Of a stretch of DNA of 43,844 bases, positions 1 to 43,844 are shown one piece after another. Origin of the DNA: an uncultured Oscillospiraceae bacterium (GTDB lineage Bacteria; Bacillota; Clostridia; Oscillospirales; Oscillospiraceae); assembly GCA_944387015.1 (NCBI GenBank), contig CALXDH010000021.1, forward strand, positions 1-43,844, in the 5' to 3' direction. Below the pieces are notes generated by a model, which saw nothing but the letters and a program-made list of their open reading frames with translations, had not been told where the DNA came from and ran no database searches. A program made the position numbers and the translations under genes. The stretch's first letter is position 1, and every line of letters starts with the position of its first letter.

Positions 1-39
1 ACTCTGTGGCGCAGTGCTTACCGCGCCGACAGCTTTGTT

Positions 40-68
40 AGAATACCAAATCATTCCGCGTTTGTCAA
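40..68 (-). promoter_or_regulatory. Strong sigma-A promoter reading out of the left edge
   Basis: On the minus strand a perfect -35 TTGACA (63-68) and a -10 TATTCT (40-45) are separated by 17 bases. It points toward position 1, so its gene lies outside the window. The AT-rich upstream flank (70-190) resembles the flanks of highly expressed genes. What it drives cannot be seen. Confidence 0.6.
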
Positions 69-211
69 CACCATTTTTCAACTTTCTTCGTTTTTTTATT
101 TTCCCCTGTATTTTCAAGGCCGCTGCTCTGTCATACTTATCTTTTAATATTTATTATTCAGCCGTTCTTATATCTCCTTCGTGTTTTCCGACCTTCCATC
201 TATATAGGAAA

Positions 212-231
212 AGCGCGGGTTTCCCCGCGCC
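212..231 (-). terminator. Terminator of the dpaAB operon
   Basis: A 7-bp GC stem (213-219 with 224-230) has a 4-base loop and, read on the minus strand, is followed by TTTTCC. It lies just downstream of the dpaB stop codon. Confidence 0.6.
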
Positions 232-235
232 TTTC

Positions 236-811
236 TTATCGCAGCAGCAGCGGCTGCAGTTGTTCTCCACGGAGCGCAGCATCTATCGTCTCCGGGATCT
301 TTGTGAAGTCCGCAATCAAAGAGCAGGGCTTGAGCATCGCGTTGTCCTGTCCAAACGGAACAAAGTAGTAATGTTTACGTACCAGTAACTCTCCGATATT
401 TTTTGCCCCTGCCGCCAGACCGTCATTGCTGGCCATAGCAAGGACTACCGGTCTGCCGTTGCGCAGATGTGCCTTCGCGGCCATTGTCACTGCGGTGTCT
501 GTGATCCCGGCAGCCAGCTTTGCAATGGTGTTGCCAGTAGCAGGAGCAATCACCAAAACATCCAGCAGTCCTTTGGGGCCAATGGGCTCTACAGCGGGAA
601 TGTCGTACAGGGGCTCCCGCCCCGTCAGTTCTTTCAGCCGCTCCAGCAGAGCCTCAGAGCTTCCAAAACGCGTATCCGTAAAGGCCGCGGTCTCCGACAC
701 GATCGGAACCACAGTTTCATAGATGCGAGTCAGCTCCTCCAGACTCTTGAGCACCTGTTCATGAGTGCAGAAGGACCCGCAGACTGCAAATCCGACACGT
801 TCCTTCCTCAC
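236..811 (-). CDS. dpaB: Dipicolinate synthase subunit B
   Basis: DpaB/SpoVFB is the flavoprotein-like second subunit of dipicolinate synthase. This mother-cell enzyme oxidises dihydrodipicolinate to dipicolinic acid, which is loaded with calcium into the spore core. The 191-residue product has the expected length and the family's N-terminal GFAVCGSFCTH segment and a central APATGNT phosphopantothenoylcysteine-decarboxylase-like motif. The GTG start overlaps the dpaA stop by four bases (GTGA) and has a GAGGTGA ribosome site inside dpaA, so the two are translationally coupled. Unlike Bacillus, no asd, dapG or dapA gene follows. The transcript ends at the hairpin at 213-230. Confidence 0.93.
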   Translation of the reverse strand: MRKERVGFAVCGSFCTHEQVLKSLEELTRIYETVVPIVSETAAFTDTRFGSSEALLERLKELTGREPLYDIPAVEPIGPKGLLDVLVIAPATGNTIAKLAAGITDTAVTMAAKAHLRNGRPVVLAMASNDGLAAGAKNIGELLVRKHYYFVPFGQDNAMLKPCSLIADFTKIPETIDAALRGEQLQPLLLR

Positions 812-1659
812 GCAAGGTCACCTCGTTCTTCCAAGATGTAATTTACCGCGTCCCGGATCACCGCCGCCGCAGTCCGCGGCACCAGCCGCCCCGGCAGAGA
901 CCTTGCCCACACGTGCGGCAGTCCCAGAGACTCCGCAGCAGCCAGGTCGATGCCCGGCACGGATGCCAGATCCACGCAAAGGCACCCCGGTGGGAGTTGG
1001 GAAAGAAGCGATTCATCCAGGACGAGGGAGGGGACCGTATTGAACACCGCACCAAAGGATTCCAGAGATCCATTCAGGCATGTTGTCTCCAGTGCCTTCC
1101 AGCCGTATGCCCGGATCCAGGCCAGATCCCCCGGTTTTCGTGCAGTAGCCGTTACCCGGGCCCCCAACCCATGCAGCCGGCTGCTGAGCAGTTTTCCGAT
1201 CCGGCCGAATCCCACCACCAGGCAGTCCATTCCCAAAAGGGTCCGGTCCAGATGCTCCATGGCAACCTGGATCGCCGCCTCAGCGGTAGCGGCAGCATTG
1301 GCGACCGTCAGTTCTTCCCGCAGAAAGTAATCCTCCAGTTTCAAGCCGCACAGTTCTGCTTCCCGCAGTTGTTTGGGCTTTATCTGCCCCGCCAGGATCA
1401 GCTGCTCAGGGCGCAGACTTTGAAACAGGTCCAGGGTAGGGACCGGGCTCTCCTGACAATTCAAAACGCCATCACCTTGGCAAAGTGGAAGCGGCAGGAT
1501 CACCACGTCGCATGCCGCCGCCCGGCGCAGCGAGGTCTCCCCTCCGCTCCTCCAGGCTCCCAGTCCATAGGTGCGTACCGTACGTCCATCAGCCTCCAGT
1601 AAGCCAGCCAGTTCCGCCTGGCGGCGATCTCCGCCAATCACGCCAAAGGTTTTGTTCAT
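808..1659 (-). CDS. dpaA: Dipicolinate synthase subunit A
   Basis: DpaA/SpoVFA is the NAD(P)-binding dehydrogenase subunit that works with DpaB to make dipicolinic acid during sporulation. The protein (283 residues) opens with a Rossmann-type MNKTFGVIGGDRRQ segment, the DpaA N-terminal domain. A second nucleotide-binding motif, VVGFGRIGK, begins the C-terminal half. I chose the ATG at 1659 over a longer frame because it begins the conserved domain and has a GAGGGGG ribosome site. It is the first gene of a two-gene operon. The presence of dpaAB shows that the organism is, or recently was, a spore former. Confidence 0.93.
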   Translation of the reverse strand: MNKTFGVIGGDRRQAELAGLLEADGRTVRTYGLGAWRSGGETSLRRAAACDVVILPLPLCQGDGVLNCQESPVPTLDLFQSLRPEQLILAGQIKPKQLREAELCGLKLEDYFLREELTVANAAATAEAAIQVAMEHLDRTLLGMDCLVVGFGRIGKLLSSRLHGLGARVTATARKPGDLAWIRAYGWKALETTCLNGSLESFGAVFNTVPSLVLDESLLSQLPPGCLCVDLASVPGIDLAAAESLGLPHVWARSLPGRLVPRTAAAVIRDAVNYILEERGDLA

Positions 1660-1679
1660 CCGGCATTCCCCCTCGTTCC

Positions 1680-1705
1680 ATGGTATGGAGAACGGAATCG
1701 GTTGT
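1680..1705 (-). promoter_or_regulatory. Possible sigma-K promoter of dpaAB
   Basis: On the minus strand CATACCAT (1680-1687) fits the sigma-K -10 pattern CATANNNT, with AC (1704-1705) 16 bases upstream. Family knowledge says spoVF is sigma-K dependent. The weakness is that transcription would start almost on the ribosome site, leaving nearly no leader. Confidence 0.3.
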
Positions 1706-1707
1706 GA

Positions 1708-1736
1708 TTGTCTTTTTCCCGGACAAGTGATAAGAT
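1708..1736 (+). promoter_or_regulatory. Weak sigma-A-like promoter for the HAD gene
   Basis: TTGTCT (1708-1713), a 17-base spacer and TAAGAT (1731-1736) lie about 85 bases upstream of the HAD start. Each hexamer matches four of six consensus bases, so this is only a candidate. Confidence 0.3.
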
Positions 1737-1819
1737 AAGGAATCATTTTCTCCGTCGGCAACGGCAGGCAGACCTGCCTTTTGGAGACGGAACCATTTTC
1801 CGAAAGGACCGATACCCAA

Positions 1820-2503
1820 ATGCGCTATGTGAATCTGCTGCTGGACGCAGACGATACTCTATTTGATTTTCCAAAAGCCTCCGCCCGCGCCTTTTCCCGC
1901 ATGTGCCAGCTCCATGACATTCCTGATACGCCGGATGTCTATCAGCTCTATCACCAGATCAATCTGGAACTGTGGAACGCATTTGACCGGGGAGACGTCA
2001 CCAAGGAGTTTGTCACGCTGGAGCGTTATGTCCGCTTTTTTGACGCGCTGCATCTCAAGCGGGATGCCGCTGCCTGCAACCGGGATTACCTGGCAGCACT
2101 GGGGGAATGTGTCTATCCGCTCCCCCATGCGGAAGATGTCTGCCGAACGCTTGTCAGCCGCGGGCACCGGCTGTACATCATCACCAACGCGGTGGCCTCT
2201 GTGCAGAGGAACCGTCTGCGGGGCAGTGCGTTTGCCGATCTCATCACCGATGCGTTCATCTCCGAAGACGCCGGAGCGTCCAAACCAGCCCGGGCCTATT
2301 ACGACTATGTCCTTGCCCGCATCCCGGGAGCCAGCGCCGAAAACACGCTGGCGATAGGGGATTCTCTGACCACCGACATCGCCGGAGCCAACAATGCCGG
2401 GCTCCCCTGCTGCTGGTATAACCCCCGTCGGGCTCCCCGCCCGCAGGGATTGCACATCGACTATGAGATCCAAGACCTGCGAGCCCTGCTTGACTTGGTA
2501 TAA
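1820..2503 (+). CDS. HAD-superfamily phosphatase, YjjG-type nucleotidase
   Basis: A haloacid dehalogenase-like hydrolase of 227 residues, closest by pattern to the YjjG/YfnB group that dephosphorylates (non-canonical) pyrimidine nucleotides. Motif I is present as LLLDADDTLFDF near the N-terminus, with the catalytic aspartate and the acid/base aspartate two residues on. Motif II is IITNA, the motif III lysine sits near SKPARAYYD, and motif IV is IGDSLTTDIAGANNAG. An ATG at 1820 with GAAAGGA upstream is preferred to the TTG at 1781, which would add 13 non-conserved residues. The HD-hydrolase gene follows 19 bases later, so the two are probably cotranscribed. Substrate is not predictable from sequence alone. 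Confidence 0.85.
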   Translation: MRYVNLLLDADDTLFDFPKASARAFSRMCQLHDIPDTPDVYQLYHQINLELWNAFDRGDVTKEFVTLERYVRFFDALHLKRDAAACNRDYLAALGECVYPLPHAEDVCRTLVSRGHRLYIITNAVASVQRNRLRGSAFADLITDAFISEDAGASKPARAYYDYVLARIPGASAENTLAIGDSLTTDIAGANNAGLPCCWYNPRRAPRPQGLHIDYEIQDLRALLDLV

Positions 2504-2522
2504 ATAAGGAGGCCCTATTATT

Positions 2523-3026
2523 ATGGATCTGCAAGCAGTCACAGCCGCAATGATCGCTTATGACGCAGGCGATCCCATGCGCATTCATCATTTTCTGAAG
2601 GTCCATGCCTTCGCCCGCCTCATCGGGCTGTCAGAGGGACTCTCCGCCGACCTTCAGGAAATCACAGAAGTCGCCGCTCTGGTGCACGACATCGGCATCC
2701 ACCGTGCCGAGGCACTTTACGGCTCCAGTGCCGGAAAATATCAGGAGGAACTGGGTCCCGCGGAGGCTGAAGCACTTTTGCGCACACTAAACGCCCCCTC
2801 CGCTCTGACGGCGCGGGTCTCTTATCTGGTAGGTCATCATCATACCTATACCAATATAGACGGCTTGGATTATCAGATTTTGGTGGAGGCGGATTTCCTG
2901 GTCAATCTGTACGAGGACCAGATTCCTGCAGCAGCCAAAAAACACGCCTACGCTTCCATTTTCCGCACAGAGAGCGGCAAGCGCCTGTGCCGGGAGCTGT
3001 ATCCGGAAGTCACCAGGGAAGAATAA
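2523..3026 (+). CDS. HD-domain phosphohydrolase
   Basis: A small (167-residue) HD-superfamily protein. The metal-binding signature is visible as an upstream histidine (RIHHFLKVHAFAR), the HD pair in ALVHDIGIHRAE, and a distal VGHHHTY segment. Such proteins hydrolyse phosphate esters of nucleotides or similar metabolites, and the substrate here is unknown. The start follows a perfect AGGAGG at 2508-2513. It sits 19 bases after a HAD phosphatase, which suggests a shared housekeeping or nucleotide-salvage role. It converges with cca across a short hairpin. Confidence 0.85.
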   Translation: MDLQAVTAAMIAYDAGDPMRIHHFLKVHAFARLIGLSEGLSADLQEITEVAALVHDIGIHRAEALYGSSAGKYQEELGPAEAEALLRTLNAPSALTARVSYLVGHHHTYTNIDGLDYQILVEADFLVNLYEDQIPAAAKKHAYASIFRTESGKRLCRELYPEVTREE

Positions 3027-3030
3027 GCAG

Positions 3031-3059
3031 CAGCGGCGCCGGAAAATCCAGCGCCGCTG
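3031..3059. terminator. Hairpin between convergent genes
   Basis: A 9-bp GC-rich inverted repeat (3031-3039 with 3051-3059) lies between the HD gene stop and the cca stop. There is no good T-run on either side, so it may be a weak bidirectional terminator. Confidence 0.45.
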
Positions 3060-3060
3060 T

Positions 3061-4416
3061 TCATCTCTTTCCAGTGTTTTCTGCCTGCGGGAAAATCTCC
3101 CGGTGCTCCTGTGCCCGCTTCAGCAGCTTCGCCCGTTCGTTTGGCAAAACGCCCTCTACCACCGCATCCAGCAGCCGTTCCAGCTCCTGACCGATGGCCG
3201 CTCCCACATAGCCCAGTGCCAGCAGGTCCCGGCCGGATACAGCAAGCTGCCGCAAAGAGACGCAGGCGTCCTCCTCCACCAGCCGGTCCAAAATCGTCTC
3301 CACCTGAGCAAGTTCCCTCTGGCGGTCCTGATAGGCCGGAGCCTGGGCCAGATTGTCAGCCCGCTTCACGGCCAGCAATTTTCGCAGTTCCTCCTCGCCC
3401 AGCGCCCGCAGACAGCGGCGCACCGCCGGGTCCTCCGGAACAATGGGGCGGTCATGCCACTCCACCAGCCGGACAATGCGCTCCCGCGTCTGATTGTCAA
3501 AGCGCAGGCGGCGGAGCATCTGGTCCGCCATGCGGGCGCTCTCAGCCGGGTGTCCCCGGAAATGTCCCCGCCCCGCCTCATCCAGCCGCATACAAGCCGG
3601 CTTCCCGATGTCGTGCAGCAGCATGGTATAGCGCACCGTTATGTCCGCCGGTGATGCCGCAAGGGCATGAAGGGTGTGCTCCCACACATCATAGCAGTGG
3701 TGCCGGTTCCGCTGGTCCAACCCCACCATCGGCAGGATCTCCGGCCAGAACACACTCAGAACATCCGGGTACGCCCGCAGCACCTCCGCCGCTCCCCGGC
3801 CGGTCAGGAGCTTTGTCAGTTCCACCTGGATCCGCTCCGGGGCGATTTGTGCCAACAGTGCAGCGCAGCGGTGAATGCCCTCCACCGTGCGGGGCTCAAT
3901 GGAAAATGCCAGGTCCGCTGCAAACCGCAGTCCCCGCATCATACGCAGGGCATCTTCCCGGAACCTCCGGTCCGGCTCTCCGACGCACCGCAGGATCCCC
4001 GCCTTCAGGTCCGCCGTCCCGCCGAAGGGATCCCGGAAGGTCCCCCGGAGATCCATGGCCATGGCATTGACCGTAAAATCCCGCCGGCTCAGATCTTCCT
4101 CCAGCGAGGTCGTAAAGGTCACCTGCTCCGGCCGCCGGTGATCCCGGTAGTCCCCGTCCCGGCGGAACGTGGTGATCTCCACCGCCCGCTCCGGGGTCCG
4201 GACCGTAACCGTGCCGTGCTGCAGTCCTGTTGGGATTGCCCGTTCTCCGAAGAGCGCCAGTGTCTGCTCCGGCAGGGCGTTGGTGGTCACGTCCCAGTCC
4301 CCCGGAGTCCGGCCCAGACGCAGATCCCGGACGCAGCCGCCTACGCACCAGGCCTCACAGCCTGCCGCCTCCAGGGCCTCCAGCACAAGTTTTACATCCT
4401 GTGGTATTTCCGTCAC
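3061..4416 (-). CDS. cca: CCA tRNA nucleotidyltransferase with HD domain
   Basis: Adds or repairs the 3'-CCA end of tRNAs in the cytoplasm. The 451-residue protein begins with the class II nucleotidyltransferase head: GGCVRDLRLGR is the nucleotide-binding motif and the following GDWDVTT holds the catalytic DxD pair. The tRNA-binding neck and body regions follow. A C-terminal HD domain (RYTMLLHDIGKPA) typical of many bacterial CCA enzymes supplies phosphodiesterase or phosphatase activity. The start is GTG with AAGGACGGG upstream. The gene is divergent from murC and its predicted promoter overlaps the murC promoter. Confidence 0.93.
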   Translation of the reverse strand: MTEIPQDVKLVLEALEAAGCEAWCVGGCVRDLRLGRTPGDWDVTTNALPEQTLALFGERAIPTGLQHGTVTVRTPERAVEITTFRRDGDYRDHRRPEQVTFTTSLEEDLSRRDFTVNAMAMDLRGTFRDPFGGTADLKAGILRCVGEPDRRFREDALRMMRGLRFAADLAFSIEPRTVEGIHRCAALLAQIAPERIQVELTKLLTGRGAAEVLRAYPDVLSVFWPEILPMVGLDQRNRHHCYDVWEHTLHALAASPADITVRYTMLLHDIGKPACMRLDEAGRGHFRGHPAESARMADQMLRRLRFDNQTRERIVRLVEWHDRPIVPEDPAVRRCLRALGEEELRKLLAVKRADNLAQAPAYQDRQRELAQVETILDRLVEEDACVSLRQLAVSGRDLLALGYVGAAIGQELERLLDAVVEGVLPNERAKLLKRAQEHREIFPQAENTGKR

Positions 4417-4436
4417 GGTTTTTCCCGTCCTTTTGG

Positions 4437-4465
4437 TTGCATTTCTAAACTTTCCGTATTATAAT
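4437..4465 (+). promoter_or_regulatory. murC promoter
   Basis: TTGCAT (4437-4442), a 17-base spacer and a perfect TATAAT (4460-4465) lie 78 bases before the murC start. The -10 shares bases with the opposing cca promoter. Confidence 0.65.
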
Positions 4466-4486
4466 GAGTTGCTTATGATTATACAA
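4458..4486 (-). promoter_or_regulatory. cca promoter overlapping the murC promoter
   Basis: On the minus strand TTGTAT (4481-4486), a 17-base spacer and TATAAT (4458-4463) face cca. The two -10 boxes form one palindrome, ATTATAAT (4458-4465). Confidence 0.55.
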
Positions 4487-4542
4487 TGTTTTTCCCGCCT
4501 TTGCAACGCGGGGCGCTTATTTGGAAAGGAAGTCTCCGTCCT

Positions 4543-5925
4543 ATGATGAACAATCCGAAACCCATCCGCGAATACCTGGTCCCTGGCAAACGTGTCCACT
4601 TGGTCGGCATCGGCGGCGTGTCCATGTGCCCGCTGGCGGAGGTCCTGCGGGGCATGGGGCTCCGCGTCCAAGGCTCCGACATGACGGAAAGCGATACCGT
4701 CCGCCGACTGCGCGGGCTGGATATTCCCGTCGCCATCGGCCATAATGCAGACAATCTGGGGGACTGTGACTTTGTGGTGCGCACCGCCGCTGTCCATGAC
4801 GGCAATCCCGAGATTGCCGGTGCTGTGGCCCGGGGCATCCCGGTCTACGAGCGTGCCCAGGCCTGGGGCGCCATCATGCAGCATTACCCCAACGCGCTGT
4901 GCATCTCTGGTACTCACGGCAAAACCACCACTACTTCCATGTGCACTCATATTTTTATGGCAGCCGAGGCGGATCCCACGGTAATGATCGGCGGCACACT
5001 GCCCCTGCTCCACTCCGGGTATCGGGTGGGCAATGGCAACACCATCATTCTGGAGTCCTGTGAATACTGCAACAGCTTCTTAAGCTTCTTCCCCACGGTC
5101 GCCGTGATCTTGAACGTTGAGGCAGACCATCTGGACTTCTTCAAGGACCTCAATGACATTGAGCACTCCTTCCATCAGTTTGCCCAGCTGGTACCGCCGG
5201 CAGGGCATGTCATCGTCAACGCCGACAATCAGGGTGCCATGGACTCTGTCCAGGGACTGGAGCATCCCATCCTCACCTTCGGCTTGGAACGCCCCGCCGA
5301 CTGTACGGCGTCCAACCTCCACGAGGAGGATGGCCTGCCGGTGTTCGACGTGCTGATCCACGGTCAGCCGTACGCCCACGTAACGCTCCATGTCTATGGC
5401 CGCCACAATGTGCTCAATGCCCTGGCCGCGGCAGCCGCCGCCCACGTTCTGGGTCTGCCCGGCTCCGCCGTGGAAGAAGGTCTGGCCGCCTTCACCGGCG
5501 CCGGACGCCGCTTCGAACATAAGGGCACCTATCACGGCGCAGAGGTCTACGATGATTATGCCCATCATCCCGATGAGCTCCATGCCCTGCTGACCACTGC
5601 CAAGGAGCTGCCCCATAAGCGTCTGGTGGTGGCATTCCAGCCCCACACCTACTCCCGTACCGCCAAGCTGTTCGACCGCTTTGTGGAGGAGCTGAAGATT
5701 CCCGATGTGGCCATCCTGGCGGAGATCTACGCAGCCCGGGAGCAGAACACCCTGGGCATCTCCTCCTCCGATTTGTGCCGCAACATCCCCGGTGCCATCT
5801 ACTGCTCCACGCTGGATAAAGTCACGGAGGAACTGCGGAAGATCGCCCAGCCCGGCGATCTGATCCTCACCGTGGGCGCCGGCGATATTTACCGCGCCGG
5901 CGACAAGCTGCTCCAGGAGGCCTGA
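4543..5925 (+). CDS. murC: UDP-N-acetylmuramate--L-alanine ligase
   Basis: MurC joins L-alanine to UDP-N-acetylmuramic acid using ATP, the first step of peptidoglycan stem-peptide synthesis, in the cytoplasm. The 460-residue product shows an N-terminal Rossmann segment (HLVGIGGVSM), the ATP-binding loop GTHGKTTTT at about residues 123-131, and the C-terminal DDYAHHPDE motif typical of MurC. A pair of ATG codons (4543 and 4546) follows GGAAAGGA. I use the first, as the upstream 19 residues of the open frame are not family-like. proX starts six bases after the stop, so the two probably form an operon. Confidence 0.95.
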   Translation: MMNNPKPIREYLVPGKRVHLVGIGGVSMCPLAEVLRGMGLRVQGSDMTESDTVRRLRGLDIPVAIGHNADNLGDCDFVVRTAAVHDGNPEIAGAVARGIPVYERAQAWGAIMQHYPNALCISGTHGKTTTTSMCTHIFMAAEADPTVMIGGTLPLLHSGYRVGNGNTIILESCEYCNSFLSFFPTVAVILNVEADHLDFFKDLNDIEHSFHQFAQLVPPAGHVIVNADNQGAMDSVQGLEHPILTFGLERPADCTASNLHEEDGLPVFDVLIHGQPYAHVTLHVYGRHNVLNALAAAAAAHVLGLPGSAVEEGLAAFTGAGRRFEHKGTYHGAEVYDDYAHHPDELHALLTTAKELPHKRLVVAFQPHTYSRTAKLFDRFVEELKIPDVAILAEIYAAREQNTLGISSSDLCRNIPGAIYCSTLDKVTEELRKIAQPGDLILTVGAGDIYRAGDKLLQEA

Positions 5926-5931
5926 TCTGCT

Positions 5932-6471
5932 ATGGAGATCTCACCTCTGTTTCACAACACCCGGCCCGAGGGGGAGCTTCTTCCCCAGGAGGCCGCGGCG
6001 TTCGATCTTCTGGAATCACTGGGCATCGCGTATGACCGGGTCACCAGCGATCCGGCGGACAACATGGAAAAGTGTGCCGCCGTCAGTGCCGTGCTGGGAA
6101 TGCCCATCTGCAAGAATCTCTTTCTCTGCAACCGGCAGAAGACTCAGTTTTATCTCCTGGCCATGGGCCCGGAGAAACCTTTCCACACCAAGGATCTGAG
6201 CCATCAGATTGGCTCTGCCCGGCTGTCTTTTGCGCCGGAAGAGGCTCTCTGGGAGTTTCTGCACTGTACGCCCGGCTCTGCCACCGTGCTGGGGTTGATG
6301 AACGATTCCGAGCACCGCGTACAGCTGCTGATGGAGCGGGAAGTCTATGAAGCACCGTATTTTTCCTGCCATCCCTGCATCTGTACCAGCAGTTTGAAGA
6401 TCCGCACCCAGGACCTGCTGGAAAAATTCCTCCCCGAAACCGGCCATACCCCCATTGTCGTGGATCTCTAA
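5932..6471 (+). CDS. proX: Prolyl-tRNA editing protein ProX (YbaK/EbsC fold)
   Basis: A stand-alone editing enzyme of 179 residues that hydrolyses mischarged Ala-tRNA(Pro), correcting errors of prolyl-tRNA synthetase. Family features visible include the N-terminal LLESLGIAYDRVTSDPADNMEKC region and the conserved substrate-pocket lysine in GMPICKNLFLCNRQK. The C-terminal part shows the PGSATVLGLMND loop, the FSCHPCICTSSLKI segment and the HTPIVVDL terminus. It follows murC by six bases and ends at a strong terminator. The link to murC is likely positional rather than functional. Confidence 0.9.
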   Translation: MEISPLFHNTRPEGELLPQEAAAFDLLESLGIAYDRVTSDPADNMEKCAAVSAVLGMPICKNLFLCNRQKTQFYLLAMGPEKPFHTKDLSHQIGSARLSFAPEEALWEFLHCTPGSATVLGLMNDSEHRVQLLMEREVYEAPYFSCHPCICTSSLKIRTQDLLEKFLPETGHTPIVVDL

Positions 6472-6555
6472 GGCGCTCAAGCAGGAATGCAGTATATCTC
6501 GGCCAAGTACGTGTATCCCGGAAACTGCACAGCCTCTGTGTCTATCATATTTTGC

Positions 6556-6591
6556 AAAGGAGCGGCGGCCCAAATGGGCCGCCGCTCCTTT
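6556..6591. terminator. Strong bidirectional terminator between proX and the SLH gene
   Basis: A perfect 16-bp stem (6556-6571 with 6576-6591) with an AAAT loop begins with AAA and ends with TTT. It lies between two convergent genes and can serve both. Confidence 0.85.
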
Positions 6592-6618
6592 GTGTTCTTG
6601 TATTTCCTTTATCCTGCA

Positions 6619-8268
6619 TCAGCGGAGAAACTGGATGTTGGCATCCACTCTGCCGCCGATTCCATCAATGGTGCAGCTGCTGGAAAACTGCCAGATGTCC
6701 ATCTGATAATAGAACCCAGGATACAGTTTTTCCGACGACGCGCTCTTATACTCCGGATACCAGATGGGGTAGTCCGCCAACTGGGGGAGGTTGAACTTGT
6801 TATAGGCCACATACTGACTTGTGTAAATCATAGGCTGGTAGCCAGCCTCCTCGATCCGCTTGCAAAACGCCAGTGCACAGGCAGTCGCCACTTCCGGAGA
6901 AATGCCGTAAACCCGATAGGTAGAGTCATGCATCTCCCAGTCGTATGCCACCGGGCCGGAGATCTCATGGCCTTCCAAAAGGCTGATGACATAGTCTGCC
7001 TCCTCCACTGCCTCCTCGACGGTAATGGCCTGGGAGAAAATATAGACACCGGTCTCGATTCCGGCAGCCATCGCACCGTCAATGTTCTTGGCGTAAAACG
7101 CGTCGGAGACCAGGCTGCCGGAAGAATACCCCCGCAGTCCCACGCGAACCATGGCAAAGTCCACACCGTCCGCAGCCACAGCTTCCCAGTCAATGGTGTT
7201 GTTTTCGCTGGCACGGTTCTGATAGGCGGAGACATCGATACCGAAACGAGTCTCGTACTCCCCGCCCACATAGGTCAGCCGGTCACCATCCCAGGCAAAG
7301 TCCCCCTGAGACAAGCTGTTGCGATCCATACCGTCGTAGAGAGGTACCTGATACCCGTTGTAGCTGACATAGCCGTAGGGATCCACCCAGGGATAGTTTC
7401 CAGAGGAAGAGGAGGAACCGCCGTCATCCGGCTCCTCAGGAACACCTGGTTCAGCGGTATCCTCTTCTCCGCCGTTGACCACCGTAATGTTCGCTCCGCT
7501 GAAATTCCGCACATCTCCCTCAATGGTGACGTTCTCCAGAGATACTGTTCCCTGAACACCGGGCGCCAAAATCAGATCTCCGTTGATATTCATATGCTCC
7601 AGCGTCGCTCCGCTGGAGGAATTGATCAGCAGCGAGCCGTTCGTATCTTTGGAATACGGTGTGGCGGACTGCACCAAAACATCCACCATATTGTTCAAAA
7701 TGCTCACGATTTCCGCCCGGGTGATGGGATCCGTGGGCCGGAAATAGCCGTCGGCAGAGTCAGTGATGTACCCGCGCCGGGTCATTTCTGCCACATATCC
7801 CCGCGCATAATCCGCCACCTGATCCCCGTCCGCGTAGGTCAGCGTGGTGGTATCGCCTTCGATCTGGAAGGAGCGGGCGATCATAGCCACCGCCTGCTGG
7901 CGAGTAATGGTGTCGGAAGGCAGCGCCATCCCGTTGTTGCCCAGGTATACGCCGGAGGCATGCAGTTTCAGGATCTCTGTCTCCCAATAGGTTCCCGGCG
8001 TATCAGAAAATGTAGACGCCGGAGATACCGTCTGAAATTTCAAAAAGCGATCCAAAATACCGGCAAATGCTCCCCGGGTGATAGACTGATCCGGCCGGAA
8101 CGTCCCGTCATCATAACCGTTGATGATCCCGTACTCCTCGCTCCACTTGGAGATGGCATCTTCCGCCCAGTGTCCGGATGTATCCAAAAAGGCGGCGGCC
8201 TGGGTAAATGTCAGGGCTCCGGCCAATACTGCGGCCAGGAGCCGTTTCGGCAGTTGCATATGTCCCAT
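6619..8268 (-). CDS. S-layer homology protein with GH25 lysozyme domain
   Basis: A secreted cell-wall protein of 549 residues. After a signal peptide (LLAAVLAGALTFTQAAA) come three SLH repeats at about 27-76, 86-134 and 145-195, carrying ITRGA, ITRQQ and ITRAE motifs. SLH domains bind pyruvylated secondary wall polymer. Next is a short repetitive beta-strand stretch (SGATLEHMNINGD onward) and a Ser/Gly/Pro linker. Last is a glycoside hydrolase 25 domain (about 342-549) with the acidic residues of FGIDVSAYQ and YDWEMHD, predicted to cleave peptidoglycan glycan strands. The ATG at 8268 follows GAAAGGGA and starts the signal peptide. A partner for SLH binding, CsaB, is encoded at 27487-29712. 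Confidence 0.9.
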   Translation of the reverse strand: MGHMQLPKRLLAAVLAGALTFTQAAAFLDTSGHWAEDAISKWSEEYGIINGYDDGTFRPDQSITRGAFAGILDRFLKFQTVSPASTFSDTPGTYWETEILKLHASGVYLGNNGMALPSDTITRQQAVAMIARSFQIEGDTTTLTYADGDQVADYARGYVAEMTRRGYITDSADGYFRPTDPITRAEIVSILNNMVDVLVQSATPYSKDTNGSLLINSSSGATLEHMNINGDLILAPGVQGTVSLENVTIEGDVRNFSGANITVVNGGEEDTAEPGVPEEPDDGGSSSSSGNYPWVDPYGYVSYNGYQVPLYDGMDRNSLSQGDFAWDGDRLTYVGGEYETRFGIDVSAYQNRASENNTIDWEAVAADGVDFAMVRVGLRGYSSGSLVSDAFYAKNIDGAMAAGIETGVYIFSQAITVEEAVEEADYVISLLEGHEISGPVAYDWEMHDSTYRVYGISPEVATACALAFCKRIEEAGYQPMIYTSQYVAYNKFNLPQLADYPIWYPEYKSASSEKLYPGFYYQMDIWQFSSSCTIDGIGGRVDANIQFLR

Positions 8269-8311
8269 GAAAGTCCCTTTCTGTCTATTTTTGTCGGCGC
8301 ACTGTAAAGAA

Positions 8312-8339
8312 AACACCGCGGCCCGTGGGCCGCGGTGTT
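8312..8339 (-). terminator. Intrinsic terminator inside the SLH-GH25 leader
   Basis: A perfect 12-bp stem (8312-8323 with 8328-8339) is followed on the minus strand by TTCTTT. It lies downstream of the promoter at 8377-8405 and upstream of the start codon. It could therefore be an attenuator for this gene as well as a terminator for the transporter gene upstream. Confidence 0.6.
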
Positions 8340-8376
8340 ATGTTACCTTTCTTCAAAGGGTGCAGCGCCTTTTTTC

Positions 8377-8405
8377 ATTATAGCCAAAGGGCGGTGACCG
8401 GTCAA
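8377..8405 (-). promoter_or_regulatory. Promoter of the SLH-GH25 gene
   Basis: On the minus strand TTGACC (8400-8405), a 17-base spacer and TATAAT (8377-8382). It predicts a leader of about 100 bases before the ATG at 8268. Confidence 0.7.
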
Positions 8406-8491
8406 TATGTAATATTGTTTTTATGGAAACTGGAAAAAGCTGTCACGCCGTCTGCTTCGGCGGGCTGGGCGGCATAAGCGCTCCATATCTT

Positions 8492-9400
8492 TCAAACCAG
8501 GCCCATCGCCCGCAGAAGGTAGAGCCATCCTGTAAAGGTAAATGCACTGCACACAGTCGTCATCATCACGGTCCCCGCAGAAAGAACGCCGTCATGTCCC
8601 ATGCTGCGCGCCATAGTAAAGCAGCTGACGGTCGTGGGAGAGCCCAGCATCACCAGAATCGCCACCAGCAGCTCTTCCCGGTACCCCAAATGGATCGCCA
8701 CGGGCAAAAATAGTGCCACAAAAACGACCAGTTTGAAGGCACTGCATACCGCCGTGGGTTTCCACAGCGCCGCAGCCTTCTTGAGATCGATGCTGGCGCC
8801 CAGAGCGATCAGGCCCAGCGGCGTTGCCGTGGCAGCCAGATTGGAGACGGTCCGCTCCGCCATGGCGGGCAGCGGAATCCCCAGCAGCGACCAGACCACG
8901 CCCGCCAGGATTCCCAGAATGATCGGATTGCCCGCGATGCCCCGCAGAGTTTTTTTGATGGTCTTGCGGTCCAGATGCCCACCGCCGGGGGCCATCAGCG
9001 TCAGAAGGAGCACCGCCGCCACATTGTACAGCGGAACGGAGCCGATGAGGATCAGGGCCAGAGGTCCGTTTTGGCCATAGATATTTTGCATCAGAGCGGT
9101 TCCCAGCAGCGCCTGGCTGCTGCGATAGCCGGCCTGCGTAAATTCCGCCCGCAGAGATTTTTTCCCCAGCAAGGACAGTCCCAGCATCACCAGGATAGAA
9201 AGGATCGTAGCCGTCAGGCAAAACAGCACCACACCGCCATCCCACAGCTCCTGGAAGTTGGATGTGACCACATCCTCAAAAAGCTGGACCGGCAGGGCGA
9301 TTTTAAAAACAAAGGTGTTGAGCTTGTCAGCAAACTCCTCTGCGATCCGTCCGGTCCTGCGGAGCAGATACCCCAGCACCATCATCAAAAATACCGGCAC
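8492..9400 (-). CDS. AEC-family (auxin efflux carrier) transporter
   Basis: An inner-membrane carrier of the AEC family with about ten hydrophobic helices, for example LGLIALGASIDL and ILVMLGSPTTVS. Members export organic acids such as malate or other small molecules, and the substrate here is unknown. The coordinates use the first standard start (GTG at 9400), which has no ribosome site. The family's usual N-terminus, ENLIFSLNATVPVFLMMVLG, continues upstream in frame to 9430. The codon where Met is expected (9431-9433) is ACG, preceded by GGGGGCGG. The true start may therefore be ACG at 9433. The gene has its own promoter at 9499-9527. Confidence 0.87.
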   Translation of the reverse strand: MPVFLMMVLGYLLRRTGRIAEEFADKLNTFVFKIALPVQLFEDVVTSNFQELWDGGVVLFCLTATILSILVMLGLSLLGKKSLRAEFTQAGYRSSQALLGTALMQNIYGQNGPLALILIGSVPLYNVAAVLLLTLMAPGGGHLDRKTIKKTLRGIAGNPIILGILAGVVWSLLGIPLPAMAERTVSNLAATATPLGLIALGASIDLKKAAALWKPTAVCSAFKLVVFVALFLPVAIHLGYREELLVAILVMLGSPTTVSCFTMARSMGHDGVLSAGTVMMTTVCSAFTFTGWLYLLRAMGLV

Positions 9401-9498
9401 CGTGGCATTGAGACTGAAAATGAGATTCTCCGTAAAACCGCCCCCGTTACAAATGAGCAGGCCGCTTTCGCGGCCCCAATCAAAAAAGATGTAAAGAT

Positions 9499-9527
9499 AT
9501 TATAAACATCCATCTCTTTTGCGTCAA
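9499..9527 (-). promoter_or_regulatory. Promoter of the AEC transporter gene
   Basis: On the minus strand TTGACG (9522-9527), a 17-base spacer and a perfect TATAAT (9499-9504). The leader contains a small hairpin with a GAAA tetraloop (9460-9475). Confidence 0.75.
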
Positions 9528-9638
9528 GAGACAACCCGCGCAGGAGCTGTGTTATCCGGTTGTCCAAAGCGCAAACAAAGTGCCGTCCTCTGTCCTCTCC
9601 GCAAAACGCACCGGGCAATTACACGCATATTCAAGCAC

Positions 9639-9670
9639 AAAAGCGGCTGTCCCGAAGGACAGCCGCTTTT
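9639..9670 (-). terminator. glmS terminator
   Basis: A perfect 14-bp stem (9639-9652 with 9657-9670) with a 4-base loop. On the minus strand its 3' arm ends in TTTT. It lies 22 bases beyond the glmS stop. Confidence 0.8.
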
Positions 9671-9692
9671 CGGATTTCATGCAGAACCGGGA

Positions 9693-11534
9693 TCATTCCA
9701 CCGTCACGCTCTTTGCAAGGTTCCGGGGCTTGTCGATGTCACAGCCCCGCTGAAGCGCCACATAGTAGGAGAAGAGCTGCAGCGGTACCACGCCCAAAGA
9801 CGGCTGGAGCACCGGATGGGTCACCGGCACCGCGACGGTGGCATCGGCAGTCTTTTCCATCTTTTCCCGGAAATCCTCGGTGGTCAGTGCCAGCACCTCG
9901 GCGCCCCGGGCCTTGACCTCCACCACGTTGCTCATGGCCTTGTCAAAAAGCGGCGCATACGTGCCCAGCGCCACCACCAGGGTCCCCTGTTCGATCAGGG
10001 AGATGGTGCCGTGCTTGAGTTCGCCGGAAGCATAGGCCTCGGAGTGGATATAGCTGATCTCCTTGAGCTTCAAAGAGCCCTCCATGCCCATGGCGTAATC
10101 CAGATTCCGTCCGATGAAGAAGATGGAATCGTGGTTGAAATACCGGGAGGCAAAATACTGAATGTCCTCCGTATCCCGGTTCAGCATCTCCTGCATTTTC
10201 TCCGGCAGGGACTGGACCTCCGTCAGGATCGCGTCATATTCGCTCTGCTCCACGGTCCCCAGCAGATCCGCCAGATACAGGCCCACCAGATCCATCAGCA
10301 CCAACTGGGTGGAATAGGCCTTGGTGGTCGCCACGGCGATCTCGGGACCTGCCCAGGTGTAGAGCACATCGTCGGCCTCCCGGGCGATGGAAGATCCCAC
10401 CACATTGACGATGGCCAGCGTCCGGCCGCCCCGGCGCTTGGCCTCCCGCATGGCGGCCATGGTGTCCAGCGTCTCGCCGGACTGGCTGATGACCACCACC
10501 AGGGACTTTTCATCCACCAGGGGATCGCAGTAACGGAACTCGCTGGCCAGCGTCACTTCCACCGGCCGGCGCATCAGCTTTTCCCAGTTGTACTTGCTGA
10601 CCATACCCACATGATAGGAAGAGCCGCAGGCAATGATGAAGATCCGGGAGATGTCCCGCACATATTCCTCCGTCAGGTGCAGGTCATCCAGCACCACCCG
10701 GCCATTCTTGATCCGGGGAGAGACGGTCTTACGGATAGCCTCCGGCTGCTCCATGATCTCCTTGAGCATAAAGTGGGGATAGCCGCCCTTTTCCGCCGCG
10801 GACACATCCCAGTCCACAGTGCTGCGGTGCTTTTCCACAGGCACCAGCTCGTCATCGAATACGTCGATGGAGTCCGCCGTCAGCACAGCGATCTCCCCGT
10901 CGTCCATATAGGCCACATCCCGGGTGTACTTGATGATGGCTGTGACGTCGGAGGCGATGAAGTTTCCGTTTTCCCCATAGCCCAGGATCAGCGGGCTGTC
11001 CTTCCGGGCAGCGATGAGGGCGTTGGGATAATCGGCGCAGATAATGCCGAAGGCGTAGGAGCCCTCGATCCGCCGCAGCACCCGGCCCACGGCCTCCAGC
11101 ATGTTGTGGCACTCGTTGTAATGGTATTCCAGCAGCTGCGCCACCACCTCGGAGTCCGTCTCGGACTGGAAGGTGACGCCCAGCTTCTGCAGATGTTCCT
11201 TGAGTTCCAGATAGTTTTCGATGATGCCGTTGTGGACAATGGCAATACGGCCGTTTTCGCTGACATGGGGGTGGGCATTGATGTCGTTGGGTTCCCCGTG
11301 AGTGGCCCAACGGGTATGGCCGATGCCCAGGTTGCCCTCCAGGTCCGCACCGCCGTGGATCAGATCACTGAGGACCTTCAGACGGCCCTTGGTCTTTTTG
11401 ACCTGCAGTCCCTTGGTCTCAGAACGCACCGCCACGCCGGCAGAGTCATAGCCCCGGTATTCCATCCGGGCAAGGCCATCCAGCAAAATAGGGGCCGCCG
11501 GCTCCCGGCCGACGAAACCGATGATTCCACACAT
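9693..11534 (-). CDS. glmS: Glutamine--fructose-6-phosphate aminotransferase (isomerizing)
   Basis: GlmS makes glucosamine-6-phosphate from fructose-6-phosphate and glutamine, the entry step to amino sugars for peptidoglycan and wall polymers. The mature protein (613 residues) starts MCGIIGFVG, so the nucleophilic cysteine follows the initiator Met. The glutaminase domain (about 1-240) contains GHTRWATHGEP. Two SIS sugar-isomerase domains follow (IIACGSSYHVG, VVISQSGETLDT, EGSLKLKEISYIHSEAY), and the protein ends LAKSVTVE as expected. The ATG at 11534 has a strong AGGAGG. The leader carries a glmS ribozyme, so excess product should silence the message. Confidence 0.96.
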   Translation of the reverse strand: MCGIIGFVGREPAAPILLDGLARMEYRGYDSAGVAVRSETKGLQVKKTKGRLKVLSDLIHGGADLEGNLGIGHTRWATHGEPNDINAHPHVSENGRIAIVHNGIIENYLELKEHLQKLGVTFQSETDSEVVAQLLEYHYNECHNMLEAVGRVLRRIEGSYAFGIICADYPNALIAARKDSPLILGYGENGNFIASDVTAIIKYTRDVAYMDDGEIAVLTADSIDVFDDELVPVEKHRSTVDWDVSAAEKGGYPHFMLKEIMEQPEAIRKTVSPRIKNGRVVLDDLHLTEEYVRDISRIFIIACGSSYHVGMVSKYNWEKLMRRPVEVTLASEFRYCDPLVDEKSLVVVISQSGETLDTMAAMREAKRRGGRTLAIVNVVGSSIAREADDVLYTWAGPEIAVATTKAYSTQLVLMDLVGLYLADLLGTVEQSEYDAILTEVQSLPEKMQEMLNRDTEDIQYFASRYFNHDSIFFIGRNLDYAMGMEGSLKLKEISYIHSEAYASGELKHGTISLIEQGTLVVALGTYAPLFDKAMSNVVEVKARGAEVLALTTEDFREKMEKTADATVAVPVTHPVLQPSLGVVPLQLFSYYVALQRGCDIDKPRNLAKSVTVE

Positions 11535-11594
11535 AAAAAATATCCTCCTGATAGTCGATAGTTGGGTTATCAAAAGGACAAACGCGCAGTCATT

Positions 11595-11770
11595 TGTCTC
11601 TTTTCCGCAGTCATGGCCGTTCTGTTTTGCGGTCATCCGCATATTTGTGGGTCATGTGTCGCACCTGCGTGTACGGAAGGGCATCCGCCGAATATTCGAT
11701 CACAGGGGGATTCCCCCGTTTGTTCCCTTCTCCTCGTCATCCTGCCGGTTTCCGGCAGGCACTGGCGCTT
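11595..11770 (-). ncRNA. glmS ribozyme: glmS ribozyme riboswitch
   Basis: The minus-strand leader matches the glmS catalytic riboswitch core in order. It shows the cleavage-site segment AGCGCC (11764-11769, cut expected between 11769 and 11768), then a GC-rich P2-type hairpin. GACGAGG follows (11732-11738), then ATCGA (11696-11700) and GGCGGATGCCC. The downstream P3/P4 region ends near GACTGCGG at about 11600. The family self-cleaves when glucosamine-6-phosphate binds, and the exposed 5' end leads to decay of the glmS message. It sits about 60-235 bases upstream of the glmS ATG. The outer ends are approximate. Confidence 0.88.
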
Positions 11771-11897
11771 TTGATGGGACTTCTCCCATGATCCTCCTTT
11801 CTTTCTGCGCTTTTCTATCATAAACCTCCCGAGGGAGTATGATACCTGTATAATCCCCGCCGATTCCCGGAATGCTACCAGGACGGAGGGATATGCT

Positions 11898-12581
11898 ATG
11901 ATCACTGCCTTTTCCCGCACGATACTCCTATACCTGCTCATCGTCGTAGGCATGCGTCTGATGGGCAAGCGGCAGATCGGTGAGCTGGAACCCAGCGAAC
12001 TGGTTTTGACCATGATGATCTCGGACCTTGCTTCGGTCCCCATGCAGGACTTCGGGATCCCGCTGCTGGCAGGCTTCATTCCCATTTTGACGCTGCTGGC
12101 CCTCTCATTGTTCCTCAGTCAGCTCTCACTGCACAACCTGCGCTTTCGCAAGCTCATGTGCGGCTCTCCGACCATTCTGATCCGAAACGGCCAGATCCAG
12201 CAATCCGCCATGCGGAAAAACCGCTTCACTCTGGACGAGCTGCTGGAAGAGCTGCGGGAGCAAGGCTATTCCAATCTGCAGGACATCAAGTATGCCATTT
12301 TGGAAAATTCCGGTCAGCTGTCGGTCTTTCCCTGGACCGCGCAGCAGCCCCCCACGACACAGCAGATGGGCTTGAACATCCAGGATGACGTGACGCTGCC
12401 GATGGTCCTCATCAATGATGGTCGGGTGATCACAAAAAATCTGACCGCCTGCGGACGGGACATCCATTGGCTGCAAAAACAGCTCTCCCAGGAAAAGATC
12501 TCCTCCCCGCAGGAGGTTTTTCTCCTTACGCTGGATGAGCAAGGAAGCGTCTTTTGTGTCAAAAAGGAGGCCGCTTCATGA
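11898..12581 (+). CDS. DUF421 (YetF-type) membrane protein
   Basis: A 227-residue protein with N-terminal membrane helices (LLYLLIVVGMRLMGKRQIGE, then a hydrophobic stretch FIPILTLLALSLFLSQ) and a cytoplasmic or spore-side C-terminal domain. The conserved DUF421 signatures MGKRQIGELEPSELV and SPTILIRNGQ (here GSPTILIRNGQIQ) are present. Homologues in Bacillus are spore-associated or uncharacterised, and no enzymatic role is established. The start follows GGAGGG at 11885-11890. The stop overlaps the next gene's ATG (ATGA), a tight pair seen in many Clostridia. Confidence 0.88.
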   Translation: MITAFSRTILLYLLIVVGMRLMGKRQIGELEPSELVLTMMISDLASVPMQDFGIPLLAGFIPILTLLALSLFLSQLSLHNLRFRKLMCGSPTILIRNGQIQQSAMRKNRFTLDELLEELREQGYSNLQDIKYAILENSGQLSVFPWTAQQPPTTQQMGLNIQDDVTLPMVLINDGRVITKNLTACGRDIHWLQKQLSQEKISSPQEVFLLTLDEQGSVFCVKKEAAS

Positions 12582-12967
12582 AAAAGCTGGTTCCTTATCT
12601 TCCCTCCATTGCCGTGTTGTCCGCGATTTTAGCCTTTTCCCTGTGGAATGACGCCCACATGTCCAGCGAGACCAGCCGCTGGCGCGCTCAGCTGGACCAG
12701 GCAGATGCGCTGGTCCAGGAAGAGCGCTGGGAAGAGGCCCAGGCCAAGCTAACGGAGAGTTATGAGGACTGGAGCAGCCGCCAAACCTATCTGCACATCG
12801 TCTCCCAGCATGGCGCCGTGGACGACGCAGAAGCCATGTACCGTCGGGCCATGGCCTTTGCCGACACCCAGGAGCTCTCCGAATTTCGGGCAGAGCTGTC
12901 GGATCTGCGGGATCAGCTGCGGCTGCTGGCAGAAATGGAGCGACTGAGCCTCAAAAACGTACTCTGA
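12578..12967 (+). CDS. DUF4363 family protein
   Basis: A 129-residue protein with one N-terminal membrane anchor (YLPSIAVLSAILAFSLW). A helical, charged domain follows, rich in Glu/Gln/Trp (ALVQEERWEEAQAKLTESYEDW), consistent with DUF4363. The ATG at 12578 follows AAGGAGG within the DUF421 gene and overlaps its stop by four bases. The coupling suggests the two proteins act together at a membrane, but the function is unknown. It ends three bases from the convergent nrdR stop with no obvious terminator between. Confidence 0.8.
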   Translation: MKKLVPYLPSIAVLSAILAFSLWNDAHMSSETSRWRAQLDQADALVQEERWEEAQAKLTESYEDWSSRQTYLHIVSQHGAVDDAEAMYRRAMAFADTQELSEFRAELSDLRDQLRLLAEMERLSLKNVL

Positions 12968-12970
12968 GGG

Positions 12971-13429
12971 TCATTTCCCGTCGGCCAGCAGCTTATTGAG
13001 TTCCGCCATAAAGGTATCGATGTCCTTGAACTGGCGATACACGGAGGCAAAACGCACATAGGCCACCTGATCCACGCTCTTGAGCCGCTCCATCACCTTT
13101 TCGCCGATGGCCTCGGTGCTGATTTCCCGTTCCATGGAATTTTGCAGGTCCTGTTCGATCTCGGCGGCGATCTTCTCCAGCTCCGCCAGGGGAACCGGCC
13201 TTTTCTCGCAGGCCCGGATCATACCGCCGAGCACCTTTCGGCGATCAAAGCTCTGACGGCTGCCGTCCTTTTTCACCACCACCATAGGCAGGCTCTCCAC
13301 TGTCTCGTAGGTGGTAAACCGCTTTCCGCAGGAAAGGCATTCCCGGCGGCGGCGGATGCTGCTGCCCTCGTCCGCGGGGCGGGAATCGATGACCTTGCTC
13401 TCACTGTATCCGCAAAATGGGCATTTCAT
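12971..13429 (-). CDS. nrdR: Transcriptional repressor NrdR
   Basis: NrdR represses ribonucleotide reductase genes in response to bound ATP/dATP. The 152-residue product has the N-terminal zinc ribbon (CPFCGY and CLSCGKRF, giving the four cysteines) with the DNA-contact segment [17 protein letters not shown]. An ATP-cone domain follows from about residue 49 ([17 protein letters not shown]). Length and ends are standard. A ribosome site GGGAGG precedes the ATG. No ribonucleotide reductase gene is in the window, so it acts on distant targets. Confidence 0.96.
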
Positions 13430-13518
13430 GAGGAGACCTCCCGTTTTTCACCGGCATCCATATCCCGGTGCGTGTTCTGTTCTGATCCTCACAGGCAGTT
13501 TTGCCTACAAGTATGGAC

Positions 13519-13528
13519 ATTATAGCAC
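13519..13528 (-). promoter_or_regulatory. nrdR promoter (extended -10)
   Basis: On the minus strand a perfect TATAAT (13519-13524) is preceded by TGC, giving an extended -10. No good -35 is present at 17 bases. Confidence 0.5.
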
Positions 13529-13573
13529 AGCACCGCAAAATATGGTATCCATAATTTGAATTTTTCCGGTTTT

Positions 13574-14110
13574 TTACTGCACAGACTCCGGTGCAGAAAC
13601 CACGGGCCATTCCTCCCGGTTCAGGGCAAAGACGATGCAGCGCCGCCCCTCCACAACGCCCGCCCGGGCAAAGCAGAACATCGCCGTCATTGGAAACGGT
13701 CTCCGTCCGTCATAGGGGATCGCCACATAGCGGCAGCTTCCCTCCTGACGGGTCCGTACTCCCTCCACGCCCCGCAGCTGATTTTGTATATATGCAGAGT
13801 GAAAGTATGCTGACGGGTTTCCCAGAGGCTCCCACGTTCCTTCTCCGGCAGCAGGCCGGAGTTCCCCCTGTACCAGCTTTCCCAAAGGCTCTGTCATCCG
13901 CCGGGAAAAGCGGCGGCGGATGGTGAGTTTCCCATTCACCGGCTCCAGAACGCCCAGCCGCAGCTGCCCCTGCTCTCCCACCGCCCAGGCGCACCACAGC
14001 CCCGGCTCCGGCAGACGGCAGCACACTGTAAACCAGGTATACAGCGCCTCCTTCTCCACGCTCATCTCCCCCAGGGGCCTCTCCCGCCAGATCAGCGGAA
14101 ACTTGTCCAT
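13574..14110 (-). CDS. Uncharacterised protein
   Basis: A 178-residue protein that I do not recognise. It has no signal peptide or membrane segment and is rich in Arg, Glu, Gly and Trp (MDKFPLIWRERPLGEMSVEKE, later GRRPFPMTAMFCFARAGVV). The ATG at 14110 is preferred to upstream TTG/ATG because GGGGAGGG lies nine bases ahead of it. It sits between the terminator of the secreted-protein gene and the nrdR promoter, so it is probably its own short transcript. Codon use matches its neighbours, which supports a real gene. Confidence 0.65.
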   Translation of the reverse strand: MDKFPLIWRERPLGEMSVEKEALYTWFTVCCRLPEPGLWCAWAVGEQGQLRLGVLEPVNGKLTIRRRFSRRMTEPLGKLVQGELRPAAGEGTWEPLGNPSAYFHSAYIQNQLRGVEGVRTRQEGSCRYVAIPYDGRRPFPMTAMFCFARAGVVEGRRCIVFALNREEWPVVSAPESVQ

Positions 14111-14129
14111 ATGGCGCATCCCTCCCCGC

Positions 14130-14169
14130 AAAAAATCCCCGCCTGTGCCACTGTATGCACAGGCGGGGA
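14130..14169 (-). terminator. Terminator of the secreted-protein gene
   Basis: A perfect 13-bp stem (14136-14148 with 14157-14169) with an 8-base loop. It is followed on the minus strand by a six-base T-run (14135-14130). Confidence 0.88.
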
Positions 14170-14189
14170 CAACTATGCGGAAAACACGC

Positions 14190-14693
14190 TCAGCTGATGG
14201 TATAGCTCCCCCGCACCAGCAGCTTGGTGGTAGCGGCAGTCGCTTTTACGCCCCGGTTTTCGATCGTCATCAGGTAGAGGTGGTTCTGTACCAGCGCACC
14301 GCCGTTGTTGAGTGTGGTGGCAGCGCTCTCATCGACGAGGCCCGGGGTTGAGGATGCCACGCAGACGGCAGTCCCCACCCGCAGCATCACTTCGCAGCCG
14401 ATGTCTCCCTTCAGCGTCTGACCATTGCTGAGCGTCACCACAACAAAAGAGGAGGACGCGGTTGTACCCACAGATCCCTGGCCGCCCATCTGCTGGGCGA
14501 TCTGGCTGTTTCGGGCGGCGATCTTCTGATCCACCTGGGTCATAATGGTCCCCAGGAACGTATCATTGAGGTAACTGAGGGTCACCAGCGGATCTCCGGA
14601 AGAGCCTGCCTCCACCGCCAGTGCCGTGACATTCAAAACGCCGCACAAAGCCAGCAGCGCCAGCAGCCGCAGCACCCATCTGTTTTTCTTCAT
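14190..14693 (-). CDS. Secreted protein of unknown function
   Basis: A 167-residue protein with a clear signal peptide (LRLLALLALCGVLNVTALA) and a predicted cut after an Ala-X-Ala-like site. The mature part begins with PLVTLSYLNDTFLGTIM, a pattern recurring in secreted proteins of clostridia. A short helical, Gln-rich stretch follows (ARNSQIAQQMGGQG), then a beta-rich C-terminal domain. The ATG at 14693 follows GGAGG. It lies downstream of endoA and ends at a strong terminator. I cannot name a function. Confidence 0.7.
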   Translation of the reverse strand: MKKNRWVLRLLALLALCGVLNVTALAVEAGSSGDPLVTLSYLNDTFLGTIMTQVDQKIAARNSQIAQQMGGQGSVGTTASSSFVVVTLSNGQTLKGDIGCEVMLRVGTAVCVASSTPGLVDESAATTLNNGGALVQNHLYLMTIENRGVKATAATTKLLVRGSYTIS

Positions 14694-14823
14694 CGTATGT
14701 ACCTCCAAACTCTTGTGTACGTGCTTTCCCCGCAGCTTGTCCGCCCGATGCCCCCGCAGGCCGCGGCGGTACCAGAGCGTCCCGCGCCTCCGGGGCCGCT
14801 ATGTAGGTAAGACGGCCCCCCGA

Positions 14824-14840
14824 AAAGGGCCCTGCCCTTT
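14824..14840 (-). terminator. Weak hairpin after endoA
   Basis: A 7-bp inverted repeat (14824-14830 with 14834-14840) with a 3-base loop lies just past the endoA stop. The minus-strand tail is only TTCGG, so termination would be weak. Confidence 0.3.
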
Positions 14841-14856
14841 CCAGGGGAACCATCGA

Positions 14857-15225
14857 TCACACCATCTGGTCGTGGGGCAGCCCGAAGCTGACCGCGATCG
14901 CCAGGTCCACCTTTTCCATGACCCGTTCCTCCACATGGCCCATTTTTTCCCGCAGACGCTTTTTGTCCAGGGTACGGACCTGTTCCAGCAGGACGATGGA
15001 GTCCCGGCTCAGGCCGCAGCTTTCCTCCACAGGAAGGTCAATATGTGTCGGCAGGCGGGCCTTGCCGGTCTGGGACGTGATGGCCGCCGCGATCACGGTG
15101 GGGCTGTAGCGGTTTCCGGTGTCGTTCTGGATGATCAGGACCGGACGGACGCCGCCCTGTTCGCTGCCCACCACCGGGGAGAGATCGGCATAGTAAATAT
15201 CGCCGCGCTTGACACTCGTATCCAC
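14857..15225 (-). CDS. endoA: MazF/PemK-family mRNA endoribonuclease EndoA
   Basis: A toxin-type sequence-specific mRNA interferase of 122 residues, very like Bacillus EndoA (NdoA). The start of the fold, [21 protein letters not shown], and the following [10 protein letters not shown] are family hallmarks, with the conserved Ser/Thr-rich TSQTG and the C-terminal helix intact. I place the start at GTG 15225 because GGAG lies ten bases upstream and the protein then has normal family length. The longer frame (to 15333) is not family-like. In Bacillus an antitoxin gene lies between alr and endoA, but here the 195-base gap to alr holds none that I can find. Confidence 0.92.
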
Positions 15226-15256
15226 AAAGTTCACACTCCGCCGAAAGAAGTACCCA

Positions 15257-15278
15257 TCACCGAAGTCCGCTTCGGTGA
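15257..15278. repeat. Perfect inverted repeat upstream of endoA
   Basis: A 9-bp perfect stem (15257-15265 with 15270-15278) with a TCCG loop lies 32 bases before the endoA start. It has no T-run. It could be an operator, an mRNA structure or part of a leader. Confidence 0.45.
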
Positions 15279-15420
15279 GGCCACTTTCATTCTCCCACGC
15301 AGATTCGGAATTTATACGCAGCCTGCCGCGCAAATTCCGTCATCCCCGCCCCGCACCATTCTATGCCGGCGGTGGATGGGAGGTGCGTTGTGTGATTGCG
15401 GACCGAGTCCGTCCGGTGCT

Positions 15421-16590
15421 TTACACCAGCAGCCGCAGGCTGCGCTCCGTCACCTGGCCGTTTTCCAGATAGAGCCGGGGCACCCGCTTGCTGACGGCGC
15501 AGGTCAGCTCATAGGGGATGGTGTCCAGCAGCGCCGCCAGATCGTCCACGCTCTGATTTTGCCCGAAGATCTCCACCGTGTCCCCCACGTGGATGTCCGG
15601 CAGATCCGTCAGGTCCACCATGCACATATCCATGCAGATGCGGCCCCGCAGCGGCGCCGGTCCCTGGCTGGTGATGACGGACATCCGGTTGGAAAGGCCC
15701 CGGAAGAAGCCGTCGGCATAGCCGATGGGCAGCACGCCCACCCGGGTCTTTCCGGTGGTATGGAACGTCCGGCCGTAGCTGATGTCCGTGTCCGGGTCAA
15801 AGACCTTGATGGTGGAGATGGTGGACTTGAGGGACATCACCGGCCGCAGGTCCAGCGCCTTGGCGTCGGCACCCACGCCGTAGAGGGCGATGCCGGGCCG
15901 GACCATGTCCAGATACATCTCCGGGTACCGGGCCAGGGCGCCGCTGTTGGCACAGTGGCGGATGGCAAACGTCCGGCCCCGCTGAGCCAGAGCATCCAGC
16001 ACCCGGGTAAAGGTGGCAAATTGTTCTTTGGTATAAGCCTCACTGGCAGCGTCGTCTTCATCCGAGACGGCAAAATGGGTGAAGATTCCCTCCGCCTCCA
16101 GCCCCGGCAGGTCACAGGAACGGGCGATTGCCTCCACGCCGCCCGCAAAGTGCTCGCCCCGCACCAAAAAGCCCAGCCGGGACATGCCGGTATCCACCTT
16201 GATGTGGACCTTCAGCGTCCCGCCGCACTCCACAGCCGCAGCGCTGTACTCCTCCGCCTTGGCCTGGGCGGAGACGGTCTGGGTGATGTGATACTCCAGC
16301 AGCTGAGAAACCATGGAGGGCGGCGTATGCCCCAGGATCAGAATGGGACTCTGGATCCCGCCCCGGCGCAGTTCCTTGGCCTCGTCCAGGCTGGATACCG
16401 CCAGATAGTCGGCCCCCAGCTCCTCCAGCTTTCGGGATACCTGCACCGCTCCGTGGCCGTAGGCGTCCGCCTTCACCACGCCCAGATACTTCACGTTCGG
16501 CCCGATGCGCCGGCGGGCCTGCCGGTAGTTGTGGGCCAGGGCGTCCATATCGATCTCCGCCCAGGTCCGCCGCAGATTTGCTTCTTCCAT
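15421..16590 (-). CDS. alr: Alanine racemase
   Basis: A PLP-dependent enzyme that interconverts L- and D-alanine for peptidoglycan, and in spore formers also affects germination. The 389-residue product has the PLP-lysine motif VVKADAYGHG (Lys40) in the N-terminal barrel. The IKVDTGMSRLGF segment and a C-terminal domain with SYGRTFHT and LPIGYADGFFRG follow. The start is the ATG at 16590, with AGGTGG upstream. The gerS-like lipoprotein gene ends 35 bases upstream and nnr lies before it. The same order around alr is known in Bacillus (ydcC-alr-ndoA) and partly in C. difficile (gerS-alr2). Confidence 0.96.
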   Translation of the reverse strand: MEEANLRRTWAEIDMDALAHNYRQARRRIGPNVKYLGVVKADAYGHGAVQVSRKLEELGADYLAVSSLDEAKELRRGGIQSPILILGHTPPSMVSQLLEYHITQTVSAQAKAEEYSAAAVECGGTLKVHIKVDTGMSRLGFLVRGEHFAGGVEAIARSCDLPGLEAEGIFTHFAVSDEDDAASEAYTKEQFATFTRVLDALAQRGRTFAIRHCANSGALARYPEMYLDMVRPGIALYGVGADAKALDLRPVMSLKSTISTIKVFDPDTDISYGRTFHTTGKTRVGVLPIGYADGFFRGLSNRMSVITSQGPAPLRGRICMDMCMVDLTDLPDIHVGDTVEIFGQNQSVDDLAALLDTIPYELTCAVSKRVPRLYLENGQVTERSLRLLV

Positions 16591-16625
16591 GGTCTGATGC
16601 CACCTTTGAGTCTATTCACATTTGT

Positions 16626-17249
16626 TTACGCGGCAGGCGGTGTCTCCGTCTGCCCGCTCTGGTTCGCTATTGTACCATAAAAGGAAAAGCTCGTAAACTC
16701 CGCCGTCAAAATAATTTCTCCGTCCACGGCGATCTCGCCCCGCACCGGCGTGCCGGTGTCCTGCCGCAGCCAGATGTCGGAGACGATCTTTCCGCCGCCG
16801 CTGCCTGTCTGATCCAGGGTCAGGCGCTGACAAGCCACCTCATTCCAGTCCTCCCGGTTTTCCTCCAGCAGCCACCCATCCCGCAGTGCGCTCATGAGCC
16901 GGGGCAGGCATACCGCCGGGCTCACCGTCTCCTCGCTGAGCGTCCCGGCGTTGAGGCACACATCCTCATAGGCCAGGCTCCAGTCCTCCTGCGTGATAAC
17001 CGCCTTCACCCCGGCGATGGTCTCGGGGGCGGTCACCTCCACGGTGCTCTCTCCCTCCGGCGTGTAGTCACACTTCATGGATGCCTCCCAGACCTGGCCC
17101 TCCTGGGTACAGGTCACCACCGCCTCCATGGAGCAGCCCTCCATGGTCCGGTACGGCGCCCGCAGATCCGCCGCATCTTCTCGCTCCCCGCCGCAGCCTG
17201 CCAGCAGCAGGCACAGGGTCATCATTGGTACGCACAACCATCTGCGCAC
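16626..17249 (-). CDS. GerS/YdcC-like LolA-fold lipoprotein
   Basis: A membrane-anchored lipoprotein of 207 residues. The lipobox LLAGC follows a hydrophobic leader, placing the lipidated cysteine at residue 19. The mature part is a beta-rich domain (CTQEGQVWEASMKCDYTPEG, then PVRGEIAVDGEIILTAEFTS) consistent with a LolA-like fold. The GTG start at 17249 has GGGAGG seven bases upstream. Its position directly before alr is that of Bacillus ydcC and C. difficile gerS, where the lipoprotein supports CwlD during spore-cortex modification and germination. I infer a similar role from position and architecture, not from clear sequence identity. Confidence 0.75.
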   Translation of the reverse strand: MRRWLCVPMMTLCLLLAGCGGEREDAADLRAPYRTMEGCSMEAVVTCTQEGQVWEASMKCDYTPEGESTVEVTAPETIAGVKAVITQEDWSLAYEDVCLNAGTLSEETVSPAVCLPRLMSALRDGWLLEENREDWNEVACQRLTLDQTGSGGGKIVSDIWLRQDTGTPVRGEIAVDGEIILTAEFTSFSFYGTIANQSGQTETPPAA

Positions 17250-17298
17250 CGTCCAACCTCCCGTTTTCGCCAGTCTCTTCTGCGGCGCCCCATGGGCC

Positions 17299-18849
17299 TC
17301 ATCCCAGCGCCGTCAGTTCCCGAAAGACCTCCGGCAAAGCTGCCGCCGCGTCCTGAGGCGTCATGGCGTAAGGCGTCAGCGCCTCCGCCGCCAGGTCTCC
17401 CGCCCGGCCGTGGATCCACACACCGCTGGCCGCCGCCTGGACCGCCGTGGCTCCCTGGGCCAACAGCGAGGCGATGATCCCGGTGAGCACATCGCCGCTG
17501 CCGCCCTTGGCAAGGCCGGAGTTGCCGGTGGTGTTCACCAGAACGGTCCCCGCAGGGGTGGCCGTCAGGGTCCTGTGGCCTTTGAGCACCAGCGTACAGC
17601 CGTACTCCATGGCAAACGCCCGGGCCGCTGCCAGCCGGTCCCCGGTGGAGAGGTCTCCGCCCAGCCGGGCGAATTCCCCGTCGTGGGGCGTCAGGATCGT
17701 GACCCGCCCGCGGCGCTCCTTCAGCACATCTATATGCTCCGACAGGGCGTTTATGCCGTCGGCATCCAGCACCACCGGCTGCTCTGCCCGCCGCAGCAGC
17801 GCACACACCAGCTCCGTCACCCCCGGGCTCCGTCCCAGGCCCGGTCCCAGCGCCAGCACCTGACAGCCAGCCAGTTTCTCTTCGATCTGCTCCAGTGCGT
17901 CGGCCCGGAGCTTTCCATGCTTGTCCGGCAGGGGGAACGGCATGGCGCAGACGCACTTGGACGCCTCCACCTGCCAAATGCGCTCCGGCACCCCCAGGAA
18001 CACCAATCCGCAGCCGCTGCGTACCGCGGCAGAGGCAGTGAGATAGGGAGCGCCGGTATAGCCCTCGCTGCCGCCCACGATCAGTACCTTGCCGAAGGTC
18101 CCCTTGTGTCCGTCCGCCTTCCTCACGGGAAGGGCCTCCCGCACGAAGTCCGCCTCCGTGGTCTGCACCGGGCACACTGTGCCCGCCAGGAGATCCGCCG
18201 GGATGCCGATGTCCCGGACCTCCACGCTGCCGGAGCAGAGCGCTCCATCCCCGATGAACTGCCCCGCCTTGGCCAGGGAGAAGGTGACGGTCCGGTCCGC
18301 CCGGACGGCTCTTCCCAGCACCCGGCCGGAGTCCGCCGCCACACCGCTGGCGATGTCCGCCGCCACCACCGTGCCCCGGCTCTCGTTCATCCAGTCCACC
18401 GCCGGGGCATAGGGGGACTCCGGCGCGATGTCCCGGGAGAGGCCCACGCCGAAGAGGGCGTCCACGCACACATCCGCCCCCAGCACCCAGGCCCGCTGGT
18501 CGGCGCTGTCCGGATCGAAGGGCTCCAGTTCCACCCCGCACTCACTCAATCGCCGGGTCATCTCCAGCGCATCCGGCGTCAGCTTTTCATAACTTCCTGC
18601 CAGAAACGCCCGCACCCGGATCCCCCGCAGATGCAGCAGACGGGCGGCGGCGATGCCGTCTCCGCCGTTGTTGCCTGCGCCGCACAGCACTGCCGCCCGG
18701 CACTTTCCGCTCCGCCGGGGCAGCAGCCCCGCCACGGTCTCCGCGATCCCGGACGCCGCCCGCTCCATCAGCTCGATGGAGGGGATCCCCCGTTCCTCAA
18801 TGGCCTGCCGGTCCAGTTCCTTCATCTGCGCCGCCGATGCCAGCTTCAT
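17299..18849 (-). CDS. nnr: Bifunctional NAD(P)H-hydrate repair enzyme
   Basis: A fusion of an epimerase (NnrE, N-terminal) and an ADP-dependent dehydratase (NnrD, C-terminal). Together they restore damaged hydrated NADH and NADPH. The N-terminal half carries LCGAGNNGGDG in a YjeF-type Rossmann fold. The C-terminal ribokinase-like half carries the SGLAKGGSGDVLTGIIA anion-hole motif with its catalytic aspartate. The 516 residues are typical. The ATG at 18849 has GGGAGGAAGG upstream and begins the conserved MKLASAAQMKELDRQAIEE. It is the first gene of the leftward operon to gerS-like, alr and endoA. In many relatives acpS precedes it, but not here. Confidence 0.94.
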   Translation of the reverse strand: MKLASAAQMKELDRQAIEERGIPSIELMERAASGIAETVAGLLPRRSGKCRAAVLCGAGNNGGDGIAAARLLHLRGIRVRAFLAGSYEKLTPDALEMTRRLSECGVELEPFDPDSADQRAWVLGADVCVDALFGVGLSRDIAPESPYAPAVDWMNESRGTVVAADIASGVAADSGRVLGRAVRADRTVTFSLAKAGQFIGDGALCSGSVEVRDIGIPADLLAGTVCPVQTTEADFVREALPVRKADGHKGTFGKVLIVGGSEGYTGAPYLTASAAVRSGCGLVFLGVPERIWQVEASKCVCAMPFPLPDKHGKLRADALEQIEEKLAGCQVLALGPGLGRSPGVTELVCALLRRAEQPVVLDADGINALSEHIDVLKERRGRVTILTPHDGEFARLGGDLSTGDRLAAARAFAMEYGCTLVLKGHRTLTATPAGTVLVNTTGNSGLAKGGSGDVLTGIIASLLAQGATAVQAAASGVWIHGRAGDLAAEALTPYAMTPQDAAAALPEVFRELTALG

Positions 18850-18880
18850 ATTGCCTTCCTCCCGACTTTTTGATGATGCT

Positions 18881-18909
18881 ATTATAGGAAACTCCCTGCC
18901 GCGATGCAA
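18881..18909 (-). promoter_or_regulatory. Promoter of the nnr-gerS-alr-endoA operon
   Basis: On the minus strand TTGCAT (18904-18909), a 17-base spacer and a perfect TATAAT (18881-18886), 32 bases before the nnr start. Confidence 0.75.
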
Positions 18910-18983
18910 GAATCTGTTACCAAAACGTCATGAATCCCGGGCTGGATTCTGCTATGCTCATCTTAAATAAGGAGGTGTTGTTC

Positions 18984-20537
18984 GTGAAACGAATCGCCCT
19001 TTTTTGTCTGCTGCTGACCCTTCTGACCGGCTGCGCCCACACGCCGGACGCCCCGTCTCCCTCCGTCTTTCCGGAGGCACCTGGGAAAGCGGATGTGGAA
19101 AACTTTTACGCCGCCGCGGCCCAGGTCTATGACTGGTTTGACCTGACCACGCTGCCCCTGGATGAGTCGGACAGCCGTACGGAAGACGGCCGGACCTATT
19201 ACCGGGTGGACTGCCAGTCCGTCCCCATGCCTGCCCTCCATGTCTCTTCCCCTTCCGAGAGCACTGTGACCTACGCCGCCACCCCGGTGACCCTCTCTAC
19301 TCTGGCGGACCTGCAATCTCTGGTGGAGTCCTATTTCTCCCCGGAGCTGGCCGCACATCTTTTCTCGCTGTCCTCGGACCACTACCGGGACTTTGACGGT
19401 GTGCTCTATGCCCAGAGCGCCGACCGGGGCAGCAATCTCTATCTGCTGGACAAGACCGTGTCGGCAGCGCAGACCGACGCGGACCACTGGACCGTGACCC
19501 TCACCTTCTGGGCCCAATACGAGGATACCCAGCCGGTCCCTGTCCCCGGCACCCAGGAGACCTGGCCCGCCTCCACAGCTACCGTGGGCTATTCTCAGTC
19601 TACGCTGGATCTGGAGCGCACGGCGGATGGCTGGCGCTTTACCAGCTTCTGCCCCAGCGACGACCTGGACCTGGACGCGGAAACGGTGTTCACTTTCTGC
19701 TATGGCCCGGATGCTTTTGCAGCCGATGAATCGGCCATGGACACATGGTCCGACTACAAGCTGGGCTGCTGGCTGCTGCACGCCGACGCCCTCAGTGAAG
19801 GCGCCGACACACTGCTCACCCAGCGGTTCCTGGATGATCCGGAGACCTGGTTCTCCGCCCTGGCTCCCCTGGCGGAAAGCCCCCTGGAAAACGCGCAGAC
19901 CGTGGTGGAGGGTCCATCCGATGTCTACGCCTGGTTTTCCACAGAGGAGCAGGCGCGGTTCGAGGAGATCCTCGACACCTTCCAGCCCCGGGATGCAGTA
20001 CAGCAAACCATGCTGGAAGATCTGAGGGCCGCCCGGGAGAGGGCCATCAAACTGGCGGCGGACAGTGCCACTGCCTCGTTTTGTTTTGTTGCAGACGGCA
20101 CGTTCCTGTCCCTTGGGGAAACGAAAGAGGCCTATCCTTGGGGCAACGCCGGCTTCCCGGATTCCCCGGAGCCCGCCGGGACCGGGGACAACGGGGACAC
20201 ACTTTACACCTTTTCGTTCCAGGGCGTGGAGGTAACGTATTCCGCCATTCCGGACACGGTGAGCTGCTGTGTATTCCGGATGTTTACGGACACGCCGGGG
20301 CCGGAGACCCTGGGCGGCATCCAGGTAGGCTCCTCGGAGGAAGCGCTGCTGGGCAGATACCCCTCCGCCCAGCCCTATGACACCCTCCAGCCCTCCCGGC
20401 CGGTGTCCTTTGACCGCGTCTATGTGTGGGAGCCCGGCGGCCTGGCCTACTGCAAGCACATCGCCTTTTTCTTAAAAGACGGCACCGTGGCCGCCATCGA
20501 GATGGAGGATCTCATGGACGGCCGTCTCCTCTCCTGA
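18984..20537 (+). CDS. Lipoprotein of unknown function
   Basis: A 517-residue lipoprotein. GTG at 18984 follows AGGAGG and starts a signal ending in the lipobox LLTGC (KRIALFCLLLTLLTGC). The mature protein is acidic and rich in Thr, Ser and Pro. It has long beta-like stretches in the N-terminal two thirds (YYRVDCQSVPMPALHVSS). The C-terminal domain has a GGIQVGSSEEALLGRYPSA segment resembling the small BamE/SmpA-type repeats of secreted proteins. I cannot assign a function. It is divergent from nnr and stands alone between its own start signals and a strong terminator. Confidence 0.75.
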   Translation: MKRIALFCLLLTLLTGCAHTPDAPSPSVFPEAPGKADVENFYAAAAQVYDWFDLTTLPLDESDSRTEDGRTYYRVDCQSVPMPALHVSSPSESTVTYAATPVTLSTLADLQSLVESYFSPELAAHLFSLSSDHYRDFDGVLYAQSADRGSNLYLLDKTVSAAQTDADHWTVTLTFWAQYEDTQPVPVPGTQETWPASTATVGYSQSTLDLERTADGWRFTSFCPSDDLDLDAETVFTFCYGPDAFAADESAMDTWSDYKLGCWLLHADALSEGADTLLTQRFLDDPETWFSALAPLAESPLENAQTVVEGPSDVYAWFSTEEQARFEEILDTFQPRDAVQQTMLEDLRAARERAIKLAADSATASFCFVADGTFLSLGETKEAYPWGNAGFPDSPEPAGTGDNGDTLYTFSFQGVEVTYSAIPDTVSCCVFRMFTDTPGPETLGGIQVGSSEEALLGRYPSAQPYDTLQPSRPVSFDRVYVWEPGGLAYCKHIAFFLKDGTVAAIEMEDLMDGRLLS

Positions 20538-20545
20538 GTTTTCCG

Positions 20546-20578
20546 GCCCCAATCCGCCTGATTTCGGCGGATTGGGGC
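20546..20578 (+). terminator. Terminator of the unknown lipoprotein gene
   Basis: A perfect 13-bp stem (20546-20558 with 20566-20578) with a 7-base loop follows the stop by eight bases. A T-run comes only at 20590-20595, so this is a moderate call. Confidence 0.65.
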
Positions 20579-20607
20579 TTGCAATTCCCGTTTTTCTGTG
20601 CTATAAG
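20579..20607 (+). promoter_or_regulatory. pheST promoter
   Basis: TTGCAA (20579-20584), a 17-base spacer and TATAAG (20602-20607), with TGC just before the -10. It abuts the upstream terminator and precedes the T-box leader. Confidence 0.7.
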
Positions 20608-20613
20608 TGTTAA

Positions 20614-20848
20614 GTGTTATCAGCGATGAACGGGAAAATAATCGATAAGCGCCGCCAAGAGAGGTCTGGTCACCGGCTGCAAGCCAGACTGCACGCGCCC
20701 GGTTTGGTTCGCCCGGGAGCCGCCGTGGAGACACGGCCGTCGGCCCTGCGTTACAAGGGCGCAAGTGCGCATGGGGCACCATGCGAATTTGGGTGGTACC
20801 GCGGAAGGAATGGCCTTTCGTCCCAGTAGATGGGACGGAGGGCTTTTT
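20614..20848 (+). ncRNA. T-box: T-box riboswitch (tRNA-Phe sensing)
   Basis: The pheS leader carries the conserved T-box bulge GGGTGGTACCGCGG (20791-20804). A GC-rich terminator stem follows (20813-20825 with 20831-20843) with a T-run at 20844-20848. Stem I elements are visible: AGAGAGG near 20658 and GCTGCAAG near 20685. The specifier is plausibly TTC at 20708-20710, a Phe codon, followed by a purine. In this family uncharged tRNA binds the specifier and the bulge and prevents termination, so pheST rises when phenylalanyl-tRNA is short. The left end is approximate. Confidence 0.92.
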
Positions 20849-20900
20849 GTTTTGCCCGCCCCTATTCCGGCAATCCACATCCAAGTAAAGGAGTATTCAT

Positions 20901-21926
20901 ATGAAAGAACAACTGGAAGCCATCCGCAAGAGCGCGCTGGATGCCGTGGCTGAGACCCGGACCGCCGCCGATCTGGAAGCCGTCCGGGTCCGCTACCTGG
21001 GCAAGAAGGGCGAGCTGACTGCCGTCCTCAAGCAGATGGGCAAGCTCTCCCCCGAGGAGCGCCCCGTCATGGGCCAGCTGGCCAACGACGTCCGGGCCGC
21101 TCTGGAAACGGCCATCGAGGCCCGTTCCGATGCCCTGGCCCAGGAGGCCATGGCTGCCCGTCTGAAGGCCGAGACCGTGGACGTGACCATCCCCGGCAAA
21201 AAGGTGGAGCTGGGCCACAAGCACCCCATGTACACCGTGCTGGATGAGATCAAGGAGATCTTCATCAACATGGGCTTTGAGGTGATGGACGGCCCGGAGA
21301 TCGAGCAGGCGGACTATAACTTCACCAAGCTCAACGCCCCGGAGAACCACCCCTCCCGGGACTGGACCGATACCTTCTATCTGACGGAGGACTCCTCCAT
21401 CCTGCTGCGCTCCCAGACCTCTCCCATGCAGATCCGGGCCATGGAGACCTACGGTGTGCCCATCCGCATGGTCTCTCCCGGCCGGGTGTACCGCAAGGAC
21501 GAGGTGGACGCCACTCACTCCCCCATGTTCCATCAGATCGAGGGACTGGTGGTGGACAAGGGCATCACCATGGCGGACCTGAAGGGCACCCTCAACGCCG
21601 TCATCCGGGAGATTTACGGCCCCAATACCAAGACCCGGTTCCGTCCCCATCACTTCCCCTTCACCGAGCCCTCCTGCGAGGTGGACATCCAGTGCCACAA
21701 GTGCGGCGGCGTGGGCTGCCCCACCTGCAAGGGCGAGGGCTGGATCGAGGTGCTGGGCGCCGGCATGGTTCATCCCAAGGTCCTGCGGGGCTGCGGCATC
21801 GACCCGGAGGTCTACTCCGGCTTCGCCTTCGGCATGGGGCTGGAGCGGCTGGCCATGGGCCAGTTCAAGATCAGTGACCTGCGCTTGATCTTTGAAAACG
21901 ACATGCGCTTCCTCTCTCAGTTCTGA
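20901..21926 (+). CDS. pheS: Phenylalanyl-tRNA synthetase alpha subunit
   Basis: The catalytic alpha subunit of the alpha2-beta2 enzyme that charges tRNA-Phe. The 341-residue product has the N-terminal coiled-coil arm (MKEQLEAIRKSALDAVAETR). Class II motif 2 sits at RMVSPGRVYRKDEVDATHSP, followed by FHQIEGLVVD. Motif 3 is in the C-terminal GFAFGMGLERLAM. A CHKCGGVGCPTCKGEGW segment with four cysteines suggests a small zinc-like site, common in this family. The start has AAAGGAG upstream. It is the first gene after the T-box leader, and pheT follows. Confidence 0.97.
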   Translation: MKEQLEAIRKSALDAVAETRTAADLEAVRVRYLGKKGELTAVLKQMGKLSPEERPVMGQLANDVRAALETAIEARSDALAQEAMAARLKAETVDVTIPGKKVELGHKHPMYTVLDEIKEIFINMGFEVMDGPEIEQADYNFTKLNAPENHPSRDWTDTFYLTEDSSILLRSQTSPMQIRAMETYGVPIRMVSPGRVYRKDEVDATHSPMFHQIEGLVVDKGITMADLKGTLNAVIREIYGPNTKTRFRPHHFPFTEPSCEVDIQCHKCGGVGCPTCKGEGWIEVLGAGMVHPKVLRGCGIDPEVYSGFAFGMGLERLAMGQFKISDLRLIFENDMRFLSQF

Positions 21927-22010
21927 GACGTCTCCATGGCAGGCGGTTTCCCGCCGCTGCCGCTCCGGTTTCTTTCCGGCTCTATCCTTTTTCAATGAGG
22001 TGTATTGAAT

Positions 22011-24704
22011 ATGAAACTTTCCCGCAAATGGCTCAATGAATTTGTAGACGTCCGGGAGGTCAGCGACCACGACTTTGCCGAGGCCATGACCATCTCCGGC
22101 TCCAAGGTGGAGATCACCGAGGTTTTGAACGACTCCCTGAAAAACGTGGTGGCCGGGCGCATTTTGTCCATGGAAAAGCACCCGGACTCCGACCACATGT
22201 GGATCTGCCAGCTGGACGTGGGCGAGGGGGATCCCACTCAGATCGTCACCGGCGCCTGGAACATCCATGTGGGCGACCTGGTGCCCGTTGCCAAGCACAA
22301 GTCCCTGCTGCCCGGCGGCGTGAAGATCGAAAAGGGCAAGCTCCGGGGCGTGGTATCCAACGGTATGCTCTGCTCCCTCAAGGAGCTGGGCCTGACCGCG
22401 GAGCACGACTATCCCGACGCCGTCATCACTCCCGCCGCGCTGCTCAACGACTACCATCCCCTGGACAAGGAAAAGCCCTCCATCCCCGCCGACATCCAGC
22501 CCGGTCACAAGATCTTCGGGTCTGTGGCGGCTGCCCGGGTCACCGCCGTGGAAGGCGACGGCCGCACCTACGCCGTGAAGCTGGATACCGGCTCCGGCCA
22601 GGCAGAGACCTCCACCATCTGCTCCAACCTCCACGCCGGCGACCTGGTGGCCTATGACACCGCCAAGGATCATATCTGCACCCTGGAGGACCTCCACGCC
22701 GATCAGAAGGAGTTCCCCCACTGCATCGCCGACGGCATCTGGGTCCTGCACGAGGAGAATGTCCAGCCTGGTGACGACATGGCCGTGGTCATCGGCGCCG
22801 ACGACCACGTGGTGGAATTCGAGATCACGCCCAACCGCCCGGACTGCCTGAGCGTCATCGGCCTTGCCCGGGAGGCCAGCGCCACCTTCGGCAAGGAGCT
22901 CAAGCTCCACACCCCCGAGATCAAGGGCTGCGGCGACTCCATCGCCGACCATCTGGACATTGAGATCGAAGACGGTGAGCTGTGCCCCCGGTACACCGCC
23001 CGCCTGGTGAAAAACGTGAAGATCCAGCCCTCCCCCACCTGGATGCGGGAGCGGCTGCGCAACTCCGGTGTCCGTCCCATCAACAACATCGTCGACATCA
23101 CCAACTACGTGATGCTGGAGTATGGCCAGCCCATGCACGCCTTTGACTTCTCCTGCGTGGAGGACGGCCAGATCGTTGTCCGTACCGCCCGGGAAGGCGA
23201 GACCATCCAGACCCTGGACGGCAAGGACCATGTCCTCACCACCGACATGCTCTGCATCTGCGACGCCCACAAGCCCGTGTGCGTGGCCGGCGTCATGGGC
23301 GGTGCCAACAGTGAGATCATCGGCGACACCGCCATGGTCCTCTTTGAGTCCGCCAACTTCAACGGCACTTCCATCCACCGCACCGCCGCCGCGCTGAACA
23401 TGCGCACTGAGGCCTCTTCCCGGTACGAAAAGGGTCTGGATCCCATGAACACCCTCAAGGCGGTCCAGCGGGCCTGCGAGCTGGTGGAGCTGCTGGGCGC
23501 CGGCGAAGTGGTGGACGGCGTCATGGACGTCATCGCAAAGGACTCCGCTCCCGTCACCGTGCAGCTCGAGCCCGCCAAGCTCAACCGCTTCCTGGGCACC
23601 GACATCCCCGAAGAGGAGATGCGCCGCATCCTGCTTTCTCTGGGCTTCGGCCTGGAGGGGGACACCATCCTGGTCCCCTCCTGGCGCAGCGACGTGGAGC
23701 ACTGGTCCGACATCGCCGAGGAAGTGGCCCGGTTCTACGGCTACAACAAGATCCCCGACACCCTCTCTTCCGGTCTGAACCAGCGCCGCGGCTTCTCTCC
23801 GGAGCAGAAAGCGGAAAATGCGATGGGTGCCCTGTGCCGCAGTGCCGGATACAGCGAGATCATCACCTACTCCTTCATCAGCCCCTCTTACTACGATAAG
23901 ATCGACCTGCCCAAGGATTCCCCCCTGCGCAACTCCATGAAGATCCTCAACCCCCTGGGCGAGGATACCTCCATCATGCGCACCACGACCCTTCCCTCCA
24001 TGCTGGAGATCCTGACCCGCAACTACAACTTCCGCAACAAGTCCGCCAAGCTCTATGAGCTGGGCCGCACCTATTTTGCCAAGAACGACGGTTCCGGCAT
24101 GGCCAATGAGCCCAAGGTGCTCTCTCTGGGCGCCTACGGAGCCGACATGGACTTCTTCGCCCTCAAGGGTGCTGTGGAGACCATTCTGGCAGGTCTGCGG
24201 ATCACCGGCGTCACCTATGTGGCCGAAAGCGAAAATCCCTCCTACCACCCCGGCCGCTGCGCCAAGGTCTACTGCGGCGAGACGCTGCTGGGTACCCTGG
24301 GCCAGATCCATCCCCATGTGGCGGAAAACTACGGCGTGGACTGCGAGCTGTACGCCGCGGAGCTCTCCTTTGACGCGCTCTACGCCAGCATGGGCGGCAA
24401 GGCCGTCTATCAGCCCCTGCCCAAGTTCCCCGCCGTCACCCGGGACATCGCCGTGGTGTGTGATGCGGCGGTCACGGTGGGTGCGCTGGAGGATTGCATC
24501 CGCCGGGGCGCTCACGGCCTGCTCAAGAGTGTGACCCTCTTCGACATCTACACCGGCACCGGCATCCCTGCGGGCAAAAAGAGCGTGGCCTTCAACCTGG
24601 AGCTGCGCTCCGACGAACGGAACCTCACCGCCGAAGAGGCGGACGCGGACGTCAAGAGCATTCTGGACCTGCTGGGCACAGAGCTGGGCGCCGTTTTGCG
24701 GTAA
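22011..24704 (+). CDS. pheT: Phenylalanyl-tRNA synthetase beta subunit with an insertion
   Basis: The non-catalytic beta subunit, which recognises and edits tRNA-Phe. It is 897 residues, against about 800 in most bacteria. The N-terminal tRNA-binding OB domain, B3/B4 editing region (IGADDHVVEFEITPNRPDCLSV), B5 domain and C-terminal anticodon-binding (FDX-ACB) domain are all recognisable. The extra length is an insertion of about 100 residues (about 136-236). It falls between the conserved CSLKELGLTAEHDYP and HCIADGIWVLHEE pieces that normally join directly. The inserted stretch looks like a second, diverged OB-type tRNA-binding module. ATG at 22011 follows GAGGTG. Confidence 0.95.
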   Translation: MKLSRKWLNEFVDVREVSDHDFAEAMTISGSKVEITEVLNDSLKNVVAGRILSMEKHPDSDHMWICQLDVGEGDPTQIVTGAWNIHVGDLVPVAKHKSLLPGGVKIEKGKLRGVVSNGMLCSLKELGLTAEHDYPDAVITPAALLNDYHPLDKEKPSIPADIQPGHKIFGSVAAARVTAVEGDGRTYAVKLDTGSGQAETSTICSNLHAGDLVAYDTAKDHICTLEDLHADQKEFPHCIADGIWVLHEENVQPGDDMAVVIGADDHVVEFEITPNRPDCLSVIGLAREASATFGKELKLHTPEIKGCGDSIADHLDIEIEDGELCPRYTARLVKNVKIQPSPTWMRERLRNSGVRPINNIVDITNYVMLEYGQPMHAFDFSCVEDGQIVVRTAREGETIQTLDGKDHVLTTDMLCICDAHKPVCVAGVMGGANSEIIGDTAMVLFESANFNGTSIHRTAAALNMRTEASSRYEKGLDPMNTLKAVQRACELVELLGAGEVVDGVMDVIAKDSAPVTVQLEPAKLNRFLGTDIPEEEMRRILLSLGFGLEGDTILVPSWRSDVEHWSDIAEEVARFYGYNKIPDTLSSGLNQRRGFSPEQKAENAMGALCRSAGYSEIITYSFISPSYYDKIDLPKDSPLRNSMKILNPLGEDTSIMRTTTLPSMLEILTRNYNFRNKSAKLYELGRTYFAKNDGSGMANEPKVLSLGAYGADMDFFALKGAVETILAGLRITGVTYVAESENPSYHPGRCAKVYCGETLLGTLGQIHPHVAENYGVDCELYAAELSFDALYASMGGKAVYQPLPKFPAVTRDIAVVCDAAVTVGALEDCIRRGAHGLLKSVTLFDIYTGTGIPAGKKSVAFNLELRSDERNLTAEEADADVKSILDLLGTELGAVLR

Positions 24705-24738
24705 ATTCTCTTCGAATCCTGTCTGAAGGCCCCTGCCG

Positions 24739-24784
24739 CAGCGGAGGAGCTTTCGGATCATTTGATCTGGAAGCTCCTCCGCTG
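24739..24784. repeat. Long hairpin downstream of pheT
   Basis: A 14-bp perfect outer stem (24739-24752 with 24771-24784) encloses a further partial palindrome around GATC (24755-24767). No T-run follows on either strand, so it is not a classical terminator. It may mark the end of the pheST message or be a remnant of a repeat. Confidence 0.45.
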
Positions 24785-24880
24785 CAGGTCATACCGTTCC
24801 CTGCCGCGGCTTCGTAAATACACTTCCCCTGTTTCCGCCGTTCTTCCTGCAAATTCTTCTGAAAATTCCCCGGGAAATGC

Positions 24881-24909
24881 TTTACAGCCGGAAAAAAAGC
24901 GAGTATACT
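24881..24909 (+). promoter_or_regulatory. ireB promoter
   Basis: TTTACA (24881-24886), a 17-base spacer and TATACT (24904-24909), 47 bases before the ireB start. Confidence 0.7.
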
Positions 24910-24956
24910 AAACCTATCTTTGGAATCATATCCAGAGAGAGAAAGGTGGTGTCTGC

Positions 24957-25202
24957 ATGGACGATTTTACCAGAAAATTCAGCATTGCGATGGAAAAGGA
25001 CGCGGAGATCCATCAAATCCTCTCCACCGTCTATCAGGCATTGGAGGAAAAGGGTTATAATCCCATCAACCAGATCGTCGGTTACATTCTCTCTGAGGAC
25101 CCCACCTATATCACCAATCACAATAATGCCCGCACGCTGATCCGGAAGATCGACCGGGACGAACTGCTGCAGGTATTGGTGCGTAAGTATTTGGGCCAAT
25201 AA
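24957..25202 (+). CDS. IreB-family regulatory phosphoprotein
   Basis: An 81-residue protein of the IreB family (formerly UPF0297/DUF965, YrzL in Bacillus). In Enterococcus IreB is phosphorylated by the Ser/Thr kinase IreK and limits cephalosporin resistance. The family core [27 protein letters not shown] is intact (shown here in part as [19 protein letters not shown]), as is the [10 protein letters not shown] end. Family knowledge places it next to ruvX/yrrK and alaS. Here it has its own promoter and terminator and neither neighbour is present. AAGGTGG precedes the ATG. Confidence 0.93.
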
Positions 25203-25212
25203 TCCGTCTTTT

Positions 25213-25246
25213 GCCGCAGGGCCAAAGGCCCTGCGGCTTCTGTTTT
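25213..25246 (+). terminator. ireB terminator
   Basis: A perfect 11-bp stem (25213-25223 with 25227-25237) with an AAA loop, followed by TTCTGTTTT. Confidence 0.88.
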
Positions 25247-25361
25247 GATGCCGCGCGCGGAGACGCCTGTCCCGCACGTGGCTTTTTTTCGCCAATGCGC
25301 CTGTTTCCGGGCTGTTTTTCAAGCTGGAAAAATTTTTCGCTGGAAAGTGACAACCCCATCG

Positions 25362-25390
25362 TTGACAAATTGGATAAGACATGTTACAAT
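25362..25390 (+). promoter_or_regulatory. Near-consensus promoter with extended -10
   Basis: A perfect TTGACA (25362-25367), a 17-base spacer and TACAAT (25385-25390), with TGT directly before the -10. This is one of the best promoters in the window and drives a 102-residue protein of unknown function. Confidence 0.85.
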
Positions 25391-25421
25391 TTGGTTACAA
25401 TTTTTTCAAAGGAGTGTTTCC

Positions 25422-25730
25422 ATGGCTGAACACAAGTCCGCCAAAGCGGAAGGTCTGATGTACAAGGGCCATCCTCTCCGTCGGGTCGACAACCTGATCT
25501 ACTACGGAACGATGGCTGAAAAATATATTATCATGATGCAGATTCTGGACACCAAGAAGGAGCAGGATCTGGATGTGGCCACAAAAGTCTCGGTGCAGCT
25601 GCAGCTGACGGATCCCGATCTGAAATCCCGGGACCGGGTGGTCAAGAAGAGCGAGAAGGACAGCCTGTACGCCGCTATGGATGTGGCTGCGATCTGGTTG
25701 GAACGGGCTCTGGCCGGCAAAGAAAAATAA
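25422..25730 (+). CDS. Small conserved-looking protein of unknown function
   Basis: A 102-residue, charged, likely cytoplasmic protein (for example DNLIYYGTMAEKYIIMMQIL, DPDLKSRDRVVKKSEKDS) without signal peptide or membrane helix. The ATG at 25422 follows AAAGGAG. The longer frame back to 25245 would run through the promoter. A near-perfect promoter and a good ribosome site predict high expression. It is not a family I can name. It lies between ireB and a wall hydrolase, each of which has its own signals, so the context gives no strong clue. Confidence 0.8.
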   Translation: MAEHKSAKAEGLMYKGHPLRRVDNLIYYGTMAEKYIIMMQILDTKKEQDLDVATKVSVQLQLTDPDLKSRDRVVKKSEKDSLYAAMDVAAIWLERALAGKEK

Positions 25731-25740
25731 GCCGGCTTTT
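25713..25740 (+). terminator. Terminator overlapping the stop of the 102-residue gene
   Basis: GCCGGC (25713-25718) pairs with GCCGGC (25731-25736) across a 12-base loop that contains the stop codon. Five Ts follow. The stem is short. Confidence 0.5.
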
Positions 25741-25787
25741 TCTTTGCACGAATCGATTTATTAATTGTACGAAAGGAAGCGTAACCC

Positions 25788-26684
25788 ATGACACACTTCG
25801 CAGGTAAAGCAGCCAAGGTCCTGTTCCTCTCTGCGGTCACGACATTGCTGCTTGCAGCCACCGCTCTGGCTGCCGATCAGGCTGTTGCCGTCGGTGCCAC
25901 AACCGGTTCCTCCCTGAGAATGCGGGCCGATGCCTCCACTTCTGCCTCCATTGTCGCTACGTTGGACAAGGGCGTGGCCGTGGCCATTCTGGACAACGAT
26001 GCCTCCTCCGGCTGGTATCGCGTCAGCTATGACGGCAAAACAGGCTTCATCTCCGCCGATTACCTGTCCATCGACCAGGACAACGTGTTCTCTTCCTACG
26101 GCAAGGTGAACTCTGACGGTGTCAACGTTCGTTCCGGCGCCTCTACCGACGCTTCCGTTCTGGCAGCTGTGGACGCAGACACCATCGTGACGGTCAACGG
26201 ATTTGAAAACGGCTGGTATGACGTCACCTGCGAGTACGGCACGGAAGGTTACATCCGCAGTGATTTCCTGGATCTGACCGCCAGCGGCAACAGCAACAGC
26301 GGCAGCGCCATCGTGGATACCGCCAAGCAGTACCTGGGCACCCGCTACGTTTACGGCGGCGCTTCCCCCAGCGGTTTTGACTGCTCCGGTTTCACCATGT
26401 ACGTCTATCAGCAGTTCGGCTATTCCCTGCCTCACACCGCCACCGGTCAGTGGCAGAGCGGCCTGGGCACCAAGGTCTGGGGCATCAGTGCTCTGCAGCC
26501 CGGCGATCTGGTCTTCTTCAATGATCCCAGCCGCAACGCCGGCAAGGCCTGTTCCCACGCCGGTATTTACATCGGAAACGGTCAGTTCATTCACTCCTCC
26601 TCTTCCAGCAGCGGCGGCGTGATCATCAGCAGCCTGACCAGCGGTTATTACAATACATATTTCGTGGGCGGCATCCACGTCTGA
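25788..26684 (+). CDS. Secreted SH3-domain NlpC/P60 peptidoglycan hydrolase
   Basis: A 298-residue exported endopeptidase predicted to cut peptide bonds in peptidoglycan. It has a signal peptide (to about residue 28, ending ATALA) and two bacterial SH3 domains (about 33-95 and 105-165). Each SH3 has an RxGAS or RADAS start and a GWY motif. A Gly/Ser/Asn linker leads to the NlpC/P60 domain (about 172-298). The catalytic triad is visible as Cys199 in FDCSGF, His257 in CSHAGIYIG and His269 in FIHSS. The start follows AAAGGAAG. A 21-bp hairpin ends the transcript. Confidence 0.95.
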   Translation: MTHFAGKAAKVLFLSAVTTLLLAATALAADQAVAVGATTGSSLRMRADASTSASIVATLDKGVAVAILDNDASSGWYRVSYDGKTGFISADYLSIDQDNVFSSYGKVNSDGVNVRSGASTDASVLAAVDADTIVTVNGFENGWYDVTCEYGTEGYIRSDFLDLTASGNSNSGSAIVDTAKQYLGTRYVYGGASPSGFDCSGFTMYVYQQFGYSLPHTATGQWQSGLGTKVWGISALQPGDLVFFNDPSRNAGKACSHAGIYIGNGQFIHSSSSSSGGVIISSLTSGYYNTYFVGGIHV

Positions 26685-26690
26685 GTTTCG

Positions 26691-26736
26691 TACAAATGAA
26701 GAGGGCGGCACAAATGTGCCGCCCTCTTCATTTGTA
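26691..26736. terminator. Very long perfect terminator hairpin
   Basis: A 21-bp perfect stem (26691-26711 with 26716-26736) and an AAAT loop directly after the NlpC/P60 stop. Confidence 0.85.
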
Positions 26737-26824
26737 TCTGCTTCCCAACGCCCGCATCATGGCGTCCCCTCCGTTTGGCAGAATGTTCCCCTTGTTCCGT
26801 AGTCCTGCCCGTGTCGATCTGGGC

Positions 26825-26857
26825 GAAAAAAGAAACCCGGCCGCCGGCCGGGTTTCT
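26825..26857 (-). terminator. Terminator of the DUF4330 gene
   Basis: A perfect 12-bp stem (26831-26842 with 26846-26857) with a 3-base loop, followed on the minus strand by TTTTTT (26830-26825). Confidence 0.9.
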
Positions 26858-26868
26858 TTTCTGATTTC

Positions 26869-27366
26869 TCAATCCTCGTTTTCCCACTGGACATCTACGA
26901 TCACGCCGCCGTTGATCTCCACATATTCGCTCTTAAGGATGTAGTCCTTCTTGCCGATGCGGACCTCCTGATCTCCGACCTTGGTGGTCATCACGTCACT
27001 GGTGGGAGTCTCGGTGGTGGCCGTGAAATACAGCGTCACATGCTCGGGATCCTCAACCCACTGACCATCCGGCCCCAGCACATAATAGGGAGCTTTTTCC
27101 ACGGACTCGATCTGCCCGCCCACCAGCTCACCGGAAGCCATCAGCGGGGAGGGAAGATGGGCCGCACAGGACTCATACAGCTCCGCCGGAACCCCCTCTG
27201 CCCGGACCACATATGTCACCTTGGTCATAGGGGTCTCGCCGCCGTCCGCGCCGCTGCCCCGATTCATCAGCTTCCAGCCTACAAATGCCAGCACCGCCAG
27301 GATCAAAATGACGGCAATGATGTCAATGATGTTGAACTTTCCGATGCGTTTTGCTTTTTGTTCCAT
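26869..27366 (-). CDS. DUF4330 family membrane-anchored protein
   Basis: A 165-residue protein with one N-terminal transmembrane helix (IIDIIAVILILAVLAFVGW) and an exported domain. The domain is rich in beta strands and ends in ILKSEYVEINGGVIVDVQ, matching DUF4330 architecture. Function is unknown in the family. The ATG at 27366 follows GGAGG by five bases, and the extra 30 upstream codons of the open frame overlap the promoter. It is divergent from the glycosyltransferase-CsaB gene, and the two predicted promoters share a palindromic -10. It could be coregulated with wall-polymer synthesis, but this is only positional. Confidence 0.83.
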   Translation of the reverse strand: MEQKAKRIGKFNIIDIIAVILILAVLAFVGWKLMNRGSGADGGETPMTKVTYVVRAEGVPAELYESCAAHLPSPLMASGELVGGQIESVEKAPYYVLGPDGQWVEDPEHVTLYFTATTETPTSDVMTTKVGDQEVRIGKKDYILKSEYVEINGGVIVDVQWENED

Positions 27367-27410
27367 GCTTTCCTCCGTAAAAGACGCATTGCGCTTATCG
27401 TTACTTCCTG

Positions 27411-27439
27411 TGGACAATGTACGGAAGGTATTATATAAT
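27411..27439 (+). promoter_or_regulatory. Promoter of the GT-csaB gene
   Basis: TGGACA (27411-27416), a 17-base spacer and TATAAT (27434-27439), 48 bases before the ATG. Confidence 0.7.
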
Positions 27440-27458
27440 ATTTTCCGCAATTCCACAA
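27430..27458 (-). promoter_or_regulatory. Promoter of the DUF4330 gene, overlapping the opposing one
   Basis: On the minus strand TTGTGG (27453-27458), a 17-base spacer and TATAAT (27430-27435). Together the two -10 boxes form the palindrome ATTATATAAT (27430-27439). Confidence 0.6.
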
Positions 27459-27486
27459 GTCTAATTTAAGAAAGAAAGGCTTTTTC

Positions 27487-29712
27487 ATGAAAGTCATCCA
27501 TCTGATCAGCGGCGGTGACTCCGGCGGCGCGAAGACCCACGTCCTGAGTCTGCTGCAGAACCTGAACAAGACCATCACCGCCCAACTGGTGTGCTTCCGG
27601 GACGGCCCCTTCGCCCAGGAGGCCCGGAGCCTGGGGATCCCCACCATGATCTGCGGCGGCAACAACATTTTCCGCACCCGGCGTCAGCTGACGGAGTATA
27701 TCCGCCAGGGCGGTTATGAAATCATTCACTGCCACGGTTCCCGGGCCAATATGATCGGTGCGCTGCTTCGCCATCCCACGGGGGTGCCGGTGGTGACCAC
27801 TGTTCACAGCGACTACAAGCTGGACTACATGGGCCGCCCGCTGAGCCATCTGACCTTCGGCAACATCAACGCCTGGGCGCTGCGGCAGCTGGACTACCGC
27901 ATCGGCGTCTCCGATGCGATGGTGGACCTTCTGATCCAACGGGGATTCCCACCTGACCGGTTTTATGCCATCTACAATGGCATCGACTTCACCCCCGCCC
28001 CCAACCAGGGCGACCGGCTGGAGTATCTCAGGAGTCTCGGCGCCGACGTAGACCAAAACAGCGTTGTGGTAGGCATCGCTGCCCGGCTCAATCCCGTCAA
28101 GGATATGTCCACGCTGATCCGGGGCTTTGCCGCCGGTTATGCCCAGTGTCCCCGGCTGCGGCTGGTGATCGCCGGCGACGGCGAGGAGCGGGAAAAGCTG
28201 GGGAACCTGGCCAAGGAACTGGGCGTGGAGCATCAGGTGACCTTTGCCGGTTGGATCAGCGGCGGTATGGACCGGTTTTACTCCGCTCTGGACATCAACG
28301 CCCTCACCTCCCTCTCTGAGACCTTTCCCTATGCCCTGACGGAGGGTGCCCGGTTCCATCTGGCCACTGTCTCCACCGCCGTGGGCGGCATCCCCTATCT
28401 GATCGACCAGGATGTGAACGGCTACCTGTTTACCCCCGGCGACTGGCAATCTCTGGGGAAGTATCTCGCGGCTCTGGGCAATGACGACGCGCTGCGCCGG
28501 GATATGGGCGAAAAGCTTTACCAGAAGGCCTCCACGCAGTTCTCCATCCAGCGGACCGTGGACACCCAGCTGCATATCTATCAGGAGATCCTCCGCCGCC
28601 ACAGCCGCCCCAAGATGGCCCGGGACGGCGTGGTGATCTGCGGCGCCTACGGCCGGGGCAACGCCGGTGACGATGCCATTCTGGAGGCCATTTTGCAGGA
28701 GATGCGCTCTCTGGATCCGGACATGCCCATGACGGTCCTCTCCAAGGACCCCAAGTCCACCCGGCTCACTTACCGGGTTCAGGCGGTCCACCGGGCCAAC
28801 TTCCCCGCCTGGCACCGGGCCATGCACCACGCAAAGCTCTATATCAACGGCGGCGGCAGTTTGATCCAGGATGTCACTTCCCGCCGCTCCCTGTGGTACT
28901 ATCTCCATAACATCCAAACCGCCAAGCGCTGCGGCTGCAAGGTCCAGATGTACGGCTGCGGCATTGGCCCCGTGATCCGTGAGAGCCACCGGAAGATGGC
29001 CGCCAGGGTCCTCAACGCCAATGTGGACGCCATCACCCTCCGGGAGCCGGATTCTCTGGAGGAGCTGCGGGCCATGGGTGTGGACAAGCCGGAGATCCTG
29101 CTGACGGCGGACCCCGCGCTAACGCTGCGCCAGGCCCCGGAGGACCAGACGGACAGTGTGCTGCTGCGGGCCGGCATCCCTCCCCACGGCCGGTATATCT
29201 GCTTCGCCCTGCGGCGCTGGAAAGGCTTCGAGGAAAAAGCACCGCTCTTCAGCAAGGCGGCAGAATACGCCTACCGGACCTATGGCCTCACACCGGTGTT
29301 TGCCGCGGTGGAAAAGCACCTGGACCCCGGCGCCAACCAGATGGCAGCCCGTGGGCTCTCGGTTCCCCACTATTTTCTTAATGACGCCGGCAGTGCCGGC
29401 ACCATCATCGGTGCCCTCAGCCGGATGGAAATCGTGGTTTCCATGCGCCTTCACGCGCTGATCTTTGCCGCCGGCCAGGGCATCCCGCTGGCAGGCGTGG
29501 TCTATGACCCCAAGGTGTCCGCCTTCCTGCGCTATATCGGCCAGGAGCAGTTCGTGGATCTGGAAGCTTTGACGGAGGAGGGGCTGCGGCAGATGATCGA
29601 TCACTGTGCGGCCCAGTCCGCCCACCCGGAGGCACAGGCAGAGGCCGTCAAACGTCTGCAGGAAATGGAACAGCGCAACGTGACCACCGCCCGGCGTCTG
29701 CTGGGCATGTAA
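27487..29712 (+). CDS. csaB: Glycosyltransferase family 4 fused to CsaB pyruvyl transferase
   Basis: A 741-residue fusion. Residues about 1-372 are a GT-B glycosyltransferase of family 4 (MKVIHLISGGDSGGAKTHVL at the N-terminus, VVGIAARLNPVKD, LVIAGDGEEREKL, and the EX7E-like SLSETFPYALTEG). Residues about 381-741 are CsaB-type polysaccharide pyruvyl transferase (GAYGRGNAGDDAILEA, YINGGGSLIQD, YGCGIGPV, ISMRLHAL-like VVSMRLHALIFA). CsaB adds ketal pyruvate to secondary wall polymer, making the ligand that SLH domains bind. The fusion suggests that sugar transfer and pyruvylation are coupled. The SLH-GH25 protein at 6619-8268 is a likely beneficiary. Confidence 0.92.
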   Translation: MKVIHLISGGDSGGAKTHVLSLLQNLNKTITAQLVCFRDGPFAQEARSLGIPTMICGGNNIFRTRRQLTEYIRQGGYEIIHCHGSRANMIGALLRHPTGVPVVTTVHSDYKLDYMGRPLSHLTFGNINAWALRQLDYRIGVSDAMVDLLIQRGFPPDRFYAIYNGIDFTPAPNQGDRLEYLRSLGADVDQNSVVVGIAARLNPVKDMSTLIRGFAAGYAQCPRLRLVIAGDGEEREKLGNLAKELGVEHQVTFAGWISGGMDRFYSALDINALTSLSETFPYALTEGARFHLATVSTAVGGIPYLIDQDVNGYLFTPGDWQSLGKYLAALGNDDALRRDMGEKLYQKASTQFSIQRTVDTQLHIYQEILRRHSRPKMARDGVVICGAYGRGNAGDDAILEAILQEMRSLDPDMPMTVLSKDPKSTRLTYRVQAVHRANFPAWHRAMHHAKLYINGGGSLIQDVTSRRSLWYYLHNIQTAKRCGCKVQMYGCGIGPVIRESHRKMAARVLNANVDAITLREPDSLEELRAMGVDKPEILLTADPALTLRQAPEDQTDSVLLRAGIPPHGRYICFALRRWKGFEEKAPLFSKAAEYAYRTYGLTPVFAAVEKHLDPGANQMAARGLSVPHYFLNDAGSAGTIIGALSRMEIVVSMRLHALIFAAGQGIPLAGVVYDPKVSAFLRYIGQEQFVDLEALTEEGLRQMIDHCAAQSAHPEAQAEAVKRLQEMEQRNVTTARRLLGM

Positions 29713-29756
29713 GCAACCGCACTGCATCGGGGATTCCCCGGAAAGGAGCATCCGCT

Positions 29757-30677
29757 ATGAAGGACCTCAAGCCCACCTGCCGGGTGGCCGTGATCCAGGC
29801 CGCCCCCCTTCTGTTCCGGAAGGACGCCTGCGTGGAAAAAGCCGTCTCGCTGATCCTGGAAGCCGCCCAGCTCCAGGCGGAACTGATCGTGTTCCCGGAG
29901 CTGTTCATTCCCGGCTATCCCTTCGGCATGACCTTCGGCTTCACCGTGGGACACCGGGACGAGGGCGGCCGCCAGGACTGGAAACGGTACTACGACAACT
30001 CCATCCTGGTCCCCGGCCCGGAGACGGAGCTGCTGGGGCGGGCCGCTCGGGAGGCCGGTGCCTGGGTCAGCATCGGCGTCAGCGAGCGGGACGCCGTCAC
30101 TGCCACGCTGTATAACTCCAACCTGTTCTTCTCCCCGGACGGACGGCTGGCAGCCTGCCACCGCAAACTCAAGCCCACCGGAGCGGAGCGGGTGGTCTGG
30201 GGCGACGCCGACCGGGCCTACTTCCCGGTGGCGCAGACCCCCTGGGGCCCCACGGGCAGCCTGATCTGCTGGGAGAGCTATATGCCCCTGGCCCGGGCCG
30301 CCCTGTATGAAAAGGGCATAACGCTGTATGTCTCCCCCAATACCAACGACAATCCGGAGTGGCAGTCCACCGTCCGCCACATTGCCATCGAGGGCCGGTG
30401 CTTCTTCCTCAACTGCGATATGCTGATCCCCCGCAGCAGTTATCCCCGGGATCTCCACTGTCCCCAGGAGATCGCCCGCCTGCCGGAGCTGGCCTGCCGG
30501 GGCGGCAGCTGTATCGTGGACCCCCAGGGCCATTATGTGGTGGAGCCCGTCTGGGACCGGGAGGCCATCCTCACCGCAGACCTGGACATGTCCCTGGTTC
30601 CTGCCAGCCGGATGGAATTTGACCCCTGCGGCCACTACGCCCGGCCGGATGTGCTGGAGCTGACGGTACACGAATGA
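29757..30677 (+). CDS. Nitrilase-superfamily carbon-nitrogen hydrolase
   Basis: A 306-residue member of the nitrilase/aliphatic nitrilase branch. The catalytic triad is intact: Glu48 in IVFPELF, Lys137 in HRKLKPTG and Cys171 in GSLICWESY. A structural HPVLRPD-like ARPDVLEL segment ends the chain. It would hydrolyse a nitrile, or an amide-like substrate, in the cytoplasm, and the physiological substrate is not predictable. AAAGGAG precedes the ATG. It starts 44 bases after the csaB stop, so cotranscription is likely, though a shared pathway is not evident. A strong terminator follows. Confidence 0.9.
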   Translation: MKDLKPTCRVAVIQAAPLLFRKDACVEKAVSLILEAAQLQAELIVFPELFIPGYPFGMTFGFTVGHRDEGGRQDWKRYYDNSILVPGPETELLGRAAREAGAWVSIGVSERDAVTATLYNSNLFFSPDGRLAACHRKLKPTGAERVVWGDADRAYFPVAQTPWGPTGSLICWESYMPLARAALYEKGITLYVSPNTNDNPEWQSTVRHIAIEGRCFFLNCDMLIPRSSYPRDLHCPQEIARLPELACRGGSCIVDPQGHYVVEPVWDREAILTADLDMSLVPASRMEFDPCGHYARPDVLELTVHE

Positions 30678-30683
30678 CTTGAA

Positions 30684-30718
30684 AAAAAGCAGGCACCCCG
30701 ACGGGGTGCCTGCTTTTT
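30684..30718. terminator. Bidirectional terminator after the nitrilase gene
   Basis: A 16-bp perfect stem (30684-30699 with 30703-30718) with A-run and T-run flanks lies between the convergent nitrilase and regulator genes. Confidence 0.9.
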
Positions 30719-30751
30719 GCGCAGCGGCGCTGCTGTGTGTTCCGCTGCTTC

Positions 30752-31384
30752 TCAGGTGGACTTCTCCTCCTGCTTTGTGTCAATATACGAATAGAGCGTA
30801 TATTTGGAAATGCCGAAGTACTTGGCGATCTTGTCGCCGGACTTGGTTACCAAAAACGCGCCGTTTTGGTTGAGGAAGCGGATCGCCTTGACCTTGTCGT
30901 CTTTGTTCATCAGCGCCACCGGCTTGCCCACCAGCGCCACGGATTGTTCGATCAGGTCATCCAGAAGATCGTTGATATTGACGATCTTCTCCGGCTCCGT
31001 CTGCTGAGTCTCCTCTCCGGTGGAGATGAGATCCCGCACCGCACTCTCCACCATCAGCAGCTTGGAGATGTCATAGTTGATGGAAAAGATGGCAGAGACC
31101 TTCCCTTTGCTGTTGCGGATGTAGACGGTAGAGGACTTGAGAATTTTCCCGTCGGGCGTCTTGGTCAGATAGCACAGGTGGTCCTTGGGCTCCGGGTCAT
31201 TGGTCTGGAGCTGTTCGATGACCACATGGGACGCGCCGTCCCCCACCTTCCGGCCGGTGACATGCCCGTTGACGATCTCCACAATGGAGTGGTCCGGATG
31301 GCGGCTGAGGTCGTGGACCACTACCTCGCAGTTGCTGCCGAACTGAGCTGCGATCCCGGCCGCCACCTGCCGCAGCAATTCCAA
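30752..31384 (-). CDS. YheO-like PAS / HTH transcriptional regulator
   Basis: A 210-residue regulator. The N-terminal YheO-type PAS-like domain (FGSNCEVVVHDLS, then GRKVGDG and a central SSTVYIRNSKGKVSAIFSIN) probably senses a small ligand. The C-terminal HTH_22-type domain (NQNGAFLVTKSGDKIAKYFGISKYTLYSYI) binds DNA. Related proteins (DauR, YheO) control amino-acid or related catabolic genes. It is divergent from ygeY, 228 bases away, and is the obvious candidate controller of the ygeY-ygeW-arcC operon. The start is uncertain. TTG at 31384 is the first possible standard start, but the ribosome-site-like GGGGG lies too far upstream. Confidence 0.88.
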   Translation of the reverse strand: MELLRQVAAGIAAQFGSNCEVVVHDLSRHPDHSIVEIVNGHVTGRKVGDGASHVVIEQLQTNDPEPKDHLCYLTKTPDGKILKSSTVYIRNSKGKVSAIFSINYDISKLLMVESAVRDLISTGEETQQTEPEKIVNINDLLDDLIEQSVALVGKPVALMNKDDKVKAIRFLNQNGAFLVTKSGDKIAKYFGISKYTLYSYIDTKQEEKST

Positions 31385-31457
31385 CTTTCCGCTTTCGATA
31401 CGAAATTCCCCCTTTTCGGCGTTGTTTTCCGTACAAAACTTCTAATAATCTGTTTTT

Positions 31458-31485
31458 ATCATACCATATTTTTTATAGAAAGCAA
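31458..31485 (-). promoter_or_regulatory. Promoter of the YheO-like regulator
   Basis: On the minus strand TTGCTT (31480-31485), a 16-base spacer and TATGAT (31458-31463), with TGG before the -10. Confidence 0.55.
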
Positions 31486-31526
31486 CCGCTTTTTCAAAAA
31501 ATTTTTTAGGTTTTCTCATTTTTTGT

Positions 31527-31554
31527 TTGACAACTGATTTTCTTATGCTATGAT
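31527..31554 (+). promoter_or_regulatory. Promoter of the ygeY-ygeW-arcC operon
   Basis: A perfect TTGACA (31527-31532), a 16-base spacer and TATGAT (31549-31554), with TGC directly before the -10, 59 bases ahead of ygeY. The region between the two divergent promoters is AT-rich and is the likely site of control by the regulator. Confidence 0.75.
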
Positions 31555-31612
31555 AAGGATAGAGTAAAGACCACCTACCGACAAAAATCATGATTGATGG
31601 AGGGCAGCGGTT

Positions 31613-33022
31613 ATGGATTTTGAAGCGATCAAGTCTGCGGCAGAGGGTTACAAGGCGGACATGTCCCGGTTCCTGCGGGATATGATCTCCCATCCCAGCG
31701 AGAGCTGTGAGGAGAAAGAAGTGGTCATGTGCATCAAGGCCGAGATGGAAAAGCTGGGCTTTGACAAGGTGGAAGTGGACGGCCTGGGCAACGTCATCGG
31801 CTGGATGGGCGAGGGCGAGAAGATCATCGCCATCGACTCCCACATCGACACTGTGGGCGTGGGCAACCTGAACAACTGGGAGGCCGACCCCTACAAGGGC
31901 TACGAGACCGATGACGTCATCTTCGGCCGGGGCGGTTCCGACCAGGAGGGCGGCATGGCCTCCGCGGTCTACGGCGCCAAGATCATGAAGGACATGGGGC
32001 TGATCCCCGCCGGCTACAAGATCATGGTCGTGGGCTCCGTGCAGGAGGAGGACTGCGACGGCATGTGCTGGCAGTACATCGTCAACAAGTACTTCGCCGG
32101 TCCGGAGGATGCCCGGAAGAAGATCGAGTTCGTCATCTCTACCGAGCCCACCGACGGCGGAATCTACCGCGGTCACCGGGGCCGCATGGAGATCCGTGTG
32201 GACGTGAAGGGCGTCTCCTGCCACGGTTCCGCTCCCGAGCGGGGCGATAACGCCATTTACAAGATGGCCGACATCATCCGTGAAGTCCGTTCCCTCAACG
32301 AAAACGGCGACGGTCCCTCCAATGACATCAAGGGTCTCGTGAAGATGCTCAATCCCGAATTCAACCCCGAGCACTATGAGGACGCCCAGTTCCTGGGCCG
32401 GGGCACCTGCACCGTCAGCCAGGTGTTCTACACCTCTCCTTCCCGCTGCGCGGTGGCGGACAGCTGCGCCATCTCCATCGACCGCCGCATGACGGCCGGC
32501 GAGACCTGGGATTCCTGCCTGGAGGAGATCCGTCAGCTGCCCTCCGTCAAGAAGTACGGCGACGACGTGAAGGTCAGCATGTACATGTATGACCGTCCCT
32601 CCTGGACCGGCGAGGTCTATGAGACGGAGAGCTTCTTCCCCACTTGGATCAACAAGGAGAGCGCCGCCCATGTCCAGGCCCTTATCGACGCTCACCATGC
32701 CCTGTACGGCGAGGAGCGCATCGGCCACGCCGACACCGATCCTAAGTACGACGCCATGCACCTGCGTCACCGTCCCCTGACGGACAAGTGGACCTTCTCC
32801 ACCAACTGCGTGTCCATCCAGGGCCGGTACGGCATCCCCTGCGTGGGCTTCGGCCCCGGCGCCGAGTCCCAGGCCCACGCCCCCAATGAGATCACCTGGA
32901 AGCAGGATCTGGTCACCTGTGCCGCCGTGTATGTGGCTGCCGTGAACCTCTACAAAGAGGAGAACAAGACCGCCGACGTCACGGAGTTCCGCCAGAGCCT
33001 GACGGATAACGACATCCAGTAA
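31613..33022 (+). CDS. ygeY: YgeY-family M20 metallohydrolase
   Basis: A 469-residue M20 peptidase/deacylase-like enzyme of the YgeY group, long annotated as linked to selenium metabolism and found in purine/urate degradation clusters. Metal-site motifs are visible: His77 with Asp79 (SHIDTV), Asp110 ([10 protein letters not shown]) and Glu145-146 (QEEDCDG), plus a distal HAPNE. It should hydrolyse an amide or ureido bond in a small substrate. GGAGGG precedes the ATG. It is the first gene of the operon behind a good promoter. The ygeX ammonia-lyase that accompanies it in E. coli is absent from this window. Confidence 0.9.
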
Positions 33023-33028
33023 AATCGT

Positions 33029-33167
33029 CGTCAAAATGCAGGCATTTTGACGAGGGAACGGCTTTCTGCGCGCACTCGCTGCGCTCGCACACTGGAAAGC
33101 CGAGCGGTATTTTTGGCGACGTACACGCCGCCGCCAAAAATAAAAAAGAATTGCGGTTTCAAGCCGC
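33029..33167 (+). repeat. Cluster of four hairpins between ygeY and ygeW
   Basis: Successive inverted repeats fill the 202-base spacer. They are a 10-bp stem (33029-33038 with 33043-33052), an 8-bp stem (33059-33066 with 33095-33102) and an 11-bp stem (33108-33118 with 33132-33142). A fourth, 5-bp stem (33152-33156 with 33164-33168) follows. The second encloses a GC-rich near-palindrome. An A-rich stretch (33142-33147) follows the third. This could be a processing or stability element or a repeat family. It contains no gene. Confidence 0.7.
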
Positions 33168-33224
33168 AGCAAACCGGAATTTCTCATACAGCCATATATC
33201 AAATATTATTAAGGAGAGCTGACT

Positions 33225-34415
33225 ATGTCCAAGACGATTGAGCTGGCAAAGCATCTGGAAAAGCTGCACATCAACAATATGTACAAGTCCGACTTCTACT
33301 GGACTTGGGACAAGACCGACGAGGAGCTGGACGCCATCTTCACCGTGGCCGACGCCCTGCGGGACCTGCGGGAGCGCAACAAGTCCACCCGGGTGTTTGA
33401 CTCCGGTCTGGGCATCTCCATCTTCCGGGACAACTCCACCCGTACCCGCTTCTCCTTTGCCTCCGCCTGCAACCTGCTGGGCCTGAACGTCCAGGACCTG
33501 GATGAGAAGAAGAGCCAGATCGCCCACGGCGAGACTGTCCGTGAGACCGCCAACATGGTCTCCTTCATGGCCGACGTCATCGGCATCCGGGACGATATGT
33601 TCATCGGCGAGGGCCACAAGTATCAGAAGACCTTCATGGACGCCGTGTCCGAGGGCTACCGGGACGGTATCCTGGAGCAGCGTCCCACCCTGGTGAACCT
33701 GCAGTGTGATGTGGACCACCCCACTCAGTGCATGGCCGACATGCTGCACATCATCCACCACTTCGGCGGCGTGGAGAACCTCAAGGGCAAGAAGATCGCC
33801 ATGACCTGGGCCTATTCTCCCTCCTACGGCAAGCCCCTGTCCGTTCCCCAGGGCGTCATCGGCCTGATGACCCGTTTCGGCATGGACGTGGTGCTGGCCC
33901 ATCCCGAGGGCTATGACGTGATGCCCGAGGTGGAGGAGATCGCCAAGAAGAACGCCGCTGCCACCGGCGGCACCTACAAGAAGGTCGCCACCATGGAAGA
34001 GGCCTTCGACGGCGCCGACATCGTCTATCCCAAGTCCTGGGCTCCCTTCGCCGCCATGGAGCAGCGCACGAAGCTGTATCAGGCTGGCGACCAGGCCGGC
34101 ATCGACGCCCTGGAAAAGCAGCTCCTGGCTCAGAACGCCCAGTTCAAGAACTGGACCTGCTCTGAGGAGATGATGAAGCGCACCAAGAACGGCAGCGCTC
34201 TGTACATGCACTGCCTGCCCGCCGACATCACGGGCCTCTCCTGCAAGGAGGGCGAGGTGGACAACTCCGTGTTCGACCGTTATATCGAGCCTCTGTACAA
34301 GGAAGCCAGCTACAAGCCCTATGTCATCGCCGCCATGATCATGATGGCCAAGGTGAAGGACCCCGTGTCCGCCCTGATGGCGATGGACGCCGGCAGCAAG
34401 CGCAAGCTGTTCTGA
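33225..34415 (+). CDS. ygeW: Knotted carbamoyltransferase YgeW
   Basis: A 396-residue carbamoyltransferase, the same length as E. coli YgeW. The carbamoyl-phosphate site is the STRTR motif (residues 71-75), and HCLPAD holds the second-substrate loop. The long internal regions typical of the knotted YgeW subgroup are present. In the purine-linked clusters it is thought to work in the phosphorolytic direction, releasing carbamoyl phosphate from a ureido compound. The true substrate is not established by the sequence. AAGGAGAG precedes the ATG. arcC downstream would use the carbamoyl phosphate. Confidence 0.95.
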   Translation: MSKTIELAKHLEKLHINNMYKSDFYWTWDKTDEELDAIFTVADALRDLRERNKSTRVFDSGLGISIFRDNSTRTRFSFASACNLLGLNVQDLDEKKSQIAHGETVRETANMVSFMADVIGIRDDMFIGEGHKYQKTFMDAVSEGYRDGILEQRPTLVNLQCDVDHPTQCMADMLHIIHHFGGVENLKGKKIAMTWAYSPSYGKPLSVPQGVIGLMTRFGMDVVLAHPEGYDVMPEVEEIAKKNAAATGGTYKKVATMEEAFDGADIVYPKSWAPFAAMEQRTKLYQAGDQAGIDALEKQLLAQNAQFKNWTCSEEMMKRTKNGSALYMHCLPADITGLSCKEGEVDNSVFDRYIEPLYKEASYKPYVIAAMIMMAKVKDPVSALMAMDAGSKRKLF

Positions 34416-34467
34416 GAGAATTGACCAAGACGCGCCGTTTGACGGACGTGTCTGAAAGGAAATGTAC

Positions 34468-34505
34468 ATTTTGGCGGGAATGTGGCTCCATGTTCCCGCC
34501 AAAAT
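34468..34505 (+). repeat. Hairpin between ygeW and arcC
   Basis: A 13-bp perfect stem (34468-34480 with 34493-34505) with a 12-base loop sits in the 159-base spacer. It is not followed by a T-run. Its TTTTGGCG arm resembles the third hairpin of the ygeY-ygeW spacer. Confidence 0.6.
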
Positions 34506-34574
34506 CTTTCCTGCCGGGTATCGGCCGCCAGCCGCGGCGCCCACATATCAAATTTTAGACGAGGTGTCACCACT

Positions 34575-35510
34575 ATGGGTAAACGCATTGTCATCGCACT
34601 GGGCGGCAACGCCCTGGGCAAGAATCTGCCGGAGCAGATGGCCGCCGTGAAGCATACCGCCCGTGCCATCGTGGATCTGATTGAAGAGGGCCATCAGGTG
34701 GTGGTGGCCCACGGAAACGGCCCTCAGGTCGGTATGATCAACACCGCCATGACCACCCTTTCCCGGGAAGATCCCACCCACCCCATGGCCCCCATGTCTG
34801 TGTGCACGGCCATGAGCCAGGGCTACATCGGCTACGACCTGCAAAACTCTCTGCGGGAGGAACTGCTGGACCGCGGCATCCACAAAGCAGTGGCCACCAT
34901 CCTGACCCAGGTAGAGGTGGACCCGGATGACCCGGCCTTCCAGCATCCCACCAAGCCCATCGGCACCTTCATGACCGAGGCGGAGGCGGAGGAAATGCGC
35001 CGCCGCGGCAATGCCGTGATGGAGGACGCCGGCCGCGGCTGGCGCCGGTGTGTAGCGTCTCCCCTGCCCAAGTCCATCATTGAGATCGACACCATCCGGG
35101 CCCTGGTGGACGCCGGACAGGTCGCCGTGGCCTGCGGCGGCGGCGGTATCCCTGTCTACAAGACGGAGGGCCACCACCTCAAGGGCGCCGGTGCCGTCAT
35201 CGACAAGGACTTTGCCTCAGAGCTTCTGGCGGAGGAGCTGGATGCGGACGCTCTCATCATCCTCACCGCTGTGGAAAAGGTTGCCGTCAATTTCGGCAAG
35301 CCCGATCAGCAGTGGCTGGACCATCTGACCCCGGAGGAAGCCCGCAAGTACGAGGCAGAGGGGCAATTCGCCCCCGGCTCCATGCTGCCCAAGGTCCAGG
35401 CCGCGGTAAAGTTCGCCGAGTCCAAGCCCGGCCGCACCGCTCTCATCACGCTGCTGGAAAAGGCCAAGGACGGCATCGCCGGCCGCACCGGTACCGCCGT
35501 CTCCCAGTGA
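34575..35510 (+). CDS. arcC: Carbamate kinase
   Basis: Transfers the phosphate of carbamoyl phosphate to ADP, giving ATP, ammonia and CO2. The 311-residue product has the family N-terminus RIVIALGGNALG, the AHGNGPQVG loop, CGGGGIPV and the DKDFASELLAEEL segment. The ATG at 34575 has GAGGTG eight bases upstream and begins the family sequence. The 31 extra upstream codons in frame are not family-like. It completes a ureido-to-ATP route with ygeW and ygeY. A clear terminator ends this unit before the transport genes. Confidence 0.95.
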   Translation: MGKRIVIALGGNALGKNLPEQMAAVKHTARAIVDLIEEGHQVVVAHGNGPQVGMINTAMTTLSREDPTHPMAPMSVCTAMSQGYIGYDLQNSLREELLDRGIHKAVATILTQVEVDPDDPAFQHPTKPIGTFMTEAEAEEMRRRGNAVMEDAGRGWRRCVASPLPKSIIEIDTIRALVDAGQVAVACGGGGIPVYKTEGHHLKGAGAVIDKDFASELLAEELDADALIILTAVEKVAVNFGKPDQQWLDHLTPEEARKYEAEGQFAPGSMLPKVQAAVKFAESKPGRTALITLLEKAKDGIAGRTGTAVSQ

Positions 35511-35554
35511 ATCCTCTGCCATTCTCTGGAAAGGTCGACCTGTTTATCCTATCC

Positions 35555-35584
35555 AACGCGCCCCACAGTGTGGGGCGCGTTTTT
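35555..35584 (+). terminator. arcC terminator
   Basis: An 11-bp GC-rich stem (35555-35565 with 35571-35581) runs into a TTTTT tract at 35580-35584. Confidence 0.88.
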
Positions 35585-35680
35585 GTGATCTTTTTTATCT
35601 TTTCGGTAATTTTGCTCAAATATTTGGTCATACCTTTCAAATTATCCGTCTATTTTGCAACAGAAAATATGAAAATCCTG

Positions 35681-35709
35681 TTGAATTTTCCTGGATAACC
35701 TTGTATGAT
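35681..35709 (+). promoter_or_regulatory. Promoter of the BMP transporter genes
   Basis: TTGAAT (35681-35686), a 17-base spacer and TATGAT (35704-35709), in an AT-rich intergenic region. Confidence 0.7.
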
Positions 35710-35721
35710 GACAGTAGGCAA

Positions 35722-35743
35722 GGTCATCTCTCCCCAGATGACC
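35722..35743. promoter_or_regulatory. Inverted repeat just after the BMP promoter start point
   Basis: Two 8-base arms (35722-35729 and 35736-35743) read GGTCATCT and AGATGACC around a 6-base spacer, about 12 bases past the -10. The position suits a repressor operator or a 5' mRNA hairpin. Confidence 0.45.
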
Positions 35744-35778
35744 GACTACTATTTTTGGAGTGAGAAGGAGGATACTTT

Positions 35779-37056
35779 ATGAAAAAGAAGTTTCTTGCGA
35801 TGCTCCTCGCCCTGACCATGGCTCTGAGCCTGGCGGCCTGCGGCGGGGACAGCGGTACGGAGGAGCCCTCCGGCAGTGAGGATGCCGGCATCTCCGCGGA
35901 AACCGTGAAGATCGGCCTCATCTGCGTCCACGATCAGAACTCCGGTTACGACGTGGCCCACATCGACGGCCTGACCGCCGCCTGTGAGGAGCTGGGCATC
36001 GATCCCAGCCAGATCGTCTTTAAGTACAACGTTGCTGAAGACCAGAACTGCTATGACGCCGCCGTGGATCTGGCGGAGCAGGGCTGCAACATCATCTTCT
36101 CCGATTCCTACGGTCATCAGTCCTTCATGCAGGATGCGGCCACGGATTATCCCGACGTGACCTTTGTTTCCTGCACCGGCGACCTGGCTGCCGGTTCCGG
36201 CCTCGATAACTACAAGAACATCTTCCCCCACACCTATGAGTCCCGCTACGTCTCCGGTGTGGTGGCCGGCATGAAGCTCAAGGAGCTGATGGACGCCGGT
36301 ACCGTCACCGATCCCAAGATCGGCTACGTGGGCGCTTATCCCTACGCTGAGGTGGTCTGCGGCTACACCGCCTTCCTCCTGGGCATCCAGTCCATCGTCC
36401 CCGAGGCGTACATGGAAGTTCAGTACACCAGCTCCTGGTATGATCTGACCGCCGAGGGCGAGGCTGCCAACCAGCTGATGGCCGACGGCTGCGTCATTAT
36501 CGGCCAGCACGCCGACTCCACCGGTGCTCCCTCCGCCGTCCAGGCCAAGAAGGACGCCGGCGAAGTGGTCTACTCCGTGGGCTACAACATCGACATGCTG
36601 GAGGCCGCTCCCACTGCTGCTCTGACCTCTTCTCAGAACAACTGGTCCGTTCTGTACCGTGACACCCTGGAGAAGTTCCTGGCCGGCGAGGAGATCCCCG
36701 CAGATTACTCCGTCGGCATCACCGAGGACGCTGTTATGATCTCTACGCTGGGCCCTGAGTGCGCCGAGGGCACCCAGGAGGCTGTGGACGCCGCTTGGGC
36801 CGGCATCAAGGACGGCAGCCTGCAGGTCTTCGACACCTCCAAGTTCACCTGCCAGCCCTCCACCGACGGCACCTATCAGGTGGACGCGGACGGTCACGTG
36901 ACCTCCTGCTATGCCTTCGATCTGGACGGTGACTTCGTCAACGACGAGGCCTCCGGCGAAGCCATCGTGGACGGCGCCTTCCAGGAGTCTGTCCTGCGCT
37001 CCGCTCCTTACTTCGCTCTGCGCATCGACGGCATCACCGAACTGAACAACAACTGA
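35779..37056 (+). CDS. BMP-family substrate-binding lipoprotein
   Basis: The 425-residue extracellular binding protein of an ABC importer of the BMP (basic membrane protein) family, whose characterised members bind nucleosides such as guanosine or adenosine. The signal ends in the lipobox LSLAAC (Cys21), followed by a Gly/Ser/Glu linker. The binding domain starts VKIGLICVHDQNSGYD and contains GYVGAYPYAEVVCGYTAFLLG, typical of the family. The start has AGGAGG. The ATPase and permeases follow after a terminator. Placement beside ygeY-ygeW-arcC suggests it captures a purine, nucleoside or ureido substrate. Confidence 0.93.
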   Translation: MKKKFLAMLLALTMALSLAACGGDSGTEEPSGSEDAGISAETVKIGLICVHDQNSGYDVAHIDGLTAACEELGIDPSQIVFKYNVAEDQNCYDAAVDLAEQGCNIIFSDSYGHQSFMQDAATDYPDVTFVSCTGDLAAGSGLDNYKNIFPHTYESRYVSGVVAGMKLKELMDAGTVTDPKIGYVGAYPYAEVVCGYTAFLLGIQSIVPEAYMEVQYTSSWYDLTAEGEAANQLMADGCVIIGQHADSTGAPSAVQAKKDAGEVVYSVGYNIDMLEAAPTAALTSSQNNWSVLYRDTLEKFLAGEEIPADYSVGITEDAVMISTLGPECAEGTQEAVDAAWAGIKDGSLQVFDTSKFTCQPSTDGTYQVDADGHVTSCYAFDLDGDFVNDEASGEAIVDGAFQESVLRSAPYFALRIDGITELNNN

Positions 37057-37067
37057 CGCTCACTCCG

Positions 37068-37099
37068 AAAAGGGGGCTGCCCTTCGGCAGCCCCTTTTT
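37068..37099 (+). terminator. Terminator between the BMP gene and the ABC ATPase
   Basis: A GC-rich stem with a CTTC loop (37068-37098, one bulged G) and a TTTTT run lies 12 bases after the BMP stop. It would make the binding protein more abundant than the downstream components if some transcripts read through. Confidence 0.75.
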
Positions 37100-37237
37100 C
37101 ACCAGTCGCTCCACATTTCCTCCGCGGCACTCCGGCCGCCGGAGTCTTTTACCTTTTCTTTTCCCTCCGGAGGCCAATCCCGCGGGCACAGTCCACGGCT
37201 GCGGCGCGGAACCGTTTTAAAAGGAAGGAAGATTCGC

Positions 37238-38815
37238 TTGGAACAAACCTATGCCATCCAGATGAAAAACATCACCAAGCGCTTCGGCAAGGTCGTGGCA
37301 AACGACCATGTCTCTCTGGACATCAAGCGCGGTGAGATCCTGTCGCTGCTGGGCGAAAACGGCAGCGGCAAAACCACCCTCATGAACATGCTGGCCGGCA
37401 TCTATTTCCCCGACGAGGGTGAAATTCTGGTAAACGGCCAGAGCGTCACCATCGCCTCCCCCAAAGATGCCTTTGACTGCGGCATCGGCATGATCCATCA
37501 GCACTTCAAGCTGGTGGATGTGTTCACTGCGGCTGAAAATATCGTCCTGGGCCTGGACGGTCAGCAGCGGCTGGACCTGAAAGCCGCCTCCGCCAAGATC
37601 AAGGAGATCTGCGAAAAATACGGCTTTGTCATTGACCCCTCCAAGAAAGTCTATAATATGTCCGTCTCGGAAAAGCAGACGGTGGAGATCGTCAAGGTCC
37701 TCTACCGCGGTGCGGACATTCTGATACTGGACGAGCCCACCGCCGTCCTGACCCCCCAGGAGACGGACCGTCTCTTTGACGTCATGCGCAACATGAAGGC
37801 CGACGGCAAGGCCATGGTCATCATCACCCATAAACTCAACGAGGTGATGGAAGTTTCCGACCGAGTGGCCGTTCTGCGCAAGGGCCAGTACATCGGCGAC
37901 GTGGCCACTTCGGACACGAACCCCCAAAAGCTCACGGACATGATGGTGGGCCACGCCGTCACACTGAACATCGACCGCCCCCTGGTGGAAAACCGCCACC
38001 TGCGCCTGGAGGTGAAGGACCTGACGGTCCTGACGCCGGACGGTGTCAAAGCGCTGGACGGCGTGTCGTTTGAGGCCTTCGGCGGTGAGATCCTGGGTGT
38101 GGCCGGCATCTCCGGCAGCGGCCAGAAGGAGCTGCTGGAATCTATCGCGGGCCTTCGTTCTGCCCAGCCGGGCTCCCATGTGATCTATCATCCCCCCTCT
38201 CCCGACGAGCCCATCGCCGGCACGCATGCGCCGGTGGACCGCAAGGGAGAAGAGCTGCTGGGCAAGACTGTCCGTCAGATCCACAATATCGGCGTCTCCA
38301 TGGCCTTTGTGCCGGAGGACCGTTTGGGCATGGGCCTGGTGGGGTCCATGGGCATGGCGGACAACATGATGCTCAAGACCTATCGCTCCGGCAAGGGCCC
38401 CCTCCTCAACCGCAAGCCCCCCCGGGAGCTGGCAGAAAAGGTGAAGGCAGAGCTGGACGTGCTGACGCCCAGCATCAATACGCCGGTCCGGCGGCTCTCC
38501 GGCGGCAATGTGCAGAAGGTCCTGGTGGGCCGCGAGATCGCCCAGGAGCCCTCTGTGCTGATGACGGCTTACGCCGTCCGGGGCCTGGACATCAACACCT
38601 CCTATACCATCTATAACCTGCTGACGGCGGAAAAGCTCAAAGGTGTGGCCGTCATTTACGTGGGCGAGGATCTGGATGTGCTGCTGGAGCTGTGCGACCG
38701 GATCCTGGTCCTCTGCGGCGGTCAGGTCAGCGGCGTCGTGGACGCCCGCACCACCACCAAGGAAGAAGTGGGTATGCTGATGACCCGGTTCAGGAAGGAG
38801 GCCGCAGAGGCATGA
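37238..38815 (+). CDS. ABC importer ATPase with two nucleotide-binding domains
   Basis: A 525-residue ATPase of the sugar/nucleoside class, two ABC domains in one chain. The first has Walker A GENGSGKTT, a signature-like MSVSEKQTVEI, Walker B ILILDEPTAVLT and ITHKLNE. The second has a degenerate Walker A (GISGSGQKE, usual in this family), LSGGNVQKV and an atypical Walker B, VLMTAYAVRGLD. The first domain is therefore the probable catalytic one. The start is TTG at 37238 with AAGGAAGGAAG upstream. It overlaps the first permease by four bases (ATGA). Confidence 0.93.
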   Translation: MEQTYAIQMKNITKRFGKVVANDHVSLDIKRGEILSLLGENGSGKTTLMNMLAGIYFPDEGEILVNGQSVTIASPKDAFDCGIGMIHQHFKLVDVFTAAENIVLGLDGQQRLDLKAASAKIKEICEKYGFVIDPSKKVYNMSVSEKQTVEIVKVLYRGADILILDEPTAVLTPQETDRLFDVMRNMKADGKAMVIITHKLNEVMEVSDRVAVLRKGQYIGDVATSDTNPQKLTDMMVGHAVTLNIDRPLVENRHLRLEVKDLTVLTPDGVKALDGVSFEAFGGEILGVAGISGSGQKELLESIAGLRSAQPGSHVIYHPPSPDEPIAGTHAPVDRKGEELLGKTVRQIHNIGVSMAFVPEDRLGMGLVGSMGMADNMMLKTYRSGKGPLLNRKPPRELAEKVKAELDVLTPSINTPVRRLSGGNVQKVLVGREIAQEPSVLMTAYAVRGLDINTSYTIYNLLTAEKLKGVAVIYVGEDLDVLLELCDRILVLCGGQVSGVVDARTTTKEEVGMLMTRFRKEAAEA

Positions 38816-39921
38816 CACAGGTAAAACAACACAAGGATCCCCTGCTGCGGATCGCCAAACGGGATGCCATCGGCCGCCCCAAGGCTTACGCCATTCGGCT
38901 CATCGGTGTGCTTTTGTCCCTGCTGGTCAGCGGCGCGTTCATCTTTGCGGTCACAAAGCTCAATCCCATCCAGGTGTACAACGCCATCTTTGACGGTGCC
39001 TTCGGTACCGAGCGCCGTTCCTGGGTCACCATCCGGGACGCCATGATGCTCCTGTGCATTGGCGTGGGCCTGGCTCCCGCTTTTAAGATGAAGTTCTGGA
39101 ACATCGGTGCCGAGGGCCAGATCCTCATCGGCGGCATCGTCACCGCGGGCCTGATGCGGGCCTTCGGCAGCACCCTCCCCACGCCTGTTCTGCTGCTGCT
39201 CATGGCAGTCATGAGCCTGCTGGCCGGCTGCGTCTGGGGCGTCATCCCTGCTACCTTCAAGGCCGTGTGGAACACCAATGAGACCCTCTTTACGCTGATG
39301 ATGAACTATGTGGCCATTCAGCTCACCAGCTACTTCGTGGCACTGTGGGAAAACCCCATCGGCTCCAACACCGTGGGCGTCATCAACCAGCGGACCCGTG
39401 CCGGCTGGTTCCCGGAACTGCTGGGCCAGAGCTACACGCTCAACGTGATTTTGGTGATGGCACTGGCCATCGGTATGTTTTTGTACCTGAAGTACTCCAA
39501 GCAGGGCTATGAGATCTCCGTGGTGGGCGACTCTGAGAACACCGCCCGCTATGCCGGCATCAATGTCAAGAAGGTCACCATCCGCACCATGGCCATCTCC
39601 GGTGCCATCTGCGGCATGGCAGGCTTCATCGAGGTGGCTGGCGTCAGCCACACCATCTCCACCTCTACCGCCGGCGGCCGGGGCTTTACCGCTATCATCG
39701 TAGCCTGGCTGGCCCAGTTCAACACGTTCGTGATGATCCTCATCTCCTTCCTGCTGGTGTTCTTGCAGAAGGGCGCCACCCAGATCGCCTCCCAGTTCAA
39801 TCTCAATGACTACGCCTCCAACATCATCACCGGCATCATTTTGTTCTTCATCCTGGGCAGTGAGTTTTTCATCAACTACCGTGTGATCGTGCGCGGCGGA
39901 AAGGAGGGCTCTGCCAAATGA
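38812..39921 (+). CDS. ABC importer permease 1 (BMP/nucleoside type)
   Basis: A 369-residue integral membrane permease of the branched-chain amino-acid/nucleoside importer fold, with about nine to ten helices (LIGVLLSLLVSGAFIFAV and later VILVMALAIGMFLYLKY). The coupling segment GINVKKVTIRTMAISGAICG and the upstream FKMKFWNIGAEGQILIGGI are family hallmarks. The ATG at 38812 overlaps the ATPase stop. It overlaps the second permease in the same way, so the three subunits are translationally coupled. Confidence 0.93.
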   Translation: MTQVKQHKDPLLRIAKRDAIGRPKAYAIRLIGVLLSLLVSGAFIFAVTKLNPIQVYNAIFDGAFGTERRSWVTIRDAMMLLCIGVGLAPAFKMKFWNIGAEGQILIGGIVTAGLMRAFGSTLPTPVLLLLMAVMSLLAGCVWGVIPATFKAVWNTNETLFTLMMNYVAIQLTSYFVALWENPIGSNTVGVINQRTRAGWFPELLGQSYTLNVILVMALAIGMFLYLKYSKQGYEISVVGDSENTARYAGINVKKVTIRTMAISGAICGMAGFIEVAGVSHTISTSTAGGRGFTAIIVAWLAQFNTFVMILISFLLVFLQKGATQIASQFNLNDYASNIITGIILFFILGSEFFINYRVIVRGGKEGSAK

Positions 39922-40904
39922 ACAATCAGATCATCCAGCTGATCCAGTCCGCCATCCAGTTCGGCACCGTCATCATGTTCGGCGCCATCGGTGAGATCTT
40001 GACGGAGAAATCCGGCAATCTGAACCTGGGTGTCCCCGGCATCATGTATCTGGGCGGCATCGCGGGCCTGGCGGCGTCCTTCCTCTACGAGTTCAACAAC
40101 CCGGACCCCAGCAAGCTGGTGTGTCTGCTGCTGAGTTTTCTTGCCGCCTTCCTGGCGGCAGCGCTGGGCGGACTGCTGTACAGCTTCCTCACCATCACCC
40201 TCCGGGCAAACCAGAACGTCACCGGTCTGACGCTGACCATCTTCGGCGGCGGCGTGGCCAACTTCTTCGGCGGCACCCTCAACACTATGGCCGGCGGCGT
40301 GGGCCAGATCTCCGTGGCCACCACCAGCAGCGTATACCGGGCCAACATCCCTGGGCTCTCCACCATGGGTGTTCCGGGTCGGCTGCTGTTCAGCTACGGC
40401 TTTATGGTGTATCTGTCCATCGTGGTGGCCATCGTGATGGCCTGGTTCCTGAACCGGACCCGCCGGGGATTGAACCTCCGGGCCGTGGGTGAGAATCCCG
40501 CCACCGCCGACGCGGCCGGCATCAACGTCACCCGTTACAAGTACGTGGCCACCTGTGTGGGCGCCGGCATCTCGGGCCTTGGCGGTCTGTACTACACCAT
40601 GGACTACATCAAGGGTACCTGGGCCAACGACGGCACCATCGAGTCCCTGGGCTGGCTGGCTGTAGCGCTGGTCATTTTCGCCACCTGGCGCAGCCTCAAC
40701 GCTGTCTGGGGCTCCTATCTCTTCGGTCTTTTGTTCTGGGTGTACCTCATCATCCCGGGCCTCGGCCGGCGGGACATCGCTCTTTTCAACATGCTGCCGT
40801 ATCTTGTGACCATTGCGGTGCTGATCTTCGTCTCCCTGCGGAACAAGAAGGAGAATCAGCCTCCCGCAAGCCTGGGCCTGAGCTACTTCCGGGAAGAGCG
40901 CTGA
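39918..40904 (+). CDS. ABC importer permease 2 (BMP/nucleoside type)
   Basis: The second permease, 328 residues, starting by ATGA overlap with the first. It shows the family GAIGEILTEKSGNLNLGVPG start and a helical core, and the cytoplasmic coupling loop GINVTRYKYVATCVGAGISG. It completes the importer of BMP lipoprotein, ATPase and two permeases. A strong terminator follows. The genes after it are unrelated and face the other way, so this is the right-hand end of the catabolic and uptake block. Confidence 0.93.
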   Translation: MNNQIIQLIQSAIQFGTVIMFGAIGEILTEKSGNLNLGVPGIMYLGGIAGLAASFLYEFNNPDPSKLVCLLLSFLAAFLAAALGGLLYSFLTITLRANQNVTGLTLTIFGGGVANFFGGTLNTMAGGVGQISVATTSSVYRANIPGLSTMGVPGRLLFSYGFMVYLSIVVAIVMAWFLNRTRRGLNLRAVGENPATADAAGINVTRYKYVATCVGAGISGLGGLYYTMDYIKGTWANDGTIESLGWLAVALVIFATWRSLNAVWGSYLFGLLFWVYLIIPGLGRRDIALFNMLPYLVTIAVLIFVSLRNKKENQPPASLGLSYFREER

Positions 40905-40938
40905 GTATTCTTACCGCTCTCCGTCCTTCCGGCATATC

Positions 40939-40978
40939 AAAAAGCAGGCATCGCTTACAAAAGCGATGCCTGCTTTTT
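40939..40978. terminator. Terminator after permease 2
   Basis: A perfect 18-bp stem (40939-40956 with 40961-40978) with an ACAA loop and A/T flanks. It lies between the permease and the convergent ftsH remnant. Confidence 0.9.
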
Positions 40979-40984
40979 CAATGC

Positions 40985-41312
40985 TTACCGATTCAAAATC
41001 TCCATAAATTCCTCGCCGGTGATCGTCTCTTTTTCATAGAGATACCGGGCCAGTTCATCCAGCTTTTCCCGGTTTTCCACCAGAATCGCCGCAGCCTTTT
41101 CATGCTGCTTTTTTACCAGTGCCACTACCTGACGGTCGATCTCCGTCTGGGTTTCCATGGAGCAGGTAAGGGAACTGTCGCCGCCCAGGTACTGGTTGCT
41201 GACCGTCTCCATGGCCACCATGTCGAAGTCCTTGCTCATGCCGTAACGGGTGATCATGGACCGGGCCAGTATAGTAGATCAGTGGTTTTCTGGGACGCTT
41301 TACTTCATTCAT
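40985..41312 (-). pseudogene. ftsH: Internally deleted ftsH
   Basis: The minus strand starts with a good ribosome site, an ATG at 41312 and about 15 codons reading MNEVKRPRKPLIYY, matching the start of clostridial FtsH before its first membrane helix. At about 41270 the sequence jumps, in another frame, to the C-terminus of FtsH. That part reads ARSMITRYGMSKDFDMVAMETV, then a helical end EEFMEILNR. All of the membrane, AAA ATPase and zinc-protease core is missing. The fused frame yields only a 70-residue nonsense tail. An intact ftsH probably exists elsewhere, since the protease is normally important, but this copy cannot work. Confidence 0.85.
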
Positions 41313-41760
41313 TTGCGTCTCCTCCTTCCGTCCTAGGTATATCCGCCTGGAGCTGAAGTTCCATGGCATTCAGGGCGGTGATCATCGCATACCTCATAGT
41401 CTGGGTCGCAAAATCCATAGCAAACTCCGCACAGAGCGTCACGGCCTCCGCCCGGTCCCGTCCGCCGCTGCCGAAGTCCTGCTGTCCCGCCGTCAGACCG
41501 GTTTGAAGCAGCTCTTCCGCCTGCCGTCCATAGTCTCGCTGAAGCTCTGCCAGGCGTGCCATCGTGCGGCATCTGCAGGATCGAACCGTTTCCTCCAGGA
41601 GACGATCCTGCGCCTGGTATTCCTCCTGCAGCCGCTCCCGCTCCCGGTGTACCTGCTCCAAGTCCTTTCCCTGGAACAACCGGAGCCGGCTTTGCATCCT
41701 GACGTATTCCCGCTTCAATTCATGCAGTTTCACATCAAAGATCCCGTGTTCCAGTTCCAT
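41305..41760 (-). CDS. Coiled-coil protein of unknown function
   Basis: A 151-residue, mostly helical protein with a Glu/Arg/Gln-rich coiled-coil stretch (about 20-95: KREYVRMQSRLRLFQGKDL and RERERLQEEYQAQDRLLEE). It has no signal peptide or membrane helix. I do not recognise a family. The ATG at 41760 follows GGAAGG, and an in-frame TTG at 41787 with GGAG upstream is an alternative. Its stop overlaps the start of the ftsH remnant by eight bases, so the pair was probably once a coupled operon. It may have served or regulated the lost protease, but this is inference. Confidence 0.65.
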   Translation of the reverse strand: MELEHGIFDVKLHELKREYVRMQSRLRLFQGKDLEQVHRERERLQEEYQAQDRLLEETVRSCRCRTMARLAELQRDYGRQAEELLQTGLTAGQQDFGSGGRDRAEAVTLCAEFAMDFATQTMRYAMITALNAMELQLQADIPRTEGGDANE

Positions 41761-41860
41761 CGATGCACCTTCCTTTTCGCCGTTCAAACCGATTTCTCCA
41801 TTCTTTTATAACAGGGGACGCCGCCTGCCGCCACTGTCAATTTTTCTCCTTTGTCCAGAC

Positions 41861-41903
41861 AAAAAGCCCGAAGTGTCAAATATTTTGACACTTCGGGCTT
41901 TTT
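41861..41903. terminator. Terminator downstream of the TetR gene
   Basis: A perfect 20-bp stem (41861-41880 with 41884-41903) with a TAT loop and A-run/T-run ends. It separates the TetR gene from the coiled-coil gene. Confidence 0.88.
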
Positions 41904-41983
41904 GTTCAGACACTTCCCGCAAATTATCAGTGTTCGAATCCTATGGAATTTGCTACTGTTAGAAAGTCGGCCGGCTTACCGGA

Positions 41984-42532
41984 TCACGTCCGATCCGCAA
42001 AATGGAAGGTGATTTCCCCCGTCAAAAGGCGGCACAGCTGATTTGCCAAGGCATCCACATCCGGATTCTTCTGGCTCAGTACGCTCAGCATCATTCCCAC
42101 CAAGCCAAAGGAGCAGAAGGAGATCACCGTCTCAATATCCTCGGAAGAACCGGAGACACCAGAACCCTTGCCGCGAAGCAGTTCCTGAAGATAGGTCCGC
42201 ACCGCCCTGGAAAAGAGGAGCTCCATCTCCTTTCGGCGCTGGGAGGCCATCAGCTGTAAAATCAGCTGCCGGTGCTGGAATGTTTCATAGATCACGCCCC
42301 GGATCGCTTCCTTGTAGCTAGGCGCCGCAAGACTTTTCTCAATGGATTGCCGGAGCACCTGATCCTGATACCACTCCACCACCTCCATAATATCCTGAAA
42401 GTGGTAGTAAAAAGACTGGCGGCTGATGTTGCAGGCATCCACCAGCTCTTTCACTGTAATTTTATCCAGCTCCTTATGTTCCAGCAATTCATTCAAAGTA
42501 TCCGCGATCCTTGCTTTCATGTCTCCCGGCAT
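41984..42532 (-). CDS. TetR-family transcriptional regulator
   Basis: A 182-residue TetR-type regulator, closest in pattern to the DhaS/clostridial TetR-C group. The N-terminal helix-turn-helix lies at about residues 22-46 (ITVKELVDACNISRQSFYYHFQDI), and the rest is the all-helical ligand-binding domain. AGAAGGAG precedes the ATG. It is divergent from a GT8 glycosyltransferase gene, 270 bases away, which is a plausible target. I do not see a convincing TetR operator in that gap, and neither ligand nor target can be named. Confidence 0.92.
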   Translation of the reverse strand: MPGDMKARIADTLNELLEHKELDKITVKELVDACNISRQSFYYHFQDIMEVVEWYQDQVLRQSIEKSLAAPSYKEAIRGVIYETFQHRQLILQLMASQRRKEMELLFSRAVRTYLQELLRGKGSGVSGSSEDIETVISFCSFGLVGMMLSVLSQKNPDVDALANQLCRLLTGEITFHFADRT

Positions 42533-42802
42533 GGCAAACTCCTTCTATACGCATCCCCGCAAAAGTCGTTTTGGCTGTGCCATTCAGTTTAGCAGAAAAA
42601 CGCCGGCATGTCCAGCCGGAGCCCGCTGTGCCGGAAAGAAGGAACTTTCGTGGTTGCAGGCGCTGATTTCGGGAATCCTGCTTGTAGTACACTTCGATTC
42701 CGGATTTTTCAGCCGCCGCTTTTCACGCTGCGGCATCGTACGTTTCCGCGCGCCAGTACTCCCGTGCGCCGCGCGCAATTTTTTTGACAAGAGGTGACCA
42801 CA

Positions 42803-43657
42803 ATGGGTCCGATTTCCCTTCTGGTATCCCTGGACCAGGCATACCTTCCGCAGCTGCAGGTATTGCTGACCTCGCTGTACTTGAATAATCCCGGGGAGCG
42901 CTTTGATCTTTACCTGCTGCACAGCGGGATCCCGGCGCAGGCTTTGGCACCGGTCACTCAGCAATGCCTGCGGCTTCAATATCGTCTGTATCCGATTTTA
43001 ATGGAAGAGCAGCTGTTTGCCGATGCTCCAACCACAAAGCAATACCCCAGAGAGATGTACTATCGTCTGCTGGCCGGAACCGTTCTGCCCCGGCAGCTGA
43101 ACCGGATTCTCTATCTAGATCCTGATATATTGGTCATCAATCCCCTGCGGCCGCTCTGGGAACTGGATCTCGGCACGCACCTTTTCGCAGCAGCTGCACA
43201 CACCGGAAAGACAGAGCTCGCCAACAGCGTCAACCGCATCCGCCTGGGGACCCATCACGATTACTATAACTCCGGCGTCCTACTGATGAATTTGGAGGAA
43301 TGCAGACGTTCCATCTCCGCAGAGCAGATTTTCCGGTATGTAGCGGAGCATGAAAAAGAAATGCTTCTCCCCGACCAGGACATTCTCAACGCCCTCTACG
43401 GGAAGCGGATCTTACCGCTGGACGATGCCCTCTGGAATTACGACGCCCGCAATTATAACACGTACCGGCTGGCCAGTGCCGGTCAGCACGATCTGAACTG
43501 GGTGCTGCAGCATACGGCGATCCTCCATTTCTGCGGCAGGGCCAAGCCGTGGAAGCCAGGTTACTTCTATCGGTTCGGCGTTTTATATCTGCATTACGCC
43601 CAGGTGACCACCCGACACTTTCCCACGGCATCTTCTGCCAGTGTTTCCCGGCCCTGA
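42803..43657 (+). CDS. Glycosyltransferase family 8
   Basis: A 284-residue GT-A enzyme of family 8 (LgtC-like galactosyl/glucosyltransferases). Hallmarks are the N-terminal ISLLVSLDQAYLPQLQVLL, the metal-binding DxD in ILYLDPDILVINPL, YYNSGVLLMNL, LPDQDILNALYG and the C-terminal ILHFCGRAKPWKPGYFYRF. It would transfer a hexose from a nucleotide sugar onto a surface polymer or lipid. The ATG at 42803 is preferred over GTG at 42794 because AGAGGTG lies just upstream of it. The divergent TetR regulator may control it. Confidence 0.92.
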   Translation: MGPISLLVSLDQAYLPQLQVLLTSLYLNNPGERFDLYLLHSGIPAQALAPVTQQCLRLQYRLYPILMEEQLFADAPTTKQYPREMYYRLLAGTVLPRQLNRILYLDPDILVINPLRPLWELDLGTHLFAAAAHTGKTELANSVNRIRLGTHHDYYNSGVLLMNLEECRRSISAEQIFRYVAEHEKEMLLPDQDILNALYGKRILPLDDALWNYDARNYNTYRLASAGQHDLNWVLQHTAILHFCGRAKPWKPGYFYRFGVLYLHYAQVTTRHFPTASSASVSRP

Positions 43658-43762
43658 CCGGTCAGCCACAGACAATCAAGGTTTTCAATATAAAACAGCA
43701 GCGGAGTCCAAAAGACGCCCCCGCAAAAGGACAACAAAAAACCAATTTTGCGCATCAGCGTG

Positions 43763-43798
43763 GAAGGGCCTGCGGAAAATCCGCAGGCCCTTCTTTTT
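43763..43798. terminator. Terminator after the GT8 gene
   Basis: A perfect 13-bp stem (43763-43775 with 43781-43793) followed by TTTTT. It stands about 105 bases after the GT8 stop. The stretch between has no other feature. Confidence 0.85.
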
Positions 43799-43844
43799 GC
43801 GCACGTCAGAAAAGGGCGAAAACAGCCGGTTAACTGTCCTCGCC

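Follow-up and report, generated by a model that had tools for sequence, protein, structure and literature searches.

A ygeY-ygeW-arcC block with an adjoining BMP-type importer as a probable part of a scattered reductive purine pathway in an Oscillospiraceae bacterium

The window analysed here is a stretch of 43,844 nucleotides from an uncultured Oscillospiraceae bacterium, in which genes for the breakdown of ureido compounds lie next to an ABC importer; the question it raises is whether they form a shortened pathway of their own or belong to a larger one. ORF coordinates and curated models confirmed the named genes regulator-ygeY-ygeW-arcC-BMP-ATPase-two permeases at 30752..40904 (Table 1), and together with Pfam matches they bear out the original prediction of a YheO-like regulator facing ygeY-ygeW-arcC, followed by a complete BMP importer. 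The start of arcC was re-set to the ATG at 34575, which is also where DNA conservation begins in several relatives. The solved chains nearest to the window YgeW are 2yfk and 3q98; its assignment as an ornithine (127.9 against a cut-off of 280.85), putrescine (105.4 against 500) or aspartate (at best 81.9 against 263) carbamoyltransferase was rejected, all of these models lying far below cut-off. For the importer ATPase the top NCBIfam model was NF047930, at 409.7 bits under its cut-off of 670. Gene order and orientation are identical in all three same-genus genomes of the sample described below, so that the arrangement is not a matter of chance; in G210 the last permease was missed by the gene caller, yet its DNA is present. 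A copy of the regulator (74-86%) occurs at the matching place in the three same-genus genomes, with two PLP genes behind each.

Table 1. Features of the block and of its intergenic regions (positions are those of the window)
Feature	Position	Strand	Basis or remark
YheO-type regulator	30752..31384	-	divergent from ygeY; Pfam PF08348 (PAS_6) 132.4 bits and PF13309 (HTH_22) 73.6 bits
Promoter-like site TTGACA-16-TATGAT with TG	31527..31554	+	before ygeY; 11/12 consensus matches
ygeY, M20-family hydrolase	31613..33022	+	NF009555 607 bits; TIGR03526 588 bits vs cut-off 321.5; both above cut-off
ygeW, knotted carbamoyltransferase	33225..34415	+	TIGR03316 766.7 bits vs cut-off 500
arcC, carbamate kinase	34575..35510	+	TIGR00746 378.6 bits vs cut-off 358.25
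Terminator-like hairpin, 12 pairs, then T-run	35555..35581	+	between arcC and BMP
Promoter-like site	35681..35709		downstream of hairpin, upstream of BMP
BMP/PnrA-like substrate-binding lipoprotein, AtzT/3s99 purine-base kind	35779..37056	+	PF02608 102 bits
ABC importer ATPase, two ABC domains	37238..38815	+	PF00005 in two stretches
Importer permease 1	38812..39921	+	BPD_transp_2 PF02653 106 bits
Importer permease 2	39918..40904	+	BPD_transp_2 PF02653 110.6 bits

The other contigs of the same organism, the window being located on contig C21, were searched for the rest of the pathway. Matches above the respective cut-offs were obtained for ygeX (634 bits, contig C54), ssnA (548 bits), a hyuA-like dihydropyrimidinase (560 bits with the D-hydantoinase model TIGR02033) and a selenium-dependent XDH (1324 bits with TIGR03311), which we take to be of the fused XdhAC form. 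A second molybdenum hydroxylase, XdhABC, and an 8-oxoguanine deaminase (570 bits) were also found. The ygfK gene is represented by two contig-end pieces, one corresponding to profile positions 1-344 at the start of C9 and the other to positions 320-1012 at the end of C43; at 821 and 505 bits each is under the cut-off of 835, both score higher than any of the listed unrelated homologues, which reach 378 bits at most, and they are probably one gene split by the assembly. The roles of the HyuA and molybdenum enzymes are putative ones, assigned by family alone. Thus, the original statement that ygeX, ssnA, hyuA and a molybdenum hydroxylase are absent is correct for the window but not for the genome, where all were found on other contigs. 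Rather than forming one compact cluster, the pathway genes are scattered over C21, C54, C9/C43, C4 and C29, and since the block shares no contig with the others, their joint function is argued from family identity and co-occurrence. With the seemingly missing steps located elsewhere in the genome, the block would belong to a known pathway that is dispersed rather than shortened.

The favoured reading, with a probability of roughly 75%, is that the block provides those steps of the reductive anaerobic urate (purine) pathway in which ureido groups are cleaved and ATP is conserved, and couples them to an ABC importer for purine bases, the host being an Oscillibacter-type gut anaerobe with its other pathway genes scattered over further contigs. 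This reading builds directly on the content, order and conservation of the genes and on the fact that the genome contains the pathway families, with ygfK split in two; all functions are predicted, including the importer substrate, the regulation and the premise that these copies act like their families. Enzyme roles, including the chemistry of YgeW, are taken from excerpts of PMC12507026, with excerpts of PMC12990295 as a further source. The BMP importer would take up a purine base (guanine, 8-oxoguanine, urate or xanthine), which deaminases and molybdenum hydroxylases encoded elsewhere would convert to urate and on to 2,8-dioxopurine, ring opening by YgfK, SsnA and HyuA then giving 2,3-diureidopropionate. 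One ureido group would be taken off by YgeW through phosphorolysis, with ArcC using the carbamoyl phosphate to form ATP, and the second would be hydrolysed by YgeY, after which YgeX, encoded on C54, would convert 2,3-diaminopropionate to pyruvate. The divergent promoter is probably under the control of the YheO-type protein. The family assignments support the original proposal that the block serves the catabolism of a purine or ureido compound and is equipped with an importer and a regulator of its own. They also support the proposed ATP gain, as the YgeW-ArcC pair should yield carbamoyl phosphate and ATP according to their families and to the excerpts of PMC12507026.

The conservation of the block was assessed in a family sample of 250 genomes, in which 75 ygeW places occur in 69 genomes. 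All but one of these places were fetched, a fragment at G089:C18 being left out and pieces of split genes (G089, G091, G187) being counted apart; 70 of the 74 were parsed, and the four with overlapping ORFs (G014, G206a, G138, G197) were read separately, two being ygeX-linked and two P1+P2-linked (see below for P1 and P2). An ssnA gene above cut-off was detected in 66 of the 69 ygeW genomes and partial copies in two of the other three, G218 (84% complete) being the sole case with no ssnA beyond distant amidohydrolases. Of the 70 parsed places, 59 have a called arcC gene close to ygeW, and none is shown in some importer blocks (G080, G236), so that ATP gain at the YgeW-ArcC point is not universal. 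The original prediction had named unlinked enzyme and importer genes in relatives as evidence against it: the two are linked in the three same-genus genomes, but across the family no more than 14 of the 74 places read, window included, have the importer close to ygeW, which makes the link a feature of the clade and places the importer outside the core pathway. The CN-hydrolase gene at 29757-30677 was rejected as a block member, being near ygeW in one of the 70 parsed places, the window itself; tblastn of this gene and of the glycosyltransferase gene against the loci fetched by then gave nothing at E <= 1e-15.

Two uncharacterised PLP enzymes, designated P1 (cysteine-synthase-like, some 490 aa) and P2 (threonine-synthase-like, some 415 aa) and both matching PF00291, occur together in 59 of the 250 genomes and may bear on how the pathway ends. 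In a YgeW tree of 64 rows (63 plus E. coli, seven of 70 sequences having been left out as shorter than 330 aa), the window sequence groups with G082 and G210 at 100/99 and lies inside a 28-row clade (100/99) with 24 rows P-linked and none ygeX-linked. No match to the P1-P2 pair was found in the window genome at E <= 1e-40, and a tblastn search of the window with P1, P2 and ygeX at E <= 1 returned one hit only, 51 residues of P1 at E 0.016, lying within the glycosyltransferase gene but on its opposite strand; the window genome has apparently lost the PLP pair and retained ygeX. When P1, P2 or both are counted as PLP, weak threonine-synthase-like matches (about 30-35% identity) being excluded from P2, the 69 ygeW genomes comprise 31 with ygeX and PLP, 8 with ygeX only, 28 with PLP only and 2 with neither (G123 and G161, 81% and 87% complete). 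This complementarity is not significant at the genome level (Fisher p = 0.17), ygeX absence being scored at E <= 1e-20 on at most 7 candidates per genome, such that a diverged ygeX could be missed. Among the 70 parsed places, P2 is near ygeW in none of the 20 that are ygeX-linked (p = 1.6e-5, a value that is too small as the places are related by descent). P1 accompanies ygeX in G008 and at 8 of the 80 P1 loci, and is therefore no simple stand-in for YgeX.

These data raise the prospect, tentative and somewhat short of even odds, of a second and unrecognised architecture for anaerobic purine catabolism in Oscillospiraceae and Lachnospiraceae, made up of an AtzT-like purine-base importer, 8-oxoguanine deaminase, YgeY-YgeW-ArcC and the PLP fold-II proteins P1 and P2, which would carry out the final steps either instead of YgeX or alongside it. 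The window would be a derived member of it, and as its genome apparently lost the pair and kept YgeX, the two would be interchangeable. In such an arrangement the hydantoinase would lead to D intermediates, P1 would racemise or otherwise prepare diaminopropionate or albizziin, and P2 would cleave it. An abstract-level literature search, in which subscription journals are thinly covered, found among the matches listed no paper in which urate clusters are described together with the PLP pair, a BMP importer or an 8-oxoguanine deaminase. What is new here is the occurrence of P1/P2-bearing blocks in the clade of the window ygeW, the reductive urate pathway itself being already known (PMC12507026, in excerpt).

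As to the importer, the solved structures closest to its BMP protein are purine-base binders, namely 3s99 (adenine, E 7.4e-30) and AtzT 6pi5 (guanine, E 1.4e-28), the next being 2hqb at E 1.6e-9. The window pocket consists of Y57, S110, Y111, E191, W220, H244 and D246, and these residues are kept, down to 44% identity, in 35 of 36 distinct BMP sequences (window included; 40 sequences minus 4 second copies from the same contigs). Its Tyr, Ser, aromatic residue, Glu and Trp are common to AtzT and 3s99 (PMC6834077, in excerpt). When the residue numbers of the AtzT paper are converted to chain numbers with an offset of 5, worked out from the residues as printed, four of the six AtzT pocket residues (Tyr45, Ser97, Glu165, Trp194, Asn218, Asn220) are identical in the window; Asn218 corresponds to His244 and Asn220 most likely to Asp246, the latter by a gapless alignment made by eye where the printed one is gapped. 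His and Asp are also the residues of 3s99, and since they stand in place of the two Asn of AtzT, the guanine affinity of the latter may not carry over. An 8-oxoguanine deaminase gene follows the importer in 6 of the 14 importer-bearing blocks. The nearest relatives, the kept pocket and this deaminase in relatives make a purine base the more likely substrate rather than a ureido fragment, and the uptake of a ureido compound or of a purine already partly degraded, as first proposed, is not favoured.

Enzymes and importer need not form one transcript, given the strong terminator-like hairpin and the promoter-like site that separate arcC from BMP. Between regulator and ygeY, a search for regulator sites yielded only A/T-rich dyads plus the promoter word, and no regulon motif; of 54 such intergenic stretches, some of them from genomes counted twice, 46 contain the word GTTTGACA on one strand or the other. 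It is rather unlikely that the two halves have separate jobs, ygeY-ygeW-arcC serving urate breakdown and the importer the salvage of guanine or 8-oxoguanine for nucleotide synthesis. The hairpin with its own promoter-like site downstream agrees with such a division, as do the 60 of 74 places where the importer was not seen near ygeW and four Lachnospiraceae contigs (L204, L205, L208, L209) where it occurs with neither ygeY nor ygeW in the stretch. Yet its neighbours on these four contigs, namely P2, a YgeV-like regulator and P1 as well as 8-oxoguanine deaminase or xdhC ahead of them, point to catabolism, and the gene order is kept in the three same-genus genomes.

Less likely still is a stand-alone trimmed pathway importing an allantoate-, diureidopropionate- or albizziin-like compound and gaining ATP through YgeW and ArcC, even though only ygeY, ygeW and arcC accompany the importer within the window and the four form a conserved unit in the genus. 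The suggestion of trimming, made at the outset, is not borne out in a genome that has ygeX, ssnA, ygfK (in pieces), a hyuA-like gene and a pair of molybdenum hydroxylases; moreover, most of the purine-base pocket is kept by the binding protein and ssnA is present, whole or partial, in 68 of the 69 ygeW genomes. That YgeW and ArcC handle citrulline, N-carbamoylputrescine, oxalurate or the like, as in the arginine deiminase, agmatine or allantoin routes, is highly improbable, for although YgeW belongs to the ornithine/aspartate carbamoyltransferase superfamily and the adjoining CN-hydrolase has weak similarity to N-carbamoylputrescine amidase, among the YgeW, ornithine, putrescine and aspartate carbamoyltransferase models compared, the YgeW equivalog is far above its cut-off and the other three far under theirs, and of the 70 parsed places the window is the one in which the CN-hydrolase accompanies ygeW.

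For the favoured reading, a reductive urate pathway with scattered genes, there are consequences for annotation. One kind of pathway-calling rule could overlook genomes with scattered genes, or relatives that have the PLP pair but lack ygeX, while another kind could mistake P1 or P2 for YgeX, since PF00291 is matched by both. If the importer takes purine bases, it would be a candidate ABC route into the pathway besides UacT-type permeases, and the link with 8-oxoguanine deaminase suggests that guanine-type bases feed the pathway too.

Compared with known systems, the reductive urate cluster of E. coli contains xdhD-ygfM, ygfK, ssnA, hyuA, ygeW, yqeA, ygeY and ygeX (PMC12507026, in excerpt). 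The YgeW, YgeY and carbamate kinase families are common to it and to the window, the remaining families being found elsewhere in the window genome, with ygfK in two pieces. In contrast to E. coli, which uses XdhD-YgfM, this genome has the TIGR03311-type selenium-dependent XDH and XdhABC; its genes are spread over at least five contigs, and the window block has the BMP importer and a YheO-type regulator in contrast to the UacT and YgeV of the E. coli region. In the C. difficile variant, UacX and UacY occur and YgeW plus ArcC and YgfK are replaced (PMC12507026, in excerpt); the overall reductive route is as here, but the window genome has the phosphorolytic YgeW with ArcC, and YgfK in pieces. 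In layout the window resembles blocks of Oscillospiraceae named P-type here, YheO - P1 - P2 / ygeY-ygeW-arcC-importer, as in Oscillibacter valericigenes An890 (L171), Sjm18-20 (L211; no regulator called) and O. ruminantium GH1 (L206), which have the same genes, order and orientation as the window, except that the latter is without P1 and P2 and has the CN-hydrolase gene in their place.

The eight genes of the block were recovered as named in the original prediction, with gene reading, curated models and Pfam in agreement. The YheO-type regulator lies on the minus strand, opposite ygeY, ygeW and arcC, after which come the importer genes for a BMP binding protein, an ATPase with two ABC domains and two permeases; YgeY, YgeW and ArcC all score above the cut-offs of their curated models and the regulator and importer families are matched in Pfam. 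Upstream of ygeY is a promoter-like site that matches the consensus at 11 of 12 positions; its word, GTTTGACA, was found again in 46 of the 54 stretches between regulator and ygeY compared in relatives. The gap between arcC and the BMP gene contains a terminator-like hairpin of 12 pairs followed by another promoter-like site, so that enzymes and importer probably occur on separate transcripts.

The block had been viewed as a trimmed pathway lacking ygeX, ssnA, hyuA and a molybdenum hydroxylase. This does not hold for the genome (2.42 Mb in 72 contigs, 99.6% complete, the window being contig C21), in which ygeX, ssnA, a hyuA-like gene and two molybdenum hydroxylases were located on other contigs (see Table). 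Two ygfK pieces found at contig ends were taken as a single gene presumably split by assembly; unrelated homologues listed for this model score at most 378 bits. Among 250 genomes of the family, 69 have ygeW and 66 of these an ssnA above cut-off, with partial copies in two of the other three. An arcC gene was called in the vicinity of ygeW in 59 of 70 places, which makes the ATP step common at this locus but not universal.

Surroundings of ygeW were compared at 74 of 75 listed places in the 69 genomes (70 parsed and 4 read separately, up to 10 kb where the contig allows). Near ygeW, ygeX occurs in 22 places, while two PLP fold-II enzymes that we call P1 (cysteine-synthase-like) and P2 (threonine-synthase-like) occur in 32 and 28, respectively. 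P1 and ygeX are found together once (G008), and P2 and ygeX in none of the 74 places. Linkage of ygeW to an importer of the window's kind was seen in 14 of the 74 places; besides the window itself, these are P1/P2-bearing blocks and two more (G034 and G187) that a contig end truncates. In the remainder no such importer was seen nearby. At the genome level, ygeX occurs with at least one PLP enzyme in 31 of the 69 ygeW genomes, ygeX alone in 8, PLP enzymes alone in 28 and neither in 2, absence calls hinging on E-value limits and genome incompleteness. PLP enzymes are present in 59 of the 69 versus 10 of the 181 other genomes, and ygeX in 39 versus 21; in these counts, taken over related genomes, the link to ygeW is tighter for the PLP enzymes than for ygeX.

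The solved structures nearest to the binding protein are 3s99 and AtzT, for which adenine was modelled and guanine bound (Kd about 0.11 uM), respectively, according to passages of PMC6834077. With AtzT chain numbers shifted by 5 to match that paper, Tyr45, Ser97, Glu165 and Trp194 correspond to Y57, S110, E191 and W220 in the printed alignment, and Phe98, which binds via its backbone, to Y111. AtzT Asn218 corresponds to H244 and Asn220, aligned by eye across a gap, to D246; the corresponding residues of 3s99 are His and Asp. This pocket set, with Phe or Tyr at 111, is conserved in 39 of 40 BMP sequences collected from such loci, window counted (35 of 36 once second copies are removed), the exception being a BMP of another kind in G200 (24% identical). 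Two other BMP proteins of the window genome lack it, as far as they can be aligned at 25% identity. In 6 of the 14 importer-bearing blocks the importer is followed by an 8-oxoguanine deaminase gene, assigned by model in G036, G080 and G125 and, from where the family match lies, in G034, G154 and G209; in G080 an unlabelled ORF intervenes at the expected place of permease 2. This family converts 8-oxoguanine to urate and two tested enzymes also guanine to xanthine, as passages of PMC6186785 describe, and ygeW is present in 45 of the 48 genomes having the deaminase (E <= 1e-120; 250 genomes). Families, pocket and neighbours thus favour a purine base as substrate: the BMP importer is complete, as originally predicted, but its cargo is less likely to be a partly broken-down purine or ureido compound.

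P1 (about 490 aa) shows weak PALP and cysteine-synthase similarity, and P2 (about 415 aa) scores above the cut-off of a threonine synthase model. Among the best 80 of 592 confirmed P1 loci, kept from named genomes, the stretches (many of them short) contain ygeY in 59, ygeW in 54 and a BMP importer in 25. In Oscillospiraceae and Lachnospiraceae, the pair recurs by ygeY-ygeW-arcC, hyuA-like genes, XdhABC and the importer (e.g. relatives' loci L045, L171, L206 and L211); it adjoins a hyuA-like gene in G022, G078, G054 and G064, and also XdhABC in G078 and G054. Four Lachnospiraceae loci (L204, L205, L208 and L209), whose stretches contain neither ygeY nor ygeW, have the order importer, P2, YgeV-like sigma54 regulator and P1, headed in two of them by a truncated 8-oxoguanine deaminase gene and in the other two by xdhC; L213 resembles them. 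Such neighbours most likely place the pair in purine breakdown. From local exclusion, one may guess that P2 does the job of YgeX; some operons hold P1 together with ygeX, and the genome-level test for complementarity of ygeX and PLP enzymes among the 69 ygeW genomes (p = 0.17) gives no proof of replacement. Separately, L162 (G039) has P1 but neither P2 nor ygeW; nearby lies the gene of an M20 hydrolase that is 38% similar to YgeY of E. coli, and ygeX was not detected in G039.

In the YgeW tree, the window groups with G082 and G210 (100/99) within a clade of 28 rows, 24 of which are linked to P1/P2 and none to ygeX. Neither P1 nor P2 was found in the window genome, and the contig is unbroken across their expected place. 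The simplest reading is that the window would represent a block of the relatives' type (YheO-P1-P2 facing ygeY-ygeW-arcC-importer) from which the pair has been lost, ygeX being present in the genome.

In L046 (G155, Oscillibacter valericigenes An860), otherwise a block of the P1/P2 type, YgeW and ArcC are 75-77% and YgeY 90% like those of the window; its YgeW falls in the ygeX-linked clade, which together suggests replacement in place. DNA like window 3239-6471 lies some 4-6 kb past the pair in L165, L166 and L172, so the chromosomal surroundings are partly kept and rearranged. At the relatives' pair position the window has a Nit6803-like CN-hydrolase gene, which was seen near ygeW in none of the other 69 parsed places. 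Elsewhere in the window are a single 741-aa gene in which GT4 glycosyltransferase and CsaB-type polysaccharide pyruvyl transferase parts are fused, and a glmS ribozyme/riboswitch where a minus-strand gene begins; from its place and start rather than a model, this gene looks like glmS.

Table. Location and model scores of the features discussed
Feature	Location	Score (bits)	Cut-off (bits)
Regulator, enzyme and importer block	window 30752-40904		
CN-hydrolase	window 29757-30677	189	502.6
GT4-CsaB gene (TIGR03609)	window 27487-29712	233.6	above
glmS ribozyme/riboswitch	window 11602-11780 (-)	58.6	37 (gathering)
ygeX	C54	634	
ssnA	C9	548	
hyuA-like gene (D-hydantoinase model)	C4	560	393
Selenium-dependent xanthine dehydrogenase	C29	1324	830
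XdhABC	C29, adjoining the former		
8-oxoguanine deaminase	C16	570	532
ygfK, two pieces	ends of C9 and C43	505, 821	835 (whole gene)
P1/P2 of a relative	L045:11981-14781		
Divergent YgeW/ArcC block	L046 (G155) 8599-11059		
P1 without P2	L162 (G039) 7131-11031		

Our literature search, covering listings and passages, found no account of a purine-base BMP importer with the ygeY-ygeW-arcC block, of the 8-oxoguanine deaminase link to it or of the P1/P2 pair; the most interesting part is this unexplained enzyme pair of the window's relatives. The core enzymes and their chemistry are already published. As described in passages of PMC12507026 and PMC12990295, YgeW takes one ureido group off 2,3-diureidopropionate by phosphorolysis, YgeY takes off the other and YgeX yields pyruvate, two groups disagreeing on the sequence of the two cuts (PMC12990295). 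The families found in the window genome are those of this reductive urate pathway, as these passages present it (PMC12507026, PMC12990295).
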